Origin: Mariprofundus ferrooxydans PV-1
Lineage (GTDB): Bacteria; Pseudomonadota; Zetaproteobacteria; Mariprofundales; Mariprofundaceae
Assembly (NCBI RefSeq): GCF_000153765.1
Contig: NZ_DS022295.1
Span: 814,887-878,886, forward strand
DNA: 64,000 nt
Direction: 5' to 3'
Made by a program: the position numbers and the translations under genes. The notes under the pieces are model-generated. The model searched no databases and was not told where the DNA came from. It worked only from the letters and a program-made list of their open reading frames with translations. Below, piece after piece: positions 1 to 64,000 of the stretch; positions within the stretch are counted from its first letter, which is position 1, and every line of letters begins with the position of its first letter.

Positions 1-124
1 GATACAGTAGTCGCTGTAAGCCATAGTCGGTCAGAATACGGTTGAAATTGACCTTCTGCTCACGCGAGATATTCAGCAGTCGTTGCCGAATTGAGGCTGC
101 CGTATTTGTGCCTTTGCCGCTCAT
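1..124 (-). CDS. AbiEii-type nucleotidyltransferase toxin, N-terminal part (cut by window edge)
   Basis: Only the first 41 residues lie in the window. They read like the start of AbiEii toxins, with an N-terminal stretch resembling LLN-SRE-x-FN followed by a Y-L-RLLYR segment. The family is a GTP-binding nucleotidyltransferase that arrests growth. The ATG at 124 overlaps the stop codon of the upstream antitoxin gene by four bases (ATGA), the usual coupling in abiE operons. Function is inferred from this N-terminus and from the partner gene; the catalytic motifs are outside the window. Confidence 0.72.
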   Translation of the reverse strand, partial: MSGKGTNTAASIRQRLLNISREQKVNFNRILTDYGLQRLLY

Positions 125-741
125 GCGATGAGCGTCTCAAGGTATGGCCGCATGACATTCTGAACGCGGCAAATGACAGCATACTTCTGAATTTCGTCCA
201 TTGTGAATTTCCTTGCCTTCCAGCCATCCTTCAGAGCCTCGATGGCCACATCCAGGCCGATCTTGTTTCTGTATTTGAAACAGTCGGCAACCGTCTTTGC
301 AGGATTATAAACAGGAATGGAAACTCCATCGATCACGCGATGTTCGATGCCGCTCTTAAGGGCGTCTCCTGAGAACCGTACGATCCGGATCGGAAGATCT
401 TTTACCTGTGGCAGCCAATCTTTCCGATCAATCGCCAGCCAGACTTCAAAGGGTGCCTGTGTCGTCAGCTCATGCATGGCCAGTGCAGAAAGCAAACATA
501 CCGTACCCTTGGGAATCCGCTTGCAGACCTCTACGACAGTCTGTTTCTCTGAAAGCTCTGCATTGGCCGCCATATATATGCCCCGAGAAGAGCGAAGGAG
601 GATTCCACGTTCATAAAGGCGACTCAGATAACGGCGTGGAATGTTGTACGCATCAAGATCACGAGGGCGAATCATACCGCGCTCTTTAAGTAGCGATAGA
701 ATTCGTTCTGTAGCTGTCTGACCACTTTTTGTTCGTCCCAT
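121..741 (-). CDS. AbiEi-type antitoxin / winged-helix autorepressor
   Basis: A 206-residue protein with an N-terminal winged helix-turn-helix (about residues 10-60, including RPRDLDAYNIPRRYLSRLYE and RSSRGIYM) and a C-terminal AbiEi domain (LSALAMHELTTQAP, then a YNPAKTVADCFKYRNK segment). AbiEi proteins neutralise the AbiEii nucleotidyltransferase and repress their own promoter. Size, domain order and the ATGA overlap with the following abiEii fragment match a type IV toxin-antitoxin operon. Such modules stabilise mobile elements and can abort phage infection; both roles are inferred here. Confidence 0.85.
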   Translation of the reverse strand: MGRTKSGQTATERILSLLKERGMIRPRDLDAYNIPRRYLSRLYERGILLRSSRGIYMAANAELSEKQTVVEVCKRIPKGTVCLLSALAMHELTTQAPFEVWLAIDRKDWLPQVKDLPIRIVRFSGDALKSGIEHRVIDGVSIPVYNPAKTVADCFKYRNKIGLDVAIEALKDGWKARKFTMDEIQKYAVICRVQNVMRPYLETLIA

Positions 742-843
742 AACCTTGGCCTTTGATAGTAAGTGCCGATACTTTAGGACAGCATGACGAGAATAACAAC
801 CAGTAATGCGTGGCTAGGTTGATCCCAGATACTCATTGGGACC

Positions 844-2136
844 CTAACGTAATAGATAGGCCAGTCTGTCTGCCTCTACAGGTTGGCTAAACAAATATCC
901 CTGGATCATTTCACAGCCAAATGTTTTCAGTAGATCCGCCTGTTGCTGATGCTCCACACCTTCAGCTACGACGAGTAAATCGAACTCATGAGCAAGCGCG
1001 ATCATTGCTTTAACAAGTTTTTTGTCGCGTTTGCTTTTCAGAATTTCGCCAATGAACCTGCGATCAATTTTTAGCTCGGTCGCGGGTAAATCACTCAAAT
1101 ACGCCATCGAGGAATAACCAGTACCAAAATCATCAATCGCCACACCAAAGCCCTGATCGCGAAGAAAGCTTAACCTCTCAATGGCCAGTGTTGCGTGTTT
1201 CATCACGGCGCTTTCCGTCACTTCTATGATAACCTGGCTCTTGTCGACTTTTCGGGAATCAAAAGCGTCTACAATGAAAGCCGCGATTGATTTATCCAGC
1301 AGATCACGTGTTGAAATATTTATTGCCACTTTTACCTGGATGCCCTGATGTCGCCATTCAAGCATTTGACGAGCAACTTCTGTAACTACCCAACGAGTGA
1401 TTTCACAGATTAAGCCGGTTTTTTCTGCAATGGGGATAAACACATCAGGGGTAATGCCGGAATCAGGCCAGCGCAATAACGCCTCAACACTTCGGATTTC
1501 CCCTGATTGTAAATCTACTTTTGGCTGATAGTTCAGTGTGAGCTCACCATTGCGAACCGCGTGCCGTAAACGCCCAAATACCTCCATATGAAATGATGCG
1601 GAGCGATCCGCAACTCCGTCATGATACACAACCGGAATATGCTCTGCCTTTGCCTGCTTGACCGCTTTCAGAGCCCCTCTGATCAACTCCTCCGCATTAT
1701 TACAGTGGGTTGGATACGATGCGACTCCAATCATGACACCAATATTGATACAAAGCTCGCCGACCTCGATGGGGGCTTCCAGTGCGTTTGTCACTTTCTC
1801 AATGACTATTGATGCTTCGTCGTCGCCAACCGTTGGCATCAAGACCGCGAATTCATCTGCGTCCATTCGGACGACTGTATCGGATTCCCGGACGCTGGCC
1901 ACAAGGCGCTTTGCAATCTGCTTCAGCACCTCATCGCCAATTTTGTAGCCAAACAGATGATCAATATCTGACATGGGAAAGGGATCGAGATGAAATAGCG
2001 AAACCTGGGTGCCGTTTCGTCTTGCATGCGCCAATTCCAACTCAATCATGTCGTGCAACAGCAACCTCGAAGGCAGCCCCGTCAGGTTGTCATGCAATAA
2101 TTTGACTACGTTCGCCTCTGACATGTTTTTTGTCAT
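844..2136 (-). CDS. c-di-GMP phosphodiesterase with degenerate GGDEF and intact-looking EAL domain
   Basis: 430 residues. The GGDEF-like domain (about 12-170) carries MDADEF at 91-96 in place of GG[DE]EF, so cyclase activity is unlikely. The EAL domain (about 185-430) has EALLRW at 218, an asparagine in NIS at about 274, EVTES at 304-308 and DDFGTG at 335-340, which fits an active phosphodiesterase. There is no membrane segment or sensor domain, so input probably comes from the kinase encoded immediately upstream: the two genes overlap by four bases (ATGA at 2133-2136). Substrate assignment is from the family. Confidence 0.88.
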   Translation of the reverse strand: MTKNMSEANVVKLLHDNLTGLPSRLLLHDMIELELAHARRNGTQVSLFHLDPFPMSDIDHLFGYKIGDEVLKQIAKRLVASVRESDTVVRMDADEFAVLMPTVGDDEASIVIEKVTNALEAPIEVGELCINIGVMIGVASYPTHCNNAEELIRGALKAVKQAKAEHIPVVYHDGVADRSASFHMEVFGRLRHAVRNGELTLNYQPKVDLQSGEIRSVEALLRWPDSGITPDVFIPIAEKTGLICEITRWVVTEVARQMLEWRHQGIQVKVAINISTRDLLDKSIAAFIVDAFDSRKVDKSQVIIEVTESAVMKHATLAIERLSFLRDQGFGVAIDDFGTGYSSMAYLSDLPATELKIDRRFIGEILKSKRDKKLVKAMIALAHEFDLLVVAEGVEHQQQADLLKTFGCEMIQGYLFSQPVEADRLAYLLR

Positions 2137-3911
2137 GTGACATTTCCTCTCAGCAGTTCGTGCAAAACAGAGCTCAATCGTTCGGGGCTATATGGCTTGG
2201 AAATGATGCCTTCAATAACGGATAAAACACTTTCGTCGACAACGTGGCTCTGGTCATAACCGGTCGCCAGGACAATCGGAAGACCGGGGCAGATTTTCTT
2301 GATTTGAATTGCTGCCTCCCCACCTTGAACATGAGGCATGACAACATCCATGATGACAGCCGAAATATGGTTCGCGTATTCGCGGCACAGACGAACCGCC
2401 CTGTCTCCGTCTTCTGCCACAAAAACGTTGTATCCGAGCTGTTCAAGCACTTCTCTCCCGGTTTCCCGGACAATCACGTCATCATCCACCAACAAAACAA
2501 ATTCGCCATGACCTTGATGGATAACCTCCATCTCGCCTGTTTCATCGGAAGCAGCTTCCACCAGGGGAAGAAAAAACCTGAAGGCCGTGCCGCCTCCTTC
2601 TTCACTTTCCACAGCTACAAACCCGTGATGAGACTGCACCACACCATGGACCATGGCCAAACCAAGTCCGGTCCCCTTGCCCTGTTCTTTCGTGGTGAAG
2701 AACGGCTCCATGATTCTGGAGAGGTGTTCTTTCCTGATGCCGCAACCATTATCCATGACACACAATTCAGCGTATCTGGATTCCGTGGGCTTGAACTGGC
2801 TCAAGGATGGATGCTCAGGGGTTGCGCCATCAAGTGTGACCTGGATGACTGGATGTTCCCTGCCGTCCACGGCATCCCGGGCATTGTTGATCAGGTTCAT
2901 CATGACCTGTTGCAATTGGGTGGCATCCGCGTAAGCGACCATGCGTTCATCGGTTATGTCGCAATGAAACTCGATATTCTCGGGAAGTCCGACCTGCGCG
3001 AGCTTGGATGCCTCCTTGATGAAACTGTTGATAACCAGGCTGGTTTTATTGACGGCACCCTTTCTCGCAAACGTCAGCAACTGGTTCACCATGTCTGCGG
3101 CACGAAAAGTCAGCGCCTCCATTTTGGTCAAGCGCTCATAGACCTCTTCATTATCCTTGATTTTGCCCTTTGCCAGATAAAGCTGCCCCGTCAGACCGCT
3201 CAGCATGTTGTTGAAGTCATGTGCGATCCCGCCTACAAGGGTGCCAACCGCTTCCATTTTCTGCGCATGGCGCAACTGACTTTCCAGTTCATGGCGTTTC
3301 GTGTTGTCCTGTTTAATGGTCACAAAATGGGTGATTTTTTCTGATGAAGTCAGATCGATGGGCGTGACGGTGATTTCGGCCAGATATTTCTCTCCGTTCC
3401 TTCTTTTTTCCCATTGCTCCCCCTTCCAGACGCCAAAATGCCGAATCGAACGCAGAAACTGCTCCTTCCACTCCGTGGTTGCCATATAATCTTCGATTGA
3501 GGCCACCTGTTTGCCGATGAGTTCATCGTCGCTATAGCCGGACATTTCCCGGAACGCCTGATTCACATATTCAATGGCGCCATCGCGTCTGGTGATGATA
3601 ATACCATCTCCGGCATTCTCGACGGCGCTGGCCAGCATGCCGAGTTTCGCCTGCGATGTTCTTATGGTGGACTTTAACGGACGGATAAACCAGTAATAAA
3701 GGGGAAAGGCGATAACAGCGGAAAGCAGAAAGGCGTCAGCGATTGCGAGCGGGAGAGGAGACAATACATCGTCGATGCCCAACCAGGAAAACAGGAGCAT
3801 AATGCTCACTTCCGCACTGACGATCACAGCGAGCAATTGTAACGCCACCCTCATGAACAAATCCTTGACATACTCGATCAGAAATGTTGGGGGGGGGGGT
3901 GGCATGATCAT
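2133..3911 (-). CDS. membrane PAS hybrid sensor histidine kinase with C-terminal receiver domain
   Basis: 592 residues in order: two membrane segments (about 22-46 and 52-76), a PAS domain (about 90-205), HisKA with GGIAHDFNNMLSG (phospho-acceptor His231), HATPase_c (NNARDAV, DNGCGI, GKGTGLGLAM) and a receiver domain with VDDD at about 475, phospho-acceptor Asp522 and SKP at 571-573. It should autophosphorylate and pass phosphate to its own receiver. A run of 11 C (plus-strand G at 3889-3899) lies in codons 4-8 just after the start, giving five consecutive prolines. An alternative start is Met20. Overlap with the downstream EAL gene suggests one signalling operon. Confidence 0.92.
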   Translation of the reverse strand: MIMPPPPPTFLIEYVKDLFMRVALQLLAVIVSAEVSIMLLFSWLGIDDVLSPLPLAIADAFLLSAVIAFPLYYWFIRPLKSTIRTSQAKLGMLASAVENAGDGIIITRRDGAIEYVNQAFREMSGYSDDELIGKQVASIEDYMATTEWKEQFLRSIRHFGVWKGEQWEKRRNGEKYLAEITVTPIDLTSSEKITHFVTIKQDNTKRHELESQLRHAQKMEAVGTLVGGIAHDFNNMLSGLTGQLYLAKGKIKDNEEVYERLTKMEALTFRAADMVNQLLTFARKGAVNKTSLVINSFIKEASKLAQVGLPENIEFHCDITDERMVAYADATQLQQVMMNLINNARDAVDGREHPVIQVTLDGATPEHPSLSQFKPTESRYAELCVMDNGCGIRKEHLSRIMEPFFTTKEQGKGTGLGLAMVHGVVQSHHGFVAVESEEGGGTAFRFFLPLVEAASDETGEMEVIHQGHGEFVLLVDDDVIVRETGREVLEQLGYNVFVAEDGDRAVRLCREYANHISAVIMDVVMPHVQGGEAAIQIKKICPGLPIVLATGYDQSHVVDESVLSVIEGIISKPYSPERLSSVLHELLRGNVT

Positions 3912-4045
3912 CTTATACGCGCTCCTCTATCCGCATCCAATTTGACATGGGCAAGTAACCTAAGCCTTAAGAAGAGTCAAATCCAGATCAAGAGAAACGC
4001 GAATGCGATACCAGTTCTGAATGCCGATTCAGCCCAAAACGCCTG

Positions 4046-4072
4046 AAAAAAGGCCCCCGGAAACGGGGGCCT
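4046..4072 (-). terminator. rho-independent terminator after ardC
   Basis: A 9-bp GC-rich stem (AGGCCCCCG paired with CGGGGGCCT, 4051-4072) is followed on the minus strand by six T. It begins 10 bases after the ardC stop. Confidence 0.85.
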
Positions 4073-4081
4073 GGTTTTGAA

Positions 4082-4978
4082 TTACGCTGCCTGCTTTTGT
4101 TCTTCCCGCATGGAGAGCAGAAAGTCGCAAGCCTGTTGCGCTCTGGACGCCGCCGTGAAAATGGCGCGGGAATCCGACTTAAGCAGTTCCAGCCAGCTGT
4201 CGATATACGACGCGTGCTGCAATTGCCCGGCAATGCCGGCATGAGCGCAAAGGAAGGCCGAGCCCAGTTCCGCGACCAGTTCTTCCGCCGCGTAGCTGGC
4301 GTCGCCAAAGCGACCGGATAGATCGCGGTTCAGCCGTGACTCATGGCCGGTCCAGTGCGTCAGCTCGTGGAACAGGGTGGCAAAGTAGGCATCGCGGCCT
4401 TCCTCCCCCGTCTTGTCCGTGAACGCGCGCAAGGGCGGCATCACGATCCCGTCTTCCTTCGGCATGTAGCAGGCCCTCGGCCCGAAAACCTTTTTCGCCC
4501 CGCTGCTTGTGAAGATATGCCACGCCAACTCGTACTGGTCGCCTCCATCCCACCGAGGCTTGTCCAGTCCGGGGTGGTGCAGCTTCTTCAACACGGCCTC
4601 GTCACCTTCGCATTGCTCGATATTGAACACGACGAAGGAGCGCATGATATGGATGATATCGGATATGTTTTCCTCATCATCGTCATCCGTCCTGCGCTCG
4701 ACCGTCTTCACGAAAACCACGCGGACGCCTTTCTCCCCCTTGCGAATGGAGAGACCGGCGCCCTTGGCCTGCTTGAACGTCAGCCAGCGGCTGAACTGAT
4801 AGCCGTTCTTTTCCATCGCCAGCCACAACAGCAGGACATTTACGCCGCTGTAGGGTCGCTGGCTTACGGCGTTCATCGGCACGCCGTTTGATGCGGACCA
4901 TGGCTTGACCCACGGCGCGCATCCCTTTTCAAGTTCCGCGATGATGCGGTTGGTCACATCCTCGTAGATGTTTTTCAT
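4082..4978 (-). CDS. ardC: ArdC-family antirestriction protein (ssDNA-binding plus zinc metallopeptidase fold)
   Basis: 298 residues. The N-terminus (YEDVTNRIIAELEKGCAPWV) is typical of the ArdC/DUF1738 ssDNA-binding domain, and the C-terminal half is a zincin domain with HELTHWTGH (His204, Glu205, His208). ArdC proteins carried by conjugative plasmids and ICEs bind incoming single-stranded DNA and protect it from host restriction. A strong ribosome-binding site (AAAGGAGG) precedes the ATG at 4978. It lies downstream of ssb on the same strand, an arrangement typical of an early-transfer or DNA-maintenance region. Intrinsic terminators separate the two genes, so separate transcription is possible. 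Confidence 0.88.
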   Translation of the reverse strand: MKNIYEDVTNRIIAELEKGCAPWVKPWSASNGVPMNAVSQRPYSGVNVLLLWLAMEKNGYQFSRWLTFKQAKGAGLSIRKGEKGVRVVFVKTVERRTDDDDEENISDIIHIMRSFVVFNIEQCEGDEAVLKKLHHPGLDKPRWDGGDQYELAWHIFTSSGAKKVFGPRACYMPKEDGIVMPPLRAFTDKTGEEGRDAYFATLFHELTHWTGHESRLNRDLSGRFGDASYAAEELVAELGSAFLCAHAGIAGQLQHASYIDSWLELLKSDSRAIFTAASRAQQACDFLLSMREEQKQAA

Positions 4979-4995
4979 GGCTTCCTCCTTTTGAA

Positions 4996-5037
4996 ATAAA
5001 AAGGGGGAAGCGCCCCGCAGGGGAATCGCTTCCCCCT
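4996..5037 (-). terminator. rho-independent terminator between ssb and ardC
   Basis: An 11-bp stem (arms 5002-5012 and 5027-5037, AGGGGGAAGCG and its complement) is followed on the minus strand by a T-rich tail starting TTTTTATTT. It would end transcripts from ssb or attenuate read-through into ardC. Confidence 0.7.
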
Positions 5038-5050
5038 CGGGGTTGTTGCC

Positions 5051-5065
5051 GGTTCAGACTGAACC
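5051..5065. repeat. palindromic motif copy 1, GGTTCAGACTGAACC
   Basis: Perfect palindrome around a central base, extended here to 19 bp by flanking CC/GG. It lies in the ssb-ardC intergenic region. Identical or one-base-variant copies are at 22133, 22816 and 24517, all in the ICE backbone. Confidence 0.85.
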
Positions 5066-5076
5066 GGCCATGAACG

Positions 5077-5103
5077 AAAAGGGTGTCCGAAAGACACCCT
5101 TTT
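5077..5103. terminator. bidirectional hairpin terminator downstream of ssb
   Basis: An 11-bp perfect stem AAAAGGGTGTC / GACACCCTTTT with a short loop gives a T-run on either strand. It starts 12 bases after the ssb stop. Confidence 0.75.
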
Positions 5104-5114
5104 CCGGTTGAATA

Positions 5115-5471
5115 TCAGGCGGCCTGGGTTTTCGTCGCCCCTTGATTGGACTGCTCACCCTTCCTGTAAAGAATGCGGATGGAATCCGCCACGATCTGGG
5201 TCAGCCTGACATCGCCCTCATCACCCTTGAACTGGCTGGTGTTCAGGTGTCCGAAGACCAGGACCTTGTCACCCTGGACCAGGTTGCGGCTGATATACCC
5301 TGCGGTATGCGTGAAGCCGACCACCCGGAACCAGTGCGTCTCCTGGGTCACCTCGTCACCTTCGTCCCTGTAGCTCCGGTTGTAGGCCAGGCTGAAGGAC
5401 GCGAACGTTCCCTCATCGTTGACCTTGATGTTGGCAATGTTGCCTTCGATGATGACCTGATTCTGGTTCAT
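5115..5471 (-). CDS. ssb: single-stranded DNA-binding protein (ICE-encoded)
   Basis: 118 residues with one OB fold: NQVIIEGNIANIKVNDEG, then SFSLAYNRSY, THWFRVVGF and KGDEGDVRLTQIVADSIRIL. The short C-terminus lacks the acidic DDDIPF-like tail of housekeeping SSB, so it may not recruit the usual host partners. ATG at 5471 was chosen because AAAAGGAG sits six bases upstream; a longer in-frame reading to 5555 has no support. ssb genes of this type are standard in PFGI-1/ICEclc-like elements, where they coat transferred or replicating single strands. Confidence 0.85.
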   Translation of the reverse strand: MNQNQVIIEGNIANIKVNDEGTFASFSLAYNRSYRDEGDEVTQETHWFRVVGFTHTAGYISRNLVQGDKVLVFGHLNTSQFKGDEGDVRLTQIVADSIRILYRKGEQSNQGATKTQAA

Positions 5472-5612
5472 TTGAATGCTCCTTTTCGTTCTTGAATTTC
5501 CGCGATGGAATTTTTCCCTTCGCGAACCGGGCGCGCCGGATCCCGGATTGAACATCCGAAGATCGGCGCATGTTTGGATTGGGCCTGCCGATGCGTGATG
5601 TCTGCCGTATAT

Positions 5613-5690
5613 TCAGAGGCCGAACACCACGGCCAGGGCGATCACCTGGCTCAGCAAGACGTAGATTGGAAACAGGCGCAGTTGCAGCAT
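5613..5690 (-). CDS. candidate 25-residue hydrophobic peptide
   Basis: A short reading frame begins with ATG at 5690 after a good ribosome-binding site (AAAGGAG, six bases before the ATG). It encodes MLQLRLFPIYVLLSQVIALA plus VVFGL, then TGA. The product would be a single hydrophobic segment with no tail, like small membrane peptides or type I-like toxins. It lies about 140 bases upstream of ssb on the same strand and may share its transcript. No family is recognised, and chance cannot be excluded at this length. Confidence 0.35.
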   Translation of the reverse strand: MLQLRLFPIYVLLSQVIALAVVFGL

Positions 5691-5708
5691 GTCGTACTCC
5701 TTTGAATG

Positions 5709-5757
5709 CCAAAGGGACATGACAACCGCCCCGAAGGGATGCGTGTCATCCCTTTGG
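5709..5757. repeat. bulged inverted repeat upstream of the small peptide and ssb
   Basis: Arms CCAAAGGGACATGACA (5709-5724) and TGTCATCCCTTTGG (5744-5757) pair over 14 bp with a two-base bulge and a 19-base loop. It lies just upstream of the possible ribosome-binding site at about 5700, so it could be an operator or a leader hairpin. There is no T-run, which argues against a terminator. Confidence 0.5.
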
Positions 5758-6426
5758 GAATTGAAATGTGCAGGGAAACCGGCCGTGGCCGGGATTTGCG
5801 ATTTGGAAATGCCATCAGACGATTTGAAGTTGCTTCAGTTCCACCGTAGCGGAGATTGCACCGGATTCAGCCGTAACCGAATCCCGAAGCGGGCGCAAAT
5901 AATGGCGCGGTTATAGACCGGATACGTCCCGCCTGTCAGGAAACCTGCGGAAATCTTCCACAGGGTTTGTAGGGATTCGGTGGCTGAAGGAGCGCCTGAA
6001 GTCAGTGCATTGCAGACCATACATCCGTTGCCAGCCGGCGCGTTGGCGGCGCCTGCTTGCCCACACTCCCGGGCTGCGCCTGGTTCGCCCACAGCCCCGC
6101 CCACAATCGGGCAGGGTAAATATGGCCTATCCCTGCATTTCCTCATGTGGACGGCCCCGACGCCATGTCTTCCCGTGACGATGCCACGGAGAACCGGCTT
6201 GGACGACCCTGATGGACAAGCAGGCTCAAGTTTCAAAGTCCCCGCAGGCGCGCCCATTGCCTATCCGGCAAGTCTCCCTCGCGGTCGACTTTTCCCCCGG
6301 CAAACCATGGGCGCTGCGTCTGGCTCCACGGATTCGCCAGCCGATGCCTGCTCCGGCTCGATTTCACTTTCCGGTCGCCGGGACTGCTCCCCCGTTCAAT
6401 CGGGCCTCGTTCACATCTACCCCCGA

Positions 6427-6581
6427 CCCCGACATCGGGGAGTCCGTGCAGGCGGGTCCCCCCGGCCCCCCGCCTGCACGGGGTGAGTGCAAAGCCACGC
6501 TGTTCAGCAACCGACGAGGCATCCCCGCGCTAGTGCAAGGCTCTCGCTGCGCTCGCTTTTGCCAGCACTAGCGCGGGGATG
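6427..6581. other. cluster of three hairpins, candidate oriT or replication origin
   Basis: Three inverted repeats follow each other: CCCCGA-CA-TCGGGG (6427-6440), a 13-bp perfect stem (6444-6456 with 6469-6481) and a 17-bp perfect stem (6520-6536 with 6565-6581) with a 28-base loop. None has the T-run of a terminator. Such clusters are common at oriT and single-strand origins. The gene that follows encodes a small basic HTH-like protein, and ssb/ardC lie on the other side. No nic-site consensus was recognised. Confidence 0.35.
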
Positions 6582-6709
6582 GGCGCAACACGCTTGACAA
6601 CTTCCGTTGAACAACGATTCCCGCAAAAAACCGGCCGACGTTTGACAGTGGTTTGCCGACGCCGGCCGCCACCGATCCTAGTCTTCTCCGGGTTTCCCGG
6701 GAGGTCGAC

Positions 6710-6934
6710 ATGGATTTGCAGTCCGAGTTGCAGGAGATACGGCGCACGAGAAAGCGGGCCCGGCGCAAGTCCTACCGGGCCAGCCGCCTGGACCGCTATC
6801 GCGCCGAGATTGAAGAACTGAGGCGCAAGGGAGCGTCACTGGAGGACATCCGCCTGTGGCTGCGCCGCTACAAGCGCATGCGCATTACCAGAACCGCCAT
6901 CCACTATCGATTACGACGCTGGCAAGAAAAATAA
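6710..6934 (+). CDS. small basic helix-turn-helix-like protein
   Basis: 74 residues, very rich in Arg and Lys. The C-terminal half (LRRKGASLEDIRLWLRRYKR then ITRTAIHYRLRRW) looks like a helix-turn-helix of the kind found in small ICE or plasmid DNA-binding proteins. ATG at 6710 has GGGAGG upstream; a longer in-frame reading from 6653 lacks such a site. It stands alone on the plus strand beside the hairpin cluster and points toward the 3' end of the defence operon. A role as an accessory DNA-binding factor for an origin, or as a regulator, is an inference. Confidence 0.6.
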   Translation: MDLQSELQEIRRTRKRARRKSYRASRLDRYRAEIEELRRKGASLEDIRLWLRRYKRMRITRTAIHYRLRRWQEK

Positions 6935-6951
6935 CCGCAAGAAAAATAACC
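6922..6951. repeat. two tandem copies of a 15-bp repeat
   Basis: GCAAGAAAAATAACC is repeated twice head to tail with no mismatch, covering the last codons and stop of the small HTH gene. A single duplication event explains it. Confidence 0.8.
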
Positions 6952-7024
6952 GCTATGGAACAGCGGTGGTGGGATGTATACTTGGAGGATGAGAAGGCTC
7001 TCCTCAAACTGGCTCCAGATACTA

Positions 7025-8740
7025 CTAGTCAACGAGAGCACGAGCGCCGTCTGAGCGAACAATGGTCACATGCGTTCTCGCCCTTGTGATTGCAACGCGA
7101 AGCAAGCGGCGACTCCTTTCAAACGGCGGCTGCTCTCGGGTCATATCAAAGAAGAAACCGGAATAAGGACCTTCAACGATCACAACCCCATCGAATTCCT
7201 TGCCCTTTGATTTGTGCATGGACATCAATACGCAGCCTATAGGTTCTTGATCGGCCGCGATCAGACGCTCATATTCGAGCGTGTCGGTAACCAGTGAAGC
7301 TGCCCCTTGGTAATGCCCGGTCTCCAACCACAACTCTGCAAGTCCTGCACCTAACGTATCGGTAGCTCGAAACAGCCGCACCATCCGAGCTTCGCGATAC
7401 AGCTCATTCAGCGGACGAATGTCATTCAGCAGACTTCTCGCCGTCCGCCAATCGACCAACGGATCGCCGATAAACTCAACGCCTTCATCAAAGGCGGCAA
7501 GCAGACCTTTTGCAGCGTTTATGCGCGGATTCTCCGATTTGCGTACTTTCTCGCCATCCGCACGGAATTTTCTGACCTTTTCGAAAGCATCCTTTGACGG
7601 TGACGTTGCGTTCTTCAACTCATAAAAATGAGCGATTGCTTCCAACGTAACCGCAACAGGAGCTTCTGCGCTTTCATTCGACCATTCCATAATCGAGGCA
7701 ACGACAGCCCCTGCAGCAGCAGAAAGCTCAGCATCCCAGACTACGCTATGGTCAATCGGCGACAACTGCGTCCCGTTATATTCATTTGTCTCGCTCAGTA
7801 TTCCAGATATCTGGGCGACAAGGCGATTGCTGCGTGCCAAGATCGCCACACAGGGATCTTCTATACCTTCCTTGCGAAGTTTGCTCAAGGTCCATATCAC
7901 TGCTGCATGAACAGTCGCTGGAAACCTGTTCGATCTGTAGTATACAACTTTGACGTCATTAACCTCTGGAAGTGGAGATATGTTTCTCAGAACGGCATCA
8001 GCGAATCCCAATATCCCACCGCGCGGGCTTCGATGGTTTTCTCCTCCTAGATCAAAAGTTTGCGGTGCCACCGCATCACAGAGGCTCTCGATCCGCCGCG
8101 GGTCGATATCGTCCCGATAGTCGAATATGCGTTGATCCCGGTCAGCCAGGCAAAATACTCTCGTAACAGACGCTAGAGCCTTCACGATACGCCATTGCTC
8201 ATCGTCCGTATCCTGGAACTCATCAACGATGACAGTTGGATAACAATTAGCCAGAAGCTCCTTCAAAGCCGTGGAACGTTCCAGCAATTCCGCAACGCCG
8301 GAAGCAAAAAGATCAAAGCAATATCGTGCTTCGTCGTTCGCTAGTCGTGCTCGTTCTTCCTTCCAGTCGCCATCGAACTTAGCCTTCTCAAGTCGCTCCT
8401 GGGTAGGATACATTATCGATACAGCTTTGCCGGAGAGCAATTTGCCGTGGCTCTCCAGAAACTCCATACAGAATGCGTGATAGGTTCTGACTTCTATGGC
8501 GCGCCGCTCTTCCGCCGTGAGAATCTCTTGGCAGCCTTTGAGCACCTGACGAACGGCTGCTCGGGAAAAACTAAGAAACAGAAGCTTCTGACCCGGCAAC
8601 AGCGTTGGAAACAGGGTTTTGGCCTTTAGCAGCGCGATGGTTGTTTTCCCCGCACCGGGGCCGCCCAGAACAAGAATGTGACCCTCGGCGTTGAGAATGG
8701 CCCGTCGTTTTTCGTCCAGCTTGATCGATACCTCTAACCC
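7025..8740 (-). CDS. gajB: UvrD/REP-like helicase, GajB-like subunit of a Gabija-type system (start codon problem)
   Basis: The reading frame is open from 8740 and encodes ILVLGGPGAGKTTIAL (Walker A) near its N-terminus, FLSFSRAAVRQV (motif Ia), VIVDEFQDTDDEQW (motif II), CLADRDQRIFDYRDD (motif III) and MHKSKGKEFDGVVIVEG plus VAITRAR (motifs V-VI). This is a compact superfamily 1 helicase of about 570 residues, close to GajB. It directly follows a GajA-like gene. No ATG, GTG or TTG occurs in frame upstream of the Walker A motif. An ATG at 8744 lies in another frame, and removing one base near 8735 would join it to this frame. Either a one-base insertion, a sequence error, recoding or a non-canonical start is involved. 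Confidence 0.8.
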   Translation of the reverse strand, partial: GLEVSIKLDEKRRAILNAEGHILVLGGPGAGKTTIALLKAKTLFPTLLPGQKLLFLSFSRAAVRQVLKGCQEILTAEERRAIEVRTYHAFCMEFLESHGKLLSGKAVSIMYPTQERLEKAKFDGDWKEERARLANDEARYCFDLFASGVAELLERSTALKELLANCYPTVIVDEFQDTDDEQWRIVKALASVTRVFCLADRDQRIFDYRDDIDPRRIESLCDAVAPQTFDLGGENHRSPRGGILGFADAVLRNISPLPEVNDVKVVYYRSNRFPATVHAAVIWTLSKLRKEGIEDPCVAILARSNRLVAQISGILSETNEYNGTQLSPIDHSVVWDAELSAAAGAVVASIMEWSNESAEAPVAVTLEAIAHFYELKNATSPSKDAFEKVRKFRADGEKVRKSENPRINAAKGLLAAFDEGVEFIGDPLVDWRTARSLLNDIRPLNELYREARMVRLFRATDTLGAGLAELWLETGHYQGAASLVTDTLEYERLIAADQEPIGCVLMSMHKSKGKEFDGVVIVEGPYSGFFFDMTREQPPFERSRRLLRVAITRARTHVTIVRSDGARALVD

Positions 8741-10647
8741 TCATCGCCTTCCCGTGAGTCAGGTACAGTAGGCTCTAATGCTTCGGCCTCAGATATGTCG
8801 GTAGCTGCCGCCTCATTACCCTGGTTTGGTTCATCTTCTGATTCTGTGTCCATTACAAGGGATTGAAGTGTAGCATGAACCGACTCCAGAATCGTTCTAA
8901 TGGTGACAGGAAGCTCCGTTTCATTTTCGCATTCACTGATCAGAAGCGCCGCGTAAGGCTGGTTATCGCCTTTTCTTATCTTCAGCACTGCTTTGGTAAG
9001 TGCTTCTACATCGGCATCGCTCATGTTATCGTCAATAATTCTCTTATCAGCCGGGTAGTCGTCTCGGTCTTTCACGGAGTTAAGAAACCGACGCATCGTC
9101 GCGACTGGCATCTCACTTACGAGCACGGACTCGATCCCCTTCTCAGGGGACTCCCAAACTTGGGTGTAATCGGCCAGCTTCGCGGCGGTCGCCGCATCTG
9201 GCGCTACATCTTGTTTGTCGTAGAAGGCAAACGCAGGTTTACCCAACGCCTTAAAGAATGGCCCAAATATTGGCACTTCCTTATCGCTGCCGGCATTGAA
9301 AACCGTCACGCCAGCTAGATCAAGATGCTCATACTCCTCTCCAAGAGCGGACTCCATCACTTCCGAAGCAACAGGGAACAGGGCTGCCTCTGTCGCGCCT
9401 TCGACAACAATAACAGCGCGACTCAGAATGGCCTCGGCCATCTGACGCCGCTCTCGGCGGTATTTCTTTAGCTTGATGTCACCCAACTCGACGGTTCGAC
9501 TCGACAACACCGCATCGCTATTTCGGTCGAGGACGACGATTTGGGTCGGCTCAAACTGCTCAATGATGTAAGGTGAGTGAGAGGTAACAATCGCCTGCCC
9601 CATTTCTGAAAGGATAAAACGGATCACCCTCCGCTGCGTGTGGGGTGGCAACGCAATTTCGGGCTCCTCCATGGCGAATATCACGGAGCGATTACCTTTC
9701 AGGTCCGCGATAAACGTCAGAAGCGCGAACACAAGCAGGTTGATCGAACCTGTCCCCAACTTCTGAAATGGTACTTGATGCGGGGCTGGCTGGGCGGCAA
9801 GAAACAGACGGACTACGTCTCGTAAATGGTCTCGAGTCAGATCGGACGCAAAGAACCCGGTCGCGTCATCGTCTTCCGATAAATTTACGAAACGTGCCAA
9901 CCGCTTCCGAATTTCATCCCGGATCGTCTTGAGCTGCTCGATCTCTCCGATAGCTGGATCAAGACCACGCAATCCCGCCAGTGTTTTCTCCCACATCTCT
10001 GTGAGACCAGATCCATCTAAACGAAGGACTGTATCGAGCAACGAGCCGCGTTGCAGGCTCAATGCGCGTGAGCCCGTTCGCAAGGTGCGGAGGAAAATAA
10101 AGCCGCATAGCCGTTTTTGCTCCCGCCCAAATATCTTGCGACCGCCGCCAAGTTGCTGCTCAGCCGGCTCTTCCTCATCCATCTCATCGACCGGATGATC
10201 GAAGAAAGTGTTACCGATAAAATCATCCTCATCAGCCTCGTAGCGACCAATGAAGACAACAGGCAGCGCCCAAACCGTACCTTCAGCATCTGCCGCTTCC
10301 GGACCGTCGCCGGATTCATCGACAAACTGACCGTCAATGTCGTTCCAGCGCCGCAAGTGACGATGAAAACGCCTCTCCGCTTCCTCAGAAAGGTCGGTTA
10401 ACAGTGCTCGAATGATGATCTCTACTGGCTTATTATCCGCAGATAGATACTTCCCCTTGTAAAAGTCATGCTCGTCAATTACGGGTCTGCGGAATAAACG
10501 TTCCGGTCCAAGCACGAGATCAAGCGCCTCACAGACAGTCGATTTGCCAATGTTGTTCCCGCCAACCAATAGCGTGTGGCCACGAAAATCGACCTGCCCA
10601 GATCTAACCCCACGAAAATTCTCTATCGTCAGACGCCGCACACGCAT
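8734..10647 (-). CDS. gajA: OLD-family ATPase/TOPRIM endonuclease, GajA-like
   Basis: 637 residues. N-terminal ABC-type ATPase: Walker A GGNNIGKST at 29-37, signature-like GTGSIN at 298-303, Walker B VIFAMEEPE at 322-330 and a switch histidine in TSHSPY at about 357. C-terminal TOPRIM nuclease: VVEGATEAALFP with Glu416, then AFYDKQD with Asp477/Asp480. This architecture, followed directly by a UvrD-like helicase, defines Gabija. GajA is a nucleotide-inhibited DNA nicking enzyme activated on phage infection. The protein is longer than the about 580 residues of the type member, partly because of an acidic insert at 115-165 and an acidic tail. It lies 35 bases after res. Confidence 0.87.
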   Translation of the reverse strand: MRVRRLTIENFRGVRSGQVDFRGHTLLVGGNNIGKSTVCEALDLVLGPERLFRRPVIDEHDFYKGKYLSADNKPVEIIIRALLTDLSEEAERRFHRHLRRWNDIDGQFVDESGDGPEAADAEGTVWALPVVFIGRYEADEDDFIGNTFFDHPVDEMDEEEPAEQQLGGGRKIFGREQKRLCGFIFLRTLRTGSRALSLQRGSLLDTVLRLDGSGLTEMWEKTLAGLRGLDPAIGEIEQLKTIRDEIRKRLARFVNLSEDDDATGFFASDLTRDHLRDVVRLFLAAQPAPHQVPFQKLGTGSINLLVFALLTFIADLKGNRSVIFAMEEPEIALPPHTQRRVIRFILSEMGQAIVTSHSPYIIEQFEPTQIVVLDRNSDAVLSSRTVELGDIKLKKYRRERRQMAEAILSRAVIVVEGATEAALFPVASEVMESALGEEYEHLDLAGVTVFNAGSDKEVPIFGPFFKALGKPAFAFYDKQDVAPDAATAAKLADYTQVWESPEKGIESVLVSEMPVATMRRFLNSVKDRDDYPADKRIIDDNMSDADVEALTKAVLKIRKGDNQPYAALLISECENETELPVTIRTILESVHATLQSLVMDTESEDEPNQGNEAAATDISEAEALEPTVPDSREGDEG

Positions 10648-10682
10648 TATTCATGCTCCTTTTCCAACTAAACTGAATGGCA

Positions 10683-13664
10683 TTAGCCTCCTACCGGCAC
10701 ATCGCTCCACTGCTTGGCGACCACATATTTGGCTGGATCTGCATGTAGACTGGCAATCGCCTCAAAATGCTTTCTTCCGCAGGCAATCTTGGCACCTTCC
10801 TTGTGCCGCAGGTCATTAGCATGAACTGATCCTTTGGTTTCTATTACAAAATACAGCTTTTCGCCTTCATCTGTATCCACCAAGACAGCCCAGTCGGGAT
10901 TGTAGCTGCCGAGCGGCGTAGGCACTTTGAACCAGCCAGGCAGTTTGGCGTAGAGCTTGACGGCATCAAACTTTTCCATCTGCTCGGCGAATTCTCGTTC
11001 GGTATCAGAGTCGTATACCACGTGCTCAAACACCGATTTACTCGTGTTCTCCAGCATGTTCTTCAGGTAGCCGGAAAGCTCCTCTTGTTCGAACAGCTCC
11101 TGGGCATAGTATTCGCCCAATTGCTGGTATTTGATGCCGTCTACTAACGCCAGTTGCTTGGCTTTGTTGATGGCATCAGCTGCTAGATCGATAAAGGCTT
11201 GCGGGTTTCGCTTGAAATCGCCCAACCGACCGCTCTCCTTGACAATCCTTAACAAAGTGCGGCGGGTAAGGTGGGTGCGATCCTGGAGCTCGGTGAGCAA
11301 GTCCGGCAGCTCGATATCCTGTTCATCCAGAGTAATGGTTGCCGCACCGTCTTTTTCTTCCACTTCTACGCCTGCCTTGCCAATGGCAATATCGGCCTTG
11401 CGCCATTGCAAGCGAGTCTTGCTGATCTGTGGCGCCTCCTGAATCGACTTAACGCAATCGGCAATCAGTTTGTCATTGTCAAAGGCGACGCGATAGGTGG
11501 TTTTGTGTTTGATGCGATCCCAAAGCGCCTTGAAATCTTCGCTCAAGAAAACTTCCTTACGCAGTTTGACCTGGCGGCGCTCATCGGCATTTTTGACTTC
11601 AAGGCGCCCGGCCGCTTTCTTCAGGATGGCGGTAATGGCCTCTCTCTGTGGTTCAAACTCCGGCGGCAGTTCCAGCGTGTTCTCTTTGAGCGCGGTGCGG
11701 AGCAAATCTTGCACACGCTCCTTGCTATCCAGATAGCCCTTGTCTTTGAGAAAAGTCCAAAGCGTCTCTGACTGCTCCGCGCCTAAGGGCTGTTCCGAAC
11801 CATCGTCCGCCGATATGGGGATGGCTGCAAACTGGTGTTTTTCCACCACGCCAAAGCGAATGCCGGTATCTTCCTCAATCTCTCTCTGCAGATTCTTGGC
11901 AAAGTCTTCATAGCTCTCGTTAGCTACTACAGTTAGCGTATTGATTTCGTGACCGTGTACTCGATGGCCTGATTGATCCACGCATAAGCGCAGCCCGCGT
12001 CCGATCGACTGGCGCCGTTCTCGTTCCGTACGGATATCCCGCAGGGTACAAATCTGGAAGACATTAGGATTGTCCCAGCCTTCACGCAGCGCTGAGTGGG
12101 AGAAAATGAACTTCAGAGGCTCGTTCAGGTCCAGCAGCTTTTCCTTCTCCCGCATAATCAGGTTATAGGTGTCTTCATCTACCTTGCTGTCGCCTCGGGT
12201 ATCCTTGAACATCTCTACCGTTTTGCCGCCCACCTTTTTGCGGTCGATGGAGAAATAGCCGTTGTGGACTTGTTCAGCAAGGTATTCAACGGCTTCGTTT
12301 TCGAACAGCTCCTTGTACTTCGGCAGTCTAGCTACGCGAACAAACTCCTCTTCAAAAATCCTGGCATAGTCGCCCTTGACGGGATTGCCTTCCTCATCAT
12401 ACCGACGATACTTGGCGACCTCGTCGATAAAAAACAGCGACAGCACCTTGATGCCGCGTTCCCGCAGGCGAAGCTCCTTGTCCAGATGCTCCTTGATGGT
12501 GCGGCGGATCATCTGGCGGGCTAGCGCATTTTTATCAATATCACCATAGGCCTGGCCAGGCTGTAAGAAGACTTCCCCGCCAGGATAACGCAGTTCCATG
12601 TACTGGTTACCCTTGGCTACGGATATTTCACCAATGGAGTGGTTGGCATAAAGGTCACGACCAGTGGTTTGCTCCAGATCTTCGCCATCATAGACGGTAA
12701 TCTCCTTGCGTTTGACGCCAGATCGTGTCTGGATATCCAGCTCCACCACGGCCGAAATCACATTACGCTTGCTTTGCACCTTGACCAGCCGAACATAGGG
12801 CTTGTTGTGACCTGCCTCTACGGTAGCCGAGGCCACCTCGATTTGCTTGACCAACTTGCGCTCGTAAGCGTCAACGGCATCCAGGCGATAAACCATGTGA
12901 TGTTTGTGTATATGGGTGGCTGAATAGCGCAGGGTACAAAGCGGATTCATCGCTTCCAGCGCCTCTTTGCCCTTGCCCTTGAGGCCCCCGTCTACGCTTT
13001 GTGGCTCGTCCACGATCAGGATCGGTCGGGTGGCCCGAATTAGATCGATGGGCTTCTCGCCTCCGGTCTTTTCGTTATCCTTGTAAAGGTTGTTAACGTC
13101 TTTTTTGTTGATGGCACCAACAGTGACCACCATGATCTGGATAGTGGAACTGGTGGCAAAATTTTGCACGGATCCCGGCTTGGAACCGTCATAGATAAAG
13201 TATTCAAATGGCACACCGGCATAGAGGCTTTTAAAATGCTCTTCAGTCATCTGTAAGGTTTTGTACACCCCTTCCTTGATGGCTACCGATGGCACCACAA
13301 TCACAAACTTGGTAAAACCGTAGTGTTTATTGAGCTCGAAAATGGTGCGCAGATAGACATAGGTCTTGCCGGTGCCGGTCTCCATCTCCACGGTGAAGTC
13401 GCCGGAGCGCAATGCGGAGTCGATGGGCAGGCCGTTACGCAGCTGCACCGCTTGCAGGTTTTTTAGAATCTCATCATCTAGCAAGGTCAACCGGTTGCCT
13501 ATCCCAAACGCTTCCTCTTGATATGCCAGCGCCAACTGGCCATCTACCGCACCTTGCATAACGGTAAACTCGGTTCGGCACATTTCCTGACCCCGAAATA
13601 AGTCGCAGACAGATTCGATGGCCTGTAATTGAAAGTCGAGATTAGGTTCAAAATGCAGTTTCAT
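10683..13664 (-). CDS. type III restriction enzyme, Res subunit
   Basis: 993 residues. Superfamily 2 helicase with Walker A GTGKT at 97-101, DEPQ at 219-222 (the Res form of the DEAD box), SHSALREGWDNPNVFQICTL and RRQSIGRGLRLCVD (motif VI). The C-terminal nuclease keeps a PD-ExK arrangement (NPDW with Asp924, then VIETKG with Glu942 and Lys944). Res needs a Mod subunit for DNA recognition and cleaves between head-to-head unmethylated sites. The mod gene just upstream is broken by an insertion sequence, so Res is probably inactive at present although intact itself. It begins 11 bases after the mod stop. Confidence 0.93.
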   Translation of the reverse strand: MKLHFEPNLDFQLQAIESVCDLFRGQEMCRTEFTVMQGAVDGQLALAYQEEAFGIGNRLTLLDDEILKNLQAVQLRNGLPIDSALRSGDFTVEMETGTGKTYVYLRTIFELNKHYGFTKFVIVVPSVAIKEGVYKTLQMTEEHFKSLYAGVPFEYFIYDGSKPGSVQNFATSSTIQIMVVTVGAINKKDVNNLYKDNEKTGGEKPIDLIRATRPILIVDEPQSVDGGLKGKGKEALEAMNPLCTLRYSATHIHKHHMVYRLDAVDAYERKLVKQIEVASATVEAGHNKPYVRLVKVQSKRNVISAVVELDIQTRSGVKRKEITVYDGEDLEQTTGRDLYANHSIGEISVAKGNQYMELRYPGGEVFLQPGQAYGDIDKNALARQMIRRTIKEHLDKELRLRERGIKVLSLFFIDEVAKYRRYDEEGNPVKGDYARIFEEEFVRVARLPKYKELFENEAVEYLAEQVHNGYFSIDRKKVGGKTVEMFKDTRGDSKVDEDTYNLIMREKEKLLDLNEPLKFIFSHSALREGWDNPNVFQICTLRDIRTERERRQSIGRGLRLCVDQSGHRVHGHEINTLTVVANESYEDFAKNLQREIEEDTGIRFGVVEKHQFAAIPISADDGSEQPLGAEQSETLWTFLKDKGYLDSKERVQDLLRTALKENTLELPPEFEPQREAITAILKKAAGRLEVKNADERRQVKLRKEVFLSEDFKALWDRIKHKTTYRVAFDNDKLIADCVKSIQEAPQISKTRLQWRKADIAIGKAGVEVEEKDGAATITLDEQDIELPDLLTELQDRTHLTRRTLLRIVKESGRLGDFKRNPQAFIDLAADAINKAKQLALVDGIKYQQLGEYYAQELFEQEELSGYLKNMLENTSKSVFEHVVYDSDTEREFAEQMEKFDAVKLYAKLPGWFKVPTPLGSYNPDWAVLVDTDEGEKLYFVIETKGSVHANDLRHKEGAKIACGRKHFEAIASLHADPAKYVVAKQWSDVPVGG

Positions 13665-14431
13665 GGCCGCCCTCCTTAGATGCTACGCACATTCACAATG
13701 CCAGCCTGTTCCAGAATGGCGGCCAGGTTGGTTTTGGCGACGTCGTTTTCAAAGGCGCTGTCGCGGAAGACGCAGGTGGTATCCCCGGCCGGCGCGAGTG
13801 CCTTGTGCCACGTTACAATGCCCTGGCCCAGGGCTTCTACTTCATCGGTTGTGATTTTCTCGGCCAGGCAGGCCATTAGTACGCCGCCGCCAATGGCATG
13901 GACAGTTTTACCGACAAGGGTCTTTTCTTCGATGGGTACACATAGATCCAGCCCCAATTTCAGCAGCAGTTCATAGAGCAGATCCGCCTCAGTACGGTCG
14001 GGCAGGATGTGGTCCATATGATCCACCAGATCGGCTTCCAGGTCGTTGGTTCTGGGATTCCATGCCTTGATATTGGAGCTGTCCAGCTTGAAGACGCGGA
14101 AGCCTGTGTCGCCGTTCCAGTCTGGGTGTTCTTCTTTGATCTTCTTGGCTGCGCGGCGTAGGCGTTCCTTGGTGAGCTCGGCAATGGTGCGGGGCTTGCC
14201 CAGCTTGTCGCAGTACTCGGCAGCCGTTTTCTGTTCTTTCTTTTCCGGATCTAGCGGCTCGGGGAGCTGGACGAGGATGTAGCGGCGGTTGCCGCCGTCC
14301 TTGGCGTTTTGCGCCATCACTGCGTGACCTGTTGTGCCGGAGCCTGCGAAGAAGTCGAGAACTATATCATTGTCTAGAGTGTTTGAAACAGAGATTATGC
14401 TTTGTATCAATTCAATAGGCTTTGGATTGTC

Positions 14432-14439
14432 AAAAACTT
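14432..14439. repeat. target-site duplication of the IS256-family element, left copy
   Basis: AAAAACTT directly abuts the left end of the element and is identical to 15754-15761. Eight bp is normal for IS256-family insertions. Confidence 0.93.
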
Positions 14440-15753
14440 GAGCCTGTAAATCTATCTGTGTAAATAGCCATCTCAGATTCTCTCCGGCATTCGATCCGGA
14501 AACTCGATCATAAAGCGGTTCAGTGCGGCTTTCCAGTCGCGAATGGGCATGGTCCATTTTTTGGCCGCAGCCTCGATGGCCAGCCAGACGACCTTCATGG
14601 CCGCCTGATCGTTTGGGAATACCTTGCGATTCTTGATGGCCTTGCGAATCACGCTGTTGAGCGATTCGATCGCATTGGTCGTGTAAATGACCTTGCGGAT
14701 CTCATCAGGATATTCAAAAATCGTGATCAGATTTGGCCAATGCCTGCGCCACATGATGCTGATGGACGGATATTTTCCATCCCATTTCTCAGCAAAGATA
14801 TCCAACTCCCGTTCAGCTTCTTCCACAGTGACCGACTGGTAAATCCTACGCAAATCCGTAGCCACGTGCTTGCGATCCTTCCAGGCAACAAAGCGCAAGG
14901 CGTTGCGCACCATGTGCACGATGCATAGCTGCACCTTCGTTTGCGGGAACACCGCGTTGATGGCGTCCGGAAAGCCCGTCAGGCCGTCCACACAGGCGAT
15001 AAAGGCATCTTGCATACCCCGGTTCTTCAGCTCCGTCAGCACTGAAAGCCAGAACTTCGCACCCTCGTTCTCGGACAGCCAAAGACCGAGAACTTCCTTC
15101 TCGCCCTCAAGATTGATGCCCAAGGCAATATAGATGGCCTTGTTCAGAACCCGCTTATCCTGGCGAATCTTCACCACGATGCAGTCCAGATACAGAATCG
15201 GATACAGAGTATCCAGTGGACGGTTCTGCCACTCAACAACCCGTTCCAGTACAGATTCGGTTACCTTGGAAATCAATCCGGCAGAAACATCGGCGCCGTA
15301 CATCTCCTTAAATGCGGCCACAATGTCCCGTGTACTCATGCCCTTGGCATATAAGGCCAGAATCTGATCATCAAATTGCGTCAGACGACTCTGGCCCTTC
15401 TCCACAATACGAGGCTCAAAGCTCGAATGACGATCCCGGGGGACCTCAATCTCGACTTCACCGTGCCCACCAATCAGGCGCTTGGTTGAATAACCATTGC
15501 GGCTGTTAGATGAATCGCTGCGCTCGCTCGGGGCATAGCCCAGATGTGCTTCCATTTCTCCACCAAGCGCCGCCTCAACTGTCATCTTCACCAGGTCTCG
15601 GCTCAGATTAGACAAATCTTCTTCGGTCTTGACGTGCTTCGCCAGCTCACGGGCAATCGCTTCAAGCTCGTTTCGTTTCTCATTCTTCTTCATAAATGCT
15701 CCTTCCTCAGTTCTTGCTGAGTAAAGCATTTACACAGTTCAATTTACAGCCTC
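14440..15753 (-). mobile_element. complete IS256-family insertion sequence inside mod
   Basis: 1314 bp. The ends are imperfect inverted repeats (14440-14465 and 15728-15753), matching at 22 of 26 positions and both starting GAG[CG]CTGTAAAT. A single intact transposase gene fills the element. The perfect 8-bp flanking duplication and open transposase suggest recent insertion. The element lies in the same transcriptional direction as the host operon. Confidence 0.95.
14473..15693 (-). CDS. IS256-family (mutator-type) DDE transposase
   Basis: 406 residues, normal length for the family. Seen motifs include the N-terminal LVKMTVEAALGGEMEAHLGY, YLDCIVVKIRQDK with the first Asp, AFIACVDGLTGFPDAI with the second Asp, CIVHMVRNALRFVAWKDRK and YTTNAIESLNSVIRK with the Glu. 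It excises and inserts the element. The ATG at 15693 is preceded by GGAAGGAG; an in-frame TTG at 15729 adds 12 residues without a ribosome-binding site. The gene appears intact. Confidence 0.95.
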   Translation of the reverse strand: MKKNEKRNELEAIARELAKHVKTEEDLSNLSRDLVKMTVEAALGGEMEAHLGYAPSERSDSSNSRNGYSTKRLIGGHGEVEIEVPRDRHSSFEPRIVEKGQSRLTQFDDQILALYAKGMSTRDIVAAFKEMYGADVSAGLISKVTESVLERVVEWQNRPLDTLYPILYLDCIVVKIRQDKRVLNKAIYIALGINLEGEKEVLGLWLSENEGAKFWLSVLTELKNRGMQDAFIACVDGLTGFPDAINAVFPQTKVQLCIVHMVRNALRFVAWKDRKHVATDLRRIYQSVTVEEAERELDIFAEKWDGKYPSISIMWRRHWPNLITIFEYPDEIRKVIYTTNAIESLNSVIRKAIKNRKVFPNDQAAMKVVWLAIEAAAKKWTMPIRDWKAALNRFMIEFPDRMPERI

Positions 15754-15761
15754 AAAAACTT
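15754..15761. repeat. target-site duplication of the IS256-family element, right copy
   Basis: AAAAACTT, identical to 14432-14439. On the mod strand it reads AAGTTTTT and supplies the codons for K-V-F at the joint. Confidence 0.93.
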
Positions 15762-16929
15762 TCTTCTCTCCAAATAGGGTCTCGACAAGGGAAGTAGCCG
15801 CTTGATTGTGGCCAAATCTGTCATGTGGCCACCAGTTTGTTGCACATTGGCCCTCTGCTTCTCTCTCCATTCTGAAATACTTTTTTCTCGGAGCGCCGTT
15901 GCCTCCATTTGGGAATATTATCCTGTTATCTTTGAGTAGTTTCTGAAAGGTCCCTTCATCGCCCATCCATTCTTCATCATACACTTTCCCCGTTGGCGTT
16001 GTAATCTTATACCTTGAGCCAGATTGACCACTTCCCACTTTCCAAGGCTTCGAGGCCCATTCACCCCGAGGGTCATTATCAGGGTTAGAAAAATTCCCCG
16101 TAACCTCGACTTTCCCGACGCCAGCGGCCTTATAAGCCTCCTTGTTTTTTGCGTAACACAAAATATGCTCTGCTACCAATGCAAGCATTTTGTTCTTGTC
16201 ATTTGGTTGATTGTGCCTGCGACGCCAATGTATGTGACCCTCAAAATTCTCTTCTCCGTAAATTTCATTAAGAATGCTTTTTAAATTCGAAACTTCCGCG
16301 TCGTCGATACTAATAAAAATCAATCCGTCTTCTCGTAATAAATTCCTTGCCAACTTTAGCCGCGGATACATCATATTCAGCCAATCTGTATGAAACCGCC
16401 CGCTGGCCTCGGTGTTAGTAGTCAGCGGCGAACCTGCCTCGTCCACCTGGCCGGTCAACTTTTTATAGTTCTTGATATTGTCCCGAAAGTCGTCCTTGTA
16501 CACGAAATCCTTCCCGGTGTTATACGGCGGGTCGATATAGATGAGCTTCACCTTGCCGGCATAGCTCTTTTGCAAAAGTTTGAGTACCTCCAGGTTGTCG
16601 CCTTCGATAAAGAGGTTTTGGGTGGTGTCCCAGTTTTCGCTCTCTTCCGGCGCCGGGCGAAGGGTTCCGGTGGAAGGCGTCAAGGCCAGTTGGCGGGCGC
16701 GGCGCTTGCCGAACCAGTTGAGGCCGTATTTTTCGTCGCAGTCAGTAACGGTTTGGTCGCCTACCAAAGCTTTAAGCACATCCACATTGACCGAAAGGCC
16801 TTCCGGGCCTTCGGTAATCAGTTCCGGAAATAGGCTTTTGAGGGTTTCGATATTTTCGGCAATCAAATTGGCCGATTGGGCTTGAGAATGATCAGGGGTG
16901 ATTTTTTCCATGGTCATGGACGGGACTCC

Positions 16930-17694
16930 TTAGGTTAATTGTTCCAGCAGAGCGCTGCGTAGCGCCTCGAGCTGTTTGATTTGTAAATTCAGTTCCACCT
17001 GCCGTGCCATTTGGCGTTCTCTGGCCGCCTGTTTACGAAGACGAGCGATTTCGTTAGCGAGTTCGCGCGCCTTGTGCAGCTGTTGCCGTTGTTCCGGCAA
17101 TCGGTCAATGCTTTGTGGCGAGCGGTATTGTCCTGCTTCGTGCCAGGTTTCCAAGGCCAGCAGGCAGGCAAGCCAACCCTGATATAAAGCAAAGAGGTGA
17201 TTTTGCGGCTGGTTGTTCAATGCCAAATCGTGAAAAAAGGCATCCGGGGCGTCGTCAAGAACAGGCGTGATATGAGGGTAGCTATCCTCCAAAACCATTT
17301 TGTCTTTTTCGTTTTGCGCCCAGCGCTTGTACGCAAGCGACAGCGATAGCGCATCTTCCTGCTCGATGATTAGCAATACAGGATAGGGAATGGCACGGTG
17401 GAGCAGTTCAATCAGGCGGGTTGCCTTGGTCCCTGACTTTAAGGTGTTGCGCAGTTGCAGCTGGAGCACGGCAATTTCCAGGTATTCGCGCTGTTCGTCG
17501 GCAAAGGCCGGCACGCCGATGGTATTGGGCTTGAGAGAAGCCAGCCACCAAAGCCCTTCAATGCCTTCCTTGATTGCCCGCCGGTCGGTGGCGGTGGTGG
17601 CCGCCTGTTCGCTGAGTACTGTTTTGGGGACTTTCTGATCTACGTGGCTACTCATCGGTAGCGCGAGTGCTTCGCTCAACTGCAGGGCGTTCAT
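16930..17694 (-). CDS. DUF4391-type protein of the type III-like defence operon
   Basis: 254 residues, resembling DUF4391 proteins that accompany SNF2-like helicases and type III Mod/Res genes. It contains an IDRLPEQRQQ linker and ends in a long charged helix (about 205-254, ARLRKQAARERQMARQVELN then LQIKQLEALRSALLEQLT) likely to form a coiled coil. No catalytic motif is evident. Its start overlaps the helicase stop by four bases and its stop is 12 bases before mod, so co-expression and probably a shared complex are expected. The biochemical role is unknown. Confidence 0.72.
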   Translation of the reverse strand: MNALQLSEALALPMSSHVDQKVPKTVLSEQAATTATDRRAIKEGIEGLWWLASLKPNTIGVPAFADEQREYLEIAVLQLQLRNTLKSGTKATRLIELLHRAIPYPVLLIIEQEDALSLSLAYKRWAQNEKDKMVLEDSYPHITPVLDDAPDAFFHDLALNNQPQNHLFALYQGWLACLLALETWHEAGQYRSPQSIDRLPEQRQQLHKARELANEIARLRKQAARERQMARQVELNLQIKQLEALRSALLEQLT

Positions 17695-20600
17695 TGCGCT
17701 TCCTCCGGCAAAATCACCAGCCAGGCGATGACTTCCACATCGTCTTGTCCAGCAAACTCACCCTTGAGTGCATGCGTACCGCCCGGGCTGAACAGGCTCT
17801 CAATGGCCCGCTCTTGGCTTTTCCCGGCAATAGAGGCGGCGGCCTCTGCGAGCAGCTTCTGCGCCTTGCGCATGTCGGCGCCGTTTTTGGTTTGGCGGTT
17901 CCAGCGACTGATGGCATTTGAGTCGGGTATCTCTTTGCCCATGCAGGTGCGTTTGAGCAGGTCCAGGCTCTTCTTGGCCTGGGTATAGGGCAGGTGGATG
18001 GCGCCGTCTTCGGTCACATGAACCAAGGCATAGGGGGCCAACGGGTAGCCGGGCTCAAATACCCGCTCGGCGGCTTTACCTGTCACTTGCAGGCAAAACA
18101 GGATACCCGGTGGGATATCTGCGTCGCTTGCTGTTGTCACGGCAAAGACCCCAAGCGGCAGGCGCTCCAGGGTATCTGGATTCTCTTTGAGGTAGCGGGC
18201 CAGATCCATGCGGAAATCGGACAGGGTGAGGTCGGTGATGGAGATTCCGGTGGATAGATCCTCCAGATCGATCACCGTCTCCTGCAATTTGAGCAGCTGC
18301 TTGCGGCGGTATTCGAGATCATTCATGGGGTCGCCCGATTGGGCCTCGATCAGGTTCTCCTCGCCGGTCGCAGAAATATCCAACAGCACCATGCGGCCAC
18401 TCACCCGGGCTTCCAGGTTGATGTATTCATCCAGTTCCATGTTGGGCCAGAAGTTGACCAGCTGGATTCGGGTATTGGGCGATCCGATACGATCAATACG
18501 GCCAAAGCGCTGAATGATGCGCACCGGGTTCCAGTGAATGTCGTAATTGATGAGCCAGTCGCAGTCTTGCAGGTTTTGCCCTTCGGAGATGCAGTCGGTA
18601 GCGATGAGCAGATCTATCTCGCCTTCGCCGGCAAGCTCGATCGGGCGTTCCTTGGCGCGGGGCGCAAAGGCGCTGAGGGTTGATGCCATATCTCGGCGGA
18701 TTCCTGGCAAAGTCGTTTGAATTCCCCCCGTGCCAGTAACCAGCGCCGTGTGGATACCGTGCTGAGCCTTGGCCCAGTTTGCAAGTTGATCATACAGATA
18801 ACGGGCGGTGTCTGCGAAGGCAGAAAAAACGATCACCTTGCGATTGTTCGGATTGATCGGTTGCTCGATTTTACGGGCAATAATCGTTTTGATGGCTTGT
18901 AGCTTGGCATCTTTCTCCGGAGAGACTGCCCGTGCAGCGGCCAGTAGCATCTTGAGGCGGTTACGATCCTCACGAAGGTCTTGACGCCAGCGGATACGAT
19001 CAACATCTTGCAGCAGTACCTTAACTTTTCTTCCAACCAGCAAGCTTTCGAAGGTGGGATCCTCGATATCCACATCACTGATATCGATCTCACTCACCTC
19101 TTGAGTCTCCACGGCCTCGATCTTTTCCAGCAGGCGTTCCACATCCGCCAACTGTCGTTCCAACGTCAATGCAAAGGCGTGGACGGAGCTCTCCATGCGC
19201 TTGAGCAGGTTGACACGCATGAGCTGAACCAAGCTTTCTTCCCGATCGGCTTGTCGGAATATGGATTCGCCGCCACGAATTCGGGTGCTGTACTTGGCGT
19301 CGTACTCAGCACGTTTGCTTTCCAGTACGTAGCGCAGGGGTGCATAGGCTGCCAGACTCAGCCGACGAATCTCACGATTGATTTGTTCAATGGGAGGAAA
19401 TTTGCCTTGGGTATCAACGTCGGGCTTGACGTTGATTGGTTTGAGGCGCTCAGGAAACTGGCCCGTTTCGGCGATGCCGTAATATTTTTCAATGTGTTTG
19501 CGCGAGCGGGCGATGGTCAATAAATCCAGCAGTTTGAAGTAGTCAAAGCCCAACATTTCCATCAGGCGCGCAGGCGTGCGTTCGGCTGCTGGCTGATCAA
19601 GCCAGCGATTGAACTGTTTCTGGGCATGGCGCGTGGTGGCATCAATGCTCCTGATACCGTGATCCCACAAAGCGTCATCCTCCCCTTCCGTAATGAAGGC
19701 GATTTGGTTCTTGAGATCGGCAAGCCGGTTGTTGACGGGGGTTGCCGAGAGCATCAGCACCCGCGTTTTCACGCCTTCACGGATGATGCGCCGCATAAGG
19801 CGGTCATAGCGACTCTCACGGTCCTTATAACTGGCCTTGTTACGGAAGTTATGGGATTCGTCGATCACAACCAGGTCATAGTTGCCCCAGTTGATATGGG
19901 TCAGGTCGATGTCGCCTGACATCCCCTGGTCACGGGATAAATCGGTGTGATTGAGCACATCGTAATTGAACCGGTCATCCGCAAGAGGATTGCGCCGGTC
20001 ATTGGCACGATACAGGGTCCAGTTGTCACGCAGGCGTTTGGGCGCTAGTACCAGCACTCGGTCATTTCGAAGCTCGTGATACTTGATGACTGCAAGCGCT
20101 TCGAAGGTTTTGCCCAAGCCGACGCTGTCCGCGATGATGCAACCTCCAAATCTGTTGAGTTTGTCAATTGCGCCAATGACTGCATCTTTTTGGAACTTAT
20201 ACAGTTTTTTCCATACCTTGGTTTGATGGATACCTGTAGCTGCTTTGATAACCTGGTCTTCATCCAGTGAACCATCACGGTCCTTGAACAGGCTGTACAA
20301 TATCAAGGCGTAGATGTCATAGGGTGCCCGATCCGCGGATATTTCCCGAAGGGCGTGCACCAGAACTGAGTCTCGAACCTTAACCGGAGGAAGCATTTGC
20401 CATTGTTGTTCAAACCAGGCAGATAGTTGTGCTGCCTCATCCTCCGATTCCGTAGCCTGAATCAGTCCAAGGGGGTTGCCCGGTGTCAGGCCAAGTCCAT
20501 CGGTCGTCAGAGCGACTGCCCCCACCAATGCCTTTTTTGCTGCACAATCCTTGCTTTGGACCACAATCATTCCTTGCGGCATTCCCCCCGATATCTGGCG

Positions 20601-20897
20601 AACCTCCGCGCATGACGCAATCCAGGATTCACATTGCCTGGCATGCCAATGGTTTTGTAGTTGATTGCGAAAAGAACGTGCAGCCTCGTTACCCAACAAT
20701 TCCAAACCTTCTTCAGATGAAGAGACGATTCGGGCTGTTAACTCACCTTGTACTGTTTCCACTAGGCGCCACATGGCAAACAGCGATATTTTGGGGGTCA
20801 ATACAGCGATACAATCGCCAGGAGACAGCGCCTCACCGACCTCATCAATCACCCGGCTCGCCCCACTATTCTGGATCAATCGCATTGCTTCATGCAC
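17691..20897 (-). CDS. SNF2-like superfamily 2 helicase/translocase, first gene of the defence operon
   Basis: 1068 residues. The N-terminal about 165 residues look like a PLD-type domain without an obvious HKD motif. Then come FQKDAVIGAIDKLNRFGGCI (Q-motif region), ADSVGLGKT (Walker A, 258-264), VVIDESHNFRN (motif II), MLSATPVNN (motif III), and in the C-terminal lobe IDLLIATDCISEGQNLQDCD and RIIQRFGRIDRIGS (motifs V-VI). The family uses ATP to move on duplex DNA. Homologous genes commonly stand beside DUF4391, Mod and Res genes; here all are in one direction with overlaps or short gaps. A sensing or translocation role in defence is an inference. Confidence 0.85.
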   Translation of the reverse strand: MHEAMRLIQNSGASRVIDEVGEALSPGDCIAVLTPKISLFAMWRLVETVQGELTARIVSSSEEGLELLGNEAARSFRNQLQNHWHARQCESWIASCAEVRQISGGMPQGMIVVQSKDCAAKKALVGAVALTTDGLGLTPGNPLGLIQATESEDEAAQLSAWFEQQWQMLPPVKVRDSVLVHALREISADRAPYDIYALILYSLFKDRDGSLDEDQVIKAATGIHQTKVWKKLYKFQKDAVIGAIDKLNRFGGCIIADSVGLGKTFEALAVIKYHELRNDRVLVLAPKRLRDNWTLYRANDRRNPLADDRFNYDVLNHTDLSRDQGMSGDIDLTHINWGNYDLVVIDESHNFRNKASYKDRESRYDRLMRRIIREGVKTRVLMLSATPVNNRLADLKNQIAFITEGEDDALWDHGIRSIDATTRHAQKQFNRWLDQPAAERTPARLMEMLGFDYFKLLDLLTIARSRKHIEKYYGIAETGQFPERLKPINVKPDVDTQGKFPPIEQINREIRRLSLAAYAPLRYVLESKRAEYDAKYSTRIRGGESIFRQADREESLVQLMRVNLLKRMESSVHAFALTLERQLADVERLLEKIEAVETQEVSEIDISDVDIEDPTFESLLVGRKVKVLLQDVDRIRWRQDLREDRNRLKMLLAAARAVSPEKDAKLQAIKTIIARKIEQPINPNNRKVIVFSAFADTARYLYDQLANWAKAQHGIHTALVTGTGGIQTTLPGIRRDMASTLSAFAPRAKERPIELAGEGEIDLLIATDCISEGQNLQDCDWLINYDIHWNPVRIIQRFGRIDRIGSPNTRIQLVNFWPNMELDEYINLEARVSGRMVLLDISATGEENLIEAQSGDPMNDLEYRRKQLLKLQETVIDLEDLSTGISITDLTLSDFRMDLARYLKENPDTLERLPLGVFAVTTASDADIPPGILFCLQVTGKAAERVFEPGYPLAPYALVHVTEDGAIHLPYTQAKKSLDLLKRTCMGKEIPDSNAISRWNRQTKNGADMRKAQKLLAEAAASIAGKSQERAIESLFSPGGTHALKGEFAGQDDVEVIAWLVILPEEAQ

Positions 20898-21299
20898 CCG
20901 CCGGGGCTGTCGGGATAGGCGTATTGGTTATTAAAATGATTACCATTGTAAAAACTGAGGCTGCGCAATCACAATCATCCATACAAATCATATTTCCAGA
21001 TGGTTATGACTTTCTTCCATGCCGCCAAATTGTATCGCCCACTATTCCGGGTTTATCTGACAACCAGCGATTTTCCATTGCGGCCATGTTCAGTCTCCTT
21101 TCAGGCATGCAAAACCGGCGATGCCTCTCCCGGACGGTATACGGGAACTATGTGAACATGATGAATGAAGTCAAACGATCTTTGCCGATTTGGACCGATG
21201 GCCTGCTGGGGCGCTTGATTGGAACGCGGAAAGCTTGGCTGTTGATTCGGAGGCTGTCGGCTATCGGCGGAGGAAAATCCGAGATGGTCGTTTTCCGGA
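20898..21299. other. intergenic region between the PFL_4669-like gene and the defence operon
   Basis: About 400 bases that should contain the defence-operon promoter. Apart from the possible HTH remnant at 21004-21087 I see no gene. It probably marks the left boundary of the cargo insertion in the ICE backbone. Confidence 0.5.
21004..21087 (-). pseudogene. possible remnant of an excisionase-type HTH gene upstream of the helicase
   Basis: After a good ribosome-binding site (GGAG, seven bases before ATG at 21087) a 27-residue frame reads MAAMENRWLSDKPGIVGDTI and stops early. MENRWLS followed by a DTIWRH-like segment resembles the start of small MerR/excisionase HTH proteins (MENRWLSVDEIA...RDTVYKW) that often precede such helicase genes. 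The helix-turn-helix middle seems to be lost by a deletion or frameshift. This is a weak call from a short match; it may be a short functional peptide or chance. Confidence 0.32.
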
Positions 21300-22004
21300 T
21301 CAATCGGCTGTTGCCTCTGCTTCCTCCACTCTTTCCGCTTCACTTGCGTCATCGCCGATGTACGGCGATACCCTGGGCCTGCGGCCGGCGACAATCTCGG
21401 GCGGCGGGCTGCCCATCTCCTCCACGGCCCGGTTCCACTTCGCGTTCGCGGCGCGCGCGTCCTCACGTGTGACGCCATGGAACCTGTATTCGCGCTGGAG
21501 TTCGAAGGCGCGCAGCACCATGCGCATGGAGCGGCGGATGTTCTGTTCGTTTTTCGCATTGGAGATCAGGCCGACATGGCGGCAGGTGTAGCAGGCGCGG
21601 ATCAATGCATCGCACTCGGATACGAGATAGGCGCCCATGAAGCCGTAGGGTGTGGAGAATTGCAGTGGCACACTGACCGGAGTGCTGGATGCCGCCATCT
21701 CCACGTTCACACCCTTCTTCCCATGCTGGAAATGGGTGGCGAGCATGCGGTGCATATCGCCGATCTCCATCCTCGCTGTTTCGATGGCGTGGTACGTTTT
21801 CTCAAGGAACCAGTCGGCGAACGGGTCGTCCGCCTGGGCAGCGGCCCAGATGCTGTTCATGCGCGCCGCGAAGCGTAGCAGCCCCGTCATCGGCGACGGA
21901 CTACCATCCGACCTGCGGCTGTACACCAGCCGCCAACCCTGCCTGGTATGAATCTCGATGCTGGCAGCGCCGGCCAGGGAGCCCGGCATTTGCAGATCCG
22001 CCAT
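21300..22004 (-). CDS. PFL_4669-family integrating conjugative element protein
   Basis: 234 residues, closely resembling the TIGR03761/PFL_4669 family: a start MADLQMPGSLAGAASIEIHT, a tract GRRPRVSPYIGDDA at the C-terminus and conserved blocks QGWRLVYSR and SECDALIRACYTCRHVGLIS. The family occurs in PFGI-1/ICEclc-type elements beside the replication gene STY4528 and ssb; its biochemical role is unknown. ATG at 22004 follows GAGGAGG by five bases, so the longer open frame to 22157 is not used. In related elements ssb normally comes soon after this gene; here about 14 kb of defence cargo separates them. Confidence 0.85.
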   Translation of the reverse strand: MADLQMPGSLAGAASIEIHTRQGWRLVYSRRSDGSPSPMTGLLRFAARMNSIWAAAQADDPFADWFLEKTYHAIETARMEIGDMHRMLATHFQHGKKGVNVEMAASSTPVSVPLQFSTPYGFMGAYLVSECDALIRACYTCRHVGLISNAKNEQNIRRSMRMVLRAFELQREYRFHGVTREDARAANAKWNRAVEEMGSPPPEIVAGRRPRVSPYIGDDASEAERVEEAEATAD

Positions 22005-22391
22005 GATGACCTCCTCGTTTTGTAGATGACGAAAAGCTAGGCGGAAGGATCGGCAGCGCAGGAAACCCGCCGGCTGGCGGGTGCGGTTTCTCATTTCAAT
22101 ACAACAACGCAGCGGCCGATCCATGTTCCGGTGGTTCAGCCTGAACCGGTGCGCCATCGTTGTTGTTGTATTGTTAATTTGTTCTGGTCTATGGGTATTC
22201 GTGTAAATCTGACTGATTCAATGGGCTTTACACGGGGGTGTAAAGAATCTTTACTTGGCGGGCATGGTCGGGTCGGCGCGGATTATCCACAGGAATTTCA
22301 GCCGCGATTCGCGACCAACCTTCGATTGGAAAAGGGAGTGCCTATTTCATGGGCATGGATACCGAAGCCCCGAAGTGAACTCGCGGAGCTA
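22005..22391. promoter_or_regulatory. intergenic region with DnaA-box-like site, candidate element origin or promoter region
   Basis: Nearly 390 bases without a gene. It holds palindrome copy 2 (22133-22147), the near-palindrome GTAAAGAATCTTTAC at about 22239-22253, repeated GTGTAAA/TTTACAC words (about 22200-22250) and a perfect DnaA-box word TTATCCACA (22283-22291). It lies just downstream of the STY4528-family replication gene. An origin of replication for the excised element is possible; the promoter of the PFL_4669-like gene must also be here. Confidence 0.4.
22133..22147. repeat. palindromic motif copy 2, GGTTCAGCCTGAACC
   Basis: Same palindrome as at 5051, 22816 and 24517 with a different central base. 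It lies about 130 bases upstream of the PFL_4669-family gene. Confidence 0.85.
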
Positions 22392-23516
22392 TTACTCTTC
22401 TTGAATCTCGATATCCTCCGGCCTGATCCCGATGGCGAAGGCTTGGGCGTAGCCGTCTCCACCGCGTCGTTTGACGAGACCGGCCACGATATCCTCGATC
22501 ACATGACCTCGAATCGTGACGCGCCTGCCTGCCGCCAGCGCGGTGCGCGCAGCCTCCAGCGCGTCGGACAATGCCTTGATCTCTTTGGACCGCTTGCGCT
22601 CTTGTGCCTCGACATCTACAAACAGCCCCTTTCGCGCACGTTCCACCAGTCTTGCAAGATAGCCCAGCGGGTTGCGCACATTGCTGGCGCCGGCCAGTGC
22701 GTCCAGGAGAGGTTGGCGCAATGAGGAGGGAGCGGCTCTCAGAATCGCCTCCGCATGCTTTTCCATGCCCCGCAGGGCATCCGGCCATGTGTATTGAACA
22801 TTGACGCCCTCGGGCGGTTCAGACTGAACCAGCGTCTGGTCCACGCGGGAGGCGGCGTCCAGCAACGGCACCAGCCCTGTCTTCGGCGGCATGGCGTTTT
22901 CATTAAGATTCCTGCGTATCCCGGCAAGCAGGTCGTCGTCCCCATCCTCGCTGCGGCGCATCAGGCGTTTCAGGACAAGGGTCGCGACTTCGCTCACCCG
23001 CTTCTTTGATGGTCCGGCTTGCTGCGCCATGCGCCTGAGCATGGCCAGGTAATCCGGCGCGAGCAGCATGGTTTCGGATACGGGCAAGGGTAAGGCGTGC
23101 AGCAGGTAGTAGTTGCCGATCACATTGCCGTGTTCATCCCGAACCCGGCGCACGGCGTGCAGCCAGCGGGTCGCCTGGAGCACATCAATCGCGTTCTGGA
23201 TCGTGGGTCGACTTACCCGGACAAGTCGCGCCAGGCGGGAGATGCTGGGCCACGCGCCGTCCTCGCCCGGTTGGCCGATATGCGTGCGAATGACCTGCCA
23301 CACCAGCTTTTCGGTCGGATTCAGCAGCGGGTCGAGAATCAACCGGCGTGGAATCGAATCGTGCCAGCTCCCTGTATAGACGACATGCTCCTGATCCTTC
23401 CCCGCATGCCGATCCTTGCGGTAGGCCAGCATGCGCTGGATGCCCCCTTGAATGCGCCAGCCTTTCTCAGTCTGCGTCACGGGGGATGGCCTTCCGGCCG
23501 GCGTCGCCATTCCCAT
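22392..23516 (-). CDS. STY4528-family genomic-island replication protein
   Basis: 374 residues. It has the family's start block TGSWHDSIPRRLILDPLLNP with LVWQVIRTHIG, a winged-helix segment (WPSISRLARLVRVSRPTIQN) and a C-terminal helical tail rich in Glu/Arg. STY4528 proteins are annotated as pathogenicity-island replication proteins and sit in PFGI-1/SPI-7-type elements. ATG at 23516 follows GGGGGAG by seven bases; the open frame extends to 23738 without a site. The start overlaps the upstream DUF2857 gene by 50 bases, so the two are probably coupled. Palindrome copy 3 lies inside this gene. Confidence 0.85.
   Translation of the reverse strand: MGMATPAGRPSPVTQTEKGWRIQGGIQRMLAYRKDRHAGKDQEHVVYTGSWHDSIPRRLILDPLLNPTEKLVWQVIRTHIGQPGEDGAWPSISRLARLVRVSRPTIQNAIDVLQATRWLHAVRRVRDEHGNVIGNYYLLHALPLPVSETMLLAPDYLAMLRRMAQQAGPSKKRVSEVATLVLKRLMRRSEDGDDDLLAGIRRNLNENAMPPKTGLVPLLDAASRVDQTLVQSEPPEGVNVQYTWPDALRGMEKHAEAILRAAPSSLRQPLLDALAGASNVRNPLGYLARLVERARKGLFVDVEAQERKRSKEIKALSDALEAARTALAAGRRVTIRGHVIEDIVAGLVKRRGGDGYAQAFAIGIRPEDIEIQEE
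22816..22830. repeat. palindromic motif copy 3, GGTTCAGACTGAACC
   Basis: Identical to copy 1. It lies inside the STY4528-family coding sequence, in a segment encoding VQSEPPEG, so it is not confined to promoters. Confidence 0.85.
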
Positions 23517-24021
23517 GCCTGTTCTCCCCCAGGGTGCGACTCTTGATCTCGTTCCAGATGACGGGCAGCGGCATCTCCATGCGCTTGGCGATATGCAGGA
23601 AGCGCTCCCTTTCCTCCATTTGCCGACAGGAAAGCCACATATCCCATATCCGTGACGATTCGTAGGGCAGCGGCTTGCACGGCCTGCCACCCTGATTGGG
23701 TACGCCAAGCTCACCGCGCAGGCGGGTGGTATCCTCACGGTTCATGCCGAAGAGCGATTTCATCATCGCGGTCGATGCTCCGTGCCGGATATATTCATGG
23801 ATGAGCTGACGATCCTTCTTCACCAGGTCAACCCGCCGCAGCGCCCGATTGAGTTCGTCCTCGTGCAGCGAAATCGAGAAAATTCTGCACCGACATCCGG
23901 CCAGAAGCTCCATGTCCTGCATCGTCAGCGCCTGCAGCTTCCGCCGCATATCGGGAGATATGTCCGAGTCTTCCTGGCTCATCACGACCCGGAACAGGTG
24001 AAACATGCTCTCTCCGTTCAT
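23467..24021 (-). CDS. DUF2857 family ICE protein
   Basis: 184 residues matching the DUF2857 family found between parB and the STY4528 gene in PFGI-1/SPI-7-like elements. The central HTH-like segment (HEYIRHGASTAMMKSLFGMN, then TRLRGELGVPNQGGRPCK) suggests DNA binding and recalls transcription activators of the FlhC type. It overlaps parB by four bases (ATGA at 24018-24021) and the next gene by 50 bases, so it belongs to a tight parA-parB-DUF2857-STY4528 operon. Function is otherwise unknown. Confidence 0.8.
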   Translation of the reverse strand: MNGESMFHLFRVVMSQEDSDISPDMRRKLQALTMQDMELLAGCRCRIFSISLHEDELNRALRRVDLVKKDRQLIHEYIRHGASTAMMKSLFGMNREDTTRLRGELGVPNQGGRPCKPLPYESSRIWDMWLSCRQMEERERFLHIAKRMEMPLPVIWNEIKSRTLGENRHGNGDAGRKAIPRDAD

Positions 24022-25322
24022 GCGCCGGCTCCGGAATCAAGCCGGTTCTGCGTTTCCATGATCAGCACATTGTCCAGGGCAAACGGATCGGAAACGCCCG
24101 TTTCGTTCCTGGTGCGCAGGGTCGCCTGTACAATATGCCGGACGTTGCGTAGCAGTTCCAGCAAACGGTCGGCATCCTCGTCATTGAGCCCGCACCACAC
24201 CGACAGAGAAATACTGCTGTCCCTTCCCGTCTGGAAGGCCGATATGGCGGCCAGGAACCCCTTGTCACCAAGACGCGCGGCGTCGCCCTCGCCCAGTTCG
24301 AATCCGAATCCGCTGTCGTAAGGCCTGACATTCGCCCGGCCATCGGCCAGCGCCATGGCCAGCTCGTAATTCCTGGGACGAAGCATGATGATGCGTTGCA
24401 GAAGACGTATGGGCTCCGGCGTGGGCCGGCTGGTCTGGCCGTCATCGCCCGTGTTGAAAGACGAGGCTTTGCCGGTGACGTTTCCCGCGGGCTGGGATGC
24501 GGCGCTCGCTTCATCCGGTTCAGGCTGAACCGGGATCTCCTTCCGAATGCGCTGAAGGGCCGAAACGATCTTCGAAGGATCATCGTCGCACGACATGAAG
24601 CCTTCCCGGATCGCATCTTCATGCTTGCGCAGGAACAGACTCAGTTTTTCTCCGGCATATGACGCCCATTCGGAGAAGGCGCTTTTGATCGTTTGCACAT
24701 GGTGCGGACCAAGCGATCGCAACAGTCCGTCGGGCATCAGGTCGGCCAGAATCTCGACAAGATCCTTCATCCTCGCCAGCTGGGCGTGCGAGAACGTCAA
24801 TCCCCGTTCCGGCAGCATGCGCTCGAACTCGCGCCAGGAAAGGCTTTCGCCGCATTCCTCTTCCACGACTTTCTTCAATGAATGGATGGCTTGCGCCTTG
24901 TCCGCGAAGCACATCTCCCCGCGCAACTCGTTCTCGGCGATATGCGCCGACAAGACACTGGCATCGCCCGGCCACGGCTTGAACAACACCTGCACGCGCC
25001 AGAATCGTTCATCACCCGTTTCTCTCCAGAGTTCGTTCAGAATGTGCAGGCGCGTGTTGCCGCCGGATTCGATGATGTAATGGTCATCGCCCGGACGCTG
25101 GGTGACCGTGAACGGATTACGGATACCGACCGCCGCGATGGACGCCTTCAATTCCTCGTAACGGGGATGGTCGGTCTGTCTGGGATTGCGCTCGTAAGGG
25201 CGGATTTGATCCAGTGTCAGCATGATCTGCACAGGAAGAAGCGGTGCAGCCGATGCAATCCGGTCGGTTTCGGGCGGCTTGAAATAACCGGTTTGCAGGC
25301 TGCTTCTTACATCAACCTCCAT
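24018..25322 (-). CDS. parB: ParB-family partition protein, PFGI-1 class
   Basis: 434 residues. An N-terminal ParB/sulfiredoxin-like domain is seen in YERNPRQTDHPRYEELKASI, AVGIRNPFTVTQRPGDDHYI and ESGGNTRLHILNEL. It is followed by a helix-turn-helix region (LSWREFERMLPERGLTFSHA, QLARMKDLVEIL), matching the ParB family of PFGI_1-class ICEs. It would bind a parS-like site and act with ParA to keep the excised element. Palindrome copy 4 lies within its own gene (24517), which makes that motif a candidate binding site. It starts 12 bases after the parA stop. Confidence 0.87.
   Translation of the reverse strand: MEVDVRSSLQTGYFKPPETDRIASAAPLLPVQIMLTLDQIRPYERNPRQTDHPRYEELKASIAAVGIRNPFTVTQRPGDDHYIIESGGNTRLHILNELWRETGDERFWRVQVLFKPWPGDASVLSAHIAENELRGEMCFADKAQAIHSLKKVVEEECGESLSWREFERMLPERGLTFSHAQLARMKDLVEILADLMPDGLLRSLGPHHVQTIKSAFSEWASYAGEKLSLFLRKHEDAIREGFMSCDDDPSKIVSALQRIRKEIPVQPEPDEASAASQPAGNVTGKASSFNTGDDGQTSRPTPEPIRLLQRIIMLRPRNYELAMALADGRANVRPYDSGFGFELGEGDAARLGDKGFLAAISAFQTGRDSSISLSVWCGLNDEDADRLLELLRNVRHIVQATLRTRNETGVSDPFALDNVLIMETQNRLDSGAGA
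24517..24531. repeat. palindromic motif copy 4, GGTTCAGGCTGAACC
   Basis: Fourth copy of the palindrome, inside parB (coding for VQPEPDE). Only the central base differs from the other copies. Confidence 0.85.
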
Positions 25323-25334
25323 CCCCGATTTTCC

Positions 25335-26165
25335 TCAGATCGAAGCAACCGCGGGATCGGGTTGAAGTGAATCCGGAGCGTCACCGCCCAGCAGCTCCCC
25401 GGCCAGCCCCTCCATCACTTCCGCGCCGCAGGGCGACGCTCCTCTGCGCCCGACATCCAGTCGATGCACCGGAATTTGCCGGGTCGCCGACTCGCGGTAC
25501 GCCTTGGCGGCCGGCACCCAAGTCTTCAGAAGCGAAAAACCGGACTCATCCTGGAAGTCGGCCATACGGAACTGCTCCGCGATGCGTCTAGCGTCGCGCG
25601 TGCGATCCATCCGGTACAGCACAGCTTTCAACGGCGGCGGTGTGGCGCCGATAAAGCCCAGCATGGGGTTGATCTTCTCCAGAACGAAGCGCATGCCGCG
25701 CATGAATTCCCGTGCTGAAAGAATTTCCGATGGCACGGGACTGACGATCATATCCGCGGCCACCACCGCCGCTTCCAGCAATGGGCTGGCCGCGCCCTGG
25801 GTATCAATCAGGACGATGTCATAATGCTTCCGGAAATCGTTCACCGCCGCCCGCATGCGCAACCGGCCGTCCGGCTGTCGCATGATCCATTCATGTAGCC
25901 TTCCGTCCGGATCGTCCGAGTAGACGATGTCCATCTCCTGGGCGGGAATCCGACTGACAGACATGTCGGTGTTCAGTTCCGTCATCATTGAGGTCAATCC
26001 GGATTGGTTTGCCTCGATGGGGAAATAGTTGGAAAGCGTCGGCTGGATATCCGCGTCGATCAGCAGCACCCGCCAGCCGCAGTCGGCCAGATATGCTCCC
26101 AGATTGGCTGCCAGCGTCGTTTTACCGCTGCCCCCTTTGGTATTCGCTATCGCAATGCAGGTCAT
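25335..26165 (-). CDS. parA: ParA-family partition ATPase of the ICE
   Basis: 276 residues from ATG 26165, which follows GGAGGG closely. The deviant Walker A KGGSGKTT appears at residues 10-17, then LLIDADIQPTLSNYF (Walker A') and VLIDTQGAASPLLE (Walker B). The C-terminus has the RREGATRQIPVHRLD-like region seen here as RESATRQIPVHRLD, typical of mobile-element ParA proteins. With ParB it should partition the circular form or help retain it during cell division. It heads the parA-parB-DUF2857-STY4528-PFL_4669 gene string. Confidence 0.9.
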   Translation of the reverse strand: MTCIAIANTKGGSGKTTLAANLGAYLADCGWRVLLIDADIQPTLSNYFPIEANQSGLTSMMTELNTDMSVSRIPAQEMDIVYSDDPDGRLHEWIMRQPDGRLRMRAAVNDFRKHYDIVLIDTQGAASPLLEAAVVAADMIVSPVPSEILSAREFMRGMRFVLEKINPMLGFIGATPPPLKAVLYRMDRTRDARRIAEQFRMADFQDESGFSLLKTWVPAAKAYRESATRQIPVHRLDVGRRGASPCGAEVMEGLAGELLGGDAPDSLQPDPAVASI

Positions 26166-26322
26166 GGTCCCTCCTTGGTCTGTTTCTCCTTTTTTGTTCA
26201 TTTTTGATGTTTCCGGTCAGTATTCCTGCTGAAAAACAAGAAATTTGCTGGCCGGCCAGCATGCAAAAGCAAGGTGATGGACAATCCCACATACGATATG
26301 CCGTGTTTCGCACGCACTGGAT

Positions 26323-26562
26323 CTAACCGGATTTCATTGCTGGCTTCATGCGTGGCCGACCACGCCTCTTGGGCGCAGGCCGCTCGACTTGCTGGACCTT
26401 GCTTTCCAGCCACCGCCTCACGTCTTCCTCGCGAAACAGAATGGTCCTGCCTGTCTTGATGAATGGGGGGAGTTCCTCGCGTCGCCAGAGGCGGTTGAGA
26501 ATGGTCTTTCGGCTTACTCGCAGGTATTCGGCCAGATCATCCACCGACCACATGACATCCAT
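26323..26562 (-). CDS. AlpA/excisionase-like helix-turn-helix protein
   Basis: 79 residues. MWSVDDLAEYLRVSRKTILN then RREELPPFIKTGRTILFREE is a MerR-type winged helix as in AlpA and excisionases, followed by a basic tail (PAPKRRGRPRMKP) resembling an AT-hook. ATG at 26562 follows AGGAGG by six bases. Placed between the recombinase gene and parA on the same strand, it probably controls excision or the parA operon; that role is inferred. Confidence 0.82.
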   Translation of the reverse strand: MDVMWSVDDLAEYLRVSRKTILNRLWRREELPPFIKTGRTILFREEDVRRWLESKVQQVERPAPKRRGRPRMKPAMKSG

Positions 26563-26712
26563 AAGCTGCCTCCTGTCATTGGAATGACGGGGCATTGTCG
26601 GCGTTGCAATGCAGCTGTCAGAAAACCTTCCGGGGATCAGCGATGGGTTTTCAGGATATTGCGGGATCGAATGGTCGTGGAATCAGCTTGATGCGATCGA
26701 AGATACTGCCAC

Positions 26713-27645
26713 TCACCTCAAATACACTTCCGTGATGTCCGGTCGGAAGTGGCCCAGTTCCTGGCTGACCACGGCCAGCGCTTTCCTGTACGGGAACCCG
26801 GATGATTGCAGCTCCCGCATCCGCTCCTGCGCGTAGGCGTGCCGGACGCCATGCGCCCCCTCATGCCAGCCGATGGCGCGTTCAGCCGCGGTCCGGAACG
26901 ATGACGCCCAGGCTCGTCCTGCCCCGATGGCATAATGTTTTTCATAACGAACACCCTGATCCCGCACGCTGACAGGTTCGGCGAGGCGCCGTGATTCAAG
27001 CCTGTCGGCCAGATCGCGGAGAATGAGCACCTCACGTATCAGGCCGCCCTTGCCCTGGACGGTGTACAGGGCGCCTTCCCGGCCGGTGAAGCGGTCTGGC
27101 GACCAGTTGCGATGCGGACTCGCCGGCTGCTCGTGCGCCGGCCGTAACGTGTAGAGTTCATGTTGCCTGAGCCCTGCGGCGTGGGCGATTCGCGTGGCCA
27201 GCGCGTTGTGTTCCCGCTGGGCGGTCGCGATCATGGAGACCTGCTCCGGCGTGTAGGCTCGACCCGATGGATAGCGCGCTTCGCCGGCCTCGGATTTGGT
27301 TCGCTCCAGTCGGACGCCTTCCATGGCGAATCCGGGCTGGCTTAGCAGCTGCAAGGCCCGGCGTTCGTTGTCCAGCCCCTTCTGGCCAATGCGCTCCGCC
27401 CGGTCGGCAAGGTATTCCCGCGCCATTTCCGGCGTGATGTCGCGCAGCCTCGAAATACCGTGCCGTTCCCGGATAGCATTTCCGGCGCGGATCAATGCAC
27501 GGGCCATCTCCTGCGCGGTTCTGATGCTGTGTATCCTGCCGCTGTCATCACGGTGGCGCGCCTGGCCGATACCCGTTTGCGAACGAACGAATGCCCTGGC
27601 CTGAGAGGCGATATCCTTGCCCGATCCCTTGCCGAAGCGCGCCAT
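26713..27645 (-). CDS. tyrosine recombinase / integrase-like protein of the ICE
   Basis: 310 residues. N-terminal SAM-like core-binding region (about 40-115), then a catalytic domain with AHAAGLRQHELYTLRP (first catalytic Arg), GKGGLIREV, HGVRHAYAQ (His-x-x-Arg), ELGHFRPDITEVYLR with the nucleophile Tyr308 at the extreme C-terminus. This compact internal integrase occurs in PFGI-1-like elements near parA. Whether it drives chromosomal integration of the whole element is not shown; it is not next to the tRNA gene at 37.3 kb. No strong ribosome-binding site is seen before ATG 27645. Confidence 0.82.
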   Translation of the reverse strand: MARFGKGSGKDIASQARAFVRSQTGIGQARHRDDSGRIHSIRTAQEMARALIRAGNAIRERHGISRLRDITPEMAREYLADRAERIGQKGLDNERRALQLLSQPGFAMEGVRLERTKSEAGEARYPSGRAYTPEQVSMIATAQREHNALATRIAHAAGLRQHELYTLRPAHEQPASPHRNWSPDRFTGREGALYTVQGKGGLIREVLILRDLADRLESRRLAEPVSVRDQGVRYEKHYAIGAGRAWASSFRTAAERAIGWHEGAHGVRHAYAQERMRELQSSGFPYRKALAVVSQELGHFRPDITEVYLR

Positions 27646-27746
27646 GCCGGAAGTCTGCGTCTGTCTTTAAGCGCATGAGGCGAAACCATCGGCGAATCCC
27701 GGGAATGTTTTGAGCTCAACTCCTCCCGCCATGCCAGCGTTGCGAC

Positions 27747-28094
27747 ATGGAAACGATTGATGAACGACTGGGTGTCGAAGAAGTGGTGGCCGCGCTGCGC
27801 GCGAACGCCTGCGGGGTGGAGGCATGGATCGAGTGCGAGGATGAACACCCGGAAGCATGGATGCGGCTTGCGGCTGCCCAGGCGGTGCGGCATGGAGGAC
27901 GTGCCGCCTTCATTCAGCAGCTTTCCGTTGCGCCCTTCCTGTTCTACAGGTTCAGCAACGGCAGGCGGCTTTGGGACGTAACCAGGGAAAGTTTCAGTGT
28001 GTTCGCCCGATCCGGCGATATTGAGGTCTGGCAGGAAGAGAGCCCCTATCCAAAGCCGGGCGTAGTAAGGAAATGGCTGGAAAGCCTATTGTAA
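27747..28094 (+). CDS. hypothetical protein of the ICE transfer region
   Basis: 115 residues, acidic N-terminal half (DERLGVEEVVAALRANACGV) and a C-terminal part with Trp-rich segments (GRRLWDVTRESFSVFARSGD). No family recognised. The last 22 bases overlap the start of the TraI_2-like gene, so it is probably translated together with it. It starts the plus-strand group that continues through traD. Confidence 0.6.
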   Translation: METIDERLGVEEVVAALRANACGVEAWIECEDEHPEAWMRLAAAQAVRHGGRAAFIQQLSVAPFLFYRFSNGRRLWDVTRESFSVFARSGDIEVWQEESPYPKPGVVRKWLESLL

Positions 28095-28831
28095 CCGGGA
28101 TCCGGAAGCTTGTCGGTTTTCCCGAAAGGCACTGGCAAGCGCTTTGCGCACCGATGATGGAAACAGCGCCTGAACATGCGCTGGAGCTTGCCCGGCGGGT
28201 TCTCACACTCCGGCAAGGCGTCTACTTGCCGCCCGGCGCATCGGCCGAGGACATCTACCGCCTGCGCGATGTATGGACCTACGCGGTGCTGGTAACAGCC
28301 CTGCGAGGCGCGGGCATGGATGTGGCGTGTGTGCCACCCATGGGCATGGCCTGGATTGAGGCCGATGCGGAATGTGCCAGAAGCATGAGGCTGGCGTTGG
28401 CTGAACCGCCTACCGGCGTGATTGCGGAATTGATCGCTCGCGCATGCGCCACGGAGATGTGCACGCCGGCCGCGCGGCAGGAGCATGAGTCGGCACGGCC
28501 GGGAGAAATGTTTATCGAATGGCTCCGCGAAGGCATCAAGTCAGGGGAGATAGCTGTCAATGTGCCGGGCGCGAAGGTGCATGTGGTCGAGGATGGCGTG
28601 CTGATCGTCAGCCCGGGCGCCTTCAAGGAGTTTGATGCCATCCACTGGCAAGCGGTGCTAGACGACCTGTTGGCCATGGAGATCCACGTTGCCCGTGATG
28701 GCAGTCCCATGCGCTGCTGGAACGTGCGGGACAGAGATGGCGCCTTCGTTCGTGGAGTTCTGATTGCCAATGTATCCCTGTTGTTCGACTCGCCGCCGTA
28801 TGTGAATACGGCCCTGGAGGAGGCAATCTGA
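28073..28831 (+). CDS. short TraI_2-like protein, MobH relaxase relative without the HD motif
   Basis: 252 residues. The first half follows the TraI_2 (MobH) relaxase pattern: ETAPEHALELARRVLTLRQG and YLPPGASAEDIYRLRDVWTY align with the region after GGLLxHTLE in full relaxases. The C-terminal part has the winged-helix TraI_2_C signature VHVVEDGVLIVSPGAFKEF. The histidine motif and the LLHDIGK-type metal site of catalytic MobH proteins are replaced (LVTALRGAG). Full relaxases are usually over 550 residues. It abuts traD (overlap of one base). It may be an accessory DNA-binding protein or a divergent relaxase; catalytic activity is doubtful. Confidence 0.7.
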   Translation: MAGKPIVTGIRKLVGFPERHWQALCAPMMETAPEHALELARRVLTLRQGVYLPPGASAEDIYRLRDVWTYAVLVTALRGAGMDVACVPPMGMAWIEADAECARSMRLALAEPPTGVIAELIARACATEMCTPAARQEHESARPGEMFIEWLREGIKSGEIAVNVPGAKVHVVEDGVLIVSPGAFKEFDAIHWQAVLDDLLAMEIHVARDGSPMRCWNVRDRDGAFVRGVLIANVSLLFDSPPYVNTALEEAI

Positions 28832-30879
28832 TGGCGCATGCGGTGGAAAGCCGTCTGCGCGCCGCCGTCGAGTTCGTCCCCGCCACGGCGGCCGGCATAT
28901 CGGCCCTGGCACTGGTCACCAGCCCGTCATTGTTCCTGATGCCGGGAGCGCTCGCGAAAGGAGCCGCGGGCTGCTGTGCCGCCCTGGCCATTCTGCGCGC
29001 TCATCAGGGGCTTGGGGTGATCAGGTACCGCTCCCACCTGAGGCGCCTGCCCCGTTATGTGCTGAAACCGGATGCGGTTCCGGTATCGAAACTGAAACTG
29101 TTCTGGGGCATGGGCTTTGAATGGACGCAGAGGCATTCGCAGCGGTTGTTCGACACCCGATTGCCTGAGAATGCGAAATACCTTGAACCGGGACGCGCAT
29201 ACCGCGCGGCCAGGGATCTCGAATTCCGGCTGGAGAAATCCAGGGCCTTCGCCTTCATTCCGAAAATCACGGGCGCGCCGGCCTGGTGGAACCCGGTCAG
29301 GCCGTTTCCCCCGGTCGGCGGCAATCCGGCGCTGCACGGCGTCGGCATGGAGGATGAGCGCCCCGTATACTCCGACATCGGCGAGCGCGTCGGGCACACG
29401 CTGGTACTTGGAACCACGCGCGTGGGCAAAACGAGGCTCGAAGAGCTTCTGGTCACGCAGGACATCCACCGGGGCGACGTGGTGATTGTGTTCGATCCCA
29501 AGGGAGACAAGGAGCTGATGAAACGCATGTTCGCCGAGGCGAAGCGCGCTGGCCGCCTGGAAGATCTCCATATCTTCCATCTTGGACACCCGGAGATTTC
29601 CGCCCGCTACAATGCCGTGGCGAATTTCACCCGCATCACGGAGGTGGCCGGCCGCATATCGGGCCAGCTCTCGGGCGAAGGCGATTCGGCCGCATTCAGG
29701 GAGTTCGCCTGGCGCTTTACGAACATCATCGCCCGCGCGCTGGTGGCGCTGGGGCAAACGCCTGATTACGAGACCATCGCCAAGTATGTGCGCAACATCG
29801 AACCGCTGCTGGTGGAATACTGTTCGTGGTGGTTGGATCGCTCAGGTCCCGCCGGTTGGCGGGATTCGGTCAAGGGCATCGAGGAAAGCATCAAGCCTGA
29901 ATCTCTGCCCCAGCATTTGCGTGACCGGGGAATCCACTCCGTTGCCATCGTCCGCTACATCAAGCAGCGCGATCTGTACGACCCGGTGGCGGACGGACTC
30001 CGTTCCGCCTTCGAATACGACAAGACCTATTTCGACAAGATCGTCGCATCCCTGCTGCCGCTTCTGGAAAAGCTGACGACGGGCAAGGTGTCCGAACTGC
30101 TGAGCCCCGATTACACCGATATGGACGACCCCCGCCCGATCATCGACTGGATGCAGATCATCCGCCGGCGCGGCATCGTCTATGTCGGACTGGACGCGTT
30201 AAGCGACGCGGAGGTGGCCGCCGCGGTCGGCAATTCCATGTTCGCCGACCTGACCTCCATCGCGGGGCAGCTGTACAAGTTCGGCCTGGATTATGGATTG
30301 CCGGATCTTGGCTCATCAAAGGCACCTCCTGCGATTTCGGTGCACGCGGACGAGTTCAACGAGCTGATCGGCGATGAGTTCATCCCGCTGCTCAACAAGG
30401 CTGGCGGAGCCGGGTTCCAGGTCACCGCCTATACCCAGACATGGGCCGATGTGGAGGCGCGGATCGGCAACCGAGCCAAGGCGGAACAGATCGGGGGCAA
30501 CTTCAATGCGCTGATCATGCTGCGCGTGAAGAATGTGAGAACAGCCGAGATCCTGACCGATCAGCTGCCGAAGGTGCAGCTGGTCTCCAAGACGGCCGTG
30601 TCCGGCGTGACCGATGTGGCGGATGCTTCCAGCCCCACGGAGTTTGCCTCGCGCAACGAGGACCGGCTGACGGAGAAAGAAGCGCCGATGATCGAGCCGG
30701 CGGACATCGTGCAACTGCCCAAGGGGCAGGCGTTCGCGCTGCTAGGCGGTGCCAGGCTGTGGAAGCTGAGGATTCCTCTGCCGCACACGGGCCCGGATCC
30801 CATGATGCCACGGGATTTCGGCGAGATGGTGGAATGGCTGTATCCGGATGGTGTCGCGACAGGTGGACACGATGGCTGA
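28831..30879 (+). CDS. traD: type IV coupling protein TraD of the ICE
   Basis: 682 residues. N-terminal membrane stretch (about 20-58), Walker A GTTRVGKT at 194-201, FDPKGDKEL at 221-229, and the C-terminal ATPase core with VGLDALSDAEVAAAVGNSMF, VHADEFNELIGDEF (Walker B) and TAYTQTWADVEAR. It matches the TraD family of SXT/PFGI-type ICEs (VirD4-like hexameric ATPase) that brings the relaxosome to the secretion channel at the inner membrane. It is full length, and the start overlaps the TraI_2-like stop. Confidence 0.93.
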   Translation: MAHAVESRLRAAVEFVPATAAGISALALVTSPSLFLMPGALAKGAAGCCAALAILRAHQGLGVIRYRSHLRRLPRYVLKPDAVPVSKLKLFWGMGFEWTQRHSQRLFDTRLPENAKYLEPGRAYRAARDLEFRLEKSRAFAFIPKITGAPAWWNPVRPFPPVGGNPALHGVGMEDERPVYSDIGERVGHTLVLGTTRVGKTRLEELLVTQDIHRGDVVIVFDPKGDKELMKRMFAEAKRAGRLEDLHIFHLGHPEISARYNAVANFTRITEVAGRISGQLSGEGDSAAFREFAWRFTNIIARALVALGQTPDYETIAKYVRNIEPLLVEYCSWWLDRSGPAGWRDSVKGIEESIKPESLPQHLRDRGIHSVAIVRYIKQRDLYDPVADGLRSAFEYDKTYFDKIVASLLPLLEKLTTGKVSELLSPDYTDMDDPRPIIDWMQIIRRRGIVYVGLDALSDAEVAAAVGNSMFADLTSIAGQLYKFGLDYGLPDLGSSKAPPAISVHADEFNELIGDEFIPLLNKAGGAGFQVTAYTQTWADVEARIGNRAKAEQIGGNFNALIMLRVKNVRTAEILTDQLPKVQLVSKTAVSGVTDVADASSPTEFASRNEDRLTEKEAPMIEPADIVQLPKGQAFALLGGARLWKLRIPLPHTGPDPMMPRDFGEMVEWLYPDGVATGGHDG

Positions 30880-31549
30880 CACACCAACCCGGCCGATCCG
30901 CACCGGCGTATGGTATCTTGCCTGGAGACTTCCACTCATTCTGCTGACCGCCATGTTTGTCCACGTCATGATGGCATCATGGATCTGGCCGGACGGGCAT
31001 TTGCATTTGAAAGGCGTGCTTGCCCAGGACATGTCCCGAATCCAGGCGTTGGAGACAATCGACAAGGCCGGACCGCTGGCCGCCCACTGGGCCTCCGGGG
31101 CATACCGGTGGATGTTCGAGGAGACGGGATTCAACGGCATGATCAGAGCCTTCTCGCAACCAGCGGGCGTGAACCCTCCGGATACCGAAGTGCGCAAGCT
31201 GGTGGTGCATTTCTGGCCGGAGATCCAGGCGGCGATGTATTCGGTGCAGATTCTTGGCGAGAGAATGGCCGTGCTGTTTCTCACCCTGCCGCTGTTTCTG
31301 GTTGCCACACTCATCGCGGTAAGCGATGGCTGGGCAGGTCGCTGGCTCAGACGCGCCCACGGTGGTCGGGAGTCGGCCTTCCTGTACCATCGGTTGAAGC
31401 GGAGCGTGTTTCTTACCATCGTGCTGCTGTGGACAGTCTGGTTCATCATTCCGGTCAGCATGGATCCCCGCGCGGTAATCTTTCCCTTCGTCATCCTCTT
31501 TGCGGTGACCGTCCGATTCACCATTGGCTATTTCAAGAAATACTTTTAA
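30872..31549 (+). CDS. TIGR03747/DUF4400-type ICE membrane protein
   Basis: 225 residues with four hydrophobic segments: about 15-37, 127-150, 178-198 and 202-220. The conserved motif ETGFNGMIRAF and the ending FTIGYFKKYF fit the family that follows traD in PFGI-1/ICEclc-like elements. ATG at 30872 overlaps the last eight bases of traD. It is presumed to help couple TraD to the envelope channel. In related elements the type IV secretion genes follow; none is found here. Confidence 0.8.
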   Translation: MADTPTRPIRTGVWYLAWRLPLILLTAMFVHVMMASWIWPDGHLHLKGVLAQDMSRIQALETIDKAGPLAAHWASGAYRWMFEETGFNGMIRAFSQPAGVNPPDTEVRKLVVHFWPEIQAAMYSVQILGERMAVLFLTLPLFLVATLIAVSDGWAGRWLRRAHGGRESAFLYHRLKRSVFLTIVLLWTVWFIIPVSMDPRAVIFPFVILFAVTVRFTIGYFKKYF

Positions 31550-31705
31550 GGAAGGGAAAAGCAAAGCCAAGCCTCATGATGCCAGTTTGCCAGATGCTTA
31601 CCATGCATAGCATAGGTATGCATCTGACCATGAAAATAAACCACCCTTCCACGCTGTTTGACCGACCCGACAAACAGATGCAACAGAGCTCGCAGGGTGT
31701 CAGTG

Positions 31706-32218
31706 TCAAATCGGATTCAATGCCTTCCTGATCGTCGCAGTAGGCAAGTAGAATTGCAAAGGATCGTCAGAACTCTGAATAAAGCCGTATTTCCTATAGA
31801 AGTTCCCTGCGCTTTCGTCTTTGGCGTCCACGAATAACGCGCACATGCCGACGGCCTCCTGCGCAGAGAGAAAGTTTCTCATCGCATGGATGAGCAGTTT
31901 TTCTCCAAAGTCTTGCCCTTGGTGCTTCGTGGTCACCGCCAGTCTGGCCAATCTTCCGGCAGGCAGCGGATGACTCTTGGGGAGCTTTTTTCTATCCGAT
32001 GGCTGGAAACTTTCCACGCGCACATCACAGGTTGTGATGGAATAATAACCAATGATTACAGTCGGGTTTGCTTTCGGCGCCAGCACAAATATTCTGTATA
32101 CCCCATTCTTGATATGCTGGGCAGCAATTTTCCCGATATAAAAATTAAGCTGATCGTTGCCACACCGGAAACCTCGTTTGTTATGTTTCCTGGCAAGCGG
32201 CTCAATAATGATTTCCAA
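31706..32218 (-). CDS. GNAT acetyltransferase toxin (TacT-like)
   Basis: 170 residues in the size and pattern of TacT/AtaT-type toxins: FRCGNDQLNFYIGKIAAQHI, VIIGYYSITTCDV, GRLARLAVTTKHQGQDFGEK (acetyl-CoA loop QGQDFG) and FYRKYGFIQSSDDPLQFYLP. Such toxins acetylate aminoacyl-tRNA and block translation. The best start is TTG at 32218, one base after the antitoxin stop; no ATG lies nearby in frame. Pairing with a DUF1778 antitoxin supports the call. The acceptor tRNA is not predictable from sequence. Confidence 0.87.
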   Translation of the reverse strand: MEIIIEPLARKHNKRGFRCGNDQLNFYIGKIAAQHIKNGVYRIFVLAPKANPTVIIGYYSITTCDVRVESFQPSDRKKLPKSHPLPAGRLARLAVTTKHQGQDFGEKLLIHAMRNFLSAQEAVGMCALFVDAKDESAGNFYRKYGFIQSSDDPLQFYLPTATIRKALNPI

Positions 32219-32219
32219 C

Positions 32220-32468
32220 TCAGGATCGTTTGGCCGCTGTCAGCAACGCATGGTTCGGCGCGGACGGGTTGTCCAGTGCGGACAGGAAAGCCGACGCATA
32301 TTCCCGAGTGACAGTCACTGTTCTTTCTCTCTCAAGAACCTTATGAGCCTCGTGGAGGGCGGCAATGGCAATGAAATCGGACACGATGACTCCCAGAGCG
32401 TCAGCCGCCTCAAGAACAAAATCCCAAGTTTTCTCCGGTACTCTTGCCGAGCTTCTTGATGAAACCAT
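32220..32468 (-). CDS. DUF1778 antitoxin (TacA-like)
   Basis: 82 residues. N-terminal ribbon-helix-helix (SARVPEKTWDFVLEAADALG), then SDFIAIAALHEAHKVLERER and a C-terminal arm that would wrap the toxin (TVTREYASAFLSALDNPSAP). DUF1778 proteins neutralise the adjacent GNAT toxin and repress the operon. ATG at 32468 gives the usual length. An inverted repeat just upstream (32484-32509) is a likely operator. Confidence 0.85.
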   Translation of the reverse strand: MVSSRSSARVPEKTWDFVLEAADALGVIVSDFIAIAALHEAHKVLERERTVTVTREYASAFLSALDNPSAPNHALLTAAKRS

Positions 32469-32483
32469 ATTAACGCGCGAATG

Positions 32484-32509
32484 ACACCATTTTGGAGCCA
32501 ATATGGTGT
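32484..32509 (-). promoter_or_regulatory. inverted repeat upstream of tacA, probable operator
   Basis: ACACCAT (32484-32490) and ATGGTGT (32503-32509) form 7-bp arms with a 12-base spacer, starting 16 bases upstream of the antitoxin ATG. Ribbon-helix-helix antitoxins typically bind such sites to repress their own operon. Confidence 0.5.
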
Positions 32510-32526
32510 AGTAATTTGTATATCAA

Positions 32527-34056
32527 TCAATCGTTCAAGATTCTGCTTCCGTAGGCTGCCAGAACCGCCTGTTCCATACGGGCGACCTCCTCATCCGACA
32601 GAAAATCGAAGTGACTCGAGCGTTTCCGCGCCGAAAGTCTGCCATTGTTTTGCAGGCAGAAGCGAATGATGAAGTCGATCTTCCGGTCGGGCATATCCAC
32701 GATCGCCTGGATGGCTTTCTTTGTCTCATCGTAGTTGGCCAGAAACGCCAATTCCCGGGCGAGTTCCATCTCAATGGTCTGGTCGATGAATTTGAAGAGT
32801 GCCTCCACCTGGGGTGTCATATCGATATAGCGATACCACCTGGCCGTATCATTGTGAACGGTCATGCGGCCATCTTCATCGAGCGAGTATTCTACCAAGG
32901 CCATAAGATGCCGTGAGAACGCTTCCAGAGAGGCGTCATAGTCGGAAGGGTTCTTCAGCATGGATGCCGATATGGGAAACATGATGCCTTTAGGCGTAAA
33001 TCCTCGACGGGCAAGAATATTGTGGATCAGAAAACGGTGGATTCGACCATTACCGTCTTCAAACGGGTGCAAAAAAACGAACCCATAGGCAATAACGGCA
33101 GCGTGGACCACGGGAGACACACGCCCCTCGTCCATGCGCTTATGGGCAGTTATCAGACCCTCCATCAGGTCGGCCAAATTCTCAGGCTTCGGACATGTGA
33201 AATGTATCCTTTCCGCCTGCCAGGAGATTGTCTCTCCGACATAGTTCTGGCTCGTTCGGTAGTCGGAATCGCGAAATCGTGGATCGACAATGCGATTCTG
33301 AAGTTCGATCAAACGCGGCTTTTCGCAAAAGTCTTCCTGCTCTGCCAGTTGAAGCAGCGCTACAAATCGTTCGGTTCTGGTCGATGTGGGCTTAATATGT
33401 TCGATCTCAAAAGATGATTTTGTCTCCCTGGTGTACAGATAGCCGAGCGCCCTCTTCAGCAATTCAGGGGAATAACTGGATACCACCCTGCGGCATCGCT
33501 TGGGAAGATCGGCTGTTTCGAAGTCGCGCAGGGTTCTCGTGCGACGAACTATTGGGCAAAACCGTGGGTCACCCAGCAAATTGTCGTTGATTCGCTGACG
33601 ACGAACCCGGCGGGCTAGGCTGACCGTGTAGTATTCATCCGGATCGAGCAGATCAATGTAGTTGCCTTGTTTGACATCGTCGATCGGAAGCATTTTCCCG
33701 GTCAGAAACTCGTACAGATACCACAGCCTTCTCGCGTATTTGCCGGTTGGCTTGGAGCGGACGTACTCGAGAAAGTCCTCCTCTGCGACTTCCTGAAACA
33801 GGCTGGCGAGTATCGCGAGATTCGTGCCATCATACTTGAGCGCGAATTCAAGATGATCGCCCAGCGTATCTCCCGGCCAATATTTGGGCGGATACACCTC
33901 CTCAACGATCCCGCCACTCGAGTCGACCCGGTGGATTCCACGGGTAGCCACCAGGGACCTGTGCCAATTCGGGATTACATCGAGATGATATCGCTCGACA
34001 AGTGCCGCATACCCTGCGGGTCTCTCAGTCAACCTGTCCCGAACGTTTTCAGTCAT
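32527..34056 (-). CDS. Fic-family protein (probable AMPylator)
   Basis: 509 residues. The Fic core has HPFEDGNGRIHR (HPFx[DE]GNGRxxR, all catalytic residues present), preceded by PVVHAAVIAYGFVFLHPFED. An upstream TKSSFEIEHI segment fits the [ST]xxxE inhibitory helix motif seen in self-inhibited Fic proteins, so regulation in cis is likely. The C-terminal part (about 430-500) looks like a winged helix. ATG at 34056 follows CCGGAG by six bases and is preferred over Met seven codons upstream. Fic enzymes attach AMP to hydroxyl residues of a target protein. The target here is unknown; it is next to toxin-antitoxin genes. Confidence 0.88.
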   Translation of the reverse strand: MTENVRDRLTERPAGYAALVERYHLDVIPNWHRSLVATRGIHRVDSSGGIVEEVYPPKYWPGDTLGDHLEFALKYDGTNLAILASLFQEVAEEDFLEYVRSKPTGKYARRLWYLYEFLTGKMLPIDDVKQGNYIDLLDPDEYYTVSLARRVRRQRINDNLLGDPRFCPIVRRTRTLRDFETADLPKRCRRVVSSYSPELLKRALGYLYTRETKSSFEIEHIKPTSTRTERFVALLQLAEQEDFCEKPRLIELQNRIVDPRFRDSDYRTSQNYVGETISWQAERIHFTCPKPENLADLMEGLITAHKRMDEGRVSPVVHAAVIAYGFVFLHPFEDGNGRIHRFLIHNILARRGFTPKGIMFPISASMLKNPSDYDASLEAFSRHLMALVEYSLDEDGRMTVHNDTARWYRYIDMTPQVEALFKFIDQTIEMELARELAFLANYDETKKAIQAIVDMPDRKIDFIIRFCLQNNGRLSARKRSSHFDFLSDEEVARMEQAVLAAYGSRILND

Positions 34057-34342
34057 GGCTTTCTCCGGAAAAATCATTACAACAAGAGAATTATAATTAT
34101 ATTATGGAGCAATCCAAGAAAAATGATTACATGAAGCCGTGCTTTACCACTTCCGGCCACCAGAGAAAAATGGTTACAGTAACAGAAATATAGTTATAAA
34201 GCCCACTTGTTCGGGTAATTTCATTACGCCAGATTCGTTTATGTTGCGAGAGGCCCCTGACAGATGCGGTCCGGAGCACATCGCATCCCTGAAGCGGCTG
34301 ACGTTGCACCCCTTGCGATTCATGAAGCCGCTTGCCGACCCC

Positions 34343-34860
34343 ACCGGCCTTATCCCGATCCATGTTGGACGACTCGGTGTTAGAGCAGCATGGAGAGAAG
34401 AAAGGGCATGCGGACTGGGCCTACAATGGCGAATTCGGCTATCGGCCGCTGTTTATGTTCATGCGGCGCAACCAGTTGCCCCGCGCATCGGCTCGGAACA
34501 CGCATGCCCAGCAATGGCTTTAGTCCGTCATCATCTGCCAGCATCCGTATATCCTCCAGCGAACGTCGCCACCATGCAGTATCAGCGCCAGTGCCTGTAC
34601 ATACACGCCGGGACGAAAGCCCTTCGCGCTACCAGGGGCAGGAAGGTGGCGATTGACTTCCTGCCCCAACTTCATCGCAGCGCAGAACTCGCCAAACAGT
34701 GCCAGCCCGCCATGCACGGTCAGAATCTCTTCCGTCGCCCCAAGCCATCGTCTCAAGCTTGAATTGTATAACTGTTTGCTTCAGCATCGCTTTACCCCGC
34801 TGGTGATTATGGCTTGAACCCTTACAAGCTCACCATCCCAGCGGGGCTTTTGCTTCCTGT
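34343..34860. mobile_element. rearranged remnant of an IS1380-family element
   Basis: On the minus strand, 34756 down to 34520 encodes ATEEILTVHGGLALFGEF and HLPAPGSAKGFRPGVYVQAL, a typical IS1380 transposase N-terminus, preceded by MLKQTVIQFKLE in a shifted frame. On the plus strand, 34343-34500 encodes DDSVLEQHGEKKGHADWAYN and GYRPLFMF, resembling an internal transposase block in the opposite orientation. A long-loop inverted repeat (CCCCGCTGG at about 34796 and CCAGCGGGG at about 34840) resembles the element's leader. No complete transposase remains. Fragments in both orientations imply deletion and inversion. Confidence 0.6.
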
Positions 34861-34921
34861 GCCAAAATTAATGTCGGATACGGGGTCAACAGAATAATAT
34901 CATCACACAAGGGACCCTAAT

Positions 34922-36919
34922 GTGAGTATCATCCTTACTGTTTCAATACTTTTACGTCTTGCTGCATTCATATGGTCAATCAAGATATTCAGAAGCCTTA
35001 ATGACCGCCGCGTACTTTTCCTCTCAGCCATGCTGGCCCTAATGGCATTGAGACAAACCTTAACCCTGATTGATCATAGTGATTCTTTCACGCTCAAATT
35101 GCAGATGGAAACGATGCAAGAACTACCAGGATTAATAGTAAGCGTTCTAGCTTTCATTGCTTTATATTACCTGAAAGAAACCATCATGGAGCACAATCAA
35201 TCTTTAGCTTCCAAATATAAACTCGAGTCACGCTTGGCTGGTATCGTTAACAATGCCTTCGACGCAATCATTACGGTAGATAAAAGTCAAAGAATTGTAA
35301 CTTTTAATAAAGGTGCAGAGCGCATATTTGGCTACGATGAAGACGAAATCATTGGAGAAAAGCAAGAGGTTCTCATACCCCCGCGTTTTGTGGAGAAACA
35401 TCGAAAATATATTGACGAATTCCCCATCCATCCAGACAAATCCAGACAGATGAAGGTCGCATCTTCGAAAATATTCGCTCGGCGCAAAAACGGGGAAGAG
35501 TTTCCTATTGAGGCGAATATATCCATGACGACCATAGCCAATGAAACATACTTCACTGCAATTCTTAGGGATATAACCAAGCAAACAAAAGCAGAAGAAG
35601 ACTTAGAACACATGGCATTTTATGACACATTGACAGCCTTGCCGAACCGGCTTTTTTTCCAGAAAATATTGCATCAAAGAATCGCCTCCCTCAACGATTC
35701 ATTTGCCGTTTTGTCTATAGGTCTAGATCATTTTAAAGCAATCAATGAGACCCTGGGGTATCCGGCCGGAGACATGGCGTTGAAAGCCGTGGCACATCGG
35801 CTTCAGCTGTTTGTTGATGACCAGCAGCATATTTCACGCCTTGGGGGCGATATTTTTGCTATCCTTCTTCCGTCGCAAAAGAAATCAGAAAACTACACAA
35901 GCCTTGCCGAAAAAATAATAGACACCTTTGCCTTACCAATATCCATTGCCGGTAATGCAATCAACATCGAACTGAGCATCGGCATCGCCATATATCCGTT
36001 ACATGGAAAAGATGCCAATTCATTGACTGTGTGCGCAGAAACTGCCATGCAATTTGCCAAGTCCACCCATCAACATTTTTCCACATTCGCCCCGGAAATG
36101 CAAAAAGATTCGCTGGATCACTTGCAGTTAGTCGGAGAACTCCGTCATGCAATTAAACAGAATCAGCTTGTTCTTCACTATTAGCCCAAGATCGACATGA
36201 ACACCGCTTGTGCCATTGGTGTGGAAGCTTTAATACGCTGGCAACATCCTGACAAAGGATTTATGTCGCCAGGCATCTTCATCCCGATAGCGGAAAAAAC
36301 TGGACTCATCCACTCTTTGACCTACTGGGTAATCAACGAAGCTCTTAATCAAGCTAAACTCTGGCGAGAACAGGGGATTGAGTTGTTGATGTCCATCAAC
36401 CTATCAGTCTACAACCTTCAAGATGAACGCTTGGTTGAACACCTTGGCGAAACATTAAAAACACATGGTATCCCTCCTTCAAATCTTGTGTTGGAAATCA
36501 CAGAAAGCAGCTTAATGACAAATCCAGAACTAGCTCGTACAACATTGAACCAATTACACTCAATGGGAGTAAAGCTATCCATTGACGATTTTGGTACAGG
36601 ACACTCATCCCTCGCCTATTTGAAAGACCTTCCCATAGATGAACTCAAGATAGACCAATCTTTCATCTCCAATATCTCGACTGATGAGAAACAAGCGCTC
36701 ATTGTTCAGAGCACTATCAGCCTAGCTCATAGTCTGGGGCTTACAACAACTGCCGAAGGGCTTGAAACAGAAGATGGCTGGAGACATTTGCAAAACCTTG
36801 GATGCAATCTCGGGCAGGGCTACCTTATTAGCAAGCCCCTAGCCAGTGATGACTTAGTGCATTGGCTAACAGAAAGTGATGAGGCCAGAAAAGCATTGCA
36901 ACTCCAAGAATCCCCTTGA
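34922..36919 (+). pseudogene. PAS-GGDEF-EAL c-di-GMP protein split by one amber codon
   Basis: A single reading frame of 665 residues is interrupted only by TAG at 36182-36184, after QNQLVLHY and before PKIDMNT. The EAL family here has LHYQPKID, so CAG to TAG explains it. N-terminal membrane segments at about 3-23, 31-50 and 68-84; PAS about 105-225 (NKGAERIFGYDEDEIIGEKQ); GGDEF about 230-395 with degenerate GGDIF; EAL from about 410 with VEALIRW and IDDFGTGHSSLAYL. The 3' part could start at ATG 36197 and give an EAL-only protein of 240 residues. The AT-rich codon use differs from the neighbouring ICE genes. Confidence 0.85.
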
Positions 36920-37277
36920 TCATGGGAAGGAAAGAAGAACAGAGCGATACGACCTGGTATAGGCATGAGGCGGCCATGGTCAGATTGGCCGATGTGCTGA
37001 CACCATTCAGATTGTCCTGATTGTGTAAACCCACCAGGTTATCCACAGTTATCAATTCCCCGAGAGATGGAGAGCTATAATCGAGGCTGGCATGGGGGCG
37101 ACTGTAATGATGACCACGTCGCGCCCCTCCAGCCTTCAGTACCAGCGAGAAAAGAAGCTCACCCCAGTGGATCAGATGGCTCAAAGATACGGTAACCATC
37201 GATTCTGAAGCAGCATGCGCATTTCATTGCGCAACCACTTTCACACACCGCACACACACCGAAATCAAAGAAAAGAA
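36920..37277. other. gene-less stretch with a possible transposase C-terminal remnant
   Basis: On the minus strand around 37040-37120 the translation GHHYSRPHASLDYSSP resembles the C-terminal RPHxSLxYxxP block of IS3-type integrase-core transposases, but no further domain is present. Otherwise I see nothing recognisable. Confidence 0.3.
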
Positions 37278-37299
37278 AGGGTGGGCTTCCGCCCACCCT
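37278..37299 (-). terminator. terminator of the tRNA-Met transcript
   Basis: A 9-bp stem AGGGTGGGC / GCCCACCCT with a four-base loop is followed on the minus strand by a T-rich tail (TTTCTTTTCTTTG). It lies about 30 bases after the tRNA 3' end. Confidence 0.75.
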
Positions 37300-37329
37300 C
37301 TGTAAGTTGTTGATTTTACTTGCTTTGTT

Positions 37330-37406
37330 TGGTGGCGCTTCAGGGACTCGAACCCCGGACACGCGGATTATGATTCCGCTGCTCTAACCAACTGAGCTAA
37401 AGCGCC
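37330..37406 (-). tRNA. tRNA-Met (CAU anticodon)
   Basis: A 77-base cloverleaf: acceptor GGCGCTT pairs with AAGCGCC; D-arm AGCTCAGTTGGTTAGAGC; anticodon stem GCGGA/TCCGC enclosing ATCATAA with anticodon CAT; T-arm CCGGGGTTCGAGTCCCTG with an encoded CCA 3' end. The anticodon arm matches elongator methionine tRNAs of other proteobacteria; a lysidine-modified Ile2 tRNA with the same anticodon cannot be fully excluded. Its 3' end faces the accessory region, the usual target side for integrases. Confidence 0.92.
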
Positions 37407-37418
37407 TTGGAGGCCGGC

Positions 37419-37446
37419 ATTTTAGGCATAAGTGCATCGGCGTCAA
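37419..37446 (-). promoter_or_regulatory. sigma-70-type promoter of the tRNA-Met gene
   Basis: On the minus strand TTGACG (37446-37441) and TAAAAT (37424-37419) are separated by 16 bases. The -10 box ends 12 bases before the tRNA. Confidence 0.7.
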
Positions 37447-37525
37447 TGGCTTTTTTCGAGTGATGGTTATCCATCTTCCGATGCAGCTCATAACGGCCAA
37501 TGAAGCCGATATTTTTATCGCGTGC

Positions 37526-38044
37526 CTAGCGCCTGCCTGACGCAAGAACTGCGGTATCTGCCACGACACGCATCGATTTTTTCATCCAGTCGAGCAGAAT
37601 CAAAGCCCTGTCCTGACCGCGCATTTCAATAAAGACACCTTCCAGACCCTTCATCGCGCCGTCGAGCATGCGCACCTTCTCCCCTGCTCTGAACGGCGAT
37701 TCAGGCGTAGATGAGACCGCGATCAAACCATTTTCATCATGACGCGCCTGTAATAACGCGATCACCTGATCACTAAGCGGCGGATAGAAGGTACCGAAGG
37801 CAACAGGAGCCAACACACCGACCGTACTGCGAATCGTCGTCCAGCGCTGCTCATCTATTGAGAGGTGCACAAACAGGTAACCGGCGAAAAACGGGCGCGG
37901 CTGCCAGCTGACCTTACCGGCATGACTGATGCGGGTATTGATCATCGGCAGATAAACTTCAAAGCCCTGCCTCTCCAGATTCGCCGCTGCAAGCGACTCC
38001 TGGCGCGGTTTTACGCGTATGGCGAACCACTGTTTATCAGACAT
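37526..38044 (-). CDS. RfaH/NusG-like transcription antiterminator
   Basis: 172 residues. NGN domain: DKQWFAIRVKPRQESLAAAN, FEVYLPMI, PRPFFAGYLFVHL, and a C-terminal KOW region (FRAGEKVRMLDGAMKGLEGV). Specialised NusG paralogues like this increase processivity of RNA polymerase through long surface-polysaccharide operons. ATG at 38044 overlaps the rfbB stop by eight bases, so it is probably translated from the same message as rfbB/rfbA. The longer open frame to 38173 is inside rfbB and not supported. Confidence 0.85.
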   Translation of the reverse strand: MSDKQWFAIRVKPRQESLAAANLERQGFEVYLPMINTRISHAGKVSWQPRPFFAGYLFVHLSIDEQRWTTIRSTVGVLAPVAFGTFYPPLSDQVIALLQARHDENGLIAVSSTPESPFRAGEKVRMLDGAMKGLEGVFIEMRGQDRALILLDWMKKSMRVVADTAVLASGRR

Positions 38045-39140
38045 CCAGATACCAACGCACCGTTTTTCTGATACCGCTCTCAAACGTCTCTGCCGGTTGC
38101 CAGCCCAGTGTGTTGCCCATCTTCGCGGCATCGATGGCATAGCGCCAGTCGTGGCCGGGACGATCTTTGACAAAGGTGATCAGTGATTCGTAACTTGTCA
38201 TTGGTGATTGGTGATGAGTTGCTGGTGGGTGAAACTCATCCATTAACCGGCAGATTAGCTTGCATATATTCAGATTCGTCCACTCGTTAATGCCGCCTAT
38301 ATTATATACCTCACCCGGCACGCCCCGGCGAATCACCGCATCAATGCCGGCGCAGTGATCCTCCACATAGAGCCAGTCGCGGATATTGGAGCCGTCGCCA
38401 TAAACAGGGATCGGCTTACCCTCCAGGCAGGATCGAATCACTGTCGGAATAAATTTTTCCCCGTGCTGATACGGACCGTAATTATTCGAGCAGTTGGTGG
38501 TTGTTACCGGCAGGCCGTAGGTGTGGAACCATGCCCGTACCAGATGATCGGAACCGGCCTTGGATGCCGAATAGGGTGAATTAGGCGCATAAGCTGTGGC
38601 TTCACTAAAGGCGGGATCACCCTGACTCAGCGTACCATACACTTCATCGGTCGAAATATGGTGGAAGCGGAAGGACGCTGGCGCATCGTGACTAGTAACT
38701 GGTGACTGGTGACTGGTGACTGCATCTGGCCTCCCATCTGTCGTCTCGCATCCAGCATCTGACGCTCCACCCATCCAATACTGGCGTGCAGCCTCCAGCA
38801 GCGTAAAAGTGCCCATCACATTAGTCTGCACAAACACTTCGGGACCGGCAATCGAGTTATCCACATGCGACTCAGCGGCAAAATGGACAATCGTGTCGAT
38901 ATGATGCTCACGCAGCAGTCGATCAATCAACGGGCGATCACAAATATCGCCTTCCACAAATATATGGCGACTCTGGTCCGGCAGCTCTTTCAGGTTATCC
39001 GTTGATCCTGCATAGGTCAGCTTGTCCAGATTAATGACGCGCACATCTGCATCACTGGCCAGCATATAGCGCACGAAATTACAGCCGATAAACCCGGCAC
39101 CGCCAGTCACCAGCATATTGACGGGACGATAGTCACTCAT
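38037..39140 (-). CDS. rfbB: dTDP-glucose 4,6-dehydratase
   Basis: 367 residues, short-chain dehydrogenase fold: NAD-binding GGAGFIGCNFVRY at 14-26, FHHISTDEVYG, catalytic YSASKAGSDH, and SNNYGPYQHGEKFIPTVIRS. It makes dTDP-4-keto-6-deoxyglucose in dTDP-rhamnose synthesis. Two variable loops contain short repeat-derived insertions: about residues 135-155 (SHQSPVTSHDAP, DNA 38688-38722) and near 315-325 (THHQSPMTSYESL, DNA 38178-38232). The active-site segments are unaffected. rfbA lies 48 bases upstream on the same strand; rfbC and rfbD are not in the window. Confidence 0.95.
   Translation of the reverse strand: MSDYRPVNMLVTGGAGFIGCNFVRYMLASDADVRVINLDKLTYAGSTDNLKELPDQSRHIFVEGDICDRPLIDRLLREHHIDTIVHFAAESHVDNSIAGPEVFVQTNVMGTFTLLEAARQYWMGGASDAGCETTDGRPDAVTSHQSPVTSHDAPASFRFHHISTDEVYGTLSQGDPAFSEATAYAPNSPYSASKAGSDHLVRAWFHTYGLPVTTTNCSNNYGPYQHGEKFIPTVIRSCLEGKPIPVYGDGSNIRDWLYVEDHCAGIDAVIRRGVPGEVYNIGGINEWTNLNICKLICRLMDEFHPPATHHQSPMTSYESLITFVKDRPGHDWRYAIDAAKMGNTLGWQPAETFESGIRKTVRWYLDV
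38178..38232. repeat. degenerate heptamer repeat inside rfbB, 3' site
   Basis: Imperfect copies of [AT]TGGTGA/TTGGTGAT-like heptamers encode the THHQSPMTSYES segment. It resembles the repeat at 38688-38722. Confidence 0.6.
38688..38722. repeat. heptamer tandem repeat inside rfbB, 5' site
   Basis: ACTAGTA followed by three copies of ACTGGTG and a partial copy. On the coding strand it gives the SHQSPVTSH segment in a surface loop of the enzyme. Confidence 0.8.
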
Positions 39141-39188
39141 ATTTCGATTCCTTTATAAACCTGGGTCTCATCACTCTCCCTCTGAGCC

Positions 39189-40091
39189 TCAACTCTCGCT
39201 CTTTTGCACTGCAAAACTGTGCCTTCCCTCACGCAATCGACGCAACAGGTACTGGCCGTAAGCATTCTTTTCCAGCGCGCGGGCCAGCACTTCCAGTTGC
39301 GCGTCATTAATATACCCCTCTTCCCAGGCGATCTCTTCCGGGCAGGCCACTTTCAGCCCCTGCCGTTTCTCAATCACCTCGACATAGAGTGCCGCATCCA
39401 GCAACGACTCATGCGTGCCCGTATCCAGCCAGGCTACGCCGCGCCCGAGAGTTTCCACCCGCAGCTCCCCACGCCTGAGGTAGGTCAGGTTTACATCGGT
39501 AATCTCCAGCTCTCCGCGAGCCGACGGTTTGAGTCCGGCTGCAATATCCACGACATCGTTATCATAAAAGTAGAGGCCTGTTACAGCCCAGTTACTTTTC
39601 GGGTTTTCCGGTTTTTCTTCCATGGACACAACCCTGAAGTCCGACTCGAATTCGACCACCCCATAGCGTTCGGGATCCTGTACGCGATAGGCGAAAACCG
39701 TTGCGCCGGAAGCGTGCGCGGCAGCCTGCTGCATCTGCTTTACCATACCCTGTCCATAAAACACATTGTCGCCGAGAATCAGTGCGCAACTATCGGTGCC
39801 GATAAAATCCCGACCAATGGTAAACGCCTGCGGCAATCCTTCGGGGTGAGGTTGACTGGCATAGGTAAGGTTGATGCCCCACTGCGAACCATCGCCCAGC
39901 AGACGCTCGAACAGCGGCAGGTCGGCTGGTGTAGAGATAATCAGGATATCCCGAATACCGGCCAGCATCAGCGTGGATAATGGGTAGTAGATCATCGGTT
40001 TGTCATAAACCGGCATCAGTTGTTTACTGACGGAGAGGGTCAACGGATGCAGACGCGTGCCGGAACCACCGGCCAGAATAATGCCTTTCAT
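39189..40091 (-). CDS. rfbA: glucose-1-phosphate thymidylyltransferase
   Basis: 300 residues. Nucleotidyltransferase motif [20 protein letters not shown] at 8-27, then [32 protein letters not shown] (metal-binding Asp) and [21 protein letters not shown]. It converts glucose 1-phosphate and dTTP to dTDP-glucose, the first step before RfbB. ATG at 40091 was chosen because it starts the conserved MKGIILAGG; the in-frame extension to 40286 runs through 75-bp repeats. A diverged copy of the first 31 codons lies upstream at 40286-40378. Confidence 0.95.
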
Positions 40092-40118
40092 TGTGACTCC
40101 TGCTCTGTGACTACAGTA

Positions 40119-40283
40119 AAATGGGCTCCTGCTGATTTGTGAACTCGTACATCTTGTGCTCCACCCCTGCGGGGCGACCTGGACAGGTCGTCCAAATGGG
40201 CTCCTGCTGATTTGTGAACTCGTACATCTTGTACTCGTCCCCTTCGGGGCGACCTGGACAGGTCGTCCAAATGGGCTCCTGCC
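40119..40283. repeat. 75-bp tandem repeat upstream of rfbA (two copies plus a partial third)
   Basis: Copies at 40119-40193 and 40194-40268 differ only in the central segment; a 15-bp third start follows. Each copy holds a palindrome CGACCTGGACAGGTCG and a CCCC...GGGG hairpin. The period of 75 keeps reading frames open. It lies between rfbA and the duplicated rfbA 5' end. Confidence 0.88.
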
Positions 40284-40285
40284 CA

Positions 40286-40378
40286 TTTGTCATAAACCGG
40301 CATCAGCTGTTTGCTGACGGAGAGTGTCAACGGGTGCAGACGCGTGCCGGAGCCGCCTGCCGGAATAATGCCCTTCAT
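40286..40378 (-). pseudogene. duplicated 5' end of rfbA
   Basis: 93 bases match 39999-40091 with nine differences and encode [20 protein letters not shown] then [11 protein letters not shown], the first 31 codons of rfbA with Leu6 changed to Pro. The frame then runs into the 75-bp repeats and stops at 40088. It is a fragment left by duplication, not a functional enzyme. Confidence 0.88.
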
Positions 40379-40457
40379 AATTCAGCCTCTCCTTGAATAC
40401 CTTTCATCTATCCTCCCGCTTCAATATTTACTGATTCACATCAGGGCCATCGGCATT

Positions 40458-41123
40458 TTACAGCTTCGCTTTAATAATACCGCAGTCCGTCAGATAGCGA
40501 ATCACCTGTTCGACACAGAGATCCAGCGGCTGAGAGCCGGTATCCACAATCAACTCCGGTGCATCCGGCTCCTCATAGGGTGAAGATATGCCGGTAAAGT
40601 CCTTGATCTCGCCTTTACGCGCTTTGGCATATAACCCCTTCACATCACGTGCCTCACAGTCATCCAGCGAAGCACGACAGTACACTTCAATAAAATCGCC
40701 TTCGGGAACCAGTGCGCGCACACGGTCGCGATCAGAGCGAAACGGCGAAATAAAAGCGGTTAATGCGATCACGCCTGCCTGGATAAACAACTTTGCCATC
40801 TCCCCGATCCGGCGAATATTCTCTTCACGGTCAGCAGGGGAAAAGCCCAGATCAGAGCAGAGACCGTGTCTGACATTATCGCCATCAAAGACAAACGTAC
40901 GCATCCCCATGCAGTGGAGCTGCTCTTCCAGTGCATGCGCCAGCGTAGATTTGCCTGCGCCCGAGAGGCCGGTAAACCACAAAATAACAGAGCGATGCCC
41001 GTTGGCCGCTTCACGGCGCGTACGGGTAACCGTGGCCTCGTGCCATACAACATTGCTGCTTTTTCTCTTATCCTCAGTATGCACTGCTTGGCCACCCTTC
41101 CGGTCAGATTGCAGCCGAATCAT
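40458..41123 (-). CDS. cysC: adenylyl-sulfate kinase (APS kinase)
   Basis: 221 residues. P-loop [13 protein letters not shown] at about 49-61, [40 protein letters not shown] and [15 protein letters not shown], ending with [18 protein letters not shown]. It phosphorylates APS to PAPS for sulfate activation. It stands alone without cysN/cysD in view, next to polysaccharide genes, so a role in sulfation or in sulfate assimilation are both possible. The start at 41123 is the usual length for the family. Confidence 0.94.
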
Positions 41124-41215
41124 GGCCGAATTGCACGGTAATGGCTAATGGCGGCTGATGCATGGCACACATGACACTATTTCTCACATAGACCGGTACT
41201 GGTAGGGTCCCGGCC

Positions 41216-44200
41216 ATGACACAAACAGACATTCTCAAACAACAACTTGATCGCCGCATCCTGATTCTCGATGGTGCCATGGGCACGATGATACAGCGTC
41301 ACCAGCTGGAGGAAGCCGATTACCGCGGTGAACGCTTTGCCGACTGGGCAAGTGAGCTCAAGGGCAACAACGACCTGCTCAACCTGACCCAGCCGGATAT
41401 TATCCAGGGTATTCATCAGGCCTACCTGGATGCCGGTGCCGATATCCTTGAAACCAATACATTCAACTCCAATACCCCGTCGATGGCCGATTATCACATG
41501 GAGGAGTTGGTTTATGAGCTCAATGTCGCCGGTGCCGCGCTGGCGCGCAAAGCCGCCGACGCTTACGCCACGGCAGATAAACCGCGTTTTGTCGCCGGTG
41601 TGCTCGGCCCGACGTCGCGCACCTGCTCGATTTCACCGGATGTGAATGATCCCGGTTTTCGCAATGTGCATTTCGATGAGCTGGTTACCACCTACAAGGA
41701 TGCCACACGCGGCCTGATCGATGGCGGCGCCGATATCATCCTGATCGAAACCGTATTCGATACGCTCAATGCCAAGGCTGCGGTCTTTGCCGTGCAGAGC
41801 TATTTTGAAGAGTCCGGGGTTGAGCTGCCGATCATGATCTCCGGCACCATTACCGATGCATCCGGCCGTACCCTCTCCGGTCAGACAGCAACAGCCTTCT
41901 ACAACTCCCTTGCGCATGCCAAACCGATCTCCATCGGCCTGAACTGCGCACTCGGTGCCGGTGAGTTACGCCAGTATATCGAAGAGTTGTCCGGCACCGT
42001 CGCCTGTCGCATCAATGCTCATCCGAATGCCGGTCTGCCCAATGCCTTTGGCGGTTATGACGAGACAGCCGAAGATATGGCTGCCCAAATCAGGGAGTGG
42101 GCCGAATCCGGCTTTCTCAACATCATTGGCGGCTGTTGCGGTACGGGCCCTGCACATATCCGCGCCATGGCCGAAGCGGTTGAGGGCATCGCTCCGCGCC
42201 CGTTACCGGTACGCGGCGAGACCCTGCCGGTGCAGTGTCGTCTCTCGGGACTGGAGCCTCTGCATATCGATGAGAGCTCACTATTCGTCAATGTCGGCGA
42301 ACGCGCCAATGTTACCGGCTCTGCCGTATTCAAGCGCCTGATCATGGCCGGCGATTATAATACAGCACTGAACATCTGCCGCGAGCAGGTGGAGAACGGC
42401 GCCCAGATCATCGACATCAATATGGATGAAGCGATGCTCGACGGCGAAAAGGCGATGGTTACCTTCCTGAACCTGATCGCCTCGGAACCCGATATCTCCA
42501 GAGTGCCGATCATGCTCGACTCCTCAAAGTGGTCGATTATCGAGGCCGGTCTGAAATGCATACAGGGCAAGGGAGTGGTTAACTCAATCTCGCTGAAAGA
42601 GGGCGAAGAGGCCTTCATCCATCATGCCCGCCTGCTCCGCCGCTACGGCGCTGCCGCGGTGGTCATGGCCTTCGATGAGGCAGGTCAGGCAGACACCTTT
42701 GCACGCAAAACCGAAATCTGTGCACGCTCCTACAAGATACTGACCGAAGTGTGCGACTTCCCGCCGGAAGATATTATTTTCGACCCCAATATCTTTGCTA
42801 TCGCCACCGGCATTGAAGAGCATAACAACTACGCGGTGGACTTCATTGAGGCGACCGGCTGGATCAAGCAGCACCTGCCCTATGCCATGGTCTCCGGCGG
42901 CGTATCGAATGTATCCTTCTCCTTCCGCGGTAATAATCCGGTACGTGAGGCGATTCACTCGGTATTCCTCTACCATGCGATCAAACAGGGCATGGACATG
43001 GGCATCGTCAATGCCGGTCAGCTGGCAGTTTACGACGATCTCTCCGAAGAGCTGCGCGAGCGCGTTGAGGATGTTGTGCTCAACCGGCGTGAGGATAGCA
43101 CCGAGCGCCTGCTCGATATTGCTGAGAAATACCGTGGTGACGGTATCGAGGTCAAAAAGGCCGATGATGAGTGGCGCAAACTGCCGGTAGCCGAGCGACT
43201 GGCGCATGCGCTGGTCAAGGGCATCGATACCTTTGTCGATGAGGATACGGAGGAGGCGCGCCTTGCCTTCGCCACCCCGATTGAGGTAATCGAAGGGCCG
43301 CTGATGGATGGCATGAATGTCGTCGGTGATCTGTTCGGCGATGGCAAGATGTTCCTGCCTCAGGTGGTCAAATCGGCGCGTGTGATGAAAAAGGCAGTTG
43401 CCTGGCTGATGCCCTATATTGAGGCCGGCAAAGCTGTCGGCAGCAACTCATCCAACGGCAAGGTACTGATGGCCACCGTCAAGGGCGATGTGCACGATAT
43501 CGGCAAGAACATCGTCGGCGTGGTACTGCAGTGTAACAACTTTGAAGTGATTGACCTGGGCGTCATGGTGCCGGCCAAAACGATACTGGATGAAGCCGTC
43601 AAACATGACGTGGATATCATCGGCCTCTCCGGCCTGATTACCCCGTCGCTGGATGAGATGGTTCATATCGCCAAAGAGATGACTCGACTGGGACTTACCA
43701 TCCCGATCATGATCGGCGGTGCGACCACCTCCAAAGCACATGCAGCGGTGAAAATCGAGCCTGAATATGCCCACCCGCTGGTATGGGTCAAGGATGCCTC
43801 GCGTGCCGTAGGTGTGGCGCAGAATCTGATCTCGGCACTCAACCGCGACAGCTTTGTTGCGGGCATTCGCAAGGAGTATAAAGAGGTAAGAGAGCGTTAT
43901 CTGGGTCGTCAGCAGCAGACGGACTGGCTGAGTCTGGAAGCTGCACGAGCCAACAGCACTGGACTTGCCTCCGAGACTCTGGCAGCAGCGCCTGCAGAAC
44001 CCGGCATCCGCGTCCTGCAGGATATCCCGCTTGCCGAGATTCGCGAATTTATCGACTGGACCCCGTTCTTCTCCGCATGGGAGCTCAACGGCGCCTATCC
44101 GCGCATCCTCAACGACCCGCATAAGGGTAAAGAGGCGCAAAAGCTGTTTGACGATGCGCAGCAACGTCTGGATACCATTATCAACGAGAACTGGTTCAGC

Positions 44201-44887
44201 GCGCGCGCCGTATTCGGACTCTTCCCTGCCCGGGCAACGGATGATGACTCTGTCATTGTCTGGAAGGATGAGGCACACAACGATGAGCTCGCCCGCTTCC
44301 ATTTTGTCCGTCAGCAGCTGGACAAGAAGGATAGCCGTGCAAACCTCTGCCTGGCCGATTTTATCTCCCGCGAGCAGCATGACCATCTGGGCGGTTTTGC
44401 CGTCGGTATTTTCGGAGCCGAGGAGCGTGCCAAAGCCTTTGAGGCGGAAAACGACGACTACAACGCCATCATGATCAAGGTGCTGGCCGATCGTCTGGCT
44501 GAGGCACTGGCTGAAATGCTGCATGCCGATGTACGCAAGCGCTACTGGGGTTATGCTGCTGATGAGAAGCTCTCCATGGACGAGATGATCGGTGAAAAAT
44601 ATCAGGGCATCCGCCCTGCGGCCGGTTATCCCGCCTGTCCCGAACACAGCGAGAAAGAGACGCTATGGAAACTGCTTGATGTGGAGAACAACATCGGCAT
44701 GCAGCTGACTGAATCCTTCGCCATGCTGCCGACAGCAGCCGTATCGGGTCTCTATTTTGCCAATCCTGAAGCGCGCTACTTCACCGTTGGTAAAATCAAT
44801 CGCGATCAGGTCAGGGATTATGCCCGTCGCAAGGGTTGGAGCATCGAAAAGGCAGAGCGCTGGCTGGCTCCGAATCTGGGCTATTGA
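41216..44887 (+). CDS. metH: cobalamin-dependent methionine synthase
   Basis: 1223 residues, complete. Homocysteine-binding barrel ([20 protein letters not shown]; zinc Cys in [13 protein letters not shown]), pterin-binding domain ([25 protein letters not shown]), cap plus cobalamin domain with [18 protein letters not shown] carrying the cobalt-ligating His, and the SAM-reactivation domain with [12 protein letters not shown] near the C-terminus. It methylates homocysteine from 5-methyltetrahydrofolate in the cytoplasm. The organism therefore needs B12. I see no recognisable cobalamin riboswitch in the 90 bases upstream. Confidence 0.97.
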
Positions 44888-44910
44888 TTCGCATCTCTGC
44901 ATTCACCACC

Positions 44911-44956
44911 GGGCCACAGGGGTCATGCATGCGCTACCCCTGTAGCCTTGTGGCCC
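44911..44956. terminator. inverted repeat after metH, possible terminator
   Basis: GGGCCACA (44911-44918) pairs with TGTGGCCC (44949-44956), with a second pairing CAGGGGT / ACCCCTG nested inside. A short T-run (TTTT) follows six bases later. It lies between metH and the next gene. Confidence 0.45.
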
Positions 44957-44972
44957 GCAGTTTTACCCGGTC

Positions 44973-45641
44973 ATGAAGCCCTATACACTACTCGATACCG
45001 CCACCGATCATGGCGGCACACTGCGTCTGTATCAGCGCGGTGATGAGTTTGCTATCCGCGTGGACAAGGCCGGCGAATTGATGAACTCCCGCCTGCACCA
45101 CTCGGAAGATCTGCTGGCAGATCTGGCCTGCGCCCATATCTCCGGTAAGGCTGATAGCCGCATGCTCATCGGCGGTCTCGGACTCGGCTTTACGCTGGCT
45201 GCGGCACTGCGCCATGCCGGCCCCGCTTCAAGCATCGTTGTTGCCGAGTTGATGCCGGCAGTGGTGCGCTGGAATCGCGAATACCTGGGCATACTGGCCG
45301 ACTACCCGCTACGTGATGCCCGTGTTGAGGTAGCGATTCAGGATGTCGGCAAACTCATGCGCGGGCAACACAACAGCTTTGATGCCATCATGCTCGATGT
45401 CGATAACGGGCCGGACGGTTTCACCCGCGATGACAACAGCGCGCTCTACAGCGAGCGCGGGCTAAAAGATGCCTATAACGCGCTGAAGCCCGGCGGTGTA
45501 TTAACGGTCTGGTCGGCCTCTCCCGATGCCGCGTTTACCAGACGCATGAAGAAAACCGGCTTCAAAACGGATGAGAAACGCGTGCGAGCGCACGCGGCAC
45601 AGCGCGGCAACCGGCATACAATCTGGATCGGCGTTCGCTAA
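44973..45641 (+). CDS. spermidine-synthase-like SAM-binding methyltransferase
   Basis: 222 residues. Rossmann-like motif I MLIGGLGLGFTLAAALRHAG, then VVAELMPAVVRWNREYL, DAIMLDVDNGPDGF and LKPGGVLTVWSASPDAAF. It has the C-terminal catalytic domain of spermidine synthase-like proteins but lacks the N-terminal beta domain of true SpeE, so polyamine synthesis is not assured. It sits between metH and a VF530 gene on the same strand. Substrate unknown. Confidence 0.82.
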   Translation: MKPYTLLDTATDHGGTLRLYQRGDEFAIRVDKAGELMNSRLHHSEDLLADLACAHISGKADSRMLIGGLGLGFTLAAALRHAGPASSIVVAELMPAVVRWNREYLGILADYPLRDARVEVAIQDVGKLMRGQHNSFDAIMLDVDNGPDGFTRDDNSALYSERGLKDAYNALKPGGVLTVWSASPDAAFTRRMKKTGFKTDEKRVRAHAAQRGNRHTIWIGVR

Positions 45642-45668
45642 GCCGGCCACCTGAAGGAATTCAAACGC

Positions 45669-45941
45669 ATGAGTCAGGAACAACCGAACAACCCGCTGCA
45701 CGGCATCACACTGGAGGCCATCGTCAACAGCCTGGTTGCCTATTATGGCTGGGGCGAACTGGGTATTCATGTCAAAATCCGCTGTTTCAATTCCAACCCG
45801 TCGGTTAAATCCAGCCTGCAATTCCTGCGCAAGACACCGTGGGCACGCAGTAAAGTGGAAAATCTCTATCTGGAAATGCTGGAAGAAAAAGAGCGCAAGA
45901 ACAACTCACCATGGTCCACTATCAAGCAGCCCGATAGTTAA
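45669..45941 (+). CDS. VF530-family DNA-binding protein (DUF2132)
   Basis: 90 residues with the family start [20 protein letters not shown], then [20 protein letters not shown] and [22 protein letters not shown]530 proteins are small helical proteins reported to bind DNA; the cellular role is not known. GAAGGA precedes the ATG. It follows the methyltransferase gene by 27 bases, and its end overlaps the end of the convergent gene by four bases. Confidence 0.88.
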
Positions 45942-46555
45942 GCCGCTCCGCTCTCTATCCGGCGCATATAGATGGTAAAATCATTGGCCAGATAATCGTC
46001 GCGAAGCTCAGCATCCGGACAGATCGTACGGCAATAATCGAGCATCAGATGCGGATCGACACTCTGCAAATCGTGCGCCTTGAGATGGCGTGCATCGAGC
46101 ATATTAAAGGCTACACCCTTGCGACACAGGTCAAACATGCGGGCGATCATGCCGCGTGCATAAGCGCCCTCATCATGCAACTGCTCATTCATTGCACCGG
46201 AGAGGATCACCCAGTCAAATGAGCCTGAGGCAAAATCAAAGTCCGCCAACTCACCGCACAACAATGCGGCATCCGGATGTCTTTGGCTTGCTACGCGAAT
46301 CAGATCCGGCGAGAGATCAATGCCGGTAAAACTGACAGCCTTGCCCTGCCCTGCTATCCACTGCCTGAAATCAGCAAAGCCGCAGCCCACATCCAGCACC
46401 GAATCGCCTGACTCAATGCCGATTTCCGCCAGAACCCGGAAGCGGATCTCCTGAATCTCCCGGCTGCTCCAGTAGAGGGCATTGGGATGATAACCGTGCC
46501 TGGTCAGACTGTCCCGGTGCCGGTCGACGATACGTTTGCGTTGTTCTTTTTTCAT
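45938..46555 (-). CDS. class I SAM-dependent methyltransferase
   Basis: 205 residues. Motif [16 protein letters not shown], then [20 protein letters not shown] and [21 protein letters not shown] UbiE/Tam-type fold without a recognisable substrate domain. ATG at 46555 gives the conserved start [16 protein letters not shown]; a longer reading to 46597 is unlikely. It converges on the VF530 gene. Substrate unknown. Confidence 0.82.
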
Positions 46556-46612
46556 ACCAGCGGATAGTATCAGAACATGGGCCCGGCGAAAGGACAACCG
46601 AAGCGTGCAGGA

Positions 46613-47911
46613 TCAGGCAACCTCCACCCTGTTACGCCCGCTCTCCTTGGCCCGGTAGAGCGCCCGATCAGCCATCTCAATCAGCATGGCCGCCTGCATG
46701 GTTGCATCAGGAGCCATTGTCGTCACGCCAACACTGATCGTAACGACCTCTGCTGCTTCGGATTGGCTGTGGGGAATTTGCAATGCTGCGATATCACGCA
46801 GACACTGTTCAGCCAGACTATGGGCCTGTTCCCGCCCGGTATTGGGCAGCAGCAGCACGAACTCTTCACCCCCATAGCGAGCTATCAGGTCGGTTGTACG
46901 CTTGGAGACCCGACTAAGAGCCGCGGCGATACGCTTGAGGCAATCGTCACCAGCCAAGTGCCCGTAAGTATCGTTATACAGTTTGAAATAATCGATATCG
47001 ATCATAACCAATGCCAACTGCCGCCCTCCTCCGCGCCTGGCTGCCGCCCACTCCCTATCCAGCAGGGTATCAAACATGCGCCTGTTGGCTACTCTGGTCA
47101 GGCCATCCTGATAGGAATATCTCTCCAGTTTATCATTCATCTCCTGAAGCTCGCTTATCAGTTTCAGGCGCTCGGATACTATTGCCCTGTTATGCCTGAA
47201 TGCATAAACAATTCCCGATAAACCAACCAGCCAGATCAGGCCATATGATTTCCACAATAAGACTGTTACATCAGATACGTGTTTCAGATAAGTTGCCATG
47301 GGTACAGCCACATCCAGCCCGCCACTAAAATCTCCGACCTGATAACCCTGATTGCCATGGCACTTCAAACAGCCCTGCTCTATAAACAACGGTCGCATCA
47401 GACGCATATAAGTAACACCGTCGATCTGGGTGATTTCTTTCACCTCTGCCGCTCCCTGCTTCAGAGCCTTCAACGACTTCGCCTCCCAGCTGTCCGGCTT
47501 ATTCTTCGGATCAAGCAGCTTATCCTCGAATGTGGTTAACTTTTCTTTTACGGCATACCGGCCGGTGCCCCCGCTCTTCATCTGGCGAATTATTGCCGAC
47601 GGGTTCATCAGCGTCAGTCGCATACCAGAGAGCGTTGTCAGATCCCGTTCCGGCATTGATGCCATGCCGGGGTTGGGCTGATTATCTTTATTAACAGGCA
47701 CATAGACACCACCGTGCGAGGCAGCCCACAACCTGAAAGTTTTATTTTTGTCAAAATTGGCGCGGGCCTCGGTAACGGCTTCCCTCAGCGTATGCTCTTT
47801 TTCAACAGCAACATTCCAGTACAATGAAGCTATAACAATGGCTGTCCATAGCAGTATGACAAAGATCATCCATTTGGAAAGATGCGCCAACTCAACCTGT
47901 GGTTCCGACAT
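46613..47911 (-). CDS. membrane diguanylate cyclase with heme-type DUF3365 sensor
   Basis: 432 residues. First membrane segment at about 14-33; periplasmic Tll0287-like/DUF3365 domain (about 40-215) with a single c-type heme site CLKCHG; second membrane segment at about 220-240; GGDEF domain with DGLTRVANRRMFD, MIDIDYFKLYNDTYGH and RYGGEEFVLLLP (intact catalytic GGEEF). It should make c-di-GMP in response to redox or ligand signals at the heme, fitting a microaerophile. The inhibitory RxxD site is not evident. Confidence 0.92.
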   Translation of the reverse strand: MSEPQVELAHLSKWMIFVILLWTAIVIASLYWNVAVEKEHTLREAVTEARANFDKNKTFRLWAASHGGVYVPVNKDNQPNPGMASMPERDLTTLSGMRLTLMNPSAIIRQMKSGGTGRYAVKEKLTTFEDKLLDPKNKPDSWEAKSLKALKQGAAEVKEITQIDGVTYMRLMRPLFIEQGCLKCHGNQGYQVGDFSGGLDVAVPMATYLKHVSDVTVLLWKSYGLIWLVGLSGIVYAFRHNRAIVSERLKLISELQEMNDKLERYSYQDGLTRVANRRMFDTLLDREWAAARRGGGRQLALVMIDIDYFKLYNDTYGHLAGDDCLKRIAAALSRVSKRTTDLIARYGGEEFVLLLPNTGREQAHSLAEQCLRDIAALQIPHSQSEAAEVVTISVGVTTMAPDATMQAAMLIEMADRALYRAKESGRNRVEVA

Positions 47912-48246
47912 ACGCCCTGCTCCACTCCGTTTTTATTTCCCCGACTCAACACTTGCCCGGAGGGGAGTGGCCCTCACCACCCCCGCATCGACAACCCAAT
48001 ACAGGTTACTCTTGTCAGCACCGGCTTGCAATTTTTTACCCCCCTTCTCCAAACAGGCAGCCTGGGTTGTGCGCGTGTGCTTTCCCCGAGCCTTCCGGCA
48101 GGCGAGTGGAGCAACCCCATGCACCCTGCTTTGATGATTTGCTTGATCTAATCTGTTTACACACTAATCTCGGAACCTGTTAACCACGATAATTGTGTAT
48201 ATGGAGAGCTTGCACTGATCAGAATACCCCATTGAGAGGTCTGACT
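47912..48246. other. intergenic region upstream of the VOC-like gene
   Basis: About 335 bases, presumably carrying the divergent promoters for the diguanylate cyclase and the VOC-like gene. The short frames inside have no ribosome-binding sites; I see no RNA gene. Confidence 0.5.
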
Positions 48247-48549
48247 ATGTTAAGAGTAAATGTATCCGGTCTGCACTATCAATATCAGCCCACCAGTCGA
48301 ATGGAGAAGCAACAGTCCCACCCCGACTGGGAAATTGAAACTATCAATGCACCGTTCAGTTTTCACACCGTACACATTGCCAGCCACGGCAAACTGAACA
48401 AGGTAGCTTCCGTGGACGATGTTGCGGAACAATTCCTTGAGGGTGGCGGCAGCATCGTCCGTCAGAAGCTGACCATCCCCGGCATCGCATCACTGATCAG
48501 CTGTCAGGATGCTATCGGTCAGGTGTTCTCCTTCATCGAAGAGAATCAA
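48247..48549 (+). CDS. small VOC/glyoxalase-like protein
   Basis: Start ATG 48247 follows GAGAGG by seven bases. About 100 residues. The C-terminal half (VDDVAEQFLEGGGSIVRQKL then TIPGIASLISCQDAIGQVFS and FIEENQ) resembles the last beta strands of VOC-fold proteins (GVGxLAYCxDPEGNVFGLxE). The N-terminal half is not recognised and metal ligands are not evident, so enzyme activity is not predicted. Confidence 0.6.
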
Positions 48550-48552
48550 TAG

Positions 48553-49072
48553 GGTCTCACCTGTTGATCGCGTTTACCTGCTTATGCAGGTATGTTGTTG
48601 AATTGATGAGATCTCCTGCATGCTCCGGGAGAAAGATCGTTGGCGGCGGTCAGGAGGGTGTCGGCCTGTATTAACAGCGCAGGTGGAGACTCTCATCGTG
48701 ACACCCGATGTAGTGATACCTGAAGCACGGTCAGTTGTGATGAGGCTGCTGCTTTGCATAAGTCGGCAAGCCCGCGATCCCGCGTCGATAGTGCAGAGCA
48801 GAAATATAAATGCCTGTTGAACAAGCAGCCATGCAAATTTATTCACCATATCAAGCGATACCTTGAAAGAGCAATCGTTGAAAAACAAGGCACTTCGACT
48901 TGGCCCACCGATTGCTCAATATTACTGATGTGTTTTCACGTTAGCAGAAAAACAGATCCGCAAAGACTCTAACCCGGATCTGTTTGATGCCCGTTTGCAT
49001 CGCTGTTGCATGCTGGCAGCATGAGTCTGCCGGGTGCCATGTAGAAAAAACGCCACACACTGGATGTATGTT
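48553..49072. other. gene-less stretch before the PPi-PEPCK gene
   Basis: About 520 bases. A hairpin ACCTGC-TTAT-GCAGGT (about 48578-48593) follows the VOC-like gene but lacks a T-run. No gene, RNA or mobile-element trace is recognised; the promoter of the following gene should be here. Confidence 0.5.
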
Positions 49073-52000
49073 ATGACTGAAACTGTAATCACCCACAACA
49101 AGGAACAGAATACTGCCCCACCGCATGTATGGCATCAGCTGATCAATCTGAAGCTGGCAGCGCTTGGTATGCCTACCTGTCACCTGAAAGAGGGTGATTA
49201 CACCTATCTTGCGATGGCCGACAGCGTGCTCAAACGCTATGCCCGGCTAAGGCGCTTGCTCTCCGCCTACCGCTGCCCTGTCGACCAGCGTATTCAGGGT
49301 TTCCTTCATGCATATCTGTCTGAACATGGTGTGGATCAGACGGTCGAAATTCCCGGCACGACCCTGATTGTGGATAAGCCCGGCATGGCGCGCGAGATGT
49401 CTCTGCCGGTGAACGGCAATCACTTCCACTCGGACATCGTTGACTCTTACCGCTTGCTGCAAGGTGCACTGCACAACCCGAAAAATGATCGCCGCACCAC
49501 CAAGGGTGTATTCCACATCGCTGCCGGCAACCTGCCTGTGCCTGCCGACAAGAAAGAGGTGCCTGCCGCCGTGTTCGGCGCCTTGCTGAAAGAAGCATTT
49601 AACCCGCCCGAGTGGCTGCTTGAGCTGCCCGCAACCTGTGAGGAGCCTGAAAAAGCCAGACTCTGGGTCTCCCTGCTGCTGCGCCCGACGGTGCGCCCTG
49701 AAGTTAAAGGCGTATTGCCTGCCAAGAGCCTTGAAGTACGCATGTTCGCTCCCGGTGGACTGGTCTCCAATCTTGATTTCGTGGAGTCCATCTTCGGCAA
49801 TGGCGGTGATCCGTTCCTGCCGGAAAACGATGCAGCACTCGATATCGAGCACTGGACCGGTCAAACCGGCTGCATCATTCTCGCTCCGCATCTGGTGGGC
49901 TTAAAGAAAAAGGATCTTGGCCTGCCCTGCTTTGCTGATGCCAGCGAACGTCAGCGCCGCGACGGTATGTGCTGGCAGAGTGAGGATGAATTATACAACG
50001 AGGGCAATGCCTTCAAGCTCGTATGCCGCGATATGCGCGGTGTGATTGTCACCATCATTGCCGACAACTATTTCGGTTACAGCAAGAAAGAGATCAAATC
50101 GCATATCAGCTACTCGGCCAACCTGTTCGGCGGCTGCGAGGAGGAGCATGCCGGCGGCGCGCTCGCCTTCCCGCGCTACAATCTCGGTGAGATCTATCTG
50201 CCGCGCTCCAGTGACATGGTTGACAGCCATACCTTTGCCGACCTGTGCGAACGGCTTGGTGACAGGGTTGAGCTGCAGGCCGAAGGCTATGCCCTCGACA
50301 AGCGTTTCCCCGAAATCATCTATGTGCCGGAAGACACGCAGATCAACCTGCATGACCTGAAGGTAAGCTGGCAGGGAAAGAATGGCCCGCAACATATCAA
50401 GTTACTGGTAAAAAATACCTTTATCTACCCGAGCGGCTTCAGGGTACATCTGGAGCGCCACCCCGATGCGCCAAGCTGGCGGCTGATCGGCACCATCGGT
50501 GAAGGCACATTCTGCCATAAACCGAGTACGGTATCCGGTGGAGGCAAGTCGGAAATCTCCAAGTCCATTGCAGGTGCAATCCTCTCCGGGCCAACCTATG
50601 TGGGAGATTTTGAGCAGGATATGGACCAGGTCAGGGCTGTATTCGAACGCGACTACTCCACCCGCTTCCGCAACCCGGGATCAAACAAACCGGATACACG
50701 CAGCCTGTTGAGCAGAGAGCGCAGTCTGGGTTCGGTGATCAAGCTGTTAACGCCATCTCTCAACGACTATACCGATGAGTACAATCAGTGGCTGGAGAGC
50801 ATCCCGCAACACATCCTGGCACTGGTATTCATGATCAAGCGTTTCTACAGAACCGCATGGGGGCGCGACTGGGATCAGCACTTTTCCGTGGACAAGGTGA
50901 ATGGTCATCCGGGTCATGAACTGCGCCATCACGGCCGCAAACTGATGGCAAGCTACCTGCGTGTCGGATTCGGCACCGACGGCAGCTGGCGCCTGTTCAA
51001 GCTGCGGCAGGACTATATCGCATCCGACAAACTGCAGATGGAGGATGACATCACCGCTTCGACCGTGATTCCAGTTAGCTATGTAGAGGGGCTGAATCCC
51101 GAATTCGACCACCCGAGCATCAAACTGACGGATAACTGCGAACTGCGCCTGTTTCAACGGCCTGACGAGGCGATCAACAGAGGTGCGGATCTGCAGACCG
51201 AATCCGACCTCTCTTCAGGCAACAGCTTTATCTCCAACTTCGAACCGATGCAGCGCGACGATGCACAGGAGATGGTCGAGGATGTGGTGCACTTTGAGAA
51301 ATTTAGCCCACCGATGCAGGGTCTGATACACAATGCCGCCGGCATGGATGACTCGCTCTATTTCGTCTCCTCGGCGCATCCGCGTCTGGTGGACGGCAAG
51401 CCCAGCCAGAATGTGCGCTACCTGCAGGACAGACCTGATCTGGCTGATCCACACTCCGCCTATCTCGCGGAAATCAGCACTCGCTTAAAGCGCGGTTTGA
51501 GATCGGAGCAGCCGGTGCATTTTCCGGTCAATGCCGTACTCACAGGACGGCGAAACAATCCGCCGGGGCCGGGAGCCAGGTCGCTGGCGGTCTATAATCC
51601 GATTCACTATCAGGAACTGCCGGAATTGTTCATGGACTTTATCTGCAGCCTGACCGGAAAATCACCATCGACAACCGGTGCCGGTTCCGAAGGCGCACTG
51701 ACCAAGGGGCCTTTCAACTCGCTCTCAGCCACGGCTGATCTGAACAGTGCACTGGTATCCTTCATCCTGTGCGGCTACGACGGCTTCTCCACCGCGGCCG
51801 GTCATATCGGAGCAGACCGGCGCATTGATCATGATATCAGCATGCTGATTCCGGAAATCTGGTGTCGCCTGCCGGCCAGAGTGCAGAAGCCTGCTTTCAT
51901 GATCGAACAGGGCTATCTGGAAAAGCTTGAAGACTTTGAATTTGAGGGCAAGACCGTGCTCGCCAGCCGACTTGGTTATCGTATGACAGAGCGCTTTATC

Positions 52001-52522
52001 CAGGATCATTTCGGCAAGTTATTCGACAGACCGATGGCCGTCTTCGATGAAGCCATGCTCAAGCCTGAAACCCAGGGCATGGCGGACTTTGTCGATGGCA
52101 TCAATAACATCTGCGAAGCCCAGCAACGCGTGGCAAACGACTATTTTCTCGATGGCTCCATTGATGATGCCTGCCCGCCACTCAAGGCACTGCTCCACAT
52201 CATGGCACATGGCACATACGAAGGCATGAGCGTGGATGATCCATCGATCCGTCATCTCTTCACCCGCGAATATCTGATTGAGAGCGACTGGTACAAAGAA
52301 CGGCTGAGCATCAAACAGTCCAGAGATACTCAACTCTGGCTTTCGCACAGAGAATATCTGAGCAGCCAGCTGCAAGAGCTTGATGAAGACGAGTCGGACA
52401 GACGCCTGCATCTGAGCGAACGCATCACAGAGGCGGACAGAATGATCGGCAAGGTGTCAGGCAGCGCCTATCTGGAACGGCTCAACGGCACACTGGGTGC
52501 AGACTGGATTCACCGGGAGTAA
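49073..52522 (+). CDS. probable PPi-type phosphoenolpyruvate carboxykinase
   Basis: 1149 residues. The size and motifs resemble the unusual diphosphate-dependent PEPCK: FGYSKKEIKSHISYSANLFG followed by GCEEEHAGGALAFPRYNLGE, and a kinase-like loop STVSGGGKSEISKSI near residue 488. Enzymes of this class interconvert oxaloacetate plus PPi with PEP, CO2 and phosphate, without nucleotide, which suits anaplerosis in an autotroph. ATG 49073 begins MTETVITHNKEQ; the frame is open to 49034 with an alternative Met at 49064, and no strong ribosome-binding site is visible. It is monocistronic. The assignment rests on remembered family features; a large protein of unknown function is the alternative. Confidence 0.6.
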   Translation: MTETVITHNKEQNTAPPHVWHQLINLKLAALGMPTCHLKEGDYTYLAMADSVLKRYARLRRLLSAYRCPVDQRIQGFLHAYLSEHGVDQTVEIPGTTLIVDKPGMAREMSLPVNGNHFHSDIVDSYRLLQGALHNPKNDRRTTKGVFHIAAGNLPVPADKKEVPAAVFGALLKEAFNPPEWLLELPATCEEPEKARLWVSLLLRPTVRPEVKGVLPAKSLEVRMFAPGGLVSNLDFVESIFGNGGDPFLPENDAALDIEHWTGQTGCIILAPHLVGLKKKDLGLPCFADASERQRRDGMCWQSEDELYNEGNAFKLVCRDMRGVIVTIIADNYFGYSKKEIKSHISYSANLFGGCEEEHAGGALAFPRYNLGEIYLPRSSDMVDSHTFADLCERLGDRVELQAEGYALDKRFPEIIYVPEDTQINLHDLKVSWQGKNGPQHIKLLVKNTFIYPSGFRVHLERHPDAPSWRLIGTIGEGTFCHKPSTVSGGGKSEISKSIAGAILSGPTYVGDFEQDMDQVRAVFERDYSTRFRNPGSNKPDTRSLLSRERSLGSVIKLLTPSLNDYTDEYNQWLESIPQHILALVFMIKRFYRTAWGRDWDQHFSVDKVNGHPGHELRHHGRKLMASYLRVGFGTDGSWRLFKLRQDYIASDKLQMEDDITASTVIPVSYVEGLNPEFDHPSIKLTDNCELRLFQRPDEAINRGADLQTESDLSSGNSFISNFEPMQRDDAQEMVEDVVHFEKFSPPMQGLIHNAAGMDDSLYFVSSAHPRLVDGKPSQNVRYLQDRPDLADPHSAYLAEISTRLKRGLRSEQPVHFPVNAVLTGRRNNPPGPGARSLAVYNPIHYQELPELFMDFICSLTGKSPSTTGAGSEGALTKGPFNSLSATADLNSALVSFILCGYDGFSTAAGHIGADRRIDHDISMLIPEIWCRLPARVQKPAFMIEQGYLEKLEDFEFEGKTVLASRLGYRMTERFIQDHFGKLFDRPMAVFDEAMLKPETQGMADFVDGINNICEAQQRVANDYFLDGSIDDACPPLKALLHIMAHGTYEGMSVDDPSIRHLFTREYLIESDWYKERLSIKQSRDTQLWLSHREYLSSQLQELDEDESDRRLHLSERITEADRMIGKVSGSAYLERLNGTLGADWIHRE

Positions 52523-52557
52523 ACAGCATCCCCTCTCCCGCCAGGAGGAAACGATAA

Positions 52558-52977
52558 TCAGTGGCTGTCGACCTTGATGCACTTCTCGAAGAATTCGTTG
52601 TCTTTGATATCCAGCAGCTCGGCCACCCGGTAAAAGAAGGCTTGCTCATCCCGGTCTGTTTTGCCATTTGTCCGGGCAACAGCCCAGATATCCCTGAGCA
52701 ACTGCACCCGCTCACGCACCGGCAGATTATCGCGCAACTTGCCGGCCAGAGTATCAATATCCTCCACAGACTGCTGATCGAAAGCAATGAGTTTGCTGCG
52801 CACAGTGGCCGGATCAAGCCTATAAACGCGTTCGATGGTATGGATAACGCCTCCGAGCTCTTTTGCATCCGCCTTGCCGTCAACCCACGCCATCTGCAGC
52901 AACAGTTTTAAAACAAGGTCCTGCAGCGCTTCAGCACTGAGTTTTTCCGTCTTATGCCCGAACAGGTGGAATGTCAT
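52558..52977 (-). CDS. TerB-family (tellurite-resistance-like) protein
   Basis: 139 residues, helical. LLLQMAWVDGKADAKELGGV and AVARTNGKTDRDEQAFFYRV are the two acidic metal-binding helices characteristic of TerB-like domains, here as a stand-alone protein. TerB proteins bind divalent metals and associate with membrane stress complexes; the precise role is uncertain. ATG at 52977 follows GAGGAGAG; the reading to 53025 is not needed. It converges with the PEPCK gene. Confidence 0.78.
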   Translation of the reverse strand: MTFHLFGHKTEKLSAEALQDLVLKLLLQMAWVDGKADAKELGGVIHTIERVYRLDPATVRSKLIAFDQQSVEDIDTLAGKLRDNLPVRERVQLLRDIWAVARTNGKTDRDEQAFFYRVAELLDIKDNEFFEKCIKVDSH

Positions 52978-53086
52978 ATCATCTCTCCTCTTGTTACCGG
53001 AGCCATTATAGCAGCAAACATTCACCGACGCGCGTAATCAACAAAAACAGTGCCCGAAGCCGGCAGGCAGCGGTCCGCTCTGGCAC

Positions 53087-53116
53087 AAAAAAAGGCCGCC
53101 CTGAGGCGGCCTTTTT
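53087..53116. terminator. bidirectional terminator between glnN and the TerB-like gene
   Basis: Stem AAAGGCCGCC / GGCGGCCTTT with a CTGA loop, flanked by A and T runs, so it works on either strand. It starts 17 bases after the glnN stop. Confidence 0.85.
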
Positions 53117-53132
53117 CAACGAACATGCTGCT

Positions 53133-55307
53133 CTATTTGATAAACAGCATCTCACGATATTTTGGCAGCTGCCATAACTCATCAGCCACTTCCGCCTCCA
53201 GAGCATCCGCATGCAGGCGGACTTCATCCATCAGAGCGCGAATATCTTTGGCCATATACTGCATGTGCGCCTCGGTGGAATCAAAATCGTGCGTCTCCAG
53301 CGCAGCACTGAGTTTTGTTACAGCAGCCATCATGGCATTGGTTTCTGCTGCAACTGTTTCTGCAACACCATGATCCAGTTTGATATTCAGCTCAGCCATG
53401 TTTGCACCTGCTGCGGCAAGCTCGGAAAGATAGGTAACAGCAGCAGGGTAAATCATGGATTTAGCCATCTCCACGACCAGTTTTGCTTCCAGCTCAATGG
53501 CCAGAATATACTGCTCCGAATAGACCTCAAAACGACTCTCCAGCTCAACAGGTGACAGTACGCCGGTAGTTGCAAACAACTTTTTGACCGACTCCTCGCG
53601 TAGTGCAGGCAGTGCATCGGCTGTGGTCGGAATATTTTTCAGACCACGCTCTTCAACAGCCATGGTATGCCAGTCGCTGGAGTAACCATCACCACCGAAG
53701 ACGGCATTGCCGTGCTCTGTGATAAGCTGCTTAAGCACACTAATCACTGCATCTGCCTTGCAGCTGGCCGTGACCAGTTCAGCTTCAAGCTTTTCAGCAA
53801 TCCATGCAAGCGAGTCAGCCAGCATGGTATTCATAACAACCAGAGGACCGGAAACCGACTGCCCTGAACCTACGGCGCGGAACTCAAAGCGGTTGCCGGT
53901 AAATGCAAAAGGAGATGTTCTGTTGCGATCACCCGGATCACGTTTGAAGTTGAGGATTTGAGACAGACCAAGATTCATCTCACCACCGGCTTCGGTTACA
54001 GTGAGTTTGCCGTCCTTGATATCCTTGAACAATTTCTCCAGCTGATCACCCAGATAGACGGACATGATTGCCGGTGGCGCCTCATTGGCACCGAGCCTGT
54101 GATCATTGGAGGCTGTGGCAATAGCCGCGCGCAACAGCGGCCCGAACAGATGAACACCACGAATTACTGCACCACAAAAGAGCAGGAAGTTCAGATTGTC
54201 ATGGGGTGTATCACCCGGATCAAGCAGGTTACCCTGTGTTGCATTGCCGACCGACCAGTTCACATGTTTACCTGAACCATTGATGCCTGCAAACGGCTTT
54301 TCATGCAGCAGGCAGAGGAAACCATGTTTCTTCGCGCTGTTTTTCAACACCGTCATCAACAGCTGCTGGTGATCGGCAGCAACGTTTGCAGCTTCAAAAT
54401 AGGGTGCAATTTCAAACTGCCCCGGCGCAACTTCATTGTGATGCGTTTTGGCAGGAATGCCGAGTTTGTACAGCTGCTCTTCAAGATCCTGCATGAAAAC
54501 CTGAACACGCTGTGGAATTGCTCCGAAATAGTGATCATCAAATTGCTGGCCTTTGGCTGAGGGAGCGCCAAAAAGGGTGCGGCCGGCAAGCAACAGATCA
54601 GGACGGGCCGCAGCAAAGTTGGCATCAACAAGGAAATATTCCTGTTCGGCACCGCAGCTCGAGTTCAACGGAGCAATCTCGGTCTCCCCCATCAGGGAGA
54701 GTACTTTCTGTGCAGCCTTGTTCATCGCTGCATTGGAACGCAGCAGCGGAATTTTCTTATCCAGTGCTTCACCGGTCCACGACATGAATACGCTTGGAAT
54801 CGTCAGGGTTGCACCATTCTCTGTCTGCATAATATAGGCAGGGCTGGTTGGGTCCCACGCGGTATAACCGCGCGCGGCATTGGTCATGCGAATGCTGCCA
54901 TTCGGGAATGATGAGCCGTCCGGCTCACCCTTGATCAACAGGCTGCCGCTGAATTCGGTGATGGCATTGCCATCGGAGTTTGTCACGATAAAACCGTCAT
55001 GCTTTTCGGCAGAGACATTGGTCATCGGATAGAAGATATGCGAGAAGAACTTGGCACCCTTGCCCATCGCCCACTCTTTCATGGCCGCAGCCACAACCTC
55101 GGCGGTAGCCGCATCCAGCGGTGCGCCTGTCTGAACCGTTTTCTTGATGGCCTTGAAAGCGCTCTTGGAAAGACACTGCTCCATGGTCGCCAAATTGAAC
55201 ACATCGCTTGCCCAAATTTCACTCAGTGGCTCCGGTTGCGCTACAGCCGTAGCGCTACAGTTTGTAATTTGATGAATGGCTTGCAGCCGTGATTCATTTC
55301 CGCTCAT
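53133..55307 (-). CDS. glnN: type III glutamine synthetase
   Basis: 724 residues, the normal size of GSIII. Conserved blocks include LNSSCGAEQEYFLVD, AKTHHNEVAPGQFEIAPYFE, GSGKHVNWSVGNATQGNLLD and FTGNRFEFRAVGSGQSVSGP. It makes glutamine from glutamate and ammonia with ATP; GSIII forms dodecamers and is not controlled by the adenylylation used for GlnA. No glnA or PII gene is in view. It is transcribed alone toward a terminator at 53087. Confidence 0.96.
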   Translation of the reverse strand: MSGNESRLQAIHQITNCSATAVAQPEPLSEIWASDVFNLATMEQCLSKSAFKAIKKTVQTGAPLDAATAEVVAAAMKEWAMGKGAKFFSHIFYPMTNVSAEKHDGFIVTNSDGNAITEFSGSLLIKGEPDGSSFPNGSIRMTNAARGYTAWDPTSPAYIMQTENGATLTIPSVFMSWTGEALDKKIPLLRSNAAMNKAAQKVLSLMGETEIAPLNSSCGAEQEYFLVDANFAAARPDLLLAGRTLFGAPSAKGQQFDDHYFGAIPQRVQVFMQDLEEQLYKLGIPAKTHHNEVAPGQFEIAPYFEAANVAADHQQLLMTVLKNSAKKHGFLCLLHEKPFAGINGSGKHVNWSVGNATQGNLLDPGDTPHDNLNFLLFCGAVIRGVHLFGPLLRAAIATASNDHRLGANEAPPAIMSVYLGDQLEKLFKDIKDGKLTVTEAGGEMNLGLSQILNFKRDPGDRNRTSPFAFTGNRFEFRAVGSGQSVSGPLVVMNTMLADSLAWIAEKLEAELVTASCKADAVISVLKQLITEHGNAVFGGDGYSSDWHTMAVEERGLKNIPTTADALPALREESVKKLFATTGVLSPVELESRFEVYSEQYILAIELEAKLVVEMAKSMIYPAAVTYLSELAAAGANMAELNIKLDHGVAETVAAETNAMMAAVTKLSAALETHDFDSTEAHMQYMAKDIRALMDEVRLHADALEAEVADELWQLPKYREMLFIK

Positions 55308-55658
55308 GTCTGTTCTCCAGTTCTTGTATAGAAATTATTAGCATTGAATTAGCAATGATAATGCCACTAGCAGATATGTTGATTTATCTATGTTTACAAC
55401 GATTTCACCGCGAATAGTGATGAATTAATAAGCATTCAACTCTTATAATACAGGCACCCTCAGGCAGGCACCCTGACGCAATCAGCGTTGCGCCCGCCCC
55501 GGCCGGATCACAAACGGACAAGCCAGCTGAGCCCCCCTCTTACGGAGTTCATCCTTGCACAAGTATATTTTGGTCAGTGAAAGGACAGCTCCGGCACACT
55601 GCATCATCGATGAAGATGCTGTGTGCCGGAGTAATTGGTACGCGACATATCCGGTAAT
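55308..55658. other. intergenic region with a strong hairpin
   Basis: About 350 bases between divergent glnN and the kaiC remnant. It holds AT-rich sequence upstream of glnN (55320-55450) and the inverted repeat at 55589-55631. No gene is recognised. Confidence 0.5.
55589..55631. repeat. 17-bp inverted repeat (hairpin)
   Basis: CTCCGGCACACTGCATC (55589-55605) pairs with 55615-55631 at 16 of 17 positions across a 9-base loop. There is no T-run. It lies 28 bases upstream of the -35 box of the following promoter. Confidence 0.7.
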
Positions 55659-55687
55659 TTGGATAAATTGGAAATAGGGACTATACT
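55659..55687 (+). promoter_or_regulatory. sigma-70-like promoter before the kaiC remnant operon
   Basis: TTGGAT (55659-55664) and TATACT (55682-55687) are separated by 17 bases. It lies 36 bases upstream of the first ATG of the two-gene operon. Confidence 0.6.
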
Positions 55688-55722
55688 GACCGTTCAGCCA
55701 CTCTTCTATGTGGGGAGACATC

Positions 55723-55944
55723 ATGGTCAAAGCGAAGAAACACCACTCTCAAACAAACCCGATCACAGGGCTGAAGAAGTGCCCGACCGGCATCAACGGT
55801 CTGGATGAGGTTACTCTTGGCGGCCTACCGCAGGGGCGGCCAATAATCATCAGGCAACTCCCGGGACCATTGAAGCGCATCATCGGCGACCTGTCGGGTA
55901 CCAAGCGCGTGCTGGTGGGACTGGATATACGAAATAAACAGTGA
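55723..55944 (+). pseudogene. internally deleted KaiC-like gene
   Basis: 73 residues. The first part (NPITGLKKCPTGINGLDEVT then LGGLPQGRP) is the start of a KaiC-family RecA-like ATPase up to just before the Walker A loop. It then jumps to a C-terminal-like tail (LKRIIGDLSGTKRVLVGL). The roughly 500 residues expected between, including both ATPase domains, are missing, yet the frame is kept. Its TGA overlaps the start of the PAS/HD-GYP gene (GTGATG), so it may survive only as a coupled leader. KaiC-like genes commonly precede PAS sensor genes. Confidence 0.7.
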
Positions 55945-58900
55945 TGCCGAACCAGCCCAACCCCACAGTCGAACAACTCGTTGCAGAAAACGAAACGCTG
56001 CGCGCCCGGCTGGATGAAGCCGAAGAGACCTTGCGTGCCATGGGCGATGGGGCGGTCTCCCTCTCCGGCGACGGGACCATCCTCTATAGCAACGCCCGCT
56101 TTGCCGAAATGGCCGGGATTTCGTTCAAGAAAATCGTCGGGATGTCATTCCATGGCATGATCGCCGAACAGGACCGGAAGCGTTTCACCACGATGCTGGC
56201 TGGCGGGATGAAAAAGGCCGTGCACGGAGAACTGGCGCTACAGGCATGCGATGACACCTGGATACCCGTCCATCTCTCCATCTTTCCCCTGTCGGATAGC
56301 GGAGGCAAAGCGATCTCCGTCGTAGTCACTGACCTGACCGAGGTCGCCGCCGCCACGGCGGTACGGTTGCGGCTGGCGCTGATTGTCGAATCCTCTGACG
56401 ATGCCATCATCTCCGTTACACTCGACGGTGTCGTGGAAAGCTGGAACCGGGCAGCCGAAATGCTCTACGGCTACACCGCCAGGGAAGCGATCGGACAACC
56501 CATCGAGTCCCTGATTGTCCCCCCCGAGCATTTCGATGAGGTGAAGGCGGAACTTGCGGCCATCCGGCTCGGCAAGCCCACTCGGTACACGGACACCGTG
56601 CGGCTGCACAAAAATGGAACCCCGGTCGAGGTATCGGTCAAGGCATCGCCCATGCTTGATAATACCGGCAAGGTTGTCGGTGCTTCCGTCAATGCGCGGG
56701 ATATCAGTGCGCGTAAGCGGGCGGAAGAGGAGCGGGATCGGGCCATGTCGCAACTGCAGCAGTTCCGCGATCTTCTTGATGATTCGAATGACAGTGTGTT
56801 TGTCGTCGATTCCGTTACCGCACGCATCGTGGACATCAACAAACGGGCATGCACCTCGCTGGGATACCCCCGTGACGAGTTGCTTCGTATGAGCGTCATG
56901 GAATTCGGCGCCAGGATGACAGATTTCGCCGCATGGAGTGATCATGTCCAGAGGGTAAAAAAGACCGGGACCACGCTTCTGGAGGACGAATTCAGGCGAA
57001 AGGATGGCAGCAACTTCCCGGTAGAGATTAGCGTCAAGCACATATCCCTAGAAGGGAACGACTACATCGTAGCGATCGCCCGCGACATCACCGAGCGCCA
57101 GCTGGCCGAGCAATCACTGAAGCGCGAGCGCGATTTCAACAAGCGGCTGGTGGACGTGGCGCCAGTCATCATTCTGACCCTGGACCCGCAGGGTCGGATC
57201 GTAAGTTTCAACCGTTATATGGAGAACCTTTCTGGTTACAGCCTGAGCGAGGTTGAGAGAAAAGAGTGGTTCGATCTGTTTTTGCCCGAATCAATTCGTG
57301 AGCCAACACGGGAACTGTTTCTGCGTGCCATTCACGACACCGAAACCCATGGAAATATCACGCCCCTCCTGACGAAGGATGGCGAAGAGAAAACGATTGA
57401 ATGGTACGACAAGACGCTTAAAGATGTTACCGGGCAGACCATGGGCCTGATCGCCATCGGTCTTGATGTGACGGACAGAATCAAGGACCGGGAAGCACTG
57501 AAGGAGAGCGAGCAGCGATTCCAGCTAGCCATGGAGGGTGCCAACGACGGCCTGTGGGACTGGAACCTGTTGACCGATGAGGTCTACTACTCACCGCGTT
57601 GGTTTTCGATGCTCGGCTATGAGGCGGATGCCTTTCCTCCCGTGCTGGATACCTGGTCGCGTCTTGTTTATCCGGATGACAAGGAGAGGGCTCTGCAACG
57701 CGTGCAGGATTATCTCGAAGGCCGTGCCGATGATGTGGAGATGGAAATACGCATGAAGCATCGGGATGGCCATGATGTGATCGTGCTCTCCCGAGCCATC
57801 AAGGTGAATCGGGAGTTGGATGGCAAGCCGGTACGCCTGGTCGGCACCCATGTGGATATCACCCAGCGCAAGCAGGCGGAGGAATCGTTGCGCCACCTCA
57901 ACCGGGCCCTGAAAACCCTGAGCTCCGTCAACCATACGCTGGTGCATGCACAGGACGAAGAACAACTGTGGCAGGGGGTATGCCGGGCAGCTGTCGAGGA
58001 GGGTGGCTACCTGCTGGCCTGGATCGGCTATGCCGAGGAAAACGAGACGAAATCGGTCAGGGTGATGGCCTCGCATGCGGTCAAGCCCGGCTATACCAAC
58101 GGCATCCGGATCAGTTGGGCCGATGTGCCCGAGGGTCGCGGCCCGACCGGCATGGCGATACGTACCGGAAAGTCACGATATATCCAGGATATTGGCCATG
58201 ACCCGGCCATGGCACCGTGGCAGGAAAATGCGCTGGCCTACGGCTACAAGGCCTGTATCGCACTGCCGCTATTTGAAAACGGCAAACCCTTCGGGGTGCT
58301 GACCATCTATGCGGCGGAACCGAATGCCTTCAACAACAAAGAGGTTGCCCTGCTGGAGGAGATGGCCGGGGATCTGGGCTACGGCATCCACATGCTGCGT
58401 ACCGGCATCGAGCGCGACCTCTCCCGTGTCGAGCAACAGCACACGCTTGAGCAACTCAGTGAAGGATTGGAAGCGACGGTGCAGGCCGTTGCCACGACCG
58501 TGGAAATGCGTGATCCCTATACGGCCGGTCACCAGCGACGAGTCGCCATTCTGGCCGTGGACATCGCGCGGGAAATGGGCTTGCCGGAGGAGATGATCAA
58601 GGGCATCCACCTTGCCGGGACGATTCACGACCTGGGAAAGATCAGAATTCCTGCAGAAGTTCTTTCCAAACCCGGCAGGCTCAGCGATATCGAATATCAG
58701 ATCATTCGGGAACACCCGCAATCGGGATACGACATCATGAAAGGCGTGAAATTTCCCTGGCCGATTGCGGACATCATCCGGCAGCACCACGAAAGACTGG
58801 ACGGTTCGGGCTACCCGCAAGGCCTCAGAGGTGAGCAGATCCTGCTTGAAGCAAAAATCATGGCCGTGGCCGATGTGGTAGAAGCGATGTCCTCGCACCG

Positions 58901-59057
58901 CCCCTATCGTGCGGGACTGGGTATAGATGTGGCACTGGCGGAGATCGAAGGCAACCGTGGAAAAACATATGAGGCAAAGGTGGTGGACGCTTGCCTCAAG
59001 CTCTTTCGCGAGAAGCATTACATGCTGGAAGGCCAGCCGGGTCCCACTCCTGAATAA
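55944..59057 (+). CDS. multi-PAS, GAF and HD-GYP sensor phosphodiesterase
   Basis: 1037 residues. After an N-terminal coiled coil (about 8-33) come five PAS-type domains (about 34-130, 140-260, 268-390, 400-515 and 525-655), a GAF domain (about 665-825, GVLTIYAAEPNAFNN) and an HD-GYP domain with TIHDLGKIRIPAEVL (HD at about 895), IIREHPQSGYDIMKG and HHERLDGSGYPQGLRG. HD-GYP enzymes hydrolyse c-di-GMP. The protein lacks membrane segments, so it is a cytoplasmic sensor. ATG 55944 is favoured over GTG 55941; both overlap the stop of the kaiC remnant, which implies translational coupling. Confidence 0.93.
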   Translation: MPNQPNPTVEQLVAENETLRARLDEAEETLRAMGDGAVSLSGDGTILYSNARFAEMAGISFKKIVGMSFHGMIAEQDRKRFTTMLAGGMKKAVHGELALQACDDTWIPVHLSIFPLSDSGGKAISVVVTDLTEVAAATAVRLRLALIVESSDDAIISVTLDGVVESWNRAAEMLYGYTAREAIGQPIESLIVPPEHFDEVKAELAAIRLGKPTRYTDTVRLHKNGTPVEVSVKASPMLDNTGKVVGASVNARDISARKRAEEERDRAMSQLQQFRDLLDDSNDSVFVVDSVTARIVDINKRACTSLGYPRDELLRMSVMEFGARMTDFAAWSDHVQRVKKTGTTLLEDEFRRKDGSNFPVEISVKHISLEGNDYIVAIARDITERQLAEQSLKRERDFNKRLVDVAPVIILTLDPQGRIVSFNRYMENLSGYSLSEVERKEWFDLFLPESIREPTRELFLRAIHDTETHGNITPLLTKDGEEKTIEWYDKTLKDVTGQTMGLIAIGLDVTDRIKDREALKESEQRFQLAMEGANDGLWDWNLLTDEVYYSPRWFSMLGYEADAFPPVLDTWSRLVYPDDKERALQRVQDYLEGRADDVEMEIRMKHRDGHDVIVLSRAIKVNRELDGKPVRLVGTHVDITQRKQAEESLRHLNRALKTLSSVNHTLVHAQDEEQLWQGVCRAAVEEGGYLLAWIGYAEENETKSVRVMASHAVKPGYTNGIRISWADVPEGRGPTGMAIRTGKSRYIQDIGHDPAMAPWQENALAYGYKACIALPLFENGKPFGVLTIYAAEPNAFNNKEVALLEEMAGDLGYGIHMLRTGIERDLSRVEQQHTLEQLSEGLEATVQAVATTVEMRDPYTAGHQRRVAILAVDIAREMGLPEEMIKGIHLAGTIHDLGKIRIPAEVLSKPGRLSDIEYQIIREHPQSGYDIMKGVKFPWPIADIIRQHHERLDGSGYPQGLRGEQILLEAKIMAVADVVEAMSSHRPYRAGLGIDVALAEIEGNRGKTYEAKVVDACLKLFREKHYMLEGQPGPTPE

Positions 59058-59210
59058 GAGAGGTTCGCCCTGAGTGGTGAAACACAGCTGAAGTCCTTTT
59101 TCCGGCTTTACTTATGTGCCAGTCACCGGAGAGGCTTGATGCCAGAAATGAGTCGCCATCGCTGGAACCAGTCCCCTCACCCGAATGGTAAGCCATTCGC
59201 CGCAATATGA

Positions 59211-61472
59211 TTACTTGGTCAGCGAGATAAACAACTCAGGCAGGCGTTCCGGCAGACGATCCACGTGATCGATAATGGTATACTGCCGACCGAAAATATC
59301 GGCCACATACTCATCGGCCTTCGGATCGAGGTTGATGCAGTAACTGTAAATACCATCCCTATCCAGTTCATTCACCGCCTGTCTGGCATCGGCAATCAGC
59401 AGCTGCTCGTCATCCACATCAATATCGGAGGGCTCGCCGTCGGTAAGAATCAGCATCAGCTTCTTGTCTGCCTGCTGCGCTTTGAGGTAGTGAGCGGCAT
59501 GGCGCATGGCCCCGCCCATACGGGTGGAGAAGCCCGCCTCCATCTCCGCCAGTCGTGATTTCACTTCATCACCCCAGCGCTCTGAAAAGCCCTTGATATG
59601 ATAATAACGGACATCATGACGGGTATTAGAGTGGAAACCGGCAATAGCGAACGAATCCCCCACCTGCTCAATGGCCCACGACAGCAGCGATACCGCTTCC
59701 TGACTCAATTCCAGAATAGTCTGATCACAACCTGACGCTTTTTCGCTAAGCGATTGTGAAAGGTCGAGTAACAGCGTAACAGCCACATCTCGACCGTCAG
59801 TACGATGCGACATATTGATGCGCGGATCCGGTGCACACCCGCCCTTGAAATCGATCAGGGAGCGTATAGCCACATCCAGATCCAGCTCCGAGCCCTCTTC
59901 CTGATAGCGGATACGCACCTTGTCCTGAGGTTTGAGCATCTCAAGCATCTGTTTCAGACGCTTGGCAAGGCCCGCATGTTTGGCTAACAGGTTATCAATC
60001 TTCGTGGAATTACCACTGGGATGCATCGCCTCATAAACGCTGACCCAATCCGGGCGGTATTGCTGAGTATTGTAATCCCACTCATGATAGTGACGCGGTG
60101 GCAAACCCTTGAGCTCTTCCTCTTCCTGCACCTTGGGCTCTTTTTCGTACGACTCCTCTTCATCGCTATTCTCGATAAAAATCCACAAATGACGATTATC
60201 GTCCCGATAATCGACTTCCGTGTTTTCGAAATAGGTATTCGGCGAGGCATCGGTCTGCCTGCGGGTACGGGCAATGAAGGAGAGTGCAATCGAGGCGATG
60301 GCCGAACTGCTGGACTCACCCTTCTCCATTTCGGCAAAAAAGCGGCCGACAAACTCACGCACATCGGCATTTTCATAACTGTAATCGGGGTCCAGAATCG
60401 CTCTGGAAACCATAGCAAGGCGCAGGTTAATCAGGGATCTGTCCTGCAGCTGCAGGTCCGCCTCATTGGGGATCGGATGCAGGGCAAGAAACAGTTTGCG
60501 CAGGCCCGGGTAGCGTTGCATGGCCAGATACTCAACGCGCGAGTCCTCGAAGACTTCGACCGCAATGCGCTGGAACGGGCTCCAGTTATCCACGACCATC
60601 TTCTGGCTCCAGCGGCGATGCGCTGCCATATGGGCCAGTGATGCGCGGTAGCGATCAATCCCCGAGACACCATGCTGATCATCGTAGACATCAGGCAGAC
60701 GGATACCGATCTCATCGAAATACGGCATCGGCTTACGCAATTCATCAAAGGCCAGCGAATATGGAATCAGGCGATCATGATCGCTCCACAGCGCCCGCAT
60801 ATAGCTGTCGAGTTTGCGCTCGTTATCTATCAGCAAGGTACCATGACGCTCGCGCTGCATCACTGCATGTGCGTCGGCTGATTGCAAAGTGAAATAATCT
60901 ACCTGACGTTCAGGATGAGTATTGTAATAGGTAATGCCGTATTCAACCCAGTTACGAAAGCCTTCCAGCGATAGCGCACTCAACAGATGTGGTGCCTGTT
61001 TGAGCAGGTCAGGCAAGCCGGGACTCGGGAATGTGGTGTGATGCCCGTGAACGGAGCCGGAGGTGCGATCCATCATGTCACGGATCACTTCGACATACTG
61101 TTTGAATACATCATAGCTGTGCAAACGGCGTGCTACGGAGCCACTGGTCTGCAGAAACGGCACCATAGCCTTGAAATTGGTGTGCGTGGACATGTAGTGG
61201 GCAAACTCACGCAGATCAACCAGAGCCTCTTCACCAATCTGCGCAGCAACACCCGGAGCCTCTTCCAGATAAACCAGCAACGGCTCCGGCCCACGCCCCA
61301 TCTTGCCCAGAAAACGTGCATTCTCGATATAGGCATTGACGCCCTCTTTGGAAAGCAGTGCCATGGCTTCTTTCATGCATTCATCGAAAATCCTGTCAAC
61401 CTGAGCAAAATTACAGCCCAGCTTCTGCCAGTACATTTCAACATTCATGCTTCTTGCGATTGCTTCACTCAT
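59211..61472 (-). CDS. cbbO: CbbO RuBisCO activase subunit (VWA domain)
   Basis: 753 residues. A long N-terminal helical region is followed by a C-terminal von Willebrand factor A domain with MIDAS motif LLLDLSQSLSEKAS, the Thr in FSTRMGGAMRHA and LMLILTDGEPSD. CbbO recruits inhibited RuBisCO and, with the CbbQ hexamer, releases tight-binding sugar phosphates. ATG at 61472 follows GGAGATAACC closely; a frame open to 61511 is not used. It follows cbbQ by 57 bases in the order cbbM-cbbQ-cbbO. Confidence 0.93.
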   Translation of the reverse strand: MSEAIARSMNVEMYWQKLGCNFAQVDRIFDECMKEAMALLSKEGVNAYIENARFLGKMGRGPEPLLVYLEEAPGVAAQIGEEALVDLREFAHYMSTHTNFKAMVPFLQTSGSVARRLHSYDVFKQYVEVIRDMMDRTSGSVHGHHTTFPSPGLPDLLKQAPHLLSALSLEGFRNWVEYGITYYNTHPERQVDYFTLQSADAHAVMQRERHGTLLIDNERKLDSYMRALWSDHDRLIPYSLAFDELRKPMPYFDEIGIRLPDVYDDQHGVSGIDRYRASLAHMAAHRRWSQKMVVDNWSPFQRIAVEVFEDSRVEYLAMQRYPGLRKLFLALHPIPNEADLQLQDRSLINLRLAMVSRAILDPDYSYENADVREFVGRFFAEMEKGESSSSAIASIALSFIARTRRQTDASPNTYFENTEVDYRDDNRHLWIFIENSDEEESYEKEPKVQEEEELKGLPPRHYHEWDYNTQQYRPDWVSVYEAMHPSGNSTKIDNLLAKHAGLAKRLKQMLEMLKPQDKVRIRYQEEGSELDLDVAIRSLIDFKGGCAPDPRINMSHRTDGRDVAVTLLLDLSQSLSEKASGCDQTILELSQEAVSLLSWAIEQVGDSFAIAGFHSNTRHDVRYYHIKGFSERWGDEVKSRLAEMEAGFSTRMGGAMRHAAHYLKAQQADKKLMLILTDGEPSDIDVDDEQLLIADARQAVNELDRDGIYSYCINLDPKADEYVADIFGRQYTIIDHVDRLPERLPELFISLTK

Positions 61473-61528
61473 GGTTATCTCCGCGATCTGTATACAGAAC
61501 CGGGCAAGCAACCCGGACCGACATCATC

Positions 61529-62335
61529 TTAAGAGAAAGTTGCATCGATAGCGTGATCCAGCGTATCACGAATATCCACATCATCCGTAATCGGTCGAAC
61601 AAGTGCCATGCGGCAGGCAGCTTTTGCTTCCACACCGCCCTTGATCAGGGCTGCTGCATAAGTCAGCAAACGTGTCGAAATACCTTCATCCAGGCCATGA
61701 CCTTTCAGATTACGAGCCGCACCACCAATCGTCACAAGCTTGGCTGCCAGCTCCGTATCAATACCGGTCTCTTTGGCAACAATAGAGGTTTCCACTTCCG
61801 GCAGCGGATAATCAAATTCAAAGGCGGCAAAACGCTGTTTGGTCGACTGTTTCAAATCTTTCATCAGGCTCTGATAACCGGGGTTATAGGAGATCACCAA
61901 CTGGAAGTCGGCATGCGCTTCAATCAATTCACCCTTCTTATCCAAAGGCAATGTGCGACGATGATCGGTCAGCGGATGAATCACGACAGTGGTATCCTGA
62001 CGCGCCTCAACCACCTCATCGAGATAGCAGATAGCGCCGATACGGGCCGCCGTGGTCAGAGGACCATCCAGCCAGCGCGTACCATTGGCATCGAGCAGAT
62101 AACGACCAACCAGATCCGACGCAGTCATATCTTCGTTACAAGCCACAGTAATCAAAGGCTTGCCCAGCTTCCACGCCATATGCTCAACAAAACGGGATTT
62201 ACCGCAGCCGGTCGGACCTTTTACCATAACCGGGAGACGCGCAGCATAGGCTGCCTCGTAGAGTTCCACTTCATCACCCTGCGGTTGATAGAATGGCTCT
62301 GCGTGTACTTTGTACTGCTCTTTATCGGTCGTCAT
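61529..62335 (-). CDS. cbbQ: CbbQ, AAA+ MoxR-type RuBisCO activase
   Basis: 268 residues. Walker [14 protein letters not shown] at about 39-51, [20 protein letters not shown], Walker [14 protein letters not shown], sensor 1 [11 protein letters not shown] and [16 protein letters not shown]. It forms hexamers that remodel RuBisCO with CbbO. The gene starts about 310 bases after cbbM, with a terminator in between, so expression may depend on read-through or a separate promoter. Confidence 0.95.
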
Positions 62336-62643
62336 TGTATTCCCTCCGGAAAAGATATGTGCTTATGCTAATCGCTACATAAAAAAATGCATGTTTATAA
62401 ACGCTTATATAATTCATCAGCCCCGCTTATAAAAATGCCAGGGTATCCATAGATATATTTAAAAACCTGTGCAGGTGACGTGATCGCGCCCTTCCGGATA
62501 ATTCGCCATGAAAATGGTTCTTCGCTGATCAGCGGGAAGAAAGGCCCTGCCCCCCGCTAGCAGTCTGCCGGAAACCCTCGATGAACTAAAAAAGGCCCCC
62601 ACCGAAGTGGAGGCCTTTTTGTTGTCGCCTGTTTAGCCTGGAC
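62336..62643. other. cbbM-cbbQ intergenic region
   Basis: About 308 bases, AT-rich near cbbQ (62345-62460). It contains the terminator at 62588-62620 and no gene. A cbbQ promoter probably lies in the AT-rich part, but no clear boxes were settled. Confidence 0.5.
62588..62620. terminator. terminator after cbbM
   Basis: AAAAAGGCC pairs with GGCCTTTTT around a second short stem (AC-CGAA-GT). Flanking A and T runs suit termination of cbbM transcripts, which read on the minus strand. Confidence 0.8.
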
Positions 62644-64000
62644 TTACTTATGTACGCCCAGTTTGTCGCGCCAGCCTGGGTAGAGCTTGTCTGCATCACC
62701 TGGGAAGGATTCAAATGCGCGGGCAAACTCACCGTGAGTCTTGGCGTATTCGATCGGATCTGTACCCGACTTCCAGCAGTCATAAGCCTGATCCAGCGAT
62801 TTACCACCGGCAGCCGGGCTGTCGATGTGGCCGAAGGAGCCGCCGCCACAGGTATTGATGACGTTGCCGTGACCGAGGTTCTCAAAGAAGCCCGGCAGAC
62901 GCAGTGCATTCATGCCACCTGAGATGATCGGAGCAGTCGGCTTCATGCCATACCACTTCTGGTTGAAGTAGTGACCCATGCACTCATCACGTTCCAGCAT
63001 ATATGCCAGCACGGTTTCCTTGCCATGACCTTCCATCTTGCCATAACCCATGGTACCTGTGTGGATACCGGAAGCACCCTGCAGACGGGCGAGCTTCATG
63101 TAGCACAGAGGATCCATACCCATAGGGGACTTGTAAGAAGTTACCGCACCGTGGCCGGCACGGTGGAAGTGCAGGAATGTATCAGGGAATGCACGACGTG
63201 CAGTCGTCACACCGGCAGGGCCGGTCACGAAGCCGTCGATCAGGAATGCAACATGCTTTTCGTTACCGTACTTGGCGAACTCGCTCAGGATATACTCACC
63301 ACGGGCAACACACTCGCCGTGGTAATCGGCGGTAGCATTGGCGGAGAACAGCTTGGCCTGACCCGTTTCCTGCTGGGCACGATCCATGGCTTCTGCAACC
63401 TTGGGAATAACTACCTTCATCGGGCAGAACGGCTGATTAGCCTGCGGCTCATCGTTCTTGATGAAGTCGCCACCCAGCCAGAAATCAAGACATGCCTTGG
63501 CAAACGGCTCAGGACGCAGACCCAGTTTTGGCTTGATGATGGTACCAGAGATGTAGCCGCCATCCACTTCAGGGCGACCCAGTACTTTCCACAAGTCGGC
63601 AATGCCTGCACTTGGACCGTCAAACTTTCTGATCATGCACTCAGGCACCATGAAGTCGAGCATACGCAGACCTTCATGATCGCCCATGCCCTGGTTATTA
63701 CCCAGTATCAGGGACCACATATGGGAAACATTGTAATGACCGTCGATCAGGTTCGGGTCGAACAGTTCAACAGGGTATGCGACCTTCATCAAACCGCCGC
63801 CTGTGACGCCTTCGTCACCAAATGCGGTCTCGTCGATGTCATAGACCAGTGCGTCAACACCACGAGTGAAATCATCGGTCGTGGATACCTCTACATTGGT
63901 ACCGGTTGAGGACTCAGCCGCAATGTGCGCAGCTACTTCCAGAAAACCATAGCCCTTGGCCGGAATTAGTTTATAAGCAACAAGCAGATGCTTGCCGCCT
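62644..64000 (-). CDS. cbbM: form II ribulose-1,5-bisphosphate carboxylase/oxygenase (5' end outside window)
   Basis: The frame is open through the right edge; the visible 451 residues start [20 protein letters not shown] and end KLGVHK. Form II signatures: [17 protein letters not shown] (catalytic Lys), [16 protein letters not shown] (carbamylated Lys and metal-binding Asp-Glu), [20 protein letters not shown] (loop 6 Lys) and [20 protein letters not shown]. Only a few N-terminal residues are missing. Form II enzyme has low CO2/O2 specificity and suits low-oxygen, CO2-rich niches. It leads the cbbM-cbbQ-cbbO group. Confidence 0.97.

Follow-up and report, generated by a model that had tools for sequence, protein, structure and literature searches.

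An apparently recent IS256-family insertion interrupts mod in a four-gene type III restriction-modification cassette of Mariprofundus ferrooxydans PV-1

Type III restriction, a common antiphage defence of bacteria, requires both the Mod and the Res subunits, and methylation is generally carried out by Mod alone (PMC8259958). Mod also stabilizes Res, and r+m− mutants of EcoP1 have never been recovered (PMC3874151). In EcoP15I Mod, the target recognition domain (TRD) covers residues 263–384, and the second part of the methyltransferase, with motifs X and I–III, covers residues 390–516 (PMC4490356). An extra helicase-like ATPase encoded upstream of mod is known from m4C-producing type III systems in more than 500 genomes (PMC8259958). 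Insertion and clean excision of IS256 switch biofilm genes in Staphylococcus epidermidis (PMC11178275); the same paper, citing Hennig and Ziebuhr (2008), describes clean excision as rare and independent of transposition and transposase.

The window analyzed here is a stretch of 64,000 nucleotides from M. ferrooxydans PV-1. It contains a run of minus-strand genes in the order SNF2-type helicase, DUF4391 protein, mod 5′ piece, insertion element, mod 3′ piece, res, GajA-like gene, and GajB-like gene (Table 1).

Table 1. Positions in the window of the cassette genes, the element and the neighboring genes; the last row gives a second element copy elsewhere in the genome
Feature	Position	Strand	Evidence and remarks
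SNF2-type helicase, 1068 aa, first cassette gene	17691–20897	−	PDLC01075 'HKD+Snf2', 410.9 bits
DUF4391 protein, 254 aa, second cassette gene	16930–17694	−	PF14335, 222.5 bits
mod 5′ piece: N-terminal domain, motif IV DPPY, target recognition region	15762–16917	−	PDLC03634, 478 bits, profile 3–390
Target duplication AAAAACTT, copy 1	15754–15761		Sequence
IS256-family insertion element, 1314 bp	14440–15753	−	Same orientation as operon; inverted-repeat ends
Intact transposase, 418 aa	14473–15729	−	NF033543, 428 bits; PF00872, 399 bits
Target duplication AAAAACTT, copy 2	14432–14439		Sequence
mod 3′ piece: NPK motif X region, FAGSGTTG motif I, C-terminal domain	13676–14439	−	PDLC03634, 300 bits, profile 384–621
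res, type III restriction subunit, 993 aa, intact	10683–13664	−	PDLC03647, 1332.6 bits; PF19778, PF04851
GajA-like gene	8734–10647	−	810 bits; starts 35 bp after res
GajB-like gene	About 7025–8728	−	686 bits
Second element copy (L001)	G000:C4:1034903–1036216		Duplication TCACCCCC; interrupts GspE/PilB-type ATPase frame

The helicase, DUF4391, mod, and res genes form a conserved cassette (10683–20897) with relatives from many phyla. We fetched 80 relatives of mod, which were accompanied by homologues of the helicase (62), DUF4391 (65), and Res (72), and all three partners were present in 38 of the 51 relatives with full flanks; these proportions are valid for this Mod family and not for type III systems generally, because the relatives were picked by similarity to this Mod. 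An independent search from DUF4391 gave 19 loci in other genomes, most of them with a helicase before, mod after, or both. The same order occurs in a GenBank plasmid, where the genes are annotated as helicase-related, DUF4391, site-specific DNA-methyltransferase, and DEAD/DEAH helicase. Paraburkholderia plasmid pOLGA2 (L135) is among the relatives with an intact cassette. Our literature search for DUF4391 returned only one passing mention. That a helicase and a DUF4391 protein accompany a type III system in many phyla is the more useful by-product of the analysis. The helicase also matched DrmD, more weakly (164.9 bits vs. a cut-off of 610). DISARM, which such matches suggested, was rejected: the DrmD scores were far under the cut-offs, and the run had no DrmA, DrmB, or DrmC genes.

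Res matches a PADLOC type III Res model (PDLC03647), and its comparison with EcoP15I Res (4zcf_C) gave an E value of 3.6e-70. Adjacent to mod, it combines an SF2 helicase motor (PF04851) with a PD-(D/E)XK endonuclease domain (PF19778). A sequence-only reading of the window had described a mod–res locus with an intact Res; the integrity of Res and the adjacency of the two genes stood, but the unit is the larger four-gene cassette.

The element was assigned to the IS256 family by a profile search, in which its transposase far exceeded the cut-off of NF033543 (transpos_IS256; 150 bits) and also matched PF00872. Its ends are GAGCCTGTAAATCTATCTGTGTAAAT and, as reverse complement, GAGGCTGTAAATTGAACTGTGTAAAT, which form imperfect terminal inverted repeats of about 26 bp. 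AAAAACTT abuts the element on each side as a perfect 8-bp duplication, and the probability that 8 bp at fixed boundaries match exactly by chance is about 1.5e-5. A Mutator-type (IS256) transposase, terminal inverted repeats, and target duplications of 8–9 bp, the marks of the family, are thus all present, as the sequence-only reading had claimed for the insertion and its perfect duplication. A scan for promoters and terminators around the element showed no clear excess over shuffled sequences.

The whole genome (2.99 Mb, four contigs) was searched for other copies. It has exactly three Transposase_mut genes, every one within a copy of the element, and the three full copies are 100% identical over 1314 bp. 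The other two carry duplications of their own (TCACCCCC twice and GAGTAAAC twice), and the target duplications of the three copies are unrelated sequences. An element with 73% identity from another genome (L107) has AGCTTATT on both sides. Since duplications flank all three copies as well as this relative, the ends of the element can be taken as fixed. A misassembled junction is unlikely, because a different matching duplication flanks each of the three copies and the mod flanks are collinear with intact relatives. One of the other copies (L001) splits a 641-aa frame immediately ahead of the GPTGSGKT Walker A motif; the name GspE/PilB-type ATPase given to this frame comes from motif recognition, with no database search behind it. 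In the genomes of the genus that were searched, no high-identity full copy of the element was found elsewhere. The identity of the three copies shows that the element was mobile lately.

Each of the two Mod pieces has matches to EcoP15I Mod (4zcf) and to the 6k0w Mod. The broken 5′ ORF (15739–16917) stops four codons inside the end of the element. When the flanks were joined by script with one copy of the duplication, they gave a frame of 1920 nt whose only stop is the terminal one, coding for 639 residues with KKVFDNPKP at residue 385. The first piece carries DPPY and the second FAGSGTTG, which is the beta-class order; as in type III Mods, DPPY precedes and an FxGxG motif I follows the recognition domain, here with the motifs split over two pieces. 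We looked for further stops or frameshifts within the mod pieces and found none. The proposals that an empty site would restore a 639-residue Mod in one open frame, with KKVFDNPKP and with both methylase motifs in the right order, were therefore confirmed.

Both mod pieces could be located in 77 of the 80 relatives, and the join was open in 74 of these; two had a frameshift and one a stop. The two pieces directly abut in the intact relatives. In the closest one (L027, 74% identity) they match adjacent DNA, and in L027 and L036 they overlap by exactly 6 nt, which are two codons inside the duplication. The element lies close to motif X, a few residues ahead of its NPK, and would separate the target-recognition half of Mod from its SAM-binding half. 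The genome has no other PF01555 methylase, so no paralogue replaces Mod. Methylases of the PF02384 type are encoded elsewhere in it and would contribute other motifs to its methylome. A single intact mod gene is missing here, and the locus is a broken member of type III and not an active system.

The insertion is young by the state of its target. The mod pieces have no stop or frameshift, and they keep all 104 of their near-invariant residues (66/66 and 38/38); in the helicase 377 of 378 such residues are conserved, and in Res 304 of 308. A random single substitution in the mod frame has a chance of about 3.8% of creating a stop, so that a stop would be expected with 95% probability after some 78 neutral substitutions (about 4% divergence). 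An old, decaying pseudogene is ruled out by the near-invariant residues and the intact reading frames of both pieces. The absence of decay, together with the three identical copies, bears out the earlier view that the insertion looks recent.

Our results make it very probable that a recent IS256 insertion inactivates mod in the four-gene type III cassette, an ordinary loss of function. The element would have transposed recently into the third gene of the helicase–DUF4391–mod–res cassette and split Mod before motif X, so that no functional Mod would be made. Res would then lack a partner for site recognition and would probably be unstable; restriction would be lost along with modification, a loss that the cell would tolerate and that only rare precise excision would reverse. 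Such a joint loss is expected and tolerable, because restriction needs Mod, Mod stabilizes Res, and EcoP1 r+m− mutants were never obtained. The same literature (PMC8259958; PMC3874151) is in line with the earlier suggestion that Res is disabled along with Mod, which we infer from it for this locus. The type III system is almost certainly switched off by the insertion, judged from its sequence. Before the interruption the modification was probably m6A, to which the FAGSG form of motif I points; m4C is disfavored, as motif I is not FGG (PMC8259958). The event is an ordinary recent insertion in a defence system, and a clean example of such a system being disabled the safe way, via its methylase. 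Our literature search for insertion elements in mod genes found no report.

The insertion may have happened in the laboratory, with a burst of transposition in a domesticated isolate that struck mod and the gene of the GspE/PilB-type ATPase, both costly. The three identical copies, the location of one of them in a secretion/pilus-type ATPase gene beside the Walker A motif, and the lack of a high-identity full copy in the rest of the genus would all suit this explanation, which we hold to be possible but the less likely course; identical copies fit nature as well as culture, and nothing separates the two. It concerns the timing of the event and is compatible with the loss of function described above.

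The sequence-only reading had added that precise excision could switch the system back on. Exact restoration is indeed possible in principle, because the flanks are perfect, but the evidence did not bear out a working switch, in which filled and empty alleles would exist in populations and excision would restore mod often enough to matter. Besides the perfect duplication and the undamaged flanks, which permit exact restoration, such a switch has precedents in the phase variation of S. epidermidis by insertion and excision of IS256 (Ziebuhr 1999, as cited by PMC9296519 and PMC5065196) and in the well-known phase-variable type III mod genes (PMC3874151). However, clean excision of IS256 is rare and independent of transposition (PMC11178275), and no element-free allele of the locus was present among the 61 genomes searched, where the nearest mod relatives were at most 58% identical; among the 22 genomes of the same genus, the closest (G011) had only 52% identity. 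The three copies also lie in unrelated target sites, with no preferred mod site seen. A programmed switch is thus unsupported, given the rarity of clean excision and the failure to find an element-free locus, and we consider it highly improbable. Equally little credence goes to the broader idea that the element gates the whole four-gene antiphage cassette, perhaps with the Gabija genes behind it, and that a minority of cells are element-free. If mod were restored, both subunits would become active at once in a genome that lacks methylation. The locus offers a natural empty-versus-filled comparison for asking whether type III systems are gated by insertion elements.

The least credible alternative is a split methyltransferase, in which both Mod pieces are made and reassemble and the system is not off: the break between the target recognition region and motif X is a domain border in EcoP15I Mod (PMC4490356), and a 293-aa ORF with its ATG inside the element (14557) spans the entire C-terminal half, but this ATG is out of frame with the transposase gene that it overlaps, lacks a nearby Shine–Dalgarno sequence (GAGG is about 13 nt away), and would add about 40 foreign residues, and a young insertion leaves little time for selection to shape a split form.

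The Gabija-like pair (7025–10647) follows res immediately on the same strand, and the element could therefore be polar on it also. Gabija found no support as a part of the cassette, as GajA- and GajB-like genes rarely accompany it in relatives. By profile (positions 2–568) GajB has a complete frame, but its first ATG, GTG, or TTG comes no earlier than about codon 44 (8599–8740); an ATG that overlaps the gajA stop is in a different frame from GajB. Either a non-canonical start or a frameshift may be involved.

A few kilobases from the restriction cassette, an ArdC-type anti-restriction protein (ArdcN and zincin domains) is encoded at 4082–4978. Mobile-element genes occupy 22392–30879 and include a ParA-like gene (25335–26201) and a TraD/TraG-like coupling protein gene (28831–30879), which suggests that the defence genes lie in or beside an integrative element. 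A Fic-domain protein (32527–34077) matches the phage-defence candidate PDC-S24 with 629 bits, and an AbiEi-type antitoxin (121–741) and a GNAT acetyltransferase (31706–32218) are possible toxin–antitoxin parts of the same island.

The insertion resembles those of staphylococcal IS256 in ica and sarA (PMC11178275; PMC5065196) in transposase family, inverted-repeat ends, 8-bp duplication, and gene inactivation. It differs in genus and target gene, and the staphylococcal genes are occasionally restored, whereas no excision was seen at this locus. The cassette shares a helicase-like ATPase gene upstream of mod and res with the m4C systems Eco86II and BspHIV (PMC8259958), a likeness that does not imply orthology of the helicases. 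Their Mods have FGG as motif I and produce m4C, whereas the Mod here has FAGSG, and PMC8259958 mentions no DUF4391 gene. The proteins also resemble those of EcoP15I and EcoP1 (Mod2Res1): both EcoP15I subunits have sequence matches here, in the Mod pieces and in Res, the order is beta-class, with the TRD between motifs IV–VIII and motifs X and I–III (PMC4490356), and the motifs are of the DPPY and FAGSG types. Unlike in these systems, mod is interrupted here, and an SNF2-type helicase and a DUF4391 protein precede it.
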